Source: Tetragonia tetragonoides
Taxonomy: Eukaryota > Streptophyta > Magnoliopsida > Caryophyllales > Aizoaceae
Reading direction: 5' to 3'
DNA length: 64,000 bases
NCBI GenBank assembly: GCA_038025085.1
Contig: CM076154.1
Coordinates: forward strand, 22,924,501 to 22,988,500
The notes under the pieces were generated by a model. It saw nothing but the letters and a program-made list of their open reading frames with translations, was not told the origin of the DNA and did no database searches. The translations under genes and the position numbers were made by a program. Below, piece after piece: positions 1 through 64,000 of this stretch. Each line of letters starts with the position of its first letter. Positions within the stretch are counted from its first letter, which is position 1.

Positions 1-1157
1 CGATCTTGAGCGGCTTTCATTTTCTCTCTAATTACTCTCACTTGTTCCATTGTCTCATGTACCATATTAGGACCCAAAAGTATAGTCTCACTTATGTCAT
101 CCCAACACAAAGGACTTCTATATTTCTTACCATACAAAGCCTCATAAGGTGCTTGTCCAATACTCGAGTGATAACTGTTATTATAAGAAAACTCAATCAA
201 CGGCAAATGTTTCTTTCTTGATCCTTGAAATTCCAAAACACAAGCTCGTAACATATCTTCAAGCGTGTGAATAGTTCTCTCAGTCTGTCCATCAGAACTA
301 GGATGATAAGCCTAACTAAAATTCAATTTTGTCCCAAAAGCAGATTGTAACTTCTCCCAAAAATGCGATAAGAACCTCGAATCTCTATCAGAAATTATGT
401 CCATAGGCACACCATGCAGTCTCACTATTTCTTTCACGTAGGCTTCTGCCAACTGAGTCATACTCCAAGTATCTTTAATAGAAATAAATCTCGCAACTTT
501 AGTCAATCTATCCACTATAACCCAAATAGAATTCAATCCTTTAGTCGTAGTAGGCAAACCAGTCAGAAAATACATAGAAATTGACTCCAAATTCCACTTA
601 GGTATCTCTAAAGGCTGAACTAGACCTTCTGGTCGCCGATGTTCACTTTTCACTCTTTGACATACTAGACATCTTTCCACAAATTTAGCAACATCACATT
701 TCATACCTTTCCACCAAAAATATTGTCTCAAATCACGATACAACTTATTACCTCCCGGATGAACTGAATACTGGGTATTATGCGCTTCTGCCAAAATCTT
801 TTGTCTCAAATCTCTATTTCTAGGTACACACCATCTACCTTTAAATCTCAAACTGTCATCCTCATGTTCCTTAAAACCTTTTGCTTTACCTTCTCTCAAA
901 GCTTTTCTCAACTACAAAGTCCTATGATCATTCTTTTGCAAAATCCTAATTTTCTCAAATAAAGTAGGTCTAACTGTAAGAGCATTAAGAACCAACTGAG
1001 TCTCTCCTTGATTTACAACTTCCAAATTCAATTTCTGAAAATCCTTAAGTATCTGGTCAGGAATTACCATAGCAGTATTTTGAATGCTTAGTCTTCCTAC
1101 TAAGTGCATCTGCAACAACATTAGCTCTTCCCTCATGGTACTTAATCTCAATGTCAT
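1..1157 (-). pseudogene. pol: E1 pol: end of RNase H region and integrase, degraded
   Basis: The integrase joins retroelement cDNA to host DNA. The frame at 911-312 contains the N-terminal zinc domain (AHNTQYSVHPGG for the histidines, CLVCQ for the cysteines) and the start of the DDE core. The first catalytic aspartate, in the position usually read SMDF, is tyrosine here (SMYFLTGLP). The second aspartate (SDRDSRF) is present. A stop follows at about 312, and the frame resumes to the left with DGQTERT, which carries the catalytic glutamate, and continues off the window edge. The 1157-912 frame is the connection between RNase H and integrase. Loss of a catalytic residue plus stops makes this inactive. 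Confidence 0.88.
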
Positions 1158-1179
1158 AGTCCTTTAACAACTCAAGCCA

Positions 1180-2476
1180 TCTCCTTTGTCTCATATTTAA
1201 TTCCTTCTGAGTAAAAAATATACTTTAAAATCTTATAGTCAGTATAAATCTTACAAACAGAACCATAAAGATAATGTCTCTAAATCGTAAGTGCAAAGAC
1301 AACATTGGGTAACTCCAAATCATGCGTAGGATAATTCACCTCATAAGATTTCAACTGTCTCGAAGCATAAGCCACAACTTTCCTATTCTGCATAAGAACA
1401 CATCCTAATCCAGTCTTCGAAGCATCACCATAAACCTCACACTCTTGTCCATCAACAGGCAAAGTCAAAACAGGCGCAGTAGTAAGTCTTTTCTTAAGCT
1501 CTTAAAACGCTTGCTCACATTTATCATTCCACACAAACTTAGTAGTTTTCCTCAAAAGATTAGTCAAAGGCTGTGCAATCCTTGAAAAATTCTCAACAAA
1601 CCTCCGATAATAACATGCCCATCCTAAGAAACTTCGAACTTCACTAGCATTAGTGGGCTTAGACCAATCCTTAACAACTCTAATCTTTCCTGGATCAACT
1701 GAAATACCATCCTTAGTAATTATATGACCCAAAAATGTAACTTCTTCCATACAAAACCCACATTTAGACAATTTCCCATACAAATGATGTTCTCTTAAAA
1801 TCTCAAGTACTTTCCTCAAATGCTCTACATGCTCATCTCTAGTCTTAGAGTAAACCAAAATATCATCAATAAAAACAACAACAAAATGATCCAAATAAGG
1901 CTAAAAAGTACGATGCATCAAATCCATAAAAGCGGCTTTAGTCAACCCAAACGGCATCACAGTAAACTCATAATATCCATAACGCATCCTAAAAGCAGTC
2001 TTAGGAATATCCTCTTCCTTAATCCTCAACTGGTAATAACCTGATCTCAAATCAATCTTAGAAAATATTCCAGCTCCACTTAACTGATCAAACAAATCAT
2101 CAATCCTAGGCAACAAATACTTATTCTTAATCGTAACTTTATTAAGCTCTCTATAATTAATACACAACCTCAAACTTTCGTCTTTCTTATGTACAAACAA
2201 CACTAGAGCACCCCAAGGGGAAACACTAGGTCTAATATATCCTTTCTCCAAAAAATCCTCTAACTGAGTTTTCAATTCCTTCATCTCTGCTGGTGCCATA
2301 CGATAAGGCGCTTTAGAAATAGGTGCTGTGCCGGGAACTAAGTCTATAGTAAAATCAATAGCTCTCCTAGGCGGCATATCAGGTATCTCATCTGGAAAAA
2401 CATCAGGGAACTCACAAACAACAGGTAGCTTATCCAACTCATTCGACTTCGGTGTATCATTACTTACTAGGCACAA
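1180..2476 (-). pseudogene. pol: E1 pol: reverse transcriptase and RNase H, degraded
   Basis: Three frames read in order. 2476-1901 holds the end of the protease-RT linker and the RT fingers and palm ([16 protein letters not shown]). 1894-1502 holds the catalytic FIDD motif in [13 protein letters not shown] and the thumb. 1468-1280 holds the start of RNase H ([15 protein letters not shown]). In-frame stops separate the pieces, for example just before the PYLD segment and after QAF. RNase H decays beyond about 1270 into many stops. Order and motifs are typical of plant chromoviruses. Confidence 0.88.
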
Positions 2477-2500
2477 ATAAACTGTGTAACCTTTCCTTAT

Positions 2501-3517
2501 CTAAGTCGAAATATTCATTGCAGACACAATCTTAAGTCTCGGTTTAGTCACAATACCCTTATAAGAAATCCTACCACAATTGGGAACTTTAAGCGACTCT
2601 TTCTGTAAAGAATACTCTATACGCGCATGATACTTACTAAGCCAGTCCATACCCAAAATAACATCGAAATCACTAAGGTCAAACTGAATCAAATCTCCCG
2701 GCAAATCAACATTAAGGATCGTAATAGGACAACTCTCATGTAAATACTTGCAAGAAACTTTAATACCATTAGGCGTAGTAATATCAACATCATACGTAGC
2801 AGTGGGTTCTAACTTGTACTTACTGACAAATACAGTGGATACGAATGAATGCGAAGCACTAGAATCAAACAGAACAAAAGCAGGAAATGAGTGAGCATGA
2901 AAAATACCAGTCACAACATTAGGATCACTTTCAGCTTCAGCACGATTCATAACAAAGATCCAACCTTGATTACCACGATTATTAGTAACTCTAGCACTTG
3001 CAGCTTGACTAGCTGGAATAGTAGGTGCAAGCTTAGGCACGGAACTCACAGCTGGAAAATTACGGTTAAGATTCACAGTAGGCTGAGAAGCACGGGTTTG
3101 ATTACAAAAATTACCAACAAAACTCCCAACTGGTCTAACTTGTCCACGACTCCTACAATCACTAGCTTTATGACCCGGTTTCTGCCAAATATAGCATATA
3201 ATCAAGCCTCCTGAACAATTTCTACCTGGGTGCTGCATACCACCTCTATCACAAACATTACCTCTCTTCACATAAGACGGCAGACCATTAAATCTCCTAT
3301 GATTACCACCATTATTATTATTAAACCGAAACTGAGTAGACATACTCGAAGCACCATCATTCCTAAATTTCCTTGGTCGAAAAGAACTCTCACCTCTATC
3401 ATCTCTCGCTCTCTTCCCAAGTATAGCATTTCTCTTATCAAATATTCTCTCCATATAAAGAGCTGTATCATATGCTTCCTGAAAAGTAGACGAAGAACCT
3501 GCCACAAACTCCGGTAA
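2501..3517 (-). pseudogene. E1 gag C-terminus, nucleocapsid knuckle and protease
   Basis: One long frame covers the Arg/Asn-rich nucleocapsid region, a zinc knuckle and the aspartic protease. The knuckle reads CYIWQKPGHKASDC, so the second cysteine of the CCHC motif is tryptophan. The protease active site reads FDSSASHS where D-S/T-G is expected, so its glycine is lost. The later protease motif DVILGMDWL is present. The frame is separated from N-terminal gag by a stop near 3527. The altered knuckle and active site suggest decay after insertion. Confidence 0.85.
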
Positions 3518-3526
3518 CTTCCAATT

Positions 3527-4186
3527 CTAACCATCCTCAAACCTTTCCATTCTCTCATGATCATCCATAACTAAATGTCCTGCAAATCCCGAAAATTCAT
3601 TAAACTTTGCGGTATATTCCGTCACAGACATCTTCTCTTGCCTCAACTGCTCAAACTCTTGCTGTTTCCTTCTTCTCAAAGAGCTAGGGTAATACCTCTC
3701 TCTAAGCTTATTCTTAAACTTGTCCCAATTAAACTGAGGATCTGCTTTATAAACTGGTTTCACCATCTGCCACCAATTATCTGCTTCTTCCCTCAAATAA
3801 TACTGAGCACAACTAATCCTTAAATCATCTGGACAACCTACAACCTCAAAAAGTTTCTCCATGTTCCTAATCCAATTCTCAAGCAAGGTTGGGTTCACAC
3901 TACCATCATAAACAGGAGGCTGCAAAGCTGCTATGTTCTTAAACAACAGGGCTTGGGGATCACCTTCTTTCTCTTTCTCTTTCCCTTTATCTCTCTCTTT
4001 CTCCTAGGCTTTAGTCCTCTCTAATTCCTCAAACTGATTCTTAACTATAGTCCCAAAGAATTTACACAAGTTCTCAATTGACTCCAAACGATTTTTTGGG
4101 GTTTGGTTATCTATTTCTAAGGTCGTTGCGATTTCAGGTACAGGTGTTGTTTCTGGCATATCTGACTGTGTTTCTTCTCCCGACAT
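3527..4186 (-). pseudogene. gag: E1 gag, N-terminal and capsid region
   Basis: Gag packages the element RNA. The start is taken at 4186, at MSGEETQSDMPETT; the upstream extension lacks conserved character. A TAG at about 4004 interrupts a basic linker, and the capsid domain follows at 3946-3527. The capsid has the usual Retrotrans_gag features, including WIRNMEKLFEV, a YYLREEADNWW segment and FKNKLRERYYP. It ends at FEDG followed by a stop. The corresponding FEDG site in E2 is where element M later inserted. Confidence 0.85.
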
Positions 4187-4689
4187 TATATTTGGCTTCC
4201 TAATGTATGAACAAACTATTAAAGCAAAGGTATAGACCACAAAAATTAAGAATTAAGGTTTCCACTTAGCACTTATACGATCAAATTCGAATCACTCGAA
4301 ACATACACTTTAGATCACCAATTCGCACAACACACAGCAATACGAGTAGATTTGGCATACACACTTATCATTCACAAACTTAAGCACACATTATTATACA
4401 TTAATGCATCGATAGAAAAGGATATAAAGGTAGAGAAGTTACATTACAAACCAAGTCGTTCTATATTTCCTACCTAGTTCTCCTAGGTTACGCTTAAGCC
4501 ATCTAACCCCAAAAGGCAAAACGGTACGAGTTAAGGCCTCCCAAAACATCCTCCCACGCTGATCAACATCTAAACCAAATATATTACAACTTCTACTACT
4601 ACTAATCGACCCAAAACATAACCAAAATTGGAGGGAATAGGGGTAACATCAAAATAAGCTTTGTTTAGTACTACAAATGTAACTGCCAC
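4187..4689 (-). other. E1 spacer between ORF0 and gag
   Basis: About 500 bases with no supportable gene. The sequence is AT-rich leader; I see no tandem repeat or RNA gene. Confidence 0.6.
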
Positions 4690-5398
4690 TTAACAAGTCC
4701 AACCAACTACTTTCATCATCACCACTTCCACTTCCGTCACTAGGGCTCTTAGAATTCCTTCTCTTACGTCTTTAATCCGGATATGTGCTAACATCCCAAC
4801 TAAACCAGAACTAGAGCTAGAACTCGAACTACCTGCATGCAGATTAGGACCAATCAAACCATTACCCGGCATGAAACCAAATCCAGGCAACAAAGGGACC
4901 ATCTACTGGTGGAAGAACATCCAAAGGTAGTACATGATTGCCTCCATGATCCGGCGTGGGTGGAGCTAAGGGCGGCAAAGGAATCACAATCTCCTCACTA
5001 AAGAACACAACCATCCCCGGTATATTAGCCATATCCCTAGTATAACACGACCACTCCTGGTCAGCTTGCATAAGGACATACTTAATAGCATCCAAGGTCA
5101 AAACCCATCTACCACGGTAACCATAGTGATCAAAATCATAGAACCAGTCATGACCAACACCAATAAACTTCACCTTCACACTAATCCAAGGTTGCTCAAA
5201 AGGTAAAGTACTAAGCAAAGTAGCGACTTGCCACTCCGGGAAATCTACGGGTTCACCCATGGCATACGGTTCATACACATCACAAGCAATACAGAACCTC
5301 TCAACATAGTCATTTATAAACTCATCATCTTGCAATTGAAGGCTCGAAGGGTGCGGAGGAGGAAGATTGAGTGGATGCGGATTATGGTTGAGATCCAT
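4690..5398 (-). pseudogene. E1 ORF0: extra frame between primer site and gag
   Basis: The frame starts at 5398 (MDLNHNPHPLNLPPP) and runs to 4862, then continues in another frame from 4902 to 4690, so one frameshift lies near 4880. The N-terminus is proline-rich. A core follows with LPFEQPW, a K-x-K-F segment, then YGYRGRWVLT and an EW pair. The same ordered landmarks occur in E2 ORF0 (LPNQHPW, LKEKY, YGKGNRWVLT, EW), although the rest is diverged. The C-terminal part has a serine run. I do not recognise a family and assign no function. Its place, upstream of gag and downstream of the primer site, matches in both elements. Confidence 0.65.
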
Positions 5399-5667
5399 CT
5401 AGCAAAACGATCACATAGAGCATACAAGGTCAAGTTAAAGGTTAGCCTCGACATACACGCCATGCAATACGTCAATCTTACATGCAATCACGAATCCAAC
5501 AAACACAACCAATTTCACACTCAAGTTGACGTCAACATGCACAAAGTTTACGTAAAGCATGCAAACAATAAACCTCCCAAATCCATCCCGCTCTCACGCA
5601 ACACCAACTAACTAGTTACCATTTTAACTTACAGATTTTAAATTAATTTAGCTTTGTTTTTAAATAT

Positions 5668-5679
5668 GCTCTGATACCA
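5668..5679 (-). other. E1 primer binding site (initiator Met tRNA)
   Basis: On the minus strand this reads TGGTATCAGAGC, complementary to the 3' end of plant initiator-Met tRNA. It lies 4 bp inside the LTR edge and fixes the element's orientation. Confidence 0.9.
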
Positions 5680-5683
5680 AGTC

Positions 5684-6980
5684 TATAACGCCCCAATTTT
5701 AATACCACTTAATCAGAGTGCGGAATAATAATAAATAGCCCAAATGTGGTATAAAAACCAAAGCGCTACCGACGTGCTCACCCGAAGGCAAACACAAGGC
5801 AAGGGTAAAGCAGAACTAAAACAAAAGACGAACTGAACTCCAAAGCAAAAGTCGATTTTATAAACTTAATTGAAATAGTAATATTTTACAAAAAACCTCT
5901 CTATCCAAATTATCGTTACACCATTACTAAACTTAACATTTATTACAACATAGAACTGAAGCGTAAGCCACGCCATGCGTATCCTCAAAACACGATCACA
6001 GACTCATCGCAAAATAGCATCCAATGACTGCACGTCATCAACTTGCACGTGCAAGTGTAGATATGGATATGCAAAGAACACAGAAAAGTGAAAATTAGAG
6101 GAAGCTAAGTAAGAACACCCCACCTTGTCAAATGCGAGATTTTATGTTTTAAAATACATATAGCACTTAACAGATAGTAATACTCATAATAATAATAGTA
6201 ATCAATATAGATAATAATACACATAGAGTATCTTAGATACGTTCTCCTTTATAGGAATTATCTTTCGCTCTTTCACTGTCTTTTCTGTATTTTATGTCTT
6301 TTCATCTTTTCTGAATTATGTTAGCTCTCGCAAAATGGTTAGCTGGTATGAGAGATACACGACCAAGTTTACTTCCCTTGGCAGGAGATCACCTCATATC
6401 ATATCACATTTCTGGCTATCGCCCTGGCTATCTCCCTGGCTATCGCCATATCATAATTTCAATATCAATATTTATAATGCGCGTGTAACGTGTACTCTAG
6501 AAACCGTCCAATGACCCTTTTGAAAATCATACCATAAATCAAAGAACAATCTCAATCTCAACTCAAACTCATACTTATGCATATTTGCATAACTGAATCG
6601 TTCTCAATACTTTGTGTTTATATCATTCTCACAGTTTCTGTATACGTACATATCTGTAGTTACTTTCTGTATAACATTCACATACTTTCACATATACTTC
6701 TCATATACTTTATGTAGCTTTGTAGAGTCTTAGATAAGTATTTCAATGACTTTATCTTCCTTATTTCCTTTCTTTACTTTGCTGTATTTTCTGTATATAC
6801 ACATCATTCTGTTATTTTGTATACATGCTCATATTGCTTAATAAATCATATACTTCACATAGCTCATGGTATAACATGTTTAGTTCGCACTTAGCATATA
6901 GTTCTCATGTTTTGCACTTAGCACATAGCTTCACATACTTTAGCACTTAGCACATAATTTTTGGAAATAGTTAAAGACAG
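5684..6980 (-). repeat. E1 5' LTR, truncated
   Basis: The LTR end next to the primer site reads ggggcgttata on the minus strand (terminal TA where CA is usual). At least 1297 bp are present before the sequence is cut at 6980 by the E2-family LTR. No coding capacity is seen. Short AT-rich repeats around gcacttagca occur at 6887-6955. Confidence 0.75.
6412..6447. repeat. 12-bp tandem repeat, three copies, in E1 LTR
   Basis: Three near-identical copies of ctggctatcgcc in a row (the middle copy has tctcc). Confidence 0.85.
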
Positions 6981-8866
6981 TGTAACAGCCCTGAATTTAC
7001 AACGATTTCATGGGAACTATCGACATCGCTATACACGACTCGGCACCACTGAACCGTCACAAACCCAGGGGCGTTACTGCAACATTTATCACTAAGGAGT
7101 AAATGTTAAGCAGAAAGAAAAACTAGGCATCAAAAGGAGCTTCTAAGGAACTAATCAATCTAAAACAGTTAATATCAGAGTTGTCTATATAGTGAGCTAA
7201 AATCATTAATGTAATTTATTACAACTTGCCTTCAAGGGCTAAATCTAATAAAAATCCCAACGATCTAACTGAACAGAAATAGTTCTTAAAATTGACGACA
7301 ACTCCAACCTTCCAAGCTGTACGTCCTGAATCAACTAAACCCTGCACATTGGTTTCCGTGACGGAAACAGAATACAGAAGGAAAAAAAAGAAACAAAAGG
7401 GAAACAAAAATTAGATAAACTGAATAAACGTCATCCGTACCCAGTAAAAACATTTCGCAAACCTTACCTGAGGTTTTAGAAGAATCATTGAAATTCATTT
7501 GCATACGCACATAAGCATACGACATTCTTTTACATACAATTCTTGTATAGTGATCATACGAAATACGACATAAACAATCCGTCTTGATTAGAGAGATGTA
7601 AGAGAGTGCATAAAACAACGATTTTGCATACTGTTTATCGAAGATACAATCATACCATGGACTTAATGATTCTATTGTGCACACCACCGCTACTACAATT
7701 ACACGAGCCTAGAGGACTTAATAAATGGGGAATGATCCGTCCCAGACACATTGTGAGGTGTCCATAAGTAACTTGGGAATCACTCATCCATTAAACTACA
7801 CCATTAGGTGCAATCCTGATTACTCGACTACTCCTAGGGATCCATTAGGAGTCTTACTCTCATTTAATTTAATTCACATAATTTGCATTGGATGACATAA
7901 GTGGTACTACGACACCACGACTTACTAATTCATTTCATGGTCTAGACAATGAATAGTAAATAACGACGATAATGATAATTCAATACGATGAGAATTAAAC
8001 ATGCTTTAATTCAATAACGACGATAATTCAATAATGATGACAAGCAATGTCTAGCACAATTTCGGCAGCACTTCGGCAGGGTAATATAATATCCAAAAAT
8101 TCACAAATCATCCAAGACATTCAACGATAATATATAGGTGCTCACTAGCACTCAGTAATACCCATACCAATTAGCATATAATTAATAGCATTAATAATAC
8201 TAATCATTCACCATTCAATAATTGTCCAATAATCATCATGTGGACTAATTAATTCCTAAAACATGATAACATCAACATGTTAGTTATAATTCATATTTAC
8301 AACACTAAACATACTTAAGAAATCTCATAATAACGACGATATAATTTAATCATGCTTTGCATATTTAATTCACAACAATTTCCCAATTAACACATCACAC
8401 ATCAAAATAGTTTTGATGGGACTTTGGAAGAAGGTAGGCTTGAGCGCTTACCACTAATACGCTACCAACAGTAAGTATGCTCCAACCAATCAACGATAAT
8501 CACGCTTGCTCTTTAGGTCCTAATTAAAAACAATTAATGAATCAGTATTAATTAAATACGAAAATACAAAAACTAACGAAATCTCACTATGATAATTTTA
8601 TTAAATTCTTTGATTTATTTCAACCAATCTAGGCTTTTGAAAATCCAAATTTCAATTCCGAATGAGTGCAGAATAATAAAAGCATTAAATCAAAAATACT
8701 GAAAATCGAATTAATAATTACGAAAAATATAAAAACGAAACCCTAACTTTAAAACTAGGTCTAGGTCACGGGTACACATGCATGGGACAATAACCTGACC
8801 CATCACCATGATCACCACCCACTGACCACCTTGGTCGACGGTGGTGGCTCGCCGGTGACCGGCGAG

Positions 8867-8907
<41 letters not shown>

Positions 8908-9572
8908 GCGTGGGAGAGAGAGAAAGAGAGAACGAGAGAGAGAGAGAGGAAGAGAGAGCAGGGTGGCCCAACCGACGCCATGTGCCATCACCGACGACCA
9001 CCCAGGTACGGCCTGGTGGCGCCGTGGTGGCTCGCAGTGGCGGGGGGCCGAAACATGGGAGGGGGAGCGAAAAAGAGAAAAAGAAAGAGGAATAGGGAGA
9101 GAAGAGAGAGGGGGACGTTACCGGCAGGAGGGGATGCCAGTGGTGGTTCTCCGGTGAGCTGCAAAGAGAGAGGGAGGCTCGGTGGAGAGAGAGAGAACGT
9201 GAGTGAGAGAGAGAGCTTGAGGGTTTTGGTTCAGTTTGCAAACTGATCAGTTATCTCACCATTTTTCTTTTATAGGCACTCAGTCAACCTAAGTCAGATA
9301 CTATTAGGTTTAGGAATTTATTTAATAATCTTCTGATTTAAATAGCTAATTAAAACTATATGATTAATTCTTATTCATATATAAAACATTTTAATTAAAC
9401 TCCTCAAAATTAATAAATGCAATTTATGAAAGTCCCATAATAATACTAATATTATTATGACTTTAATTGAATAAATCGAATCCTTAAATGAATATACGAT
9501 TTAATCTCCAAAACTATTTATAAATAATTTATAATTCAATATAATAATTACAGAAAATATTGGGGTATCACA
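6981..9572 (-). repeat. LTR A: E2-family LTR with non-matching flanks
   Basis: A full-length LTR alignable end to end with the two E2 LTRs, from tgtaacagccc at the left to ggggtatcaca at the right (TG...CA on the minus strand). It is clearly more diverged from the E2 LTRs than they are from each other. It has a TATA-like box on the minus strand at about 9267-9275 and a GA run in the transcribed leader. No primer site lies at its left and no internal region at its right. The 5 bp flanks are GACAG and ATAAA, so there is no target duplication. Confidence 0.88.
8870..8900. repeat. (GA)n microsatellite in LTR A
   Basis: About 15 AG units, followed by interrupted GA-rich sequence to about 8955. 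Translations rich in Ser-Leu or Arg-Glu here are products of the repeat. Confidence 0.95.
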
Positions 9573-10050
9573 ATAAACCTCAACCGACCATTCCTTTCTC
9601 CGACAGTGAGCTACCCCCCGAAAGATCCTCACGCAATAATGCTGTATACTTGAATGTATTCGCTATAAGTATGTGCCTATGACCCTAGTGGACAATGGAT
9701 CTGCCGTGAATGTATGCCCGTTAAGAACCGCAGCAAAATTGGGCATTGATATCAAGAATTTGGCTCACTCAACACAAGGTTTATGTGCTTATGAAAACTC
9801 CAGCCGAAAGGTCCTTGGCACCATGAGTATGAATCTCACCTCTGGAGCTAAAGAGAAAATGGTCCAGTTTTATTTCATGGATATTCCGGCCACTTTCAAC
9901 TTGCTATTGGGACGACCTTGGCTTTATGGTCTAAATGCTGTAGCCTCTACCCTTAACCAGAAAGTCAAGATGATGCTAGAAGGAGAAATCGTGGAAATCG
10001 AAGCCAACCCAATGAAGGCAACCATTGACAAACTTGAAGATAGAACATGA
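9573..10050 (+). pseudogene. pol: T3 protease region
   Basis: The peptide contains LPPERSSRNNAVYLNV, then MTLVDNGSAVNV with the D-N-G-S variant of the aspartic protease site, and further on the flap-like segment DIPATFNLLLGRPWL. It aligns with the protease of P (MTLVDNGSVVNV, DIPATFDLLLGRPWL) and of M. The part before the methionine at 9673 is in the same reading but carries a stop near 9660. A frameshift near 10035 moves the continuation to the frame starting at 10025. Confidence 0.85.
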
Positions 10051-10838
10051 TAGTGAGGAAATTGACTTTTGGTGGTTTTCTCCCGAAGAGGTAGCCTTCA
10101 TAGAAGAAGACACCAAATCTTACAACTCAACTGGTTCTGGAGAATTCGAGACCTATCCTCCTGAAGAAATAGGAGAGCCCGATGAGTTCGAAGAAATGAA
10201 AGAAACCATCGAGGGGATGTCTATCTACGTGGCACACCACCACAAAGAAATTCAACAAATGAAGGAGAAAATCGCCGTGTTGTTAAAATCGCCAGAATGC
10301 AACATTATTCTGGCTAAAGGGGAAGCTTGTTTTCAGGAGGACGAAATGTTTAGCAATATGGTCAAGTACGGGTATACTCACCCGAGAAGGCCTACCCCTG
10401 AAATACTTCCCAGGGACGGAAATCCCTATCTTCTGTGCAAATATTGTGAAGCCAATGGGTATCATACCAACCAATGCAAGCGCCTAAAAAGGGTAATCAC
10501 CACCTTCACTGATCAAGAAACCATGTGGTCAACTAGTGCCTGGGCTACAAAAGGATGGCGCCGCTTTGACCAAAAAAAGTATACACAGCTGCGTGTCCCC
10601 ATTGGAAATGTTATGAATAGCCTAATATGGAGAGGAGACCTTAAGCTCATGATTCCCACTGACAACCTCAAGGAGATAAATAAAGACGAGGACTCCCACT
10701 GCCGCTATCACTAAACCTTTAGCCACTACACGGACGACTGCCTCCGCCTGAAAGACGATATAGAAAAAATCATAGACAGTGGAGAGATTTTGCCACCTCT
10801 AAATGAAGAAGAGGAGGCCAATGAAACTTGGAATTAGT
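10025..10838 (+). pseudogene. T3 post-protease segment with two zinc-knuckle-like motifs
   Basis: The first part, IEHDSEEIDFWWF with EEVAFIEED, aligns with the post-protease linker of P and M. An acidic and helical stretch follows, and then a cysteine/histidine motif CKYCEANGYHTNQC at about 10435-10476. After a stop near 10712 a second motif appears, SHYTDDCLRLKDDIEKI, resembling the knuckle that precedes the protease in P (CKYHRGRGHDTEKC, then LKDKIQDL). In P that motif lies upstream of the protease; here both lie downstream. Whether this is a rearrangement or a lineage trait is open. Confidence 0.6.
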
Positions 10839-11100
10839 TGGCTACCCGCAGGAGCTAGAGGAATCGAGTCTGAATCCCCAAGTTTTGTCGAGTTAGGATC
10901 TTAGCTAAATCTCTAGGTTGAGTCTTGAATACGGAGCGTTCCCCTTTTTACTTTTTCTTTCTAAGTCTAGTATCTTTTTGACGGGAATTAAAGACCCTTT
11001 TCTCTAAACTCATGTGTGCTTATCTTTTGTTGCAAATCAATAAAAATTCCTCTCGCTCATTTCTTTCTTTTTTTTGGCTATTGATGAATCCAATGAACTC
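10839..11100 (+). other. T3 noncoding segment before the E2 insertion
   Basis: No gene seen. The sequence contains pyrimidine runs and AATAAA-like strings, and ends with the AACTC target duplication. Confidence 0.5.
11096..11100. repeat. Target-site duplication of E2, left copy (AACTC)
   Basis: Identical to 50639-50643 and directly abuts the LTR terminus at 11101. Confidence 0.95.
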
Positions 11101-13294
11101 TGTAACACCCCCGAATTCGCAACGATTTCCAGGGAACTATCGACGTCATTATTCATGACTCGACACCGCTGAACCGTCACGGACCCAAGGGAATGCTACT
11201 GCAACATTTATCGCTAAGGAATAAATGCTAAGCAGGAAGGAAAACTAGGTATCAAAGGAAGCATCTAAACAAAATTAAACATAAATATCAGAGTTATCTA
11301 TCCAGCGGTCTTAAGTCCATTATAGTTTTATTACTACTTTACCTTCAAGGGAACAAACCAAAAATCCCAAAATATCCAAAGTAACCAATAATCAATTTTT
11401 CTAACAGACAGCCCACATTCAACCTTCTAGCAAACCTTCCTCATTCAACTACACCTGCACTTTGGTTTCCGTGACGGAAACCAGGTATAGAAGAAAAAGA
11501 GAAGAAACAAAAGAAAACAAAAATTCTATAAACTGAATAAACGTCGTCCATATCTAGTAAAAACACTTTCGCAAACCTTACTTGGGTTTTAGAAGAATCA
11601 TTGAAATTCATTTGCATGCACAAGTAGTCATACAATCAAGCACACGCATACTCAATATTCAATTACTTGCAATTCTTGCTTTAATGATCATTCAAACACA
11701 AATAGATAAACCATCTTGATTAGAGATATAAGAGAGCGAATAGAACAGCGATTATCCATACTGTTCATAGATAGATATAGACATGCCATGGACTTACTCT
11801 AGTGTATACTCACATTACCTCTAACATAATAATCAATATGTAGAGAATTAAACGATGGGAAATGATCCGTCCCGAACACACTACGAGGTGTCCATAAAAG
11901 TAACTTGGGAATCACGCATCCCTAGAGTACATCAATTAGATAAGTCTTGGTAGCTCGATTACTCCTAGGGATCCATTAGGAGTCTTATTCTCATTTATAA
12001 TTCAATTCACATACTTGCATTGATTGACCTAGTGGTACAACGAGACCACGACATACTACTTCATTTCATGCTCATGATAATGAATAATAATAATGATAAT
12101 GACATAAAGGCATATTAACAATAATCATGCTTCATATATGTGTAACGAAATATTGGCAGCACTTCGGCAGTAAATCATGTTATTCAAAAATTACACTTTC
12201 ACCAATAACATCCAACAAATATAATAGGTGCTCATTAGCACTCAATAATAACCCATTCCAAATAGCACATATTATTATATCATAATAATATTAGAAATTC
12301 AACATCGCCATAATTAAACATTAATTAGCATATGAATTAATTAATTAACAAAGTTCTATAATCTCATCATACTCATTATAAATCTTATTTACAGCGAAGA
12401 ATGTAATTCATATTCTCATAATTAATGACGATATAATTTAATCATGCTTAGCATATTAAATTCACAATAATAATTAATTAGCACATAACACATCACAATA
12501 GTTTTGATGGGGCTTTGGAAAGAGGTAGGCACAATCTCTTACCTAACAAACGCTCACTAAGCAGTAGGTAACTTGGCTAATCACAACCCGATCACGCTTG
12601 TCCGTTTGGTCCTAATTAAAAACAATTACCAAGATATAATTAGTAAATATGAAAATCAAACAGTTCTGAAACTGTAAAATAATATTTTTATTAAATTTCT
12701 TGATTTATTCCAACCAATCTAGCCTTTTGAAAATCCGGATTCGGACTCCAAACGAGTACAGAAAAATAAAAACAAATATTAAAAATACTGAAAATACGAA
12801 ATTAATTAATTAAAACGAAAATATTAAACGAAACCCTAATCGATTTTTCGAGTCTAGGCCGTGATACACCAAGCATGGAGACCCACGAACTAGCCCATCA
12901 CAAGACCATCACCCCACCGACCACCATGGTCGGCGGTGGCTCGCCGGAGCACCGACGACGGAGGAGAGAGAGAATGAGAGAGATCGCGCGCGAGAGAGAG
13001 TTCGCGAGGGAGAGAGAGAGAGAGCGAATGAGGGGGGGAGGAGCGACGGGCAGGGTCCCATCGCGTCGGCCACTCGCCGGTGACCACCCAGGCACGACTT
13101 AGTGGCGCAGCGGTGGCGCGACAATCGCGACCCGACGAAAACAGGGAGGGGAAAAACAGAGCACGGGAGAGAGAGGGGGAAAGAGAGAGAAAGGAAGAGG
13201 GAGAAGAAGGGGCGGCTCACCTTGGTGGTGGCCCTGGTTTCTCCGGCGACTGGCGGCCGAGCAAGGGGGAGGCCGAGAGAGAGAGGAGGTGTGG

Positions 13295-13359
<65 letters not shown>

Positions 13360-13778
13360 TGTGTGTGTGTCGTGTGAGAGGAGAGAAAAAAGAGAGAGAG
13401 TGTCGTGAGGGAGGAGAGAGAGAGAATTGGGTTTTTGGCTCAGTTCTATAAACTGATCAACTGACCCATCTCTTAGCTTATATAGGTGCTTAGTCAAGGA
13501 AAGTCAAATCCTACTAGAATTAGGATTATTTTCTGATTTAATAATTAATTAAAACACCATTAAAACTAATTAAAACAATATGAATAAGCCTTATTCATAC
13601 ACAAAATCATTTTAATTAAATCCCTCAATTTGATAATTATAAATCGCGAAATTCCCATAATAATAATTAAGTTAATTTGAGTAAATCGAATCGTTAAATA
13701 TACGATTTAAATCTCCGAACTATTTATAAATGAATTATAAATTGATATTATAATTATAGAAAATATTGGGATATCACA
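11101..13778 (-). repeat. E2 3' LTR (LTR B)
   Basis: 2678 bp, TG...CA on the minus strand, homologous throughout to 47978-50638. A TATA box (ctatataagc on the minus strand) lies at 13476-13485, and the GA/CT microsatellite is downstream of it in the transcribed leader. It contains no gene. Confidence 0.95.
13297..13370. repeat. (GA)n(TG)n microsatellite in E2 3' LTR
   Basis: GA run 13297-13357 followed by TG to 13370. The equivalent run in the 5' LTR is longer (50130-50215). Confidence 0.95.
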
Positions 13779-14044
13779 TTTTACCATCCTTAAAAGAAGT
13801 TTCGTCCCGAAACTTGAAACATGAAGTAATCACTTCTCAACGACGAAACGAGTTTACCCATACGAAGGTATAAAACGATTTTAGGACAACAACAATGCGA
13901 TGCGTGTACTACGATTGTGATCTATGTCGATTAGCAATGCAGCATGCAATGCTAGAACATGCAACTCGTGCAAAGCGGTAAACAAAACACAAAATTACTA
14001 GGTGTGATATTCTACCCTCCTTAAAAAGGGTTTCGTCCCGAAAC
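13779..14044 (-). other. E2 3' untranslated region with polypurine tract and a second tract-like copy
   Basis: Next to the LTR the minus strand reads cttttaaggatggtaaaa, the expected position of the polypurine tract. A second tract-like copy with the same downstream context (taaggagggtagaat and cgggacgaaac) lies at 14003-14045, about 220 bp away. There is no gene between them. Confidence 0.7.
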
Positions 14045-14665
14045 TCAAAGGGAATTAGTACCTTTGGGAAAGAGTTCTGGGTACTTCTCGCTCATCATGG
14101 ATTCAGCTTCCCATGTTGCCTCTTCTTGACCATGACGGGACCAAATAACTTACACAATCGGAATGGTCTTTGTACGAGTCGAGCGCTCTTTGCGATCGGT
14201 GATCTTGATTGGGCGTTCTTCATATGTCAAACTCTCGTCAAGTTTCATCGTTTCAGGTTGAACGACATGAGTTGGATCATGTACCTATCGCTTCATTTGA
14301 GAGATGTGAAAGAGATTGTGGACTCTTTCAAGTTCAACAGGTAAAGCTAAACGATAAGCAACTTCACCAATCCTCTCTAGGATCTCGTAAGGTCCAATGT
14401 AACGAGGACTCAACTTCCCCTTACGACTAAAACGCATAACGCCCTTGGTAGGAGATACACGCAAAATTACATTGCTTCCCACCTCAAATTCTTCAGATCT
14501 ACGACCTCTATCTGCAAATGATTTCTGGCAATCTTGTGCACTTTTCATCTTCGTCTGGATTACCTTCACAATGTCGACAGTCTGTTGGATCATTTCAGGA
14601 CCCAAAACTGCAGTCTCGCTAATGTCATTCCAACATACAGGCGATCTACACTTCTTACTATACAA
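14045..14665 (-). pseudogene. pol: E2 pol: integrase C-terminus and chromodomain
   Basis: The C-terminal integrase domain shows KGKLSPRYIGPYEILERIG and HNLFHISQMKR; then a TAG at 14285 breaks the frame, after which VHDPTHVVQ continues. The chromodomain follows (EERPIKITDRKER, then WSRHGQEEATWE) with another stop at about 14150 between these two parts, and the frame closes at 14045. In chromoviruses this domain is thought to guide integration to particular chromatin. Two internal stops make this copy inactive. Confidence 0.88.
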
Positions 14666-15384
14666 GGCTTCATATGGTGCTCAATCGATGCTCGAATGAT
14701 AGCTATTGTTGTAAGAAAATTCGATCAACGGAATGTGTTTTTTCCCATGAACCTTGATGTTCGAGGGCACATGCTCGAAGCATATATATCCTCTAAAGTG
14801 TGAATTGTTCTTTCCGTCTGGCCATCTGTTGCAGGATGAAAAGCGGTACTAAACTTCAATTTGCTTCCGAAAGCTTCTTGTAATTTCTGCCAGAAGTTAG
14901 AGAGAAATCTCGAGTCTCTATCAGAAACAATATCTTCAGGTAAACCATGAAGTCTCATGACTTCCTTGACGTATGCGTCAGTCAACTTCTCCATTTCCCA
15001 CGTGTCATGCATAGGGATGAATCGTGCGACCTTCGTCAAACGATCTACAACCACCCAAATGGCGTTGTTCTTCTTTTGTGTCAAAGGTAAACCCATGACA
15101 AAATCCATAGAAATCGAATTCCATTTCCAAGTAGGAACTTCCAGTGAGTGTACCATTCCACCTGGTCTTTTGTGCTCGATCTTGACCTTTTGACATGTCA
15201 AACATTTCGCTACAAACTCAGCGACATATTGTTTCCTGCCTTTCCACCAGAACACTTGGCGAAGATCTTTGTAAAGCTTGTCTCCACCAGGATGTACAGA
15301 ATACGGTGTATTATGAGCTTCACGCAGAATCTGACTTTTGATATCTGGGTCATTGGGTACGCAAACACATTCTCTAAATCTCAT
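14666..15384 (-). pseudogene. pol: E2 pol: integrase zinc domain and catalytic core
   Basis: The frame 15384-14725 has an intact HHCC domain (AHNTPYSVHPGG and CLTCQ) and all three catalytic residues: SMDFVMGLP, SDRDSRF and DGQTERT. A frameshift just after THTLED shifts the rest into the next frame. It is the best-preserved enzyme domain of E2. It joins the RNase H region upstream through the segment 15599-15381. Confidence 0.9.
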
Positions 15385-16256
15385 AATTCCATCTTGCCCA
15401 AAGTGAAGTCCTCGGACCTACCCTCGTCTTTGTGATTTAGAATCCGCTGAAGATCCTCATCACCACTTTGCTTATCGTTGATCTTGTCTAGCAACGTTTG
15501 TCGAACGGTCATATGTGCTAAGGTACATTGAACGTCATCTTGAAACACAATTTCCACATCGAGACTTTGCAAGTCACGTATGATCTCCTTAGGAAGCACT
15601 AAAGCAGTGTTTAACGAATGTCAAGTCTTCCTACTCAAAGCATCAGCGACTACGTTCGCTTTACCCTCATGGTACTGGATATCAATGTCGTACTCCGTCA
15701 AAAGTTCTAGCCATCTCCTTTGGCGCATGTTCAACTCTTTATGCGTAAAGATATACTTGAGACTCTTGTGATCAGTAAACATCTTGACTGAGGAACCATA
15801 TAGGTAATGTCGCTAAATCTTCAATGCGAATACGACAACACAAAGTTCTAGATCGTGCGTAGGATAGTTATTCTCGTGCTTCTTCAGTTGTCGTGAGGCG
15901 TAAGCCACGACCTTTCCATGTTGCATCAAAACACATCCTAAGCCATGCTTAGACGCGTCACTGTAGACCTCATATCCTTCCGTTCCTGACGGCAATGTGA
16001 AAAAAGGTGCACTTGTAAGACGTTTCTTTAACTCTTGGAAAGTAGTCTCATACTTCCCGGACCATACAAACTTCGTCGTTTTCTTCATCAAATTCATGAT
16101 TGGTTGCGCAATCTTTGAAAAACCTTCCACAAATCGTCTATAGTAGCCAGCAAGTCCAAGAAAACTCCGAACTTCGGTCACGGTCGTCGGTCTTGGCCAT
16201 TCTGTAACAGCTCGATCCTTTTCTGGATCTACGACCACTCCATCCTTAGACACCAC
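15385..16256 (-). pseudogene. pol: E2 pol: RT thumb, RNase H and connection
   Basis: 16256-15813 holds the RT thumb ([15 protein letters not shown]) and the start of RNase H ([34 protein letters not shown]), ending at a stop after FALKI. Beyond it, RHYLYGS and DADALSRK-like remains of RNase H can be read, followed by the connection segment 15599-15381. Several stops are present. Confidence 0.85.
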
Positions 16257-16283
16257 GTGTCCTAAGAAAGATACCGTGTCTAA

Positions 16284-17417
16284 TCAAAACTCACACTTAG
16301 ACAACTTGGCGTAAAGTTGACGTCTTCGCAGAATCTCCAAAACAGTACGTAGGTGTTGCTCATGCTCCTCGGCGTTCTTCGAGTAAACAAGAATATCATC
16401 GATAAAGACTACAACAAACTGGTCTAGGTAAGGCTGGAACGTACCGTTCATCAAGTCCATAAACTTCGCAGGAGCATTCCTCAACCCAAAAGGCATCACA
16501 GTGAACTTGTAGTGCCCATACCTCTTACTAAACGCTGTTTTCGCAATATCAGGCTCGAAAATCCTCAATTGATGGTATCCTGATCGTAGGTCTATCTTTG
16601 AGAAAATAGACGCACCACGCAGTTGGTCAAACATATCGTCAATTCTGGGAAGTGGGTATCGATTCTTGATCGTGATCTTGTTCAACTCGTGGTAGTCGAT
16701 GCACAGTCTCATACTACCATCCTTCTTCCGTACAAACAAAACAGGAGCACCCCAAGGTGATACACTCGGACGTATGTATCTCTTTTGTAGCAAGTCCTCA
16801 AGTTGTGTTTTCAGTTCCTTCATCTTAGCAGGTGCCATACGATAAGGTGCTTTCAAAATTGGTGCAGAACCTGGAGCAAGCTCAATCGTAATGTTGATAA
16901 TGCGCTGTGGAGGCATTCCGGGGATCTCTTCGGGAAACACATCAGCGTACTCAGAAACTACTGGAATAGGCTGCGGAGCTTCCGTCTCGCGGCTCGTGTC
17001 CACCACATGACATAGGTAAATCTCTTCACTTTTAGTCACGCACTCCTTAACCTTCATAGTAGCCATCACCTTCAGCTTAGGCTTGACCACTACTCCTCGG
17101 TAAGTGATCCTCTTACCTTTAGGTCCTCGCAAAGAAACGCGTTGTTCAAAGCACTCTAACTTAGCCCTATACTTGGCTAACCAATCCCATTCACAATATC
17201 ACGTCAAAGTCCTTCAAATCCATCTGAATCAAATCCGCGGTTAAATCGGAACCAGCTATCCTAATCAGACACTTTTCATACGACGCTTTACAATTAGAAA
17301 TCGATCCATCTGGCATCCTCATATTTGCATTGTACACAGAATTAGGTTCTAATCCTATCTTAGATGCAAAGCATTTAGAAAGTACAGAATGCATCGCACC
17401 ACTATCAAACAAAAAGG
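16284..17417 (-). pseudogene. pol: E2 pol: protease and reverse transcriptase
   Basis: The protease starts at the junction with M with its active site FDSGAMHS intact, and continues to DLKDFDVIL at 17191. A break in the frame near 17190-17133 precedes the long RT frame 17132-16284, which contains [29 protein letters not shown] and the catalytic FIDD. The frame ends at LSKCEF with a stop. About 640 bp of E2, including the gag zinc knuckle, are missing between here and the gag remnant at 45583, judging from E1. Confidence 0.9.
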
Positions 17418-18896
17418 GATACTATTAATCAAGCATAAATAAGATATAAAGCATTAAATTAACGCTCCAACCTACCAACTTTGCTAAACGCGCCAAGTAT
17501 TGTATATGCACATCAATAAGACCGTTAGTATCTTCAAACGTATAATAATGATGTAAAGACAATAACTTTATGCTAAAATAAACCTAGGAGGCTACTATAT
17601 GCTTGCAAAAAACTATAAAAAGATGCAAACTTGCATAAATTAATAAAAAGATGCTAACTTTATATTCACTAAACATGCATAATTATGTATATAACCCAAA
17701 GCATGCAAATTTATTCAACCATAATCAAAAGCTAAATAAAACATGAATAATAAACAATAAACAAGAGATTTAATAAAGAATTAGGCCCTCAGGATGGTTA
17801 ACCTGGACGTTCTATTCGAACGGAACTAGTAGAATTTGAATTGCTCTTCAATCTTGGGTGCTAGGCTAGGTGTAATGCTTGCTTGGATCTTCAGATTTCG
17901 GAATTCTCTTTGATTTGGGGAAATATGTGCTCTCAATGCTCTCAAAATTGTGAACTGACTGACCCCCTGGAAAAGGGGGTGAAGAGGAGTATTTATAGAG
18001 TTAGGGGACGAATTTAGGGGCTTAGGGCAAGAATCCCGGCGCCAAAACTCCGCCTAGCCAAAAAAGCGGTTCAGCGGCGAATTGATTTTAGTTGGAATTA
18101 ATGGTTCTTAAATAATGTGTTGCATGCGATTCAAATTAATTATAAGGAATAACAATTTGCCAATAAGAAGCCGCCACCAATTTTTAAGGAAATAATTGGA
18201 AACCATCAAAAAGTGCACCCAATTCGTATTGGGAATTGACTCATGCCCATGTGGATTAAATATTGAGTTCGGGGATGTAGGTACGAAATAAATAAAACGA
18301 ATCTCATCTAAATCGCCCGTATAAACGGCCTCTACTAAGCTTATCCATGTCAAATATTTATTTATGCTATATGGTTCCACATAAATCCGGTCGTCCAAGA
18401 TCCTAAATTAACTAGGCGGGTTAAGAACAACCAAATTACCTATGTTATCACTTTGCACAATTTATACCCAATTTAGATGCATACTATTAATCAAGCATAA
18501 ACGAGATATAAAGCATTAAATTAACGCTCCAACCTACCGACTTTGCTGGACGTTCTATTCGAACGGGACTAGTAGATTTGGAATTGCTCTTCAATCTTGG
18601 GTGCTAGGCTAGGTGTAATGCTTGCTTGGATGATCAGATTTCCGAATTCTCTTTGATTTGGGGAAATATGTGCTCTCAATGCTCTCAAAATTGTGAACTG
18701 ACTGACCCCCTGCAAAAGAGGGTGAAGAGGAGTATTTATAGAGTTAGGGGACGAATTTAGGGGCTTAGGGCAAGAAGCCCGGCGCCAAAACTCGGCCCAG
18801 CCAAAAAAGCGGTTCAGCGGCTGCCGTTGGGGCTCAGCGGCTGGCCTCTACTTTGGCCAGGAGATGAGGAGATGAGAACCGATTAGGGTGTCTACA
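17418..18896 (-). repeat. M 3' LTR, mosaic of two partial copies
   Basis: Compared with the intact LTR of P (38903-40414), this region contains an inner LTR segment (17418-18072), then a jump back to near the LTR's far end (18073, gaattgattttagttgg), running to 18545, then a deletion to the ttctattcgaacggg region and on to the terminus at 18896. The repeated text around atactattaatcaagc occurs at 17420 and 18482. The terminus reads tgtagacaccc on the minus strand. Confidence 0.8.
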
Positions 18897-18920
18897 GAAG
18901 CCCCTACTTTGGCCAAAGTT
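18897..18920 (-). other. M polypurine tract
   Basis: The minus strand reads aaagtaggggcttc immediately before the 3' LTR. P has the equivalent aactgggggcttc. Confidence 0.7.
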
Positions 18921-19035
18921 GTAAACGCGAAGGTCAAAGTATTTGCTAAAAATGCCTGCAGTGTTTTTTGAAAAATGTTTTTATGTTCGAAAGAAGAGGA
19001 AAGGATAGACTCCTGACCGCCTGTGGTCAGGGTTA

Positions 19036-19312
19036 CCTGCTTTGCGGGGGCTGACGCGATGCTAATTTTAATAGCTTCGTCGTCGAAGAGTGTTGCGTTG
19101 CTCTGCTTTGCGGGTGCGAACGTGATGCTAATTTTAATAGCCTCGACGTTAAAAACCGTTATATTCTCTGCTTTGCGGGTGCCAACGTGATGCTAATTGT
19201 AATATCCTCAACATCAAAGAGCCTTATGTTGCTTTGCTTCAGTTGTTGTCGACGTGATGCTAATTTTGATAGCTTCAACGTCAAAGAGCGTTGTGTTGCT
19301 CTGCTTTAATGA
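19036..19312. repeat. 66-bp minisatellite, about four copies, in M 3' UTR
   Basis: The landmark gatgctaat recurs at 19058, 19124, 19189 and 19256, giving periods of 66, 65 and 67 bp. Each unit also holds a cgtcgaagag-like and a ctctgctttg-like segment. P has three copies of the same unit in the opposite orientation. Tandem repeats in the 3' region are known from the Tat lineage (Retand, Ogre). Confidence 0.9.
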
Positions 19313-19449
19313 TCTCTGTGTTTGGAAACTTGTGCCTGCAAAATAAAATAAAGTGCCTGTGCCTGAAAGTGTTAGATATAAGGCTCGCGCCTGCAAAAAT
19401 AGATAATACCGGGTCCCTAGGATAGGAAACCAAGCTGTGGGGGCAAAAG

Positions 19450-20023
19450 AGTCATTTTGGGTGATATATTCAAATCTCCCGGGCTTCCAACGGCCGAGAA
19501 ATGCAATCCCGTGCGGAATTTGAACTCGTGGGCCCGCCCCGCGAGGGGCAAACGAAGAAACGGGTTCGGCGGCCATGCGCAGGGCCGCGGAGCGCTTGGC
19601 GGCCTTCACGGGTCCGCTCAGCGGCTCGGAACGCCGTGCGGAGGCTACCAGGGGGGCCGCCAGGGCCAGCGGCGAGGCCGTTGAGCCTGGGCGGCCCTGA
19701 ACCGAGCCGCTGGGCCGGTCTAGAGGCGAAATCGGGTATTTTTGTGTGAGGGAGCCGAATTTGGTGTCATTCTTCCCCAAATTTTTGAGACTCTCTCTCT
19801 ATTGTTGCTCATCCTTCATTTCTTGCTCAAAATTGCTCAATTTTGATTCTTTTTGCTTGCATTTGCTTGGATTTGCATAATCTTTGCATAATTTGAAGTT
19901 TATTTGTGATTTCTCACAAATTTGGGGTTAATTTGAGAGTGGGTTTTTGAAACTCTTGGAGAGAGAAATTTCCAATTCTCCATTTTTGCTTGTTTGCTCA
20001 TACTTGCTTTCTCATACTTCTTC
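19450..20023 (+). promoter_or_regulatory. GC-rich block and leader upstream of antisense gene 2 in M
   Basis: 19485-19735 is strongly GC-rich in an AT-rich setting, with repeated gcggc/gccgc strings. It is followed by a pyrimidine-rich stretch (ctctctctct near 19790) and then the start codon at 20024. I see no convincing TATA box. P carries the same arrangement in reverse (38130-38345). Frames through the GC block are not supported as genes. Confidence 0.5.
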
Positions 20024-22776
20024 ATGGCTCCTAAATTGGTGAAGAAAAGGAGTAGGAGGGCCGAGGTTCGGGAAGAGGTTGAAGAAATTGACATATTCAT
20101 CAAAGCTTTTCCCTCCCATGTCAAGCCTTCCAAGAGGAAGCCAAATTTGGCTTTCCTCGAGATAGGTATACATGGTCGGATAGGATGCCTGACATCATTT
20201 GGGATCGGTCGGAGTTGCTCTTTCGACCGGAGACTCACTTGAGCTCCCGTGCTTCCAAGTTTGTGGTAAGCCTCAAACCTTGAATTCATAGTTTTATGCA
20301 TTGAATTTTAGTTTATATGCTTTGTCTTGAGTAGAATTTGTGTAGAGATTGAATGTAATTGTCAAGTTTGTAGCGCATGTGATCTTGCGCAACTTGAACG
20401 AACATAGAAATATACTTAGGATTGAACATTTGATGAAATGTGAACCTAAGAGGTTGCAAATTGATCATAGCAACCCGACGGGAATTTGAAGCCCCATGGT
20501 AATTATGGTTCTTCGGTGAAGCTTTTTGAGATCTTACCCAAAGAGGTGCAAAGTGCAGTTTTGGGTGCGGGGTTTGGACCCCTTTTGAAAGCGGCGGACT
20601 TGGTTGAGCGAGTCAAAAGGTGCATTGTCCGCTTGTCCTTGGAATGTTTTTGGGATACCACCAACACGTTCCACTTCCCTAATGGGGAGATGATAATTAC
20701 TCCCTCGGAGTTTGCTATGCTGACTGGGGTGCCCTGCGTGGGTACGCCCATTGTGTATGACATTTCCATTTGGAAACGTAAGACTGAGATGGTGGAGTTG
20801 TTTGGCCCTTGGGGGAACACCTGGGGTCATCATTATCGTCCCTACAGCGAGTTTTATGCTGTTTTGACTGACGCGAGGTATAAGAGGAATACCTCGGTGG
20901 AGCAGAAGACGAGGAAGTTCATCGCCTATCTCCTTGCCACCACCATCTTTGGTGACAAGGGGGAGCGTATTCATGCTATTTACCTCCCTAGCTTGTTGGA
21001 TTGGGAGAGGGTGAGAGAGTACAACTGGGGGTTGCCGGGCTACGCCAACCTTTTGAGGTGCATGCGGTTTGCTTGCTGCGTGAATGACGAGGGATACAAG
21101 CAGTCGACTCTTCCTCCCGTGAGCTTGTGCGATTTTTGGAAGGCCTTGCAGGTGCGTTTTGTTTTAGTATCTGTTTTGTGATTTGCATGCCTTAAGTGTA
21201 TGGTGCTTAATTTCATGTTTCGATGTAGCTTTGGTTTTTTGAGCATTTCCTGGACATGGCGCCTACGGGCCGGGAGTCGGATTTCCCGGTTTGCAGGGCA
21301 TGGCGTCATAGGGGTCCTGCGCCCTTCTAGACTCTTCAGCAGTACATGGAGGCTCTCCTGCGCCTAGACTGGCACAAGGTAACGCAATTTTGCTTTTTTG
21401 TTGCACGGATTGTACTTCTTGGTGTGGAAATATCTTATGTTGCATGTTTGTGTAGATTGACTAATTTCCTTGGGCGAAGTACCATGGGTTGGCTTCAGAT
21501 GCTATCCTGGCATCTAGGGCGATAAACTTCCAGAGGATCCTGATTGCGGGTCCGTTCTCTTTTGAGTGGTATTTGGGAGAGCGGATCTTCCGTCAGGTTT
21601 ATCCTGATGTGGTGGGACCGAGGATTCCCTTGGATCCCCCCTCGACCATGTTCTTGGTGAGGTGCTTGTCTCGCGAGCAGGTTGCAGAGGCCATGGTGGG
21701 CTCAGATGCTATGCGGTATTTGAGGGAGCTTGCGGGGCACTACGAGCAACTCCGTCGTGATCACCTCATGCCTTCATTTGTGGGTTTGAAGGTAAGAGGT
21801 TCATAAGTGATATTCTATGCCTTTCTTATGTTGTTGGTTGCTAACCTTCTTTGCTTCTTAGGAGCCTCGGGTTGATGCCATCGATGTGGATGTCCCGGAT
21901 ATCCGGGTCCGAAGTCCGGATTATGGCGGGAAAGAGTGTTGGGGAGAGGTCCCGATGACGGAGGACCTTGATGAGGATATCCAGGGCCTTCCTTTTCCAG
22001 TTGGCCATCCAGGGATAAACTTGTCATTTTGCCTGCTGCATGTGATTTTACCGTTTTCATGCTTGTATTTGACTTTTCTTTGCGCAGCTTGACCGTGAGC
22101 AGACCGGGAAGGTCTTCAAGATGATGCATGCTATGAAGTCCTGAATATCTCGAGCTCTCTCAAAGGGCACTTGCTCGAGAGCTGACTTGGATAAGGTGAG
22201 CTTGACTTTGCATCTTCAAAGTTGTATGCTTTGAGAAATGTATCTTATATGTTTGGTGGGTTGCAGGTTGAGTACCGTCGGCCCCTTCCTCGTCGGTCAC
22301 GATAGGTGGTTATGTTTGATGATGAGGTTGTGAGCTCTCCTGAGCGTAGCCTTTCTCACGAGAGGAGCCCTCGGAGGGAGAGTCCTAGGAGAGAGAGAGA
22401 GCCTGTGCATCGGACGGAGCGTCCTGGTGGGAGTAGGATGACTCAGTTTGTGGAGCCTACTCCTATGCCTATGCCGATGTATCCTTCTATTCCTGGGTAT
22501 GCAGGGTATGCTCCTTATGGCGGTCTTTACTACCAGTCCCCTGTCCCTGCTCCTATGATGCCTACCATGCCTCCTCGTTCCTCTTGGGGGTATGATTCGA
22601 GTTATGCTGGAGAGGGGTGCTCATATCGGGAGCCTGCCCATCACTCTTCCTTTAACCCTGGCCAGTTGGTGGCGTCAATCTTTGATGATGAGCCACGGAG
22701 GTCGGAGGATCACTTTGAGGTGCTCCGCACGGATGCTGATGCGGGTGATGATTTCTATGATAATGTATTTGTGTGA
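20024..22776 (+). pseudogene. M antisense gene 2: plant mobile domain protein, seven exons
   Basis: Lies on the strand opposite to M gag-pol. Inferred exons: 20024-20265, 20346-21151, 21229-21378, 21456-21791, 21862-22014, 22088-22195, 22267-22776. Introns are 70-80 bp with GT-AG ends; exons 3-6 are all multiples of three and introns are phase 0. Exon 2 has the classic PMD pattern: NTFHFPNGEMIITPSEFAML, later YLPSLLDWERVREYNWG; exon 3 starts LWFFEHF. Exon 7 encodes an Arg/Ser-rich then Pro/Met/Tyr-rich tail (MPMPMYPS). PMD proteins (MAIN, MAIL1) act in gene expression and transposon silencing in Arabidopsis. Broken here by frameshifts in exons 1 and 2, stops in exons 3, 4, 6 and 7, and a GT-to-AT donor at 22015. 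Confidence 0.85.
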
Positions 22777-23233
22777 AATACATGTTTTTTTGATCCTTTG
22801 AATACTTTTATTGAACAAATATTCGGACTTTGGTTTGTAAAATATTGCTGCTTTATTGGTCCCTGCATATAATTAAGCTAATGCAATTGCACAGGTAGTC
22901 AAGCAAAAAGCGCAAGTCATAGCCATGTAGCAAAAAATGGTACAACCAAAAAGTTAAAATTTGGTGTACCCTACCCCCCCAAAAAAAATGAAAAAAAGGA
23001 AAGGGGTGCAAAAAAAGAAATGAAATAAATAAATAGAAAAAGGGATTAATAAAAATAAAAGATGATAATCATCCAAAAAGAAATAAGGAAATTGTGGGGT
23101 TCCCATAAATAATTAAGGAAATAATAGAAAATAGCAATAATAGAAGAAATAGAAAATTGAGCCAAATTGGAGTCCAAAACAGTTAAGGAAAGTGTCCAAA
23201 ACCGGGTAGAAAAGAGTTGTCTCGAAGAAGGGA
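22777..23233 (-). other. M noncoding segment between the antisense genes
   Basis: No gene seen. A-rich tracts occur near 22975-23060, and the text around gtgtccaaaaccggg matches 34860-34890 of P in reverse. The segment ends at the breakpoint with the P LTR stub. Confidence 0.6.
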
Positions 23234-23263
23234 TTAAGCGCCGGAAAGGCGAGGGTTCTTACA
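23234..23263 (+). repeat. P 5' LTR remnant
   Basis: Only the last 30 bp of the LTR survive, ending gagggttcttaca. The same end is seen at 40414 and, on the minus strand, at 44798. Confidence 0.85.
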
Positions 23264-23264
23264 G

Positions 23265-23282
23265 TGGCGACTTCACTGGAGA
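23265..23282 (+). other. P primer binding site
   Basis: TGGCGACTTCACTGGAGA starts one base after the LTR end. M has the related TGGCGAATTCACTGGGGA. This type fits a tRNA-Arg primer as in Ogre-like elements; that tRNA assignment is from memory. Confidence 0.7.
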
Positions 23283-24271
23283 CTTAATAAGAGGATGTAA
23301 TTCGAACACTTATCCATGTCAATAATTTATTTTTAGCTATTTGGTTAATTACCGTATGTGTTTATTTTCTTTGCCTTTTTTGCATCCATATCATTCATAT
23401 TGCATGCATTATCTTTGCAAGATGTTGAAAGACATCACCACACCATTATAGGATCTACCCTTTGGAACATTGTCTATGACTTAGGCCAGTGACCCAGTCG
23501 GTCCGAATTACCTTTGCACATAGTCGTGTTCCACCCCATGAAATTTACATGTTTCCATTCGAGATGTGTAAAACGGTACGTCTAGTCTTACTATGCACCC
23601 CATAGATGACAAAACGCATCCGGTTATGGGTTATCTTATCCAACCACAGTTTGTGTCAAACCACTACATTATGTCTCATAGTCCATATCAAAGTGCTAAT
23701 TGCTTTATTTGCTATATTATTAATTGTTTCTTTGCTATGTGATTAACTTCCATATAATATTAGAAATAGAACCCCCCTTAGGATTCTGCTTCTTTTTTGA
23801 GTCCTGGTTAGGGAAGGTTTCCCTTTTGTTACTTGTTCAAATAGAGTCTAAGATCTTATCTTTTTAGGAAGTAGAATCCCTTTATGACTCCGACGATGCT
23901 AGTGACCATGTTTGGAAGACGTTCCTTTCCATCAGAATTAGATTGCATGCAAATAACATATTCCCGTCAATGATCTTTCACCAAATAAAAAAAGAGTCCA
24001 ATTTAATTCCATATGCAAGTCAACAGTATTTCTCTTTTTCTAAAATTAGGGAGTTTCATCCCCATAAGCAAGTCAAGAGTATTATAATTCTAATAAAGTC
24101 GAAAGATCATTGATTAGAATATGCTATTTACATAAAATCGCGTCTTACCCAAATGATCACCATGTTGAGGATTAGTACTAGATTCTCTTCCCACATTTGT
24201 TTTAAAATAAAACTTTTATTATTATGTGGAGATTCCCATTTATTTTCTATTTTCTTAAACGGGCCTTTTTT
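23283..24271 (+). other. P untranslated leader
   Basis: About 990 bases without a supportable gene. The corresponding M leader (43842-44778) is clearly homologous, including the blocks around cggttatgggttatc and ttgactagcatat-like text. A packaging or structural role is possible but not shown. Confidence 0.6.
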
Positions 24272-25794
24272 ATGTCCAGAATTGGTAGAAGTAGAGATCC
24301 TGGTCCTAGGGAGTGGGAGAGAGACGAGTCCAGCAAGAGGTTAGTCCGCAAATTGTCGTTCGAACCTTCACCACAAGCACAGTTCGTGGGCCCTGTTTGG
24401 CTCGATTACGTTCGTACACCGCCACTGTCACCTCAAACCTCGCCATCCAATTCACCTAAGTCCGTTATGTCTGGAGACGCCGAGAGAACCGCTGACCAAA
24501 AGATGGATGACCTTTTAGCCCAAATGGTCGCCATGAATGCTAGATTCACTGATATGGAAGCCCGTGTCGCCAAGTTGGATCCCCCTAATAGAGATGAAGA
24601 CGAGTCCAAGCCTGATGGGGAAAAGGCCGAACGCTCCACTAAGGAGGTGCAAGAGCTTCAAACCAAGCTAAACAGGCTTGAATCCGTGTTAGGTAAGAGT
24701 CGGGCCTTCAACGACATGATCATTAATTCTGAGGGCTATGCTCCCCACATTAAGGGAAAATTGCCCACCAAGTTTTCCATACCTAAAGTTCCCACATTCA
24801 AAGGAATCAATGATCCACAAGATCACATTAGAGCTTTTACTACTGCATTGGGCCTTAGTGGCATTGAACAAGAGCTGTATGTTCACCTCTTTCCCCAAAC
24901 CTTGGATCCTGCTGTCAGGGCCTGGTTCTTCAAGTTGCCCACCCAAAAGCTGGAAAAATGGGAAGATCTATCCACACTGTTCCTTCAGAGATATGCTGAC
25001 AATGTCTTGCCGCCCATGACATTAAGAGAGCTGGACATTACCAAGCAAGGAGACAAATAAGGATTCACTAGCTTCGTGAGAAGATGGAGGACTAAGGTCG
25101 CTTGAAGATGGCCATTGAAGATGGCCAACTCCAAAGGAGGAAGAACAAAGTCACTTACAACAACAACACAAGTGGATATAGAGACAAGAAATACACCAGT
25201 ACCAACCATACCTCCACTAGTAGAGGAAATGAAGTGAACGCCATAGGTGATAGGCGTCCAAGAAGGTATACTCCCCTCGGGATGACTTATGCCAAGGCTC
25301 TAGATAAGTTGATCAAAGGAGACTATCTACACCCGATTGGGCCTATCCCCGAACCACCTGTAGAGAAAAGGTCACCATATTGGACTGAGTCCGCATTCTG
25401 CAAATACCATAGGGGGCGTGGGCACGATACTGAAAAGTGTTACACCCTTAAGGATAAAATCCAAGACCTGTTTGACAATGGCACCATACCAATGCCTAAA
25501 GATGCACCACCACTCAATAACAGTAACAATCGCCTTGGGAACTGTTTTGCTATTGACATAGAAGAAGAATTCGATCCCTCCTATTTGATCACACCTATTG
25601 GACAAGCTATACCACAATACCCAAGCCCAAGATCCACGCTCGACGTCTGCTGCCTTTGGGATAGTGATGAGGAAGATAATGGGGCATATACTGATCCAGA
25701 AAATGTGTTGACTCCTCAAGTCCATCACATAACCAATGGCAAAGCCTGGTATGATATCTCCGTGATGAGAAGGAAGAAGATGACAAAGCTCTGA
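24272..25794 (+). pseudogene. gag: P gag
   Basis: The start is taken at MSRIGRSRDPGPREW, which M shares; the upstream extension is not conserved. The protein shows a coiled region (MDDLLAQMVAMNARF), then the capsid part with FPQTLDPAVRAWFF and EDLSTLFLQRYADN. The frame stops at GDK (about 25059) where M reads on. Next, about 120 bp present in M are deleted in P, and the reading resumes at 25102. The C-terminal part has the knuckle-like CKYHRGRGHDTEKC. Its stop at 25794 is a frameshift relative to M. Confidence 0.88.
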
Positions 25795-27182
25795 ATTATC
25801 TTACGAGATCGGGACGCCAATTCAGGCCCAAAAACATCTATATGGATCCATCTCAAATCCAACCCGTAGAGCCTGTAGCCAGCCCCAATAGGGATTCAGC
25901 CCAAAGGGAAACAGCGAAAGAAGATGATGGGACCTATATCCTCAAGCAACTGCAAAGAACAAAAGCCGACATATCCATATGGCAACTATTAACCACTTCT
26001 ATCACTCATAGAAGGGTCGTGCTGGAGGCCTTGAACGCAACCACCATTTCACCAAATGCCACTCCCGAAGAGGTAGTAAACCTCTCAATCCAAGGAAAGT
26101 CATCCACGCCCATCACCTTTTCTGATAAAGACCTTCCACCCGAGGGTATTCACCACAACAAGGCCCTTTACCTGACTGTAATATGTCAACAGAGACAAGT
26201 CCCTATGACTTTGGTCGATAATGGCTCGGTTGTAAATGTTTTCCCCTTGAGGACTACTAAACACCTCAAAATAGACTGCAACAACCTTGTGCACTCCGCA
26301 CAAGGGTTAAGGGCCTATGATAATTCCAAAAGAAACGTATTGGGTACCTTCTCCATGAATATTAACATCGGGCTCATTGAGAAAATGGTCAAATTCCATG
26401 TGATAGACATTCCGGCTACTTTCGACCTACTCCTGGGGAGGCCCTGGTTACACGGTTTAAATACTGTAGCCTCAACTCTGCATCAAAAGGTGAAACTATC
26501 CTTGGCAGAATCCACCTTAGAGGTCTGCGCTGATACTATGATAGCCCAGATTGAGAAAGCTCATGTCCTAACGATAGAACATAATCAGCAAGACGAAGAG
26601 CTATGGGGTTTTGAGAAGATAGCCTTCATAGAAACAATAGAGCCCACACTGAATGTGAATGCTTTACTCAGAAAGCAAGGTCACTTCCCAGGCACCACTT
26701 TGGGCCCTCATCCCAAGGTAGCTCAAGCCTTTTGGAACACCAAGATAAAAAATGACTTGTTTGGGCTAGGCTACAGGCCCACAAGGCAAGAAGTTAGGAC
26801 CTACATATCCAAAGTGATGGCTAAGAAAAGGGCCCTTGCAGCTAACAATCCCATTGCACATAATATGGATCCTTATCCCCTCACCCTCAACGGGAAGTTC
26901 CTTCAGGAAGGCGACCCATACCCTTACTATGGATTTCCTGAACCATACACGATCAACGGGATCCTGATGCCAGGCTTTGAGGCGTTTCAAGACTGCTTCC
27001 TCATGAGCGAAGACACACCCATACCTCCCAATGAGGGCCAATCCGCTAAAGATTGGGCTAATGACATGGCACCCAATGACTTTGGGCTTTATTTGGCGAA
27101 GAGCGTCGTCAGTACGACGAGGCCACTACCAAACTTCCCCTTACTGTGCTTTTCAATGAAGGATTCGACCCAACCAAGCTGA
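25795..27182 (+). pseudogene. pol: P protease and following linker
   Basis: The frame 25842-27182 is long and clean. The protease active site is DNGS in MTLVDNGSVVNV, and DIPATFDLLLGRPWLHG follows. After the protease comes a 250-residue linker with FGLGYRPTRQEV and EGDPYPYYGFPEPY, conserved in M. The frame shifts near 27150 into the RT frame, where an acidic repeat of Asp-Ser-Glu-Ser units (about 27296-27340, built on a 6-bp DNA repeat) lies before RT. Confidence 0.85.
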
Positions 27183-29092
27183 TTGCCCCAATCGGGCCCG
27201 ACCGCACCGCCTGGAAGCACGAGACGAATTGGACTCTAGTCAAGGGAGCCAGGTACAAGTTCACCATCCGCAACGGCCCTAGAGGAGGGCCCAATTCCGA
27301 TTCCGAGTCCGATTCTGAGTCCGAGTCCGATTCTGAGTCTGTTATCCTAGAAGTGTTGGGTAGTCCACCCCAGTCTATGCTTAAGGTCCTTAGTGATGAC
27401 CTGATTGATGTATTGTCCGCTCCTATTAATATTATGAACGTCGATTTTGCTTACTCGGATTGCCTCACCACTAATAATTCAGAAAATATAACAGAATTGC
27501 CGAAAGAAGTTATTAAAGCACTAATCGAACATGAGCAAAAGACTTCAATAGCCGAAGAAACGGAGACGATAAACATTGAAACTAATGATGAGCCTCGCCA
27601 CATGCAAATAGGCTTGTCTTTAACATCTAATGAACACGAACAATTCGTAACACTCCTAAAGAATTATACGGGTGTTTTCGCCTGGTCCTACAAGGACATG
27701 CCAGGCATAGACCGCCAAATTGCTCAGCATACCATTCCACTAAACCCCGACTGCAAATCAGTCAAACAAAAGCTAAGAAGAATGAAGCCAGAGTGGGCTC
27801 TTAAGATCAAGGAGGAAGTCCAAAAACAACTAGAGGCCGACTTCATAAGAGTGGCCAAGTACCCCGATTGGGTAGCCAACATTGTCCCAGTCCCAAAAAA
27901 GGACGGACGGGTCCGAAAGTGTGTAGATTTTAGGGACCTGAACAAAGCAAGTCCAAAAGATGACTTTCCCTTACCTCACATAGACGTTTTGGTAGACAAC
28001 ACCGCCGAACACGCCCTTCTATCATTCATGGACGGGTATGCAGGATATAACCAAGTCCTAATGGCCAAAGAGGACGAAGAGAAAACCACTTTCATCACAC
28101 AGTGGGACACTTATTGCTATACGGTAATGCCGTTCGGACTTAAGAATGCGGGAGCCACATACCAAAGAACCGCTACGACCTTACTCCATGACATGATGCA
28201 TAAAGAGGCTGAAGTGTATGTAGATGATATGAACATAAAGTCCAAAGACAGAGAAGGGCACGTACCCTCACTTCAAAAGTTCTTTGACAGGCTTAGGATG
28301 TACAATATGAGGCTTAACCCCAAGAATTGCGCATTCGGAGTTACATCTGGCAAACTTCTAGGATTTGTCATAAGCACCAGAGGGATAGAAATTTATCCAT
28401 CCAAGATCAAAGCCATAATAGGCATGCCACCTCCGAAAATGGAAAAAGAAATAAAAGGCTTCCTAGGAAGAATCCAGTACATTAGCAGGTTCATTTCCAA
28501 GCTAACTATTACTTGTGAACCCATATTCAAGAAACTCAAAAAAGAGGTAAAGACGGAATGGGACGAGCAATGCCAAAAGGCCTTTGACAAAATTAAAGCC
28601 TATCTATCCGAACCACCCGTTCTAGTACCGCCCATCCCAGGCATGCCTCTAATACTCTACCTTACGGTGACAGAAACATCAATGGGGGCCATGCTAGCCC
28701 AAGAAGTAGATAAGGAAGAGAAGGCAATATACTATGTAAGCAAGAAGTTTCTGGAATATGAAACCCGCTACTCATCCCTGGAAAAGACGTGTCTAGATCT
28801 AGTAGCAACTACCAAAAAGCTACGATATTACATGCTCCAACACACGATCCACATCAGATCAAAAGAAAACCCTTTGAAATACATATTCGAAAAGCCCATA
28901 CTAAATGGTAGAATAGCAAGGTGGACCGTCCTCCTTTCAGAGTTCGACCTCAAATTTGAACATCAAAAAGCCATAAAAGGGCATGCTATTTCAGAATATC
29001 TGGCCGACCAAGCCATAAACGAACCAGATCACAAGGACGAATACCACTTCCCAGATGAAGGGGTTATGACCTTAGATACCGAAACTTGGTAG
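27146..29092 (+). CDS. pol: P reverse transcriptase and first RNase H
   Basis: The longest uninterrupted frame in the window, 648 codons. RT motifs in order: VPKKDGRVRKCVDFRDLNKA, a palm segment with SFMDGYAGYNQV, VMPFGLKNAGATYQR, and the catalytic YVDD in AEVYVDDMNIKS. The thumb has GFLGRIQYISRF. The RNase H domain follows (LYLTVTETSMGAML, YSSLEKTCLDLVATTKKLRYYM). RT copies element RNA to DNA; RNase H removes the RNA strand. The RNase H lacks the usual first aspartate (TVTETS where D-A-S is common), consistent with the decayed first RNase H of Tat elements. The frame ends at TETW with a TAG. Confidence 0.92.
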   Translation: MLFNEGFDPTKLIAPIGPDRTAWKHETNWTLVKGARYKFTIRNGPRGGPNSDSESDSESESDSESVILEVLGSPPQSMLKVLSDDLIDVLSAPINIMNVDFAYSDCLTTNNSENITELPKEVIKALIEHEQKTSIAEETETINIETNDEPRHMQIGLSLTSNEHEQFVTLLKNYTGVFAWSYKDMPGIDRQIAQHTIPLNPDCKSVKQKLRRMKPEWALKIKEEVQKQLEADFIRVAKYPDWVANIVPVPKKDGRVRKCVDFRDLNKASPKDDFPLPHIDVLVDNTAEHALLSFMDGYAGYNQVLMAKEDEEKTTFITQWDTYCYTVMPFGLKNAGATYQRTATTLLHDMMHKEAEVYVDDMNIKSKDREGHVPSLQKFFDRLRMYNMRLNPKNCAFGVTSGKLLGFVISTRGIEIYPSKIKAIIGMPPPKMEKEIKGFLGRIQYISRFISKLTITCEPIFKKLKKEVKTEWDEQCQKAFDKIKAYLSEPPVLVPPIPGMPLILYLTVTETSMGAMLAQEVDKEEKAIYYVSKKFLEYETRYSSLEKTCLDLVATTKKLRYYMLQHTIHIRSKENPLKYIFEKPILNGRIARWTVLLSEFDLKFEHQKAIKGHAISEYLADQAINEPDHKDEYHFPDEGVMTLDTETW

Positions 29093-29728
29093 CTATATTT
29101 CGACGGAGCATCCAACCAAAAGGGTTTTGGAGTAGGAATACTGATAGTATCCCCCGAAGGTGCACACACACCCATTTCAGTCAAGCTGGACCACGAGGTC
29201 ACAAATAATGGCGCCGAATATGAAGCTTGCATAATAGGACTATAATCCGCCATAAGCCTTGGCATTAAGACACTTCGAGTCTATGGGGACTCGCCACTCA
29301 TAATTAACCAAATCTCCAAAATATGGAGGGGTAAAAATGAAACCTTGGCACTCTAGCAAGAGTACTTAGATAAGATCATAGTGTATTTCAATCAAATACA
29401 CTTTACGTACCTTCCACGAGAAGATAATCAATTCGCAGACGCCTTGGCTAAGTTAGCAAGCATGATTAACATACCCGAAACCATTCGGATGATGCCCATC
29501 TGCGTGCAAAGGAGATCTGAGCCTTCATATTGCCACGCCTTGGAAGTGTTCCACGATGAAGAAGATGAGTGGTACACCAATATAAAAAATCTACTTCTCT
29601 TCCTCCTCTATCCTCCTGATTCTAGCCCTAGAGCCCAGAAAGCACTTAGAAGGCTCGCGGCCCAATTCTTGGAAGTACAGGGTGAAATATATAAGAAAAG
29701 ACCAACGGAGTCAACCTCCGTTGCCTAG
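29093..29728 (+). pseudogene. pol: P second (archaeal-like) RNase H
   Basis: Directly after the TAG the reading continues with LYFDGASNQKGFGVGIL, then NNGAEYEACIIGL, YGDSPLIINQI and NQFADALAKLAS. These carry the expected D, E, D and D catalytic residues. This additional RNase H is a known hallmark of the Tat lineage. Three in-frame stops (about 29090, 29243, 29355) inactivate it. The C-terminal part leads into the integrase zinc domain. Confidence 0.85.
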
Positions 29729-30813
29729 GTACCGAAACGGCCCATAAGGCCTTAAGGGAAGTACATGCAGGAGTGTGTGGACCGCACTTGAACGGTATGA
29801 TGCTATCTAGGAAGATAATAAGACTCGGATATTATTGGACAACGATGGAGAAAGATTGTTATGAGTTTGTCAAAAGATGCATATAATGCCAGACCCATGC
29901 CAATCTACAACACCTACAACCAAGCCCATTATATACCTTCACCTTACCTTGGCCTTTCTCAGCTTGGGGGATCGATATCATCGACAAAATAACCCCAACA
30001 GGAAAAGGGGGCCACGAGTACATACTAGTCGCAATCGACTACTTTACCAAATGGGTCGAGGCGCAATCATACGCAAAGCTCAAAGCAAAGCATGCGGTAA
30101 AGTTCATTAAGAATAACATAATAGCTAGATACCGAGTTCCCCAAGAAATCATCATTGATAATGGGTCACACTTCATGAAAGAAGTAATCAAGCTTTTAGC
30201 CTAGTTTAAGATCCAGCATCGAAAGTCATCTCCCTACAGATCACAAACAAACAGTGCAGTAGAGGCGGCCAACAAAAACATCAAGAAAATAATTGAAAGA
30301 ATGTCCGAAAATTATCATGACTGGCCAGACAAGCTACCATTCGCACTTTGGGGTTATAGGACATCTGTTCGCGCATCAACGGGAGCAACACCGTACTCCC
30401 TGGTTTACGGAATGGAAGCTGTATTACCAATCGAATTGGAGATCCCATCTCTAAGGATCGTGTTAGAAAGTCAAATCCCAGAAGTAGATTGGGTCCAAGC
30501 CCGCTACGATCAATTAGTCCTGCTGGATGAGAAAAGGTTGCAAGCTTTGCACAATGTGAGAATCTATCAGAACAGACTAACAAGACACTTTAACCAAAGG
30601 CTCAAAATGAGGGACCTTAAGGTTGGAGACTTAGTACTTAAAGAGGTAAGGGCAAATGTCACTGACCTAAGAGGCAAATTTCGACCCAACTGGTCAGGCC
30701 CGTTTATCATCACAAAGATCTTAACAGGTGGCGCTGCAAGATTGGCAGATTTAGACGGGATTGAATTTAGTCAATGGATAAACATGGATCAATTAAAAAG
30801 GTTCTATGCTTAG
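29729..30813 (+). pseudogene. pol: P integrase
   Basis: The zinc domain shows VHAGVCGPHLN, with a stop replacing the residue before its second CxxC half. The core shows WGIDIID, IIDNGSHF and NSAVEAANK, so all three DDE residues can be read. The C-terminal domain is the clean frame 30301-30813, with WGYRTSVRASTGATPYSLVYG, then KFRPNWSGPFII and ending QLKRFYA. Stops at about 29728, 29885 and 30202 break it. No chromodomain is present, as expected for Tat. Confidence 0.88.
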
Positions 30814-30866
30814 GCAAAACACCCAATGTAACACTTTCGAGAGGCCCACAAGAGGCTAACTAATCC

Positions 30867-30869
<3 letters not shown>

Positions 30870-30909
<40 letters not shown>
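30870..30909. repeat. A40 homopolymer after P pol
   Basis: Forty A residues followed by a second run of about 13 at 30924-30936. It lies about 55 bp after the pol stop. Confidence 0.95.
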
Positions 30910-30911
<2 letters not shown>

Positions 30912-30943
30912 GGATTAGATGTTAAAAAAAAAAAAACGGATAA

Positions 30944-31012
30944 GAACTACGAGTGGCCTGATTCCCCTAAAAGGATACGTAGGACAACCCAATTACACTT
31001 GGGCCCGGCCCC
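30944..31012. other. Conserved noncoding motif between pol and antisense gene 1 (P)
   Basis: Reads gaactacgagtggcctgatt, then ggatacgtagg about 7 bases later, and gggcccg 20 bases further. T3 has the same three blocks in the same order at 52125-52183, although the surrounding sequence is not alignable by eye. Confidence 0.75.
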
Positions 31013-31899
31013 TTCATCAAATTCGCATTCAAAAGTTGTTAAAATTGGTGCACATAATAAACACAAGGTTGCAATATTAAAATGAGCATGTCTCTATAAA
31101 TAAATAATAATAAAGTCCATTACAAGAACTGACAATTCCTAAGCAATAAAAATAAATTAACTAAAAATAAAAGGGGACACATCACCCTTATTGAATTTAA
31201 AGCAATAAAAAAAAAGGCAATCCTAAGCTAGACATGCTCCAAAAGAGTATTTCCTAATAGACTACTCCGTAGCTTCGGTAGTAGGGACAACATCTTCCAT
31301 AGGTTCAACAACCTTTGGGCCTTCCACTTCGCGTTCCTTGGGAACCCATCTCTCTCGAACCACATGCTCTTCTTCTTTTTTAACCTCAATTAGAGGAGCA
31401 CTTGTAGAGGCCTCATGATTGTTGGCCCGAATTTGGGGCTTCTCCTCTGGCTTAGTAGTAATCTTGGCTAAAGCTTTCTTGGCCTTTGGGTTAAGAACAA
31501 TTTTCACATGCTTGACTCCCTTTTGTTTACCCTTCCCTTTAGGATCATTAGGATTAGAAAGCCTCAAGTTGGCCTTAACTGACTGGGCCTTAAGGTCATC
31601 TTGTTCGGATTTCCTGCATGAACGACGGCCTTCTGCAGTCTTACAATCCATCCAAGCCTCATAAGCTGAAGGTATCACCGTCGGAGCCTTGATATGAGGA
31701 ATAGTCTACTTAGGGCGACGATCCCATGCACACTCCCATGATCTTACCATACTAATAGTCAAAACCCGGGTTGTGGGCGCAACACTATCCTTCTGTGTGA
31801 TGATCTGGCGTTTTCCATATTGCCGCATAATACGGCTAGGAAATATATAAGTCAAATTTTGAAGACCAAGGGCTTGATAATGTCCCGTCTCCTTGCTAC

Positions 31900-33579
31900 T
31901 GATGCGGGAGCAAGTGAGCAATCTAAAGAAAAGAACCAAGATACAAGCAAAGGAACAAATATTCTTGAATACATTTTGTTTCTTTTATGGTTATGCATTA
32001 ATGTGGCTCGCACAAGCATGATTACATGGAGTTTCCATGAAAGGTCGGGATTAAAGCTCTTGTTATATGATCACGTTCATTATGGAGAACCTCGTAATCT
32101 TGGCAGTTCTGACAGTTGTTCGTATTTTGTCCATAACTCTCTCATACGAAATCTAAACGTGATGATTCAAATCTCTGTGCAAAGATACTATCGAGATCTA
32201 TAACATTGATGCTTTGCGTTTTCTCTAATTCAAAGCGCAACATGGTCAAAAACGAGTTACAAGTTACGGAATATATTCCTTGCGTGCCAAGGCAATGACT
32301 TAAGTCTAGTTATTGTGTCCTAGTTTGTTTTTACTTGCCTTAAACGTGATTTATTGTTTAGGAAAGTAGTAATCTGATTATTAGTAGCATTAGGAGTCCA
32401 TTAAGTATTAGAAAAGTTGTAAGTTAGTTCATTTTACAATTGTAATCAGTTTCATAGTTAGTTTCCTACATGGATTAGGATTCCTAGTAGCTTTGGATTT
32501 CTTTGTTTATGAATAGGGAGAGCACGGTTATTGTAACATAGACTTTGATGATTAATGATTAATACGTGAGTATTTACCCCCTCAAATTGAGTGATTCAGT
32601 TTGAAACCCTTGTGTGTGATGCGCAAGTATTGTTCTTGAGTGATTCTTGAACGAAAACCCCAACCCCTTGAGTGATTTGAGAGGTATATCCCTTTTATTG
32701 TTTTTATTTATCAAAATACAGAAAATCCCTTAATAAATCACATCACCTTGAGCAATCTAAAGAAAAGAACCAAGATACAAGCAAAGGAACAAATACTCTT
32801 GAATACATTTTGTTTCTTTTATGATTATGAATTAATGTGGCTCGTACAAGCATGATTATATGGAGTTTCCATGAAAGGTCGGGATTAAGGCTCTTGTTAT
32901 ATGATCACGTTCATTATGGAGAACCTCGTAATCTTGGCAGTTCTGATAGTTGTTCGTATTTTGGCCATAACTCTCTCATACAAAATCTAAACGTGATGAT
33001 TCAAATCTCTGTGCAAAGATACGATCGAGATCTATAACATTGATGCTTTGCGTTTTCTCTAATTCAAAGCGCAACATGGTCAAAAATGAGTTACAAGTTA
33101 CGGAACATATTCCTTGCGCGCCAAGGCAACGACTTTAGTCTAGTTATTGTGTCCTAGTTTGTTTTTACTTGCCTTAAAGGTGATTTATTGTTTAGGAAAG
33201 TAGTAATCTGATGATTAGTAGCATTAGGAGTCCGTTAAGTATTAGGAAAGTTGTAAGTTAGTTCATTTTACAATTGTAATCAGTTTCATAGTTAGTTTCC
33301 TACTTGTATTAGGATTCCTAGTAGCTTTAGATTTCTTTGTTTATAAATAGGGAGAGCACGGTTATTGTAACATAGACTTTGATGATTAATGATTAATACG
33401 TGAGTATTTACCCCCTCAAATTGAGTGATTCAGTTTGAAACCCTTGTGTGTGATGCGCAAGTATTGTTCTTGAGTGATTCTTGAACGAAAATCCCAACCC
33501 CTTGAGTGATTCGAGAGGTATATCCCTTTTATTGTTTTTATTTATCAAAATACAGAAAATCCCTAAATAAATCACATCA
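31900..33579 (+). mobile_element. LTR-LTR tandem dimer inserted in antisense gene 1
   Basis: Two directly repeated LTR-like units abut with no internal region: 31900-32745 (846 bp) and 32746-33579 (834 bp). The outer ends are TGATG...CATCA, and the 5-bp duplication GCTAC flanks the pair (31895-31899 and 33580-33584). The second unit lacks the first 12-16 bases. Each unit has a TATA-like tataaatagggag or its variant (about 32505 and 33342). Small frames shared by both copies are not convincing genes. Strand is given by the TATA orientation. Confidence 0.9.
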
Positions 33580-33774
33580 GCTACATCCGATTGCGGATTT
33601 TAAGCCCCACCACTTGACAGTCCCTCTTAGCAAAGGGCAAGCTTTAAGGTATCCACGCCATTCATCAATGGTGGATTCATAATAAAGCTTTCGGCGAGCA
33701 GGAAACTGCTTTGGTTGGTACTTGAGTGCATTAGCTGGTCTCCCAATGAAGCACATATGCTCCAAAAGCCATAT

Positions 33775-33864
33775 CTGCAAAGCAAACAAACAAAATAAAA
33801 ATTAAAGTTAGACATCCATTAAAGATTCAAACTTTATATCCATAGAAATTATTCAAGCACTCAC
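33775..33864 (-). other. Intron of P antisense gene 1, absent from T3
   Basis: 90 bp with donor caa|gtgagt and acceptor tttgcag on the minus strand. Removing it joins SPLLLQ to IWLLEH. T3 codes SPLLLQIWLCEH without interruption near 53080. Confidence 0.85.
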
Positions 33865-34579
33865 TTGAAGGAGAAGAGGGCTTCCCGTCCATCCACCATG
33901 AGTTGGTTCTTGCTTCTTGTGATCCAAGCACATTAGGGTTTTACCAAGAACAAGAGACATAGGGGTAAAATCGTTTTGAATTTGTTCAACAATTCTAAGC
34001 ATACAAGTTTTGCCGTTATTACCTCCACCAACAAAGAGCTACCTATGTAAGAGACATAAGATAAAAGCACGCCTATAATATGTCTCGTTATGATCATCCC
34101 TTACCTTGGGGAAAAAGATATCAATTACACCATTGAGGTTTAGCTCACTGGTTCTAGCCACAGCAGAGGCTTGTGTTGCAGATAAACCAAGATACCTTTT
34201 ATAATAACCTTCAAGGTTGGCCTCGAACCATGGAGTTGCGGGACCTTGGTCATGAGGGAACCCAATTATGGCGGCAAATTCTTCAGGAAGAGGGCGTAGT
34301 TCGTCATACCCGAACCTAAAAACATGAAGCTTATCATCCCAAAAATCAACAGCAACCTCAAGAAGGTTCCAGACAACTTGAACTTGCTTCAGATGGAAGA
34401 AAGCATTAAAGTGAAAGGGCACAAGTCTCATCCTCTCTTCAGGGGTCATAGATTGCAACCACTTATCAAACTTAACTTCAAAACTTGCCATGGCTGAGTT
34501 CTAAATTAATTGGAGGTTTCTCTCTCTAAAAATCTCTCTATTGCTATTGAATTATGAAGGTGATGTCCCAAAACCGGAC

Positions 34580-34850
34580 TAACCCAAGGCTTATATAAGG
34601 CTCGCACAAAAAAAGACGAAAATAAGGCAACCCGTCGGGAAACAAGCTTCAGTGGCCCATAGGGAAGCCGCCGAAGGCTCGGCGGCCCCGTTATGGCAGC
34701 CCAAGCCCAGCGGCCCAGCCGCTGAGCTTCAGCGGCCAGCCGCCCAGCCTTCGCGGCCCAGCCGCTGAGTCTGGCGGCCCCTGTTTTGACCCCCGCTCCT
34801 TCGCGTCAACCGCTGAATGCCCTCTTTTGGCCGCCGAGCCTCCTTTTCGA
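34580..34850 (-). promoter_or_regulatory. Promoter region of P antisense gene 1
   Basis: A TATA box (ttatataagcc on the minus strand, about 34590-34600) lies about 100 bp before the start codon. A GC-rich block of ccgctgagc/cagcggc repeats (34660-34810) lies upstream of it. The Tat LTR and T3 have the same order. Confidence 0.7.
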
Positions 34851-35281
34851 GACAACACTCTTCTACCCGGTTTTGGACACTTTCCTTAACCGTTTTGGAC
34901 TCCGATTTGGCTCAGTTTCCTATTTATTCTATTATTACTATTTTCTATTATTTCCTTAATTATTTATGGGAACTCCACTATTTCTTTTTTTTTTTTTATG
35001 ATTATCGTCTTTTATTTTGTTCATCCCTTTTACACTTATTAATTTTATTTCATTTTTGGCACCCCTTTCTTTTTTTCATTTTTTTTAGGGGGGATAGGGT
35101 GCACCCAATTTTAACTTTTTGGCTGTACCATTTTTTGCTACATGGCTATTACTGGCCATTTTGTTTGACTACCTGTGCATTTGCATTAAACCAATTGTAT
35201 GCAGGGACCAATAAAAATAGCAATATATTACAAAGCAAAGTCTAAACATTTTGTTCAACACAAATGTTCAAAAATTGTATC
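34851..35281 (+). other. P spacer between the two antisense genes
   Basis: No gene seen. T-rich tracts near 34980-35090. The reverse of this text is found in M at 22777-23230. Confidence 0.6.
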
Positions 35282-37839
35282 TCATATAAATACATTATCA
35301 TAAAAATCTTCACCCGCATCAGCATCTAAACGGAGCACCTCAAAGTGATCCTCTGACCTCCGAGGCTCATCGCCAAAGATCGACGCCGCCAGCTGGCCAG
35401 GGTCAAAGGAAGAATGACGGGCAGGCTCCCGATACGAGCACCCCTCTCCAGCATAACTCGAATCATACCCCCACGAAGAACGAGGAGGCATGGTAGGCAT
35501 CATAGGAGCACGGACAAGGGGCTGGTAGTAAAGGCCACCATAAGGAGCATATCCCGCATACCCGGGATAAGAAGGGTACATCGGCATGGGCATAGGAGTA
35601 GGATCCACGAACTGAGTCATCCTACTCCCACCAGGACGATCCATCCGATGCACAGGCTCCCTCTCTCTCCGAGGGCTCTCCCTCCGAGGACTCCTCTCAC
35701 GGGAAGGACTACGCTCACGCGAGCTCACGACCTCATCATTAGACATAACCACCTGTCCTGATCGACGAGGAAGGGGTCGACGATACTCAACCTGCAACCC
35801 ACCAAACATATGAGATACATTTCTCAAAGCATGTAACTTTGAAGATGCAAAACAAGTTTACCTTATCCAAGTCAGCTCTAGAGCAAGTGCCCATCGAGAG
35901 AGCTCGAGAAATCCAGGACTTCATGGCATGCATCATCTTGAAGACCTTCCCGGTCTGCTCACGATCAAGCTACGCAAAGAAAAAGTCAATACAAGCATAA
36001 AAGCAGCTAAAATCACATGCAACAGGTAAAATTACAAATTTACCCCTGGATGCCCAACTGGAAGAGGAAGACCCTGGATGTCCTCATCAAGGTCCTCCGT
36101 CATCGGGATCTCTCCCCAACACTCCTTCCCGCCGTAATCTCGACCTCGGACCCGCATATCCGGGATATCCACATAAACATCATCAACCCGAGGCTCCTAC
36201 AAGGCAAAGGAGATTAGTAACCAACAAAGCAAGAAAGGCATAGAAAAGCAAAATATAAAATTCTTACCTTCAAACCCACAAATGAAGGCATGAGGTGATC
36301 ACGACGGAACTGCTCGTAGTGCCCCGCAAGGTCTTCTGCAGGCTCCCTCAAATACCGCATAGCATCCGAGCCTACCATGGCCTCCGCAACCTGCTCACGA
36401 GACAAGCACCTCACCAAGAACATGGTCGAGGGAGGATCCAAAGGAATCCTCGGGCCAGCCACGTCAGGGTAAACCTGACGGAAGATCCGCTCTCCCAAGT
36501 ACCACTCAAAAGAGAACGGGCCCGCAATCAGGATCCTCTGACGATCTAACGCCCTGGACGAAAGAACAGCATCCAGAGCCAACCCATGGTACTTCGCCCA
36601 AGGGAAGTAGTCAATCTACACAAGCATGCAATATGAAATATTTCCACACCTTGAAATACAAACCATGAAACAAAAAGCAAAATTGCATTACCTTGTGCCA
36701 ATCTAGGCGCAAGATAGCCTCCCTATACTGCTCGAGAGTCGAAAAGGGCGCAGGACCCCTATGACGCCACGCCCTACAAACCGGGAAATCCAACACCCAG
36801 CCCTTCGGTGCCATTCCGGGAAATGCTCAAAGAATCAAGGCTACATCGAAACATGAGGCTAAGTACCATACACTTAAAGCAGGCAAATCATTAAAATGGA
36901 CACAAAAAAACAAAAACGCTTCTACAAGGCCTTCCAAAAGCCGCACAAGCTCACAGGAGGCAGAGTCGTCTGCTTGTACCCCTCATCGTTCACGCGGCAA
37001 ACCGCATACACCTCAAGAGGTTGGCGTAGCCTAGCAACCCCCAGTTGTACTCTCTCACCCTCTCCCAATCCAGCAAGCTGGGGAGGTAAATAGCTTGAAT
37101 ACGCTCTCCCTTGTCACCAAAGATGGTGGTGGCAAGGAGATAGGCGATAAACTTCCTTGCCTTCTGCTCAACCGAGGTAGACCTCTTGTACCTCGCATCA
37201 GTCAAAGCGGCATAGAGCTCGCTATAGGGACGATAATGGTGACCCTAGGTATTCCCCCAAGGGCCAAACAACTCCACCATCTCAGTCTTACGTCTCTAGA
37301 TGGAAACGTCATACACACTGGGCGTACCCACACAAGGCACCCCAGTCAACATGGAAAACTCCGATGGAGTGATCATCATCTCCCCATTAGGGAAATGGAA
37401 CGTGTTGGTGGTATCCCAAAAACGCTCCAAAGACAAGCGGACTATGCACCTTCTAAGTTCGTTCAAGCCACGCAAAATCGCATGCGCTACGAGCTTGACA
37501 ATTGCATACACTTCCTACACAATTCTACTCAAGGCAAAGCATATAAACTAAATTCAATGCAAAAAAAAAACTATGAATTTAAGGTTTAAGGCTTACCACA
37601 AACTTGGAAGCACGAGAACTCAAGTGAGTCCCCGGTCGAAAGAGCAATTCCGACCGATCCCAAACAATGTCGGGCATCCTATCCGATCGGGTGTACCTAT
37701 CTTGAGGGAAAGCCACATTAGGCTTCCTCTTTGAAGGCTTGACATGACAGGGAAAATCCTTGGTGAAGATATTGATTTCTTCAACCTTCTCCCGAACCTC
37801 GGCCCTTCTACTCCTCTTCTTCGCCAATTTGGGAGCCAT
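35282..37839 (-). pseudogene. P antisense gene 2: plant mobile domain protein, multi-exon
   Basis: Homologue of the M gene at 20024-22776, on the strand opposite to P pol. Exon 1 is 37597-37839 (MAPKLAKKRSRRAEV, 81 codons, phase 0). Intron 1 is 37515-37596. The last exon is 35282-35791 with the Arg/Ser-rich and MPMPMYPS tail, intact. The exon with GPFSFEWYLGERI (36582-36250 region) and the LDREQTGKVFKMMH exon are also intact, and the donor that is AT in M is GT here. Exon 2 has lost about 210 bp, including the segment before RRCIVRLSLERFW, and has stops after YDVSI and WGNT. It was therefore damaged independently of M. Confidence 0.85.
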
Positions 37840-38530
37840 GAAGAAAGATGAACAACCTAGCAAGAACAAACAAGCAAAAATGGAGAAATTCGGATTTTCT
37901 CTCTCCAAGGGTTTCCAAAACCCACTCACAAATTCACTCCAAACTTGTGAGAAATCACAAATAAACTTCAAATTATGCAAATATTATGCAAACCCAAGCA
38001 AATGCAAGCAAAAAGAAGCAAATTTGAGCAAGAGATGAATATTGGGCAACAATGGAGGTAGAGAGAGAGAGACTCAAAATTTTGGGGAAGAATGACCCAA
38101 AATTCGGCTCCCTCTCACACAAAAACCCCGTTTTCGCCTTTGAACCGGCCCAGCGTCCCGGTTCAGGAGGGCCCAGGCTCCGCGGCTCAGCCGCCTGGCC
38201 TGGCGGCCCCTGGTTTAACCTTCGCACGGCTGTTTCAGCCGCTGAGCGAGCCCGTAAAGGCCGCCTAGCGCTCCGCGGCCGTCCGCATGGCCGCCCAACC
38301 AGTTTTTTCTGTTTGCCCCCTCGGGGCGGGCCCACGAGTTCGAATTCCACGCGGAATTGCGTTTCTCGACCATTGGAAGATTTGAATATGTCACCCAAAA
38401 TGACTCTTTTGCGCTCACAACTTGGTTTCCTATCCTAGGGACATGGCATTATCTATTTTTGCAGGCGCGAGCCTTATATCTAACTTTTTACAGGCACATG
38501 CACTTCATTTTATTATTTGCAGGCACAACT
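37840..38530 (-). promoter_or_regulatory. Upstream region of P antisense gene 2 with GC-rich block
   Basis: A pyrimidine-rich leader (ctctctctct on the minus strand near 38060-38075) and a GC-rich block at 38130-38345 mirror the M region 19450-20023. Frames through the block (up to about 140 codons) have no conserved character and are not called. No clear TATA box. Confidence 0.5.
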
Positions 38531-38757
38531 GAAGCAGAGCAACATACCGCTCTTCGGCGACGAAGCTATCAAAATTAGCGCCGTGTCAACAACAACTAAA
38601 GCAGGGCAACGCAATGCCCTTTGACGTTGAAGCTATCAAAGTTAGCGTCACGTTGGCAACAATTAAAGCAGGGCAACGCAACGCCCTTTGACGATGAGGC
38701 TATCAAATTTAGCGTCATGTCAGCATCCACAAAGCAGAGCAACACACCGCTCTTTAA
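38531..38757. repeat. 66-68 bp minisatellite, three copies, in P 3' UTR
   Basis: The text gctatcaaa followed by ttagcg recurs at about 38563, 38631 and 38698. Same unit as the four copies in M, reversed. Confidence 0.88.
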
Positions 38758-38888
38758 ACAAAGCAGGTAACCCTGACCACAGGCGGTCAGGAGTGTATCT
38801 TTTCTTCTTTCTAACATAAAGCATTTTCCAAAAAACATTGCAGGCATTTTTAGCAAATACTTTGACCTTCGCTTTTACAAGCTAGGCC

Positions 38889-38902
38889 AAACTGGGGGCT
38901 TC
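38889..38902 (+). other. P polypurine tract
   Basis: aaactgggggcttc sits directly before the 3' LTR start at 38903. Confidence 0.7.
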
Positions 38903-40414
38903 TGTAGACACCCTAATCGGTTCTCATTCCCTGACACCGCAACGCCCGATGATGATGAAAATGGATTAACATGGACGTAAGTACAAAAGGACATTGCTCG
39001 GAAATCTAGACCAAATTCCTTGAAACCTCAGTCTTTGGATAGCCTTGTTATAAGGATTCCAGCGCCTTTGACCTTGCCTCAATCAGGTTTCTGGATCAAG
39101 AGATATCGCGTCTCGAAGATTTTGGTCAAAACCGCTCAATCCTGGCCCTTTGGGCCAGCCCAAGGGAAATTTCGTAATTTATAGAGCACAAAAGTCAAAA
39201 AACCCTAGTCACGCGCGCGCCGTCAGGCCCAGCGGCTAGCGCGCGACAGGGGAGGCTATCTGGCCCGCCGCTGGCCCTAGCGGCCACCACGGGCCTCAGC
39301 TGCCCTCCTTGTGGCCGCTGGACCCAATTTTTTATTGGGCCGAGGTTTGGCGCCGGGCTTTCAGCCCTAGGTCCCTAAATCCGTCCCCCAACTCTATAAA
39401 TACTCCCTTTCACCACCCTCTTCTGCGAGAGGTCAGTCAGTTCATAATTTTGAGAGTATTGAGAGCACATATTTTCCCAAATTCAGAAATCTGAAGATCT
39501 AAGCTAGCAATACACCTAGCCTAGCACCCAAGATCGAAGAGAAATCCGAATTCTACTAGTCCCGTTCGAATAGAACGTCCAGGTTAACCATCCTGAGGGC
39601 CTGATTCTTTATTAAATCTCTTGTTTTTGTACATTAATCATGTTTTATTTAGCTTTTGATTATGGTTGAATAAATCTCCATGCCTTTGATTTTGTACATG
39701 ATTAGTTTTTGAATAAATTATGCATGATTAGTTAGTATAAAGTTTGAGTCTTTTTATTAGTTTATGCAAGTTTGCATCTTTTTATAGTTTTTGCATGCAT
39801 ATAGTACCCTCCTAGCTTTATTTTAGCATAAAGTTAGCACCTTTGCATTATTTATTATTCTTTTGAAGATACTAACGGTTTTATTGATGTGCATATGCAA
39901 TATTTGGCGTGTTTAGCAAAGTTGGTAGGTTGGAGCGTTAATTTAGTGCTTTATATCATGTTCATGCTTGTTAATAGTATGCATGTAAATTGGATCTAAA
40001 TCGTGCAAAGTGATAACGTAGGTAATTTGGTTGCTCTTAACCTGCCTAGTTAATTTAGGACTATTGGACGACCGGATTTCTGTGGAACCATCTAGCATAA
40101 ATAAATATTTGACATGGATAAGCTTAGTAGAGGCCGTTAATACGGGCGATTTAGATAAGATTCGTTTTTTTTTTTTTTATTTTGTACCTACATCCCCGAA
40201 CTCAATACTTAGTCCCCATGGGCATGAGTCAATTCCCAATAGGAATTAGGGTGCACCTTTGATGGTTTCCAATTGTTTCCTTAAAATTGGTGGCCGCTTC
40301 TTATTTGCAAATTACTGTTCTTTATAATTAATTTGAATCGCATGCATATATTTAAGAACCATTAATTCCAACTAAATATTTCAATTAAGCGCTGGAAAGG
40401 CGGGGGTTCTTACA
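38903..40414 (+). repeat. P 3' LTR, complete
   Basis: 1512 bp from tgtagacaccc to gggttcttaca. The TATA box ctataaatac lies at 39393-39402. A GC-rich block (39205-39320) lies about 73 bp upstream of it. This is the only complete Tat LTR in the window and the reference for the M LTRs. Confidence 0.93.
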
Positions 40415-42308
40415 TGAGGCTCATCATTAGTTGCAATATTTACTGTCTCTGTCGACTATTGAAGTCTTTTACTCATGTTCGATTAGTGCTTTAATAACTT
40501 CTGTTGGCAATTCCGTTATATCTTCTGAATTTTTAGCAGTGAGGCAATCCGACTAAGCAAAATCGACACTCATAATATTAATAGAAGCGGACAATACATT
40601 AATGAGGTCATCACTAAGGACCTTAGTAATAGCAGGAATAGACTGGGGTGAACTACCCGACGCTTCTAGGATAACAGACTATGAATCAGACTCGGACTCG
40701 AAATCAGACTCAGAATCAGAAATGGGCCCTCCTATAGGACCATTGCTGATTGTGAACTTGTACTTGGCTCTCTTGACTGGAGTCCACTTCGTCTCGTGCT
40801 TCCAGGTGGTGCGGTCGGGCCCGATTGGGGCAATCAGCTTGCACAGGTCGAAACCTTTCATTAAAAAGCACAGCAAGGGGAAGTTTGGTTGTTGTCTCGT
40901 TGTACTGACGATGTTCTTTGCCATATAATAGTCCGAAGTCATTGGGTGCCATGTCATTAGCCCAATATTTAGTGGATTGGTCCTCATTAAGAGGTATGGG
41001 TGCGTCTTCACTCATGATGAAGCAGTCTTGGAATGCCTTAAAGCGTTGTATTAGGATGCCGTTAATTGTATATGGTTCAAGGAATCCATAGTAAGGATAT
41101 GGGTCGCCTTCTTGAAGGAATTGCCCATTGAGGGTGAGGGGGTAAGGATCCATGTTGTGTGGGATAGGTTTGTTAGCCGCGCGGGCTCTTTTCTTAACCA
41201 TCTCTTTGGATATGTAGGCTCTAACTTCTTGCCTCGTGGGCCTATAGCCCAGCCCAAATAGATCATTTTTTATTTTGATGTTCCAGCAGGTTTGAGCTAC
41301 CTTGGGATGAGGGCCCAAAGTGGTTCCTGGGAAGTGGCCTTGCTTTCCGAGTAAAGCATTCATATTAAGTGTGGGCTCTATTTTTTCTATGAAGGCTATC
41401 TTCTCAAAGCCCCATAACTCCTCGTCTTGCTCATTATGCTCTATCTTTAGGACTGGAGCTTTCTCAATCTGGGCTACCATAGTTTCAGCGCAGACTTCTA
41501 AAGTGGATCCTACTAAGGATAGCTTTTTCTTTTGATGCAGGGTTGAGGCTACAGCATTTAGCCCATCTAGCCAAGGCCTTCCTAAGAGTAGGTTGAAGGT
41601 GGCTGGAATGTCAATTACATGGAACTGGACAATTTTCTCGATAGGCCCAATATTGATATTCATGGAGAAGGTACCCAATACGTTCCTTTTGGAATTATCG
41701 TAAGCCCTTAGCCCTTGTGCGGAATGCGCGAGATTGTTGCAGTCTATTTTGAGGTGTTCAGCAGTCCTCAAGGGGCATACATTTACAGTAGAGCCGTTGT
41801 CAACTAAAGTCATAGGGACTTGTCTTTGTTGACAGATTACAGTAAGATAAAGGGCTTTGTTGTGGTGCATACCCTCAGGTGGAAGGTCTTTGTCAGAAAA
41901 GGTGACGGGAGTGGATGACTTTCCTTGGACCAGGAGGTTGACTACCTCTTCAGGAGTGGCATTTGGAGAAATGGTAGTTGCATTCAAGGCCTCTAGCACG
42001 ACCCTTCTATGAGTGATAGAAGTGGTCAACAGTTGCCAAATGGATATATCAGCTTTTGTTCATTGTAGTTGCTTGAGGATGTTGGTCCCATCGTCCTCTT
42101 TGGCCATTTCTCTTTGGGCCGAATCCCTGTTTGGGATGGCTACAGGCTCTACGGGTTGGATTTGAGATGCATCCATATAGATGTTTTCGGGCCTGAACTG
42201 ACGTCCTGATCTTGTGAGATAGTTTAGGGCTTTATCATCCTCTTCTTTCTCATCATCGGAGATATCATACCACGCTTGAGGAGTCAATACATCTTCTGGA
42301 TAAGTCAT
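40415..42308 (-). pseudogene. pol: M protease and linker, truncated by P insertion
   Basis: The frame 42308-40716 is open apart from one TGA near 42060, where P has AGA (LQLQ followed by TKAD in both). It includes MTLVDNGSTVNVCPLR (protease site DNGS), DIPATFNLLLGRPWLDG and the linker motif FGLGYRPTRQEV. A frameshift near 40870 leads into the Asp/Ser/Glu repeat at about 40680-40730, and the reading continues to the TDE/NDEP-like segment at 40416, where the P LTR begins. RT and everything downstream are absent. Confidence 0.87.
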
Positions 42309-42334
42309 GACCCATTATCTTCCTCATCGATATC

Positions 42335-43841
42335 CTAAAGACTGCAGACGTTCGGCATGGACCTTAGGCTTGGGTATGGTGGTATGACCTGCCCAATAGG
42401 TGTGATCAAATAATATGGATCAAACCCTTCTTCTATGTCAATGGCAAAAGAATTCCCGAGGGGATCATTGTTGTTGCTGGGTGGTGGTGCATCTTTAGGC
42501 AATGGTATTGTGCCATTGTCAAACAAATCCTGGATTTTATCATTGAGAGTGTAACACTTTTCAGTGTCGTGCCCACGCCCCCTATGGTATTTGCAGAATG
42601 CAGACTCGTTCCAATATGGTGATCTTTTCTCTACAGGTGGATCGGGAGTAGGCCCAATCGGATGTAGATAGTCTCCTTTGATCAGCTTGCCTAGAGCATT
42701 GACATAAGTCATTCCAAGGGGAGTGTACCTTCTTGGACGCCTATCAGCTATGGCGTTCACTTCATTTCCTCTACTTGTGGAGGCATGGTGTGTATTAGTG
42801 TATTTCTTATCCTTATATCCACTTGTGTTGTTATTGTAAGTGACCTTGTTCTTCCCTCTTTGGAGTTGATCATCTTCGATGGCCATGCCTACTTAAGTCA
42901 ATTGGGCATAGGTGGTTATGGGTTTAAACTTCATGTGTTCACGGTACTCAGATGCCAAATTTTGGACTAGCATTCTGATTTGATCCCTTTCAGATGGGCG
43001 ATCAATCATTTCAGCTACCTTAGTCCTCCATCTTCTCACGAAATTGGTGAACCCTTCTTTATCACCTTGCTTGGTGATGTCCAACTCTCTTAATGTCATG
43101 GGTGGCAAGACATTGTCAGCATATTTCTGGAGGAATAATGTGGATAGATCTTCCCATTTCTCCATCTTTTGGGTGGGAAATTTGAAGAACCAGGCCCTGG
43201 CAGCAGGATCCAAGGTTTGGGGAAAGAGGTGAACATACAGCTCTTGTTCAATGCCTCTAAGGCCCAATGCAGTGGTAAAGGCTCTAATGTGATCTTGTGG
43301 ATCATCGGTTCCTTTGAAAGTGGGAACTTCGGGCATGGAGAACTTAATGGGCGATTTTCCCTTAGTGTGGGGAGCATAGCCTTCTGAATTGATGATCATG
43401 TCGTTGAAGACACGACTCTTGCCTAAGACGGATTCAAGCCTGTTCAACTTGGCTTGAAGCTCTTGGACCTCTTTAGTGGAGGGTTCAGCCTTTTCCTCAT
43501 CGGGCTTGGGCTCATCATCATCCTTTGTGGGGGGATCCAACTTGGCGACACGGGTTTCCATATCAGTGAATCTAGCATTCATGGCGACCATTTGGGCTAA
43601 AAGGTCATCCATCTTTTGGTCAGCGGTTCTCTCAGCGTCTCCAGACATAGCGCACTTAGGTGAACTAGGTGGTGAGGCTTGAGGTGACAGTGGCGGTGTG
43701 CGAAGGTAATCGAGCCAAATGGGGCCCACGAACTATGCTTGTGGTGAAGGTTCGAACGACAACTTGCGGACTAACCTTGGTGGACTCGTCTCTCTCCCAC
43801 TTCCTAGAGCCGGGATCTTTACTTCTACCAAATCTGGACAT
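42335..43841 (-). pseudogene. gag: M gag
   Basis: The start is placed at 43841 (MSRFGRSKDPGSRKW). A frameshift near 43750 precedes the open frame 43729-42893, with MDDLLAQMVAMNARF and FPQTLDPAARAWFF. A single in-frame stop after TTYAQLT separates it from 42886-42335, which has the knuckle-like CKYHRGRGHDTEKC. M retains the segment of about 40 residues (EMIDRPSERDQIRM) that P lost, so it is the better guide to the family's gag. Confidence 0.88.
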
Positions 43842-44778
43842 AAAAAGGCCCGTTTAAAAAAATAGAAAATAAATGGGAACCTCCACAGAATAAAAAGGTT
43901 TTATTATAAAACAAATGTGGGAAGAGAATCTAGCACTAATCCTCAACATGGTGATCTTTTGGGAAAGACGCGATTTTATGTAAATAGCATATTCTAGTCA
44001 ATGATCTTTCGACTTTATTAGAATAACAAATACTCTTGACTTGCTTATGGGATGAAATTCCCTAATTTAAGGAAAAAAGATATACTATTGACTTGCATAT
44101 GGAATAAAATTGGACTCTTTTTTTTTATTTGGTGAAAAATCATTGACGGGAATATATTATTTGCATGCAATCTAATTCTTATGGTAAGGAACGTCTTCCT
44201 AACATGGTCACTAGCATCGTCGGAGTCATACAGGGATTCTACTTCCTAAAAAGAAAAGATCCTAGACTTTATTTGTAAACCTGACAAAACGTACAAGCAA
44301 ACAAAAGGGAAACCATCCCTAACCAGGACTCAATAAAAGAATCCTAGGGGGGAAACTAATCACATAGCAAGGAAACAATTAATAATAATATGGCAAGTAA
44401 ATCAATTAGCACCTTGATATGGACTATGGGACACAATGCAATAGTTGTTATAATCTTTTGTTGGATAAGGTAACCCATGACCGGATGCGTTTTGTCATCT
44501 ATGGGGTGCATATGTAAATGCCATGGGGTGGAACATGACTATGTGCAAAGGTAATTCAGATCAAATGGGTCACTGGCCTAAGTCATAGACAATGTTCCAA
44601 AGGGTAAATCCTGTTTATGGAGTGGTGATGTCTTTCGACATCTTGCGATGATAGCGCATGCAGTATGAATGATATGGATGCAAAAGCATAGAAAATAAAA
44701 ACATACTGTAATTGAACCAAATAGTTAAAAATAAATTATTGACATGGATGAGTGTTCGAATTACATCCTCTTATTAAA
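43842..44778 (-). other. M untranslated leader
   Basis: About 940 bases with no gene, homologous to 23283-24271 of P. Confidence 0.6.
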
Positions 44779-44796
44779 TCCCCAGTGAATTCGCCA
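44779..44796 (-). other. M primer binding site
   Basis: The minus strand reads TGGCGAATTCACTGGGGA, one base inside the LTR end at 44798. Same type as in P. Confidence 0.75.
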
Positions 44797-44797
44797 C

Positions 44798-45582
44798 TGT
44801 AAGAACCCTCGCCTTTACAGCGCCTACTGCGAATTGATTTTAGTTGGAATTAATGGTTCTTAAATAATGTGTTGCATGCGATTCAAATTAATTATAAGGA
44901 ATAACAATTTGCCCATAAGAAGCCACCACCAATTTTTAAGGAAACAATTAGAAACCATCAAAAAGTGCACCCAATTCCTATTCGAACGGGACTAGTAGAA
45001 TTGGAATTGCTCTTCAATCTTGGGTGCTAGGCTAGGTGTAATGCTTGCTTAGATCTTCAGATTTCCGAATTCTCTTTGATTTGGGAAAATATGTGCTCTC
45101 AATGCTCTGAAAATTGGGAACTGACTGACCCTCTGCAAAAGAGGGTGAAGAGGAGTAATTATAGAGTTAGGGGACGAATTTAGGGGCTTAGGGTAAGATG
45201 CTGGGGCCCAGCCAAAAAAGCGGTTCAGCGGCCACACGGAGGGTAGCTGGGGCCAACTAATGGCCCCCGCTGTCACGCGTTGGTCGCCGAGCAGGCTGCG
45301 ATGGTCACCAGGCCTGGCGGCGCGCGCGTGACTAGGGTTTTTGACTTTTTGTGCTCAATAAATTACGAAATTGCCCTTGGGCTGACCCAGGGGGTCGGGA
45401 TTGAGCGATTTTGACCCAAATCTTCGAGATACGATATCTTTTGATCTGGGAACCTAATTGAGGCAAGGTCAATGGTGTTGGAATCCTTATAACAAGGGCT
45501 ATCCAAAGAGTGAGGTTTCAAGGAATTTGGTCTAAATTTCCGAGCAATGTCCTTTTCGACTTACGTCCATGGTAATCCATTA
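44798..45582 (-). repeat. M 5' LTR, shortened
   Basis: Matches the P LTR but lacks about 680 bp internally (junction near 44984 between ccaattccta and ttcgaacggg) and the outermost 60-70 bp at the E2 border. Its TATA region reads as a decayed attatagagtt near 45160. Confidence 0.85.
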
Positions 45583-46124
45583 CGATTTCAGTCCATCCTC
45601 GAACCTTTCGATTCCTTCGGCTTCACTTGTCAGAAGATTAGGAGCAAAGATAGCAAGCTCATTGAACTTGGCAGCATACTCGGCCACAGACAACTTGTCT
45701 TGGCTTAACCCTTCAAACTCATGCTGCTTAGGCGTCGTAGAGCACTAGGATAAAATCTAGCACGAATGGATACCTTAAAACGATCCCATTTAAAGTTCGG
45801 CGTTGCAAGTAAATCAGTTCTCTCATCATTCAACCACTTGTGGCCTCGCCTTTCAGATAGTACGTCGTAGAACTAATCTTCATTTGTTAGGCCGACTCGT
45901 AGCCAGGACCAACTTCTCGAACTAAATGATCCATGTTTCCAGCTTAGTTGGATCAACACCACCTTCGAACGTTTGAGGTTTATGAGTGTCAGAATCTCGG
46001 AAACTACGCGCAGAGGCTTGTGCGGTTTCCATTTCTTCTTGGCGTTCCATTTGTCGTGCCATGATCTCGACCACGTAGGTCAGACCATCCTCGAGTCTAG
46101 CGATTATATCGGCGTTGGTTTTCA
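45583..46124 (-). pseudogene. gag: E2 gag, N-terminal and capsid part
   Basis: The start is taken at MKTNADIIARLEDGL (46124); further upstream residues are not gag-like. It continues with MARQMERQEEMETAQ and QTFEGGVDPTKLETWI, then breaks into several frames in which capsid remnants can be followed to the FEDG-equivalent site at 45590. There M is inserted. The zinc-knuckle part is missing on both sides of M. The many stops contrast with the cleaner integrase. Confidence 0.75.
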
Positions 46125-46876
46125 TTTCGCGAATCTGAGAATATAAAAGTAATGGTATAAACACCATTCTCACAATTTGCACATCTCGACCCATTAAGGT
46201 CTAATTGAGAGAAATAGGTTGTAATTGAAACCTTTCTTTTGACATTTAGCATATAGCATATAAGTTTCGAAGATCGACCTCACAACATAAGTCTAAGCAA
46301 CATACTTTATTGTTCTCAGTTCTCATGCACAATAGTTCGATAGGCATGTAATACACTTTAGACATGTAGGTTTCACATGAATAGACAAAGATGTTCATAA
46401 TGCACATAAATAGGCTCTATACTATTTTAGTAGGGCAATAGATAGTGACACTTAATCATATCGATATGCTTTAGCACTTGGCTCACAAAAGAGTTGATAA
46501 TGCACAACAAAAAAATTTCCATAATTTCGACATGGATTTCCCATCATGTCACGACGATAAGAGATAGCATTCATGCTTTTAGTCAACCATGCAAATATGT
46601 GACACAACAATGATGGAAACAATTCATAACGACTTTCATATAATCAAATGAAATAGTTTTGCAATAAGATGGATTGCAAAATAGATAAGCGTCAAAATAT
46701 TTGTTGCTTAGGCAACTACACAGCATCATCAAACTTGACCACGAAGGGCCATCACAAAAGTGGAATAATGTTTCTAATCAAAACAACTAACTCTAGTCAA
46801 CAAGATATCTAAACAGCAACTGGGTTTTGTTTCGATCCGGGAGGCGTATCATCATCATCATCATCCCTCCTTGGTT
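46125..46876 (-). other. E2 spacer between ORF0 and gag
   Basis: About 750 bases, AT-rich, without a supportable gene. The same position in E1 has a 500 bp spacer. Confidence 0.6.
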
Positions 46877-47787
46877 TCACTTCCCTACAAGGCGTTCATC
46901 CTCGTCACCTCTGAACTTTTGAGGCATGAAGCGCCTTCTAAAGTTGTCCACGAGTTTGCGCTTCTTTGACCAGCTGCCCTCATAGATGTCCTTTGGAGCA
47001 GGCACTAGGACATGATTAACCTTCCATTCGAACTCAGACAAGCATAACTCATTGCCAACACCCTGAAAAGTCAGCACCCAACGATTGCCTTTGCCGTACT
47101 TCCCATCGTTGATGTAGCCACTCCTTAGTACTTCTCCTTGAGACCTCTCCAAGGATGCTGGTTGGGTAAGCCAGCTAGTAAGAGTTCTACATAGAAATCT
47201 TGGTGTATCCTCGTACGGTTCTCATACTCGTAAAGCTCGATCGTAGTGAATGCACGATCAATGTAGTCACGGATGTCATTCAGCTCGGCATCAGTGGCAA
47301 AGAAAGGCTCCACAGGAAGAGACACATCAGCAGTAGGCGATGGAGGTACAGAGTTTTTGCCGCTTGCATCACCAATATCCTCTAAGTCTGGCATGCTAGG
47401 TGAATCAGGGACACCAGCTCCATACTCGAAACGCATCTCTAAATCGACAGAATTAGGCTCAAAGCTTGGCTTGTCAGCAGGAGCATCTTCAGCTTGAGGT
47501 TCGGACTCAGTAGGTTCCTCTTCAGAATTAGGATCCTCGTTAGCATCCAAGTCGTGATTAGGCTCTATTGGAACGTCATCGTCATAAGCATCAGGTGCGG
47601 GTTGGTCCACCTCGTGCGCGCTATTGCCTTGCGCCAAAAGGGCAGCCACGGCCTCATCATGCTCGTCGTGTGTAGGCTCACTATCTGAGATGTCTACATA
47701 CTCCACCTCGTGCTCGGGTGCAACAATCATCGCTCGTGGTTTTCTACCCCTACTTGACTTCATCGCGGTCAAACGAGTAATTGCCAT
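46877..47787 (-). pseudogene. E2 ORF0: extra frame between primer site and gag
   Basis: Frame 47787-47125 starts MAITRLTAMKSSRG, has a long acidic Asp/Glu/Pro-rich N-terminal half, then a region ending LPNQHPWRGLKEKY. A frameshift near 47130-47150 moves the continuation to 47152-46877, with YGKGNRWVLTFQG, SEFEWKV and a basic C-terminus. The landmarks LP..PW, K.K[YF], YG..RWVLT and EW match E1 ORF0 in order and spacing. No family is recognised. A role as an accessory factor of chromoviruses is only a guess. Confidence 0.65.
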
Positions 47788-47963
47788 CTACAAAAGGGCA
47801 ATCAAACAATCAGAAGATTTAAATCACAATTAAGGTGATTTCAAGTAATTCCTAACTTCTGGGACTACTACGCTCAACGACTTTAATTATATTTTATTTC
47901 CTCCAAAGTGAAACGAATCTTTATTAATTCATTTATTAAACCTATGCAACCTTTAAACCTAGG

Positions 47964-47975
47964 GCTCTGATACCA
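47964..47975 (-). other. E2 primer binding site (initiator Met tRNA)
   Basis: The minus strand reads TGGTATCAGAGC, two bases inside the 5' LTR. Confidence 0.93.
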
Positions 47976-50127
47976 TTTGTAACACCCCCGAATTCACAAC
48001 GATTCCAGGAAACTATCGACGTCATTATCCATGACTCGACACTGCTGAACCGTCAAGGACCCAAGGGAATGCTACTGCAACATTTATCGCTAAGGAGTAA
48101 ATGCTAAGAAGGAAGGGAAACTAGGTATCAAACGAAGCATCTAAAAAAATTAAACATAAATATCAGAGTTATCTATCCAGCGGTCTTATGTCCATTATAG
48201 TTTTGTAACAACTTTGCCTTCAAGGGCATAAACCAAAAATCCCAAAATATCCAAAGTAACCAATAATCAATAGTTCTAACAGACAACCCACATTCAACCT
48301 TCTAGCGAACCGTCCTCACTCAGCTACACCTGCACTCTGGTTTCCGTGGCAGAAACAAGGTACAGAGAAAAAGAGAAGAAACAAAAGAAAACAAAAATCA
48401 GATAAACTAAATAAACGTCGTCCATACCCAGTAAAAACACTTTCGCAAACCTTACCTGGGTTTTAGAAGAATCATTGAAATTCATTTGCATGCACAAGTA
48501 GTCATACAATCAAGCACACGCATACTCAATATTCAATTAAATGCAATTCTTGCTTTAATGATCATTCGAACACAAATAGATAAACCATCTTGATTAGAGA
48601 AATAAGAGAGCGAATAGAACAGCGATTACCCATACTGTTCATAGATAGATATAGACATGCCATGGACTTACTCTACTGTATACTCACACTACCTCTAACA
48701 TAATAATCGATATGTAGAGAATTAAACGATGGGGAATGATCCGTCCTGAACATACTACGAGGTGTCCATAAAAGTAACTTGAGAATCACGAATCGCTAGA
48801 CTACATCAATTAGATAAGTCTTGGTAGCTCGACTACTCCTAGGGATCGATTAGGAGTCTTATTCTCATTTATAATTCAATTCACATACTTGCATTGATTG
48901 ACCAAGTAGTACAACGAGACCACGACATACTACTTCATTTCATGCTCATGATAATGAATAATAATAATGATAATAACATAACGGCATATTAATCATGCTT
49001 CATATATGTCTTAACGAAATTTCGGCAGCACTTCGGCAGTAAATCATGTTATCCAAAAATTACACTTTTACCAATAACATCCAACAAATATATTAGGTGC
49101 TCATTAGCACTCAATAATAACCCATTCCAAATAGCACATATTATTATATCATAATAATATTAGAAATTCAACATCGCCATAATTAAACATTAATTAGCAT
49201 ATGAACTAATTAATTAACGAAGTTCCATAATCTCATCATACTCATTATAAATCATATTTACAGCGAAGAATATAGTTCATATTCTCATAATTAACGACGA
49301 TATAATTTAATCATGCTTAGCATATTAAATTCACAATAATAATCAATTAGCACATAACATATCAAAATAGTTTTGATGGGGCTTTGGAAAGAGATAGGCA
49401 CAATCGCTTATCTAACAAACGCTCACTAAGCATTAAGTAACTTATCTAATCACAACCCGATCACGCTTGTCCGTTTGGTCCTAATTAAAAATAATTATCG
49501 AGACATAATTAGTAAATACGAAAATCGAAAAAGTACTAAAACTGTAAACTAATATTATTATTAAATTTTTTGATTTATTTCAACCAATCTAGGCTTTTGA
49601 AAATCCGGATTCGGACTGCGAACGAGTACAGAAAAATAAAAACAATTATTGAAAAATACTGAAAATACGATGTTAATTAAAACGAAAATATTAAACGAAA
49701 CCCTAACCGGTTATTCGAGCCTAGGCCATGATACACCAAGCATGGGGACCCATGACCTAGCCCATCACCAAGACCACCACCCACCGACCACCATGGTCGG
49801 CGTTGGCTCGCCGGAGCACCGGCGACGGAGGAGAGTGAGAGTGAGAGAGATCGCGCGAGAAAGATAGAGTTCGCGAGGGAGAGAGAGAGAGCGACTGAGA
49901 GGGGGAGGAGCGACGAGCAGGGTCCCGTCGTATCGGCCACTCGCCGGTGACCACCCAGGCACGGCGGTGGCGCGACAGCCGCGACCCGACGAAAACAGGG
50001 GAGGGGGAAAATAGAGCACGGGAGAGAGAGGGAGAAAGAGAGAGAAAGGAAGAGGGAGAAGAAGGGGCGTCTCAACTTGGTGGTGGCCCTGGTTTCTCCG
50101 GCGACTGGCGGCCGAGCAAGGGGGAGG

Positions 50128-50129
<2 letters not shown>

Positions 50130-50208
<79 letters not shown>

Positions 50209-50215
50209 TGTGTGT
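50130..50215. repeat. (GA)n(TG)n microsatellite in E2 5' LTR
   Basis: GA run of about 77 bp and a short TG tail, downstream of the LTR TATA box in the transcribed direction. Confidence 0.95.
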
Positions 50216-50320
50216 CGTGTGAGAGGAGAGAGAAAAGAGAGTGAGTGCCGTGAGGGAGGAGAGAGAGAGAATTGGGTTTTTGGCTCAGTTCTGTAAACTG
50301 ATTAACTGACCCATCTCTTA

Positions 50321-50330
50321 GCTTATATAG
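50321..50330 (-). promoter_or_regulatory. TATA box of E2 5' LTR
   Basis: ctatataagc on the minus strand, about 310 bp from the LTR start. The same box is at 13476-13485 in the 3' LTR. Confidence 0.75.
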
Positions 50331-50638
50331 GTGCTTAGTCAAGAAAAGTCAAATCCTACTAGAATTAGGATTATTTTCTGATTTAATAATTAATTAAAAC
50401 ACCATTAAAACTAATTAAAACAATATGAATAAGCTTTATCCATATACAAAATCATTTTAATTAAATCCTTCAATTTGATAATTATAAATCCCGAAATTCC
50501 CATAATAATAATTAATATTATTATGGCTTAATTTGAGTAAATCGAATCGTTAAATTAATATACGATTTAAATCTCCGAAATATTTATAAATGAATTATAA
50601 ATTGATATTATAATTATAGAAAATATTGGGGTATCACA

Positions 50639-50643
50639 AACTC
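50639..50643. repeat. Target-site duplication of E2, right copy (AACTC)
   Basis: Identical to 11096-11100. Confidence 0.95.
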
Positions 50644-50739
50644 AAAGTTGCACAAATCATTAACTAATCAATTTAAGCAATGTAAGTAAACTTCACAAAG
50701 CAAGGATACAAATTATCTCTTTTACAAGAATTTGTGTAG

Positions 50740-52141
50740 CTGAACTCCCTCAATGATGCCACTCTACAAAGAAGAAGCGAACCAGCCTTCTGCAACAACC
50801 TCGACATGGATGTGACCCTGGATCCGATCGAAGAAGATCCTTGGTCCCAAGACGTCTTCAACTACATCACTAGAGGAATTTACCCTCAAGACGCACCAAT
50901 AAGAGCTGAACGGGCCACCCGTCTCTTAGCGGCACAATACATAGAATACAAGGGGGTTCTATACAAGAAATCCCACAACGGGGTCAACGTCAGATGCATG
51001 AACTCCGAAGAAGCCGCAAAGATCATGGACGAGGTACACAATGCTGTGTGCGAACCACACATGAACTGTCAAATGCTCTCTAGAAAGGTCCTACGACTAG
51101 GTTACTATTGGACCATTATGGAAAGGGATTGTTACGACTGTGTCAAGAAATGCAACAAGTGTCAAATATATGCCAACCTGCAGCATATGCCACCTCAATG
51201 CTCCACAAATTCACATCCCCTTGGCCATTTTCCGCATGGACAATAGATATCATTGGTAACTTCCCCCCAAAAGGCTCGGGAGGACATGAATACATCCTAG
51301 CATCCATAGACCATGTTACCAAATGGGTTGAAGCCCAATCCTATGCCGTCCTCACCTCCAAACAAGTGTCCAAATTCATAAGGAACAACATCATCTGCCG
51401 ATACGGCGTTCCACATGAAATCATTAGTGACCATGGATCCCATTCCAAAGCCGAAACAACCACCATCTTCAAAACTACAAAATTCAGCACCACAAATAAT
51501 CCCCTTACCGTCCCCAAGCCAACGGCGCAGTAGAAGCCGCCAACAAAACCTCAAGACTATCATTGAAAAGATGATAGAAAACTACAAAGATTGGCCCAGA
51601 AAAACTTCCATTTTCCCTTTCGGGATGTAGGACGTCCATAAGATCCTCTCCGAGAGCAACACCTTATTCCCTAGTCTACGGAATGGAAGCAGTGCTACCT
51701 ATAGAAGTTCAGTTACCCTCCATGCGCATAGCCTTATAGGGTGAAATTCCCGAAACCCAATGGTTACAAGCCCGCTACGACGAACTCATGTTCACAGATG
51801 AAAGATGCCTACGGGCCCTAGACCACTCCCACATGTACCAGCAATGCATGGCAAGAGCATTCAACAAAAAAGTTTGACCCCAAAATCTAAAGGAACGGGA
51901 CTTAGCTTGGAAAGAATTACGTGTCCCACTTACTGACTCCAGGGGCGAATTCCGACCAAACTGGTTCGGTCCATTCATCATCAAAGACATCTTATCAAGA
52001 GGCGCAGTCAGACTAATGGACATTGACAACATCGAGTTCAGTCAGTTCACCAACATGGACCAACTGAAGAAGTGCTACGTCTATAAAAAATCCGAAAAAA
52101 GAAGAAGACGTACACAAATTAAACGAACTACGCTGGTCTGA
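50740..52141 (+). pseudogene. pol: T3 integrase
   Basis: Begins with the linker (LNDATLQRRSEPAFCNN) and the frame 50806-51246, holding the zinc domain (VHNAVCEPHMN, CNKCQIYA). A frameshift near 51190 leads to 51108-51533, with the core motifs TIDIIGN and SDHGSHSK. The catalytic glutamate segment (GAVEAANK) is read in a shifted frame near 51530. The C-terminal domain (NWFGPFIIKDIL, NMDQLKKCYV) ends at about 52141, inside the conserved noncoding motif. Several stops. Confidence 0.85.
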
Positions 52142-52183
52142 TTCCACACTGGATACGTAGGTAACCCTTTTAAGGGGCCCGAC
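52125..52183. other. Conserved noncoding motif between pol and antisense gene 1 (T3)
   Basis: Reads gaactacgctggtctgattc, ggatacgtagg and ggggcccga, matching the P motif at 30944-31012. Confidence 0.75.
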
Positions 52184-52419
52184 AAAAATCAACACAAAAT
52201 TCTATTCAACTCATTCAAAAAGGATAATCTTTATTCAAACTGAAAGAATAAGCTTACATTGCAAAACATTAAACTTGCTAAGGTTACAAAAAAAAAAGTG
52301 CAACTACGAGGGTTTAAGCTAAACAAATTGTTATTACTTTTTTTTTAAAACTAGACTTGCTTTCTAAGAAAACTACTTTAATCCTTCTTCCATTTAGAAG
52401 GCTTCGTTGAAGAGGTCTT
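52184..52419 (+). other. T3 spacer
   Basis: Short spacer without gene; A-runs near 52290 and T-runs near 52340. Confidence 0.5.
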
Positions 52420-53724
52420 AATTGAAGGACCCTGACTTGAGGACAGCCTATGATGGTTTCGTTGAGCTGGGGGCTTGCCTCTTTTCAATACATGATAGCC
52501 TTCCTAGTAAGGCCCTTCCTTTCTTTTCTTGCTTCATGTTCTTGAGTCATACTTATGCTTTAGTTGGTCCCACTCCTCTTGAAGAAGGGCTCGTCTCCCT
52601 TCTCCATCACTGCAAGAAAGGCAGTTCAAGTAGGTCTCAGAAACTTGAGTTGGGGCAATCACCCGAGGTAATGTCCAACGATCTCTGCCACCCCAATATT
52701 TTCCCCAATCCGCAGCAAATTCAGTGGTCAAAGCCGAGATAGGTGTTCTCGTGGTCTCTCGACGAGGGATAACCTACTTCAACCCATATTGTCTCATGAC
52801 CCTAGAAGGAAAGAAGAGAGTACTCATGTACAGACCCATTGTGGTAGTGTAAGGAACAAACTTGCAGCAAGCCACTAAAGAAGTGAGGTTCCGCCAAGTC
52901 ACATGCAAACGGATAACAGATCCTGCATGGAAAAAGGCCTCCCATTCAGCAAGGGTCTTTTCATCATATAGCCTTCTCCTAACCAAGAAGCTAGCAGCGG
53001 TATAAGTTTTTATGACCAGGGTTGAGGGGTACAAGCTATCATCTTCTCTGGTGACTCTATCAACCTTAGATGCTCACATAACCAAATTTGAAGCAGCAGG
53101 GGGCTGCCAGAAAAAGCTTCGTGAGGCGAGATTTTCAACCTGTCAAGCCCTATAATAGTTTCCCCTACAACCAGATGCAAAGGAGAGTGCCCTTCAACCA
53201 TTTGATTCACCACTCGCAACAACGAGGCTCTACCCAAGTTCGAAGACTCTGCATTAGCAAACAGTAGACGGTTTAACACGCAAAGTACAAAATCCTGTCG
53301 GCGGCAACGCCTAAATATTGCATCTTTTTCAAAAGAAATAGCAAACTTTTAACAAAGGTTGAACTAAGTCCACATCGACGCCAACGATCATGCTTTTGGA
53401 TTCTGCAGATGACAACCCTAGGGATTTCCTGTACTGACCACTAAAACCATCTGTGAAATAAGACACAGTTGGGGGAAGAACATCAGACATATTAGTGATT
53501 GCAGCAAATTCTTCAACTAGACGGCATAATTCAGAATTACCAAAACGCAAAACATGCAAGTCGGGGTCCCAATAATTCAGAGCAGATTGAAGAAAGGGCT
53601 ACAATATTTTGGTTCGTCTTAAAGCAATTAAGGTAGAGACGTGGAACGAAGCCATATCAAGTTTATCTTTTATGGTCAGATTTTTGGCCTAAGCATCGAA
53701 CAGGTTTTCGAAGGATTTCACCAT
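52420..53724 (-). pseudogene. T3 antisense gene 1: plant mobile domain protein
   Basis: Opposite strand to T3 integrase. Start at 53724 (MVKSFENLFDA), then a stop. Conserved blocks in order: WDPDLHVLRFGNSELCRLVEEFAAI (matching the P block LHVFRFGYDEL), FVLCVLNRLLF, GSPLLLQIWLCEHLRL, LAEWEAFFHAG, LFFPSRVMRQYGLK, and SDGEGRRALLQEEWDQL, which matches the AEGRRSCRK region of P. The intron of P at LLLQ/IWL is absent here. Five or more stops or shifts are present. Similarity to P is at protein level only. Confidence 0.78.
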
Positions 53725-53789
53725 GGTAGAAGCTTTGGGAATTTTTGAGAGAGTTAAAGTCTAAAAAGTGATACGACATCAAGCATCCC

Positions 53790-53970
53790 GTAAATTCTAT
53801 TTATGTATAAGCCAAAAATCGGGTCAAAAGATGTTAGAAATCCGTGAAAAATCCCAAACCAGAGCCGTCAGTGACTGTGACCAGCGCCGCTAGCGGGCCT
53901 CATCTTCAACCCAGCACCGCTAGCAGCCCAGCTCAGCACCGCTAGCGGCGCTGACCCTGGCCCAAATATT
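53790..53970 (-). promoter_or_regulatory. Promoter region of T3 antisense gene 1
   Basis: TATA-like acataaatag on the minus strand (about 53798-53807), about 75 bp before the start codon. A GC-rich block with repeated cagcaccgctagc (53870-53960) lies about 64 bp upstream of it. Confidence 0.6.
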
Positions 53971-54321
53971 TTCCTCCTAACGCTCCAGCCCGCCCATTTG
54001 GTCACTATCGCTCGGTTTAAGCCAAGTTTTTTGTACGCACAACGGAATTACAAACCCCGAGACTCTCTTAGTTTTATCTTTTCTATTTATTTCTTATAAT
54101 TTTATCTTTTTTGTAGGGGGTATAGTATGTGTAATTTTTGTTTTTTCTTGCAATTTTTACTTTTTTTCTTATTTTATTCCCTAACTTATGGCCTACTCCC
54201 TACTACATAACACATTGCATACTTAGAGATCAAATGGGCATAATTGAGTCATCATAGCATATATATATATCATGTACGTAAAATGCATAAAAATAGGAGT
54301 TCAAAGTTTCAAGGCTTATGT
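53971..54321 (+). other. T3 spacer between antisense genes
   Basis: About 350 bases of T-rich sequence; no gene. Confidence 0.55.
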
Positions 54322-55910
54322 TTATAAAACGGTCCTGCACTGCTCAACCGGAGTCATCATCGCCATTGTTGTCAGCCTCATCATCAATGGACGGTCCTTG
54401 GCCATAGTTTCCAGACGAACAGTGGAAGGAGCCCTGAGTACTAAAAGAGCTATAAATGGATCTGCTGTTGTTAGGCCTAATATCCCGTCTATCATATGCT
54501 GGTGCATGCATGGAGGTACCTGCAGGAAACCCCGCGGCGAAGAAGCTCTTTTTGGCTTGACTAGCAAAGTCCATAGCCACATCCTGATACTAAGGCCCAG
54601 TATGAGGCACATCCCATCCAGAGGCGTTCGCCCAACCTCCAGCCATGGGGTAACAATAGGCCTACTATCAAAAGAAGGCTGAAAACCCGCTGGAGAAAAC
54701 ATCTCAGGCACGGGAATGTGCGGAATAGACGGTTTGGGCGCCTCATCAATAGGAGGGCTGGTCACAGCTACGGGAGGTGAACGAGCAATAGAAGGCTTGA
54801 TCGCCAAAGAGCCTCTCGCAGCAGAAGAATGTCGAGGTCCCACCGAAGATGAAGACTGCGACATCTGCAAACAATCAAGATCGAGATGTTAAGTTAAGCA
54901 CTCCACTTAGCTAAACAAAGGATGAAAAGTCCACTTACGTCGACAGTCCAAGACCGAGAACTCTTCCCTTTGCCCATCACCCGACTATAGCCTTTCTTCG
55001 ACAGGTGAATGAGCATGAATGCTTGAGACGTCTGCTCCCGGTTCAACTAGAAGAAGAAACAAAAAAATAGAGTTAGTATTCAAAAGCAAATACAAAACAC
55101 AAGAAGGGATAGAAAGAAACTTACCCCTGTAAAACCATCAGGCAAGGGCAAGCCCTCCACGGTCTCTCCATCAGCAATATGTAGAGGGAACTCCTCTACT
55201 ATACGTCTCCCACTCTAACCAATATACCTCACCTCATTAGTCGGCAAGGTCACGCTTGGGGGCTGGCCCCGAGGAACTCTAGAATTGGACCTCCTGGGAC
55301 CCTGAGGAGCCAAACGATCTGCCAGCAAGACACAGAAAGTCAGTATATCACACATATAGCTGAAAAGACACAGAAAAAACTTCTTACCTCAGAAGTCAGG
55401 TCCGGCATCAGACGACCCAAGCAATAGGCTAAGTACACAGTCGTACGATCCAAGCCAGCAATCTCCGGCTCATTAAAGTACGTGGTTGCCATACCGCGAG
55501 CCACGACCCCCCAAGTCCTCCATGCTCAGGCTGCGCTGGTAAAACATGGTCATGGAGGGATCCTTCGGAACGAGATAACCACCCAAGGCAGCATAAACCA
55601 GCCGAGTCAAATGGTCCCTCAAGTACCACAGAAAGCCAAATGGCCCCTCAACGACCACCCGTATGGAGGTTACCCTAAAAGACTCCGTGGTAATATGGGG
55701 AGGAACCCCAGGAATATCGTCAAAGGCAGCCCATGACACCTGCAGATTACCAGATCAAAAGTTCATTCACACCATATGGACCAGAAAACAAATGCACATA
55801 TACTAACAAGTCAACGACAACATACCACATATGCAGCCTAACTCTCGAAGGTAGCCCGAAAATGCTCGAAAGAGGTAAATGAGTGGGTATCTCTGCCAAT
55901 CCACCGTGAG
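54322..55910 (-). pseudogene. T3 antisense gene 2: plant mobile domain protein, exons 3-7
   Basis: Homologue of the M and P genes, cut at its third exon by C1. Exon 7 is 54322-54864 (Ser/Pro-rich tail, not conserved in sequence). Exon 6 is 54939-55046 (LNREQTSQAF), exactly 108 bp as in M. Exon 5 is 55125-55319, ending GLPLPDGFTG where M has GLPFPVGHPG. Exon 4 is 55388-55739 (EGPFGFLWYLRDHL, matching AGPFSFEWYLGERI). Part of exon 3 is 55832-55910, with a GTATGT donor. Introns are 68-92 bp with GT-AG ends. Frameshifts and stops are present. Confidence 0.8.
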
Positions 55911-57360
55911 TGTTGGGTTCCATGTTTTGATGATAACAAATAAAGTGTCCTTATCTTTGTGTAAAGTAACAATGATGGCAGGTTTACTTAAGAATTCAAG
56001 AAGTTGAACCGCTTGATGCATGATTTCTCATGAAGATGTCTTTAGTTGGTATTTCTATTATTAGTCTTCATGTACTATGCATTGAGTGTGTTATAGGTTG
56101 GATTCAAAGTGGTCTTGACAAGGGACGGACATACACAAAGGTTGAAGTGCATAAGGTTCAAAGAGTACAGTGGAATAGTCTTGCGAACCCTGTTCTCTAT
56201 GACCAGCACTAGAGCTTGAAGGAACCAAAGGGGAACAAATGCTTTGGACCCTGTTCCTGCTAGCTGTGTATCTGGACGAGTTTTGCATAATATCGTATTT
56301 ATTATTTATGTGAATATTTGTGTATTATCTTTCTAGATCTTCACACAAATATTCTTCTCGTGAAATATAAATTGTTTTGGAAATTTAGATATTGCAAAAC
56401 AGATTTTACAGATTGGAAAAAGATTTTATTTTGAAAAAGATATTATCTTTTACTTTATGGCCAAGGTTTATTTATTATGGAAAGTATTATCTTATGGAAT
56501 ATCTCTATTATCTTTTAGAGTTTATATTCAGATAATATACCTATGTTAGCTGGCCTAAATCTTCAGTAAAATATGTTGGACTAATTTCCATCTAGATTCA
56601 TTAGTGTTTTGTAAAGTAAATGTGTTTTTCTTTATCTCAAACTCTAGGATATATTTTTGGAGATATTATCTTTTGGAAAACGATTTTAACCTAGAAGGAA
56701 ACTGATCCTTCACGTCCCATATATAAGGTGGAGAATAGCTTCAGTTTACTTCACGCCTTGAGAGATTTTTGACGTGCAAAAGAGTTTTCAAATCATATTC
56801 AAAACATCCAAGTCCTCCATACAAATACAGTCCAACATTACACTGAGAACAACCTTTGGACCCTGTTCCCTATCAGATCCGTTTGAATCTTTCCTTTGCG
56901 TACCCATTGCATAATAGTTTTTCATTTTAGCCTTATTTTCTTATTAAAGCAGCGAGTTGTAAGGCAGTCATTATACCCAAAGAGATTTGTAATTACTTTA
57001 ACTTAGTAACGAGTGTAGAGTTTTCCTTCAGGTCAGTGTGTGCCTTGGAAGGATTGACAACACATTAGTAACAGTGTGTGGTGTGTTAGGGTACTGTGCT
57101 GTATCCTGTTGTGGCTCTAGTAATAAGAGAAGTGGTGTGACAAAATCCCAAGTAACCGGGTCGTGATTTTTACTCCTATTGAGCCTAGGAGGTTTTCCAC
57201 GTGAAAAAATCCTTGTGTTATTTACTTTTAGTCTTTTGTATTGTGCTTAATCTGCTGCATAGGGACAACGTTGTTCTCACCACTGTTCTTAAGTAACAAA
57301 AGTCTGTTTTATTGCGAAAAGTAGGCGTCACTCTATTCACCCCCCTTTAGAGTTCCTTAA
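55911..57360 (+). repeat. C1 5' LTR
   Basis: Start fixed by homology to 63608. TATA box at about 56719-56727 (atatataagg). The 3' boundary is placed just before the primer-site relic; the exact base is uncertain. In the overlap the second LTR differs at roughly 7 percent of positions by eye and has an extra segment of about 32 bp (around 63730-63765). Confidence 0.82.
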
Positions 57361-57362
57361 TG

Positions 57363-57373
57363 TGGTATCAATG
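57363..57373 (+). other. C1 primer binding site relic
   Basis: tggtatcaatg resembles the initiator-Met site tggtatcagag with late mismatches. Confidence 0.65.
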
Positions 57374-57420
57374 TCTGGTTTCTCATTAAGAGATTAACAC
57401 TTTGAGTTTATTCCACAAAA

Positions 57421-59062
57421 ATGAGTGCCCCTTGTGGTATGAAAGAGGGACAAGCCATCCATCATCCACCCTACTTCAATGGAAATTTCTATGCATGGTT
57501 GAAGAGGAGAATGGAGATTTTCATTAAATCCGAAGACTATGAGTTGTGGCATATCATCATCAACGGGGACTTTGTGATCGAGTACAAAAATAAAGATGGG
57601 AACATGGTCCTCAAGCCGCCAAGCAAATGGTCCAAAGCTGACACCAACAAAATGGAGAAGAATGCAACAACCATCAAGCTATTCCATTGTGCCCTTGGTC
57701 CAGAAGAATACAATCGTATTATGGGTTGTGATTGTGCAAGAAATCGATTAGCAAGTCTTTTAGAAATGAAGAGCTTGTTAGGAAAATTTTGAGAAGTTTA
57801 TTGTTTGGGCTCCCAAGGTCACTGTCATCCAAGAAGCTAAGAACATAGAGACGTTGTCCATGGAGGAACTTATTGGTAATTTGATGACTCATGAATTACA
57901 AATAAGTTCACATCCTTGTGCTTGAAACAATGTATTCTCCTTCAAGGTAAATAACAACGATGATGATACTTTAGACCTTGGAGAGGAAGAGCTTATCCAA
58001 CTTGTGAGAAAGTTACAAAAGTGGGTGAAATCTAGGTTTAAGAAAAGGAAGGAACAACCTCCTCTAAAAACGAAGGAACAACCTCCACGGACCTGTTCTC
58101 AAGTGAAACCCACTTTCACAACAAGGGAGAAGGAGTTCGTATATAGGATTGGTAATTTTTCTGGTGAAGAAGATGATAAACCGGAGTTAGAGATGGCTGG
58201 TATCTCAATGATGGCAATGAATGATTCAGAGACAGATTCTGAAGAAGCTAAGGTAAGTATTCTTAATATTCAAAATCAAGTTGCTTCATGGAATAAGGAT
58301 AAATTTCTCAAAATGTTTTTTTCTGTAATGGATTGGTATGAAATCCTAAGGATTGAAAATGAAAACTTTTTAGATGCTTACTCTGATCTGCAAGATGATG
58401 TAAGTGGCCTAACTGAAACGAAAGTTGAATATGAAAAAATTTCTAAGGCCCTCAAAGTTGAAAACATGAATCTGAAGGGAACAGTGTCTAGTTTACGGGG
58501 AACAATGTCTAGTTTAGAGGGAACAGTGTCTAAAGTGCAAAATGATTCGTCTTTACTTACTCTCGAACTTGACTTGTTAAAGAAATCTCCTGTGAATCTT
58601 GATCCTATTTATGTGGTTGATGAAACCTGCAATGATGAGTTAAGATCAGAATGTGAAAGGTTTAGAATTCATTTGGAATCTGAATTCGAAAAGGTTAAGG
58701 ACTTTAAAGAAAAGTTGAACAAGGTTTAAAGGGAACTGGGTCATCTTAACAAATCGATCGGTTCCTCTGATGCTTTGAAATGGCTTAATGACCACCATAA
58801 TAGGAACAAGAGCTGTCTAGATAGAAGAAAAGAAAAGGATGACTGGACCCCTAGGACTAAGTATGTTGGTTTGAATTACAATAGACTTTGTTGGCATTGT
58901 GGTAATGGAGGTCACTATCGTTATGAATGTCTTGCTAGATCAAAGTATTATGATAAGAACAATCAACATGTGAAACTTGTTTGGATGAGAAAAGATATAG
59001 ATTGCTCTACTTTTCCTAAGAAGGGACCCAATATTGTTTGGGTACCCAAGAGCAAGACTTGA
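57421..59062 (+). pseudogene. gag: C1 gag with coiled coil and zinc knuckle
   Basis: First frame 57421-57792: MSAPCGMKEGQ, then HPPYFNGNFYAWLKRRMEIF, the copia gag (UBN2-type) pattern. A frameshift near 57740-57790 leads, via MEELIGNLMTHEL, to 58004-58729. That frame is a charged coiled-coil region with a threefold repeat around GTVSSLR, GTMSSLE and GTVSKVQ (58479-58541). After a stop, 58775-59062 contains the knuckle CWHCGNGGHYRYEC and ends with NIVWVPKSKT, the usual text just before a copia protease. No protease follows. Confidence 0.85.
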
Positions 59063-60650
59063 GTTGTTTTGCAGGCTAGGTGAGAGGAGGAAACCTATGA
59101 TCCAAGATAAGGGTTCCTTGCACTACATGTCGATTTGAATAATTCTTCTCACTAATGGCCGTGAGAATGAAATTGAGATAGGTGATAATTGTGCATTGAT
59201 AATATGGGGTAAGTCACCTTCACATTCCTTCAATTGATATTCTTGGTCAAAAGGTTAGCAAAATTCTTCATAATTGTGCTATAATGTGATTGTTACTAAC
59301 TGTCATTGGAATGTGGATTGGTACTGGAGAAAGGGGGAACAAGGTCCTGAGATACAGACCGTGTTTCTCCAGTCTTATGGATAAAGAGAAGTAAAGTGCC
59401 AGCATGAACAATCAAGAAGATGGAAGAGATCCTCATCGATTGGGTTAACAAGGGGAACAACATCTACTGCAGGAGACCTTGTTCCTTCTAGACAACTTGA
59501 TGATCTCTTATCCATCTTAAAATTGCTTCGAATGAGATTGAGCATGAAAAAGGTAATGTTCTTGAGGTATGGTTCATAATCATAAATCTTCACTGTGGAA
59601 TACATGAATATATTGCTGATTAGTGCCATAAGCTTATAGAGATTTTGCTCAATTCCAAGAACCAAGCATGTTGATACTTGACATCATTTTTGAGAGACTA
59701 TGTGGCAAATTGACTTATTTATTTGTATAAGTTTTTACAAGACTGAGAATCATTTGGATGATAGTGTTATGAAACCATTGAGTAGAGATTGCTTTGAGGA
59801 AGTTAGAGTAGAGCTAGACATGATCAAAATCACTTATTTGCATGTGTACATTATTTTCCCCCAATGATTGGCTAGAAGAGTCGTTTCCATGATTGTGTTT
59901 ATATGATGTGAGATATGTGTACATATAATGTTTGTATATCTAACCCAGCTAGTGTGCCGTAAAAGGTATAACTGCTTGACAGAGATTAAAAGGACTCGCT
60001 TTTGTCTAATGATATGTCCCTTATTGTCAAAAACATAAGTCACAGGAACAGACCATGCAGCAGTAGCAGACCTTGTTCCTACACAGCCTTCCTAATAGCC
60101 TCAACCATGATCTTACTTCCCTATCTGTTTCTTCTCTCAAGTTCTTGTTTGTAAGTGGGAGGTTCCTGAATTAATCAAGCATCATTTGAGGAGGAACCAA
60201 TGTTCAAGTTTTGGGATGAATGGAGGGAAACATCTGTTGTGGAGGATAATGGAGACTTTGGAGGATGCAACACGTTGATATCATGGAGTTCACAATCTAA
60301 GGTAAATTGCTTCATATGTTTGTCAATGAGAGAATGAGATGCATAGATCAATATATACATGGCTTGATAATATCTACTATTTTGTTACCGGATTTGTTTT
60401 GTAACATATGAGAAGTTTCACAAAAAAAAAAGCCAAAAAAAAAAAAAAAACAAAAAAAACAAGGAATGAAAACCTCTCGTATGAAATTTTGGTTTTAATA
60501 CTCTTGATAGCGGTTGATAATTTTTGTTCATCAAGCTACGTTACATCTACTTACTATAGATAGAAAGCACTTTTCTATGTGTTAATGTTACTTTTTTGCA
60601 TCAAGTTCGTGAACTACAAGAACGAGCAATCTCAAATACCTTTGAAGAGT
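59063..60650 (+). other. C1 internal noncoding region, left part
   Basis: No pol domains in any frame. The region contains several copies of a gaccttgttcc-type motif in both orientations (about 59335, 59474, 60069). A-rich tracts at 60421-60460. Ends at the CACTA insertion. Confidence 0.7.
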
Positions 60651-61080
60651 CACTACAACAAAAACTACCAAAGATAACAATAAAAAACTGTTGTCTAATA
60701 TAAAAAAACTGTTGCCTTGAATCTAAGGCAACAGACCTAGTCCGCTGCATCTGCCTTCGTTGCCTTTTCCTAAGGCAAGAGTTCTTGCATAATAGGCAAC
60801 AGTTTCTAAAGATAAACGTAAAATGTACCTTAGGCAACGGTTTTACAAAGGCAACAATCTGCTACTGTTGCCACTTTTAGCAACAATCTTAAAATTGTTA
60901 CCTTTACAATTAGAAGGCAACACCATATAATCGTTGCAATGTAGGCAAAAATTAAATAAAATAAATTATACGAAGGAAAAAACTTTTAATTCATGCGTAT
61001 ACCAACCAACCCGTCCTTTCTCTTCCAAGAACCATTACTACTATACACAATTAATACCTCTGAAAGTAATGCCTATGTGA

Positions 61081-61152
61081 GGCTAGTGGGATTTGAACCT
61101 GCAAGCAAGTGCAACTACCTTCAAGAAAGGACTCCTCAACCAGCAAGCTAAC
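61081..61152 (-). other. tRNA-like promoter fragment in the CACTA element
   Basis: On the minus strand, ttagcttgctggttgagg resembles a pol III A box and ggttcaaatccc matches the B box consensus, spaced roughly as in a tRNA gene. It does not fold convincingly into a full tRNA by eye, so it is not called a tRNA gene. Confidence 0.4.
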
Positions 61153-61837
61153 TTTTGTTTCATGTCAAGTTCTTGTTATTAATTTATTTAGTACATATTT
61201 TTAACTTACGAATTCCAATTCCTTTATCTTTTTTTCTTCTTTTTCTTTTGGGTAGAATCTTATAACCTTCAATAGTTCTTTTCTTCCTCAATTTCTTTAT
61301 TTTTAATTTGTTAACATATTTTGCAACAAGTATAACCGAGTTTTTTTTTTTTTTTTTTTATTGATTTAGATTGTCCTTCTGTTGTATATATGGAGTACAT
61401 GTATTGACATTCATATTATATTTTTAGATTAGTTTTATTTTATGGGTCAAAATTGATATTATCTAAATCCAAAGTTTCATTTCTATATAGTACTTAATTG
61501 TATTTTTCTACGTATAACGAGTATTCTCCAAATTAACAACCTCGTTACTAGATTTTATTTATGGAGATAATTATTTTGTCCATATAATCTAAAGCACGAG
61601 TATAAAGACATGTCATATTTTTATTCTAAATTTATCTTAATGAATTCAATCACCTCTTTTAATTTTACATACCCCTAGAAAAATTGATTTCATTTCTAAT
61701 AATGTTCTAAAATAAAAACTAACTTATCCTTAATTACTCCTTTAATTTCTAAATAATTTCAAATAATAACTTAATAAAAATAATAATAAAAATAAAAACA
61801 AAATTAGATAATAATAATATTATTCATCATCATAATA

Positions 61838-61855
61838 ATTTATTATTATTATTAA

Positions 61856-61892
<37 letters not shown>
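61838..61892. repeat. (TTA)n microsatellite
   Basis: Two runs of TTA units separated by attaatt, within the CACTA element. Confidence 0.95.
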
Positions 61893-62337
61893 GGGGATGA
61901 TGTGAAATTCATTATACTTAAAAGTGTTATCATGTCATTTATTACAAGTTGAGGTAAAACATAAAAGGTTATAAGAAATTATTTTGGCATACATCACTTT
62001 ACTAGCTAAAGCACATAGAGGCAACATTTTAAACTATGTTGCCTATGTTGTCCGAACTGTTGCCTGAACAAGCAACAAAACAATAAGTGTTGTGTTAGAA
62101 GGCAACAACAAATATATTGTTGTCATTAAATGCAACGTTTTCAATAATTGTTGCCTTACGCAAGTAATGGATAACGGTTGTTGTAATTGTTGCCTTATTC
62201 TGTATGAAGCAACAGTTTTTGTAGCGTTGCGAACAAATCATGCAACACAAGAAAACTGTCAACTTAGATAACCAAAGGTAATGATTGAAACATTGTTGGC
62301 ATTTTATGTGTTGCCTATTCTTATTTTTGTTGTAGTG

Positions 62338-63593
62338 AGTGGTGCATCATTTGAGTCACTTTATGAGGATGAAGTTGGAGATGTTACCTTCACTTGGTAA
62401 TAATATGGTATGGAACGAAGAAGGGAATGTATGTAATGGAGGTTTGAGTTTGAGGGGAAACAATGACATGAACCTTGTTCTCACACAGTGGTTTAAATGG
62501 GAGCAACAAAAGGCGTATTTTCATTGAGTGGCTGGAGTATGAGTGGCAGAAGTTTGATGAGTTTAATGTGCGACTTGGATACCGAATCTTCCTGAATTAC
62601 ACAAGATGTGAAAGAAGAGAGAGAAAATCCAAGCTACTTGACATGAAAAGCTTTTTCATTTATTCATGGCCTGAACCCTGTTTCTAAACCTTCTTCCCTT
62701 CATAGACCTTTGCTTATTATTGGCTATTTATCTTTCGATTGACATTTGGTCTATAATCCATTCCTACTGTTTCTGATTTTCTTGTCTAACTCTTTGATAA
62801 TGGAATGTTTCCTGTGGACTAGGTGTTGAGAATGACCCATATTATTAGATTGTTAAGCTTGAGCTACTGTACGTCTTTGAATGTTCAAGTACATACACCC
62901 TGATGGTGATGGGTGTGACATATTGATTGGTGACTCTATCTTTGTGTCGTATATACAACTTTACATGCGTGGACTTTTTGATGATGCCAAAAGGGGAACG
63001 TGATGTGTGCTTGCATTAAGGTTTGATATGATCATGAATAATTTCTTTCTTATCTTTCTCTTTGGACCCTATTCACTATGGATAGGTAGCATCTTGATAA
63101 CTCTACTCATATATGGTTGTTGTTCTGAAATAGTTGATATTCTAGATTGATTCTCTACTGGTCTTGTGAATAAAATATTTTGCAAAAGATGCTTTATTTT
63201 GTCTCTCATTAGTGGTCGTTGAGTGTTGATATACTTGAGCATTCTTGAAGAACTAGTGAACCTTGTTTCTACTGGTTGGTTCAGAATTGGTTAGTGCATG
63301 AGTTAGCTTGTATTTCATTGTTATATTGTTGAGATAAGCACAATAGTTTGTCATCATCAAAAAGGGGGAGTTGAGTTCCGGTTTTTATGGATTGACAAAC
63401 TATTGGACTTATCACATGTAAGCTAACAAAAGTGCAGGATTGATTTTGAATGAAGTTGTGAACCTTGTTCCTACTTACCCTGGTTCTACTGGTAGGTTCA
63501 CAACAATGGTAAGTTAAGGTAAGCGCTTGAGTTTGTTTTGGATTTAGTATGATTGGTATCTAGCTTAGATAAGCACACTAGTTTGTCATCATC
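62338..63593 (+). other. C1 internal noncoding region, right part
   Basis: No supportable gene; short frames lack conserved domains. Further copies of the aaccttgttcc motif occur near 62470, 62672, 63258 and 63459. A polypurine-tract-like block at 63341-63370 resembles the true tract. Confidence 0.7.
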
Positions 63594-63607
63594 AAAAAGG
63601 GGGAATT
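63594..63607 (+). other. C1 polypurine tract
   Basis: aaaaagggggaatt directly precedes the LTR at 63608. Confidence 0.8.
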
Positions 63608-64000
63608 TGTTGGGTTCCTGATTTTGATAATAACAAACAAAGTGTCCTTATCTTTTTGTAAAATAACAATGATGACAGGTTTACTTAAGGATTCAAGAAG
63701 TTAAAGCGCTTGATGCATGATTGCTCATGAAAATGATTGAATCCTTCCAAGACATGAATGCTATGTCTTTAGTTGGTATTTCTATTATTAGTGTTCATGT
63801 ACTATGCAGTGAGTGTATTATAGGTTGGATTCAAAGTGTTCTTGACAAGGGACAAACATACACAAAGGTTGAAGTGCATAAGGTTCAAAGAGTACAAGGG
63901 AATAGTCCTGTGAACCCTGTTCTCTATGACCAGCACTACAGCTTGAAGGAACCAAAGGGGAACAAACGCTTTGGACCCTGTTCCTCCTAGCTGTGTATCT
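63608..64000 (+). repeat. C1 3' LTR, cut by window end
   Basis: The first 393 bp of the LTR, alignable to 55911-56280. Confidence 0.92.

Follow-up and report, generated by a model that had tools for sequence, protein, structure and literature searches.

Two antisense genes of the plant mobile domain superfamily in a Tat-lineage retrotransposon of Tetragonia tetragonoides

Proteins with the plant mobile domain (PMD) are needed for transposon silencing in Arabidopsis. Three of them, MAIN, MAIL1 and PP7L, act jointly in TE silencing and gene expression (PMC7156037, PMC9899485). The domain is also encoded by retrotransposons. It was detected as pfam10536 in 57% of Ogre elements in a survey where extra ORFs (eORFs) of at least 250 codons were predicted with getorf, and a spliced gene could therefore escape that survey (PMC6317226). 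Gypsy-encoded PMDs form two separate clades, PMD-A1 and PMD-A2 (PMC5418596). Antisense accessory ORFs between pol and the 3' LTR are known from Retand, Grande and RIRE2 (PMC7264820, PMC11963269) and from 15 Ty3-gypsy families of common bean (PMC4093653); the words "mobile domain" are absent from the main text of PMC11963269 and PMC4093653, and "plant mobile" from PMC7264820. A counter-silencing role has been speculated upon for PMDs captured by MULEs (PMC5418596) and for TE-made PMD proteins generally (PMC8616336). The literature thus already covers PMD genes of Ogre/Tat elements, accessory ORFs in antisense orientation and the idea of counter-silencing. No description was found, in the accessible text of the literature searched, of a single element carrying two antisense, intron-containing genes that are deeply separated within the PMD superfamily; searches on DUF7745, and on PMD together with Gypsy and antisense orientation, returned no paper.

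The window analysed here is a 64-kb stretch of T. tetragonoides DNA holding the Ty3/gypsy element P, a further copy, M, and the diverged element T3 (Table 1). In P, a second RNase H lies between RNase H and integrase, the arrangement by which the Tat lineage is recognised. RVT_3 positions 2-52, 55-87 and 95-123 were matched by consecutive pieces of P at 29093-29242, 29246-29353 and 29357-29725, each of which scored singly below the cut-off. The initial annotation had placed two genes between the integrase and the 3' LTR of P, on the strand opposite to pol, and coordinates and strands bore this out. P shares with the PMD-encoding Ogre elements a Tat-lineage backbone and a PMD accessory gene, the likeness being at the level of Tat. 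The accessible text of PMC6317226 does not give the orientation or pairing of those PMD genes, whereas P has two antisense genes with introns. The position of the genes is that of the aORFs of Retand, Grande and RIRE2 and of those in common bean, but the Retand ORFs code for different domains, Transposase_28 among them, in contrast to the DUF7745/PMD genes of P. Pfam scans of antisense pieces from P, M and T3, a subset of the region's antisense ORFs, gave no Transposase_28 match. Rfam and tRNA scans gave no match. No copy of either gene in the window is intact; stops, frameshifts or both interrupt each of them.

Table 1. Coordinates of the elements and their antisense genes in the window
Feature	Position	Strand	Remarks
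P, protease region, RT, RNase H, second RNase H, integrase	25755..30813	+	integrase ORF ends at 30813
P, gene 1 (DUF7745/PMD superfamily)	31262..34491	-	broken: stops and insertion; stop codon at 31262
P, gene 1, exon 1	34491-33865	-	
P, gene 1, intron	33864-33775	-	GT..AG, 90 nt
P, gene 1, exon 2	starts 33774; C-terminal part about 31895-31262	-	nested repeat inside
P, nested insertion within gene 1	31915..33582		two tandem 834-bp copies, 27 mismatches
P, gene 2 (PMD)	35282..37839	-	7 exons with short introns; exons 2 and 3 broken by stops and indels; ATG at 37839
P, gene 2, exons 1-3	37839-37597; about 37452-36923; about 36840-36692	-	5' end of exon 2 deleted
P, gene 2, exons 4-7	36615-36268; 36196-36044; 35969-35862; 35791-35282	-	
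P, 3' LTR	38903..40414	+	
M, gene 2	20024..22776	+	broken; element M itself on minus strand
M, gene 2, exons 1-4	20024-20265; 20471-21151; 21229-21378; 21456-21791	+	exon 2 is open PMD core
M, gene 2, exons 5-7	21862-22014; 22088-22195; 22267-22776	+	
T3, gene 1	52558..53730	-	broken; position relative to integrase as in P
T3, gene 2, piece matching exon 4	55476..55754	-	44% over 50 aa; E 7.2e-11 among window ORFs

Both genes had been read as PMD genes, and for gene 2 this reading held. Its quoted motifs, TFHFPNGEM and YLPSLLDW, were located in P and in M, and M indeed carries the gene in seven exons. Exon 2 of the M copy matched PMD (PF10536) with 57.4 bits (E 1.9e-15), above the gathering cut-off of 34.9, and the exon 2 piece of P alone scored 23.3 bits (E 4.4e-5), under that cut-off. 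Comparison of the gene 2 exons between P and M gave a non-neutral dN/dS of 0.145 (95% 0.104-0.192), close to the 0.105 of the protease-ORF control; over the seven exons, 130 of 207 substitutions fell at third codon positions. Thus, selection maintained the gene 2 protein until both copies died. An idea based on a DOWN motif did not hold. The AlphaFold model of a gene 2 relative was unusable (pLDDT 36), and of IMG/VR, searched with exon 2 of M, one stretch fitted the pattern and none was confirmed as a relative.

Gene 1 departed from the PMD reading. The motifs EEFAAIIGFP and FPSRIMRQYG were located at about 34.28 and 31.85 kb of the minus strand, but in P the gene stayed below the PF10536 cut-off, and no PMD match was obtained with its pieces or with the three T3 gene 1 pieces scanned in Pfam. 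Exon 1 of P scored 18.1 bits against DUF7745 (PF24924), under the cut-off of 26; beyond this sub-threshold match Pfam returned one match at chance level and nothing more. A homologue of exon 1 was found at E 2.1e-21, the single match among 207 candidates from a database of 5.8 billion proteins. The nearest homologue, P0001, is 39% identical to exon 1 and exceeds both cut-offs, with 44.2 bits for DUF7745 and 41.2 bits for PMD; the link of gene 1 to PMD thus runs through this homologue. Among 39 rows of gene 1 type, 36 matched DUF7745 and 16 matched PMD (E 0.001). Judged by these profile matches, gene 1 is best placed in the DUF7745 branch, related to PMD. Chance is excluded for the two genes by the E values of the gene 2 PMD match and of the gene 1 homologue. 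Support for conservation of gene 1 consists of deep protein conservation, the window being without a recent pair of gene 1 copies. P0001 has no sequence relative in PDB, and the structure predicted by AlphaFold for the gene 1 homologue (pLDDT 77, mostly poor beyond residue 300) gave no match at E 0.001 in structure comparison. Stretches fitting the pattern were returned from IMG/VR by P0001 (2) and by the gene 1 alignment (59), and from GTDB genomes by that alignment (101); none was confirmed. Read by eye at its flanks, the insertion nested in gene 1 shows TG..CA-like termini and a direct repeat of 5 bp; it looks like a tandem LTR pair from another element.

The families of gene 1 and gene 2 were tied to each other by profile comparison, and BLASTP between their homologues gave E 0.15. 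On sequence comparison the two are remote relatives on separate branches, DUF7745 and PF10536. Both proteins have basic or RS-rich tails, as read from the sequence. Going by description, they possibly correspond to the clades PMD-A1 and PMD-A2; co-occurrence of both clades in one element is not stated in the accessible text of PMC5418596. The element genes have the PMD domain in common with MAIN, MAIL1 and PP7L, but the latter are host genes, and MAIN and MAIL belong to clade PMD-C, membership of which is not claimed here for the element genes.

As proposed in the initial annotation, T3 carries both genes in the order and on the strand seen in P; the integrases of P and T3 are 57% identical. 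The four T3 pieces scanned gave no Pfam match at E 1, and the N-terminal exons of its gene 2 would lie past a younger element at 55.9-64 kb. The gene 1 intron of P is precisely absent from T3 and from several homologues. M lacks the gene 1 region because it is cut at about 23231. With an integrase piece as query, 43 stretches of IMG/VR fitted the pattern and none was confirmed as a relative.

MULEs are known to capture host PMD genes (PMC5418596), and the two genes might be recently captured host fragments without function in the element. The gene order common to such distant elements as P and T3 and the purifying selection on gene 2 between copies argue against this; for gene 2 they refute it, and overall we regard it as scarcely credible. 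It is also conceivable that the antisense transcripts themselves act, as dsRNA or phasiRNA, the proteins being incidental: PMD genes host 175 PHAS loci in tea (PMC10673657), and the genomic RNA has its complement in antisense RNA from this region. The dN/dS of gene 2 and its substitutions at third positions point, however, to selection on the protein, which disfavours antisense RNA as sole explanation of gene 2 and makes this reading very unlikely.

Two further explanations assign the function to the proteins. They could be element-specific regulators of transcription or replication that have nothing to do with host silencing, comparable to accessory genes in complex retroviruses, PMD being an ancestral domain of the elements that was later domesticated by the host. 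The PMD-A1/A2 clades are exclusively Gypsy-encoded and their authors lean towards domestication (PMC5418596); in one survey all Retand clusters had antisense coding regions, 97% with TRP28, predicted to bind DNA (PMC11963269). No direct counterpoint emerged, and we hold this to be a serious possibility, if short of an even chance. Alternatively, the two proteins might act against silencing as paired decoys, poisoning the MAIN-MAIL1-PP7L complex. Element and host proteins belong to one superfamily, host PMDs act as an interacting set (PMC7156037) and perhaps as heterodimers (PMC5418596), such a role has been suggested in print for TE-made (PMC8616336) and MULE-captured PMDs (PMC5418596), and selection on gene 2 was strong. 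Yet the kinship of gene 1 and gene 2 is remote, and a decoy pair appears rather unlikely.

Our preferred reading, to which we give a probability of about 0.6, is that both genes encode nuclear regulators made from antisense mRNAs, with MAIN/MAIL1/PP7L as the probable target. In a live element, gene 1 and gene 2 would be expressed as separate antisense mRNAs, that of gene 2 being spliced from seven exons, for which splice sites and selection were observed. Since the genomic RNA is the opposite strand, antisense placement would let both genes pass through retrotransposition with their introns retained. The proteins most likely work in the nucleus, regulating transcription or chromatin state of the element. 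Their likeliest target would be the host MAIN/MAIL1/PP7L pathway, which uses the same domain and with which they might compete, or which they might use as co-activator; interference with it, which the initial annotation had suggested as manipulation or evasion, is plausible. That the element encodes a two-subunit PMD complex of its own, from separate branches and spliced antisense mRNAs, copying or jamming the MAIN-MAIL1-PP7L set, seems improbable; if true, the intron missing from gene 1 of T3 and of several homologues would be the record of a spliced antisense mRNA that was reverse-transcribed and recombined into the element.

The locus suggests that surveys based on uninterrupted ORFs can overlook spliced antisense genes. 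With its two genes of the PMD superfamily, of which selection preserved at least one with roughly the stringency seen for the protease region, this element family offers defined natural proteins for tests against the host complex. Meddling of such elements in silencing thereby becomes easier to test, and the finding bears on the mode of action of PMD and on whether the host took the domain from elements.

The Tat-lineage Ty3/gypsy element P carries two genes antisense to pol, between integrase and the 3' LTR: gene 1, of the DUF7745 (PF24924)/plant mobile domain (PMD) superfamily, and gene 2, of the PMD family (PF10536). The conserved pair of accessory genes proposed in the initial annotation was real, with the same gene content, order and strand in T3, a highly diverged element. 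What we take to be the protease region of P was named from its position and a motif, and a Pfam scan of this region gave no match. P is nested within the minus-strand element M, of which the left part lies at ~17.4-23.2 kb and the right part at 40.4-45.6 kb; at the left junction the 5' LTR of P is apparently almost wholly gone. A second RNase H between the first RNase H and integrase marks the Tat lineage (PMC6317226).

Features of element P and of gene 2 in element M (window positions)
Feature	Position	Strand	Details
Protease region of P	25755-27182	+	ORF listing
RT and RNase H of P	27080-29092	+	ORF listing, Pfam
Second RNase H of P	29093-29725	+	three broken pieces, each below Pfam cut-off; ORF listing, Pfam
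Integrase of P	ends 30813	+	ORF listing, Pfam
Nested insertion in P gene 1	31915-33582		two tandem 834-bp copies, 27 mismatches; outer ends TG..CA-like and with a 5-bp direct repeat
P gene 1 intron	33864-33775	-	90 nt
Gene 2 of P	37839 (ATG) to 35282 (stop)	-	seven exons, short introns; read from sequence
3' LTR of P	38903-40414		
M gene 2 exon 2	20471-21151	+	open for 227 codons; PMD 57.4 bits, cut-off 34.9 (Pfam)

Direct repeats of 2.7 kb (11101-13778 and 47978-50638, 92% identical) on either side of M and P look like LTRs of a large outer element, entered by M and then by P, which may itself split pol of T3. A further element (55911-64000; repeats 55911-56273 and 63608-64000) is present in the 3' region of T3; at about 58.7-59.1 kb, an ORF of this element has a motif resembling a zinc knuckle. 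Two RT regions on the minus strand (1-2425 and 14531-16964) belong to a different Ty3/gypsy group; they are 69% alike in DNA and show ~29% identity to the RT of P. GA-rich simple repeats (13264-13446 and 50088-50221) gave spurious RE-rich ORFs.

Exon 2 of the M copy scored above the PMD cut-off, thereby confirming gene 2 as a PMD gene. Exons 1, 4, 6 and 7 matched no Pfam family, the protein part encoded by the last exon includes a stretch rich in RS and has a tail rich in proline and tyrosine, and a database search with exon 2 returned a single match, a Rhododendron molle protein with 36% identity. M gene 2 has the same exon plan on M's own strand; five of its six introns start with GT and end with AG, the donor of intron 5 being altered. 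In P, introns 3-6 are GT..AG, the intron 2 donor is altered and the intron 1 acceptor is gone through deletion. Exon 5 was extended by one base relative to the computing scripts, which gives the following intron a GT start. In P, a loss of 209 bases spans the start of exon 2, and both exon 2 and exon 3 are broken by stops and indels. In M, exon 1 contains an indel and exon 4 a 12-base gap, and there are stop codons in exons 3, 4, 6 and 7.

A selection check of the kind suggested initially gave a non-neutral result for gene 2. Between the broken copies of P and M, dN was 0.053 and dS 0.363, with dN/dS of 0.145 (bootstrap 95% 0.104-0.192) over 663 codons, 8 codons with stops and 8 with gaps having been dropped and the P-deleted part of exon 2 being outside the comparison. 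The ratio was below 0.30 for every exon taken singly, and 1.47 and 1.44 in frames shifted by one or two bases. Differences at codon positions 1, 2 and 3 numbered 41, 36 and 130, a third-position pattern that supports the exon frames. The protease-region ORF of P and M, used as control, gave 0.105 (0.071-0.152), and 1.28 and 1.87 in shifted frames. Therefore, before the copies died, the antisense protein of gene 2 was under constraint about as strong as that on a replication protein. Gene 2 introns diverged by 15.4% (79/513 positions), less than synonymous sites, which counts against this simple picture and may be due to base composition or the counting method.

Exon 1 of P gene 1 starts with ATG at 34491, is open until an in-frame stop near 34041 and continues in frame to a GT donor; the C-terminal part has FPSRIMRQYG, one more stop codon, and a tail rich in lysine (21 K among 147 residues). 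The insertion in P gene 1 looks like a nested LTR pair. No other long copies of the 834-bp repeat were found within the window, and T3 gene 1 reads on without it. The claim that gene 1 is also a PMD gene found support through a homologue. P exon 1 by itself had no PMD match in Pfam and reached 18.1 bits for DUF7745, under the cut-off of 26. When residues 1-150 were searched against 5.8 billion proteins, one homologue, P0001, was obtained among 207 candidates (E 2.1e-21, 39% identity), and it scored above both cut-offs (DUF7745 44.2; PMD 41.2, PMD positions 13-345 of 347). Its alignment covers residues 1-270 and 280-371 with P gene 1 and 20-375 with T3. A wider profile search gave 41 proteins at E 0.01 among 7994 candidates scored. 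In the gene 1-type alignment (38 proteins and P exon 1; P0002, P0022, P0029 and P0042 excluded), 36 of 39 rows matched DUF7745 and 16 matched PMD at E 0.001.

Comparison of the gene 1 and gene 2 family profiles revealed remote kinship (probability 95.6%, E 1.2e-8, 255 columns), and plain BLASTP between homologues of the two genes gave E 0.15. A quick tree of 44 rows, made without bootstrap and without P0042 and unsure in its details owing to long branches, split 4 gene 2-type from 40 gene 1-type rows with SH-aLRT 100. Judged by the remote kinship and the split, the genes are an old pair on separate branches rather than the product of a recent duplication.

At the P gene 1 intron site (near 53100 in T3), both T3 and P0001 read straight through, while P0026 (Vaccinium darrowii) is among the homologues that apparently have the intron. 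By a rough residue pattern, 14 of the 39 gene 1-type proteins were contiguous, 17 continued with V exactly at the intron site, the reading expected of a gene caller that runs past a GT donor, and 8 fitted neither class; P0015 and P0017, sorted among the 14, may belong with the 17. Thus, the intron is probably old, with repeated loss or gain. Introns could be retained by a gene that runs antisense to genomic RNA, and their precise loss would require copy-back of its spliced mRNA.

PMD is reported in 57% of Ogre elements (PMC6317226) and as the commonest atypical domain in a screen of plant LTR elements (PMC9289625), PMD-A1 and A2 are clades made up only of Gypsy-encoded PMDs (PMC5418596), antisense ORFs are common in elements of such type (PMC7264820, PMC4093653, PMC11963269), and tea has 175 PHAS loci at PMD genes (PMC10673657). 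The parts of the literature searched yielded no account of an element with two PMD-superfamily genes; Steinbauerova 2011 may contain one. The Arabidopsis silencing proteins MAIN, MAIL1 and PP7L are described as interacting with one another and as contributing both to silencing and to the activation of genes (PMC7156037, PMC9899485). The suggestion that the element manipulates or evades MAIN/MAIL1 silencing is close to a hypothesis already in print, since an anti-silencing role for MULE-captured PMDs is speculated upon in PMC5418596.

Structure comparison gave no match that helps toward mechanism, and the DOWN motif was not enriched. Our data establish the gene content, order, strand and splice plan, the selection on gene 2 and the deep conservation of gene 1. 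Both genes would be expressed from antisense promoters, and their proteins would act in the nucleus and would interplay with the host PMD complex. As read from sequence, gene 1 and gene 2 are a real, conserved accessory gene pair, whose link to silencing is only putative.
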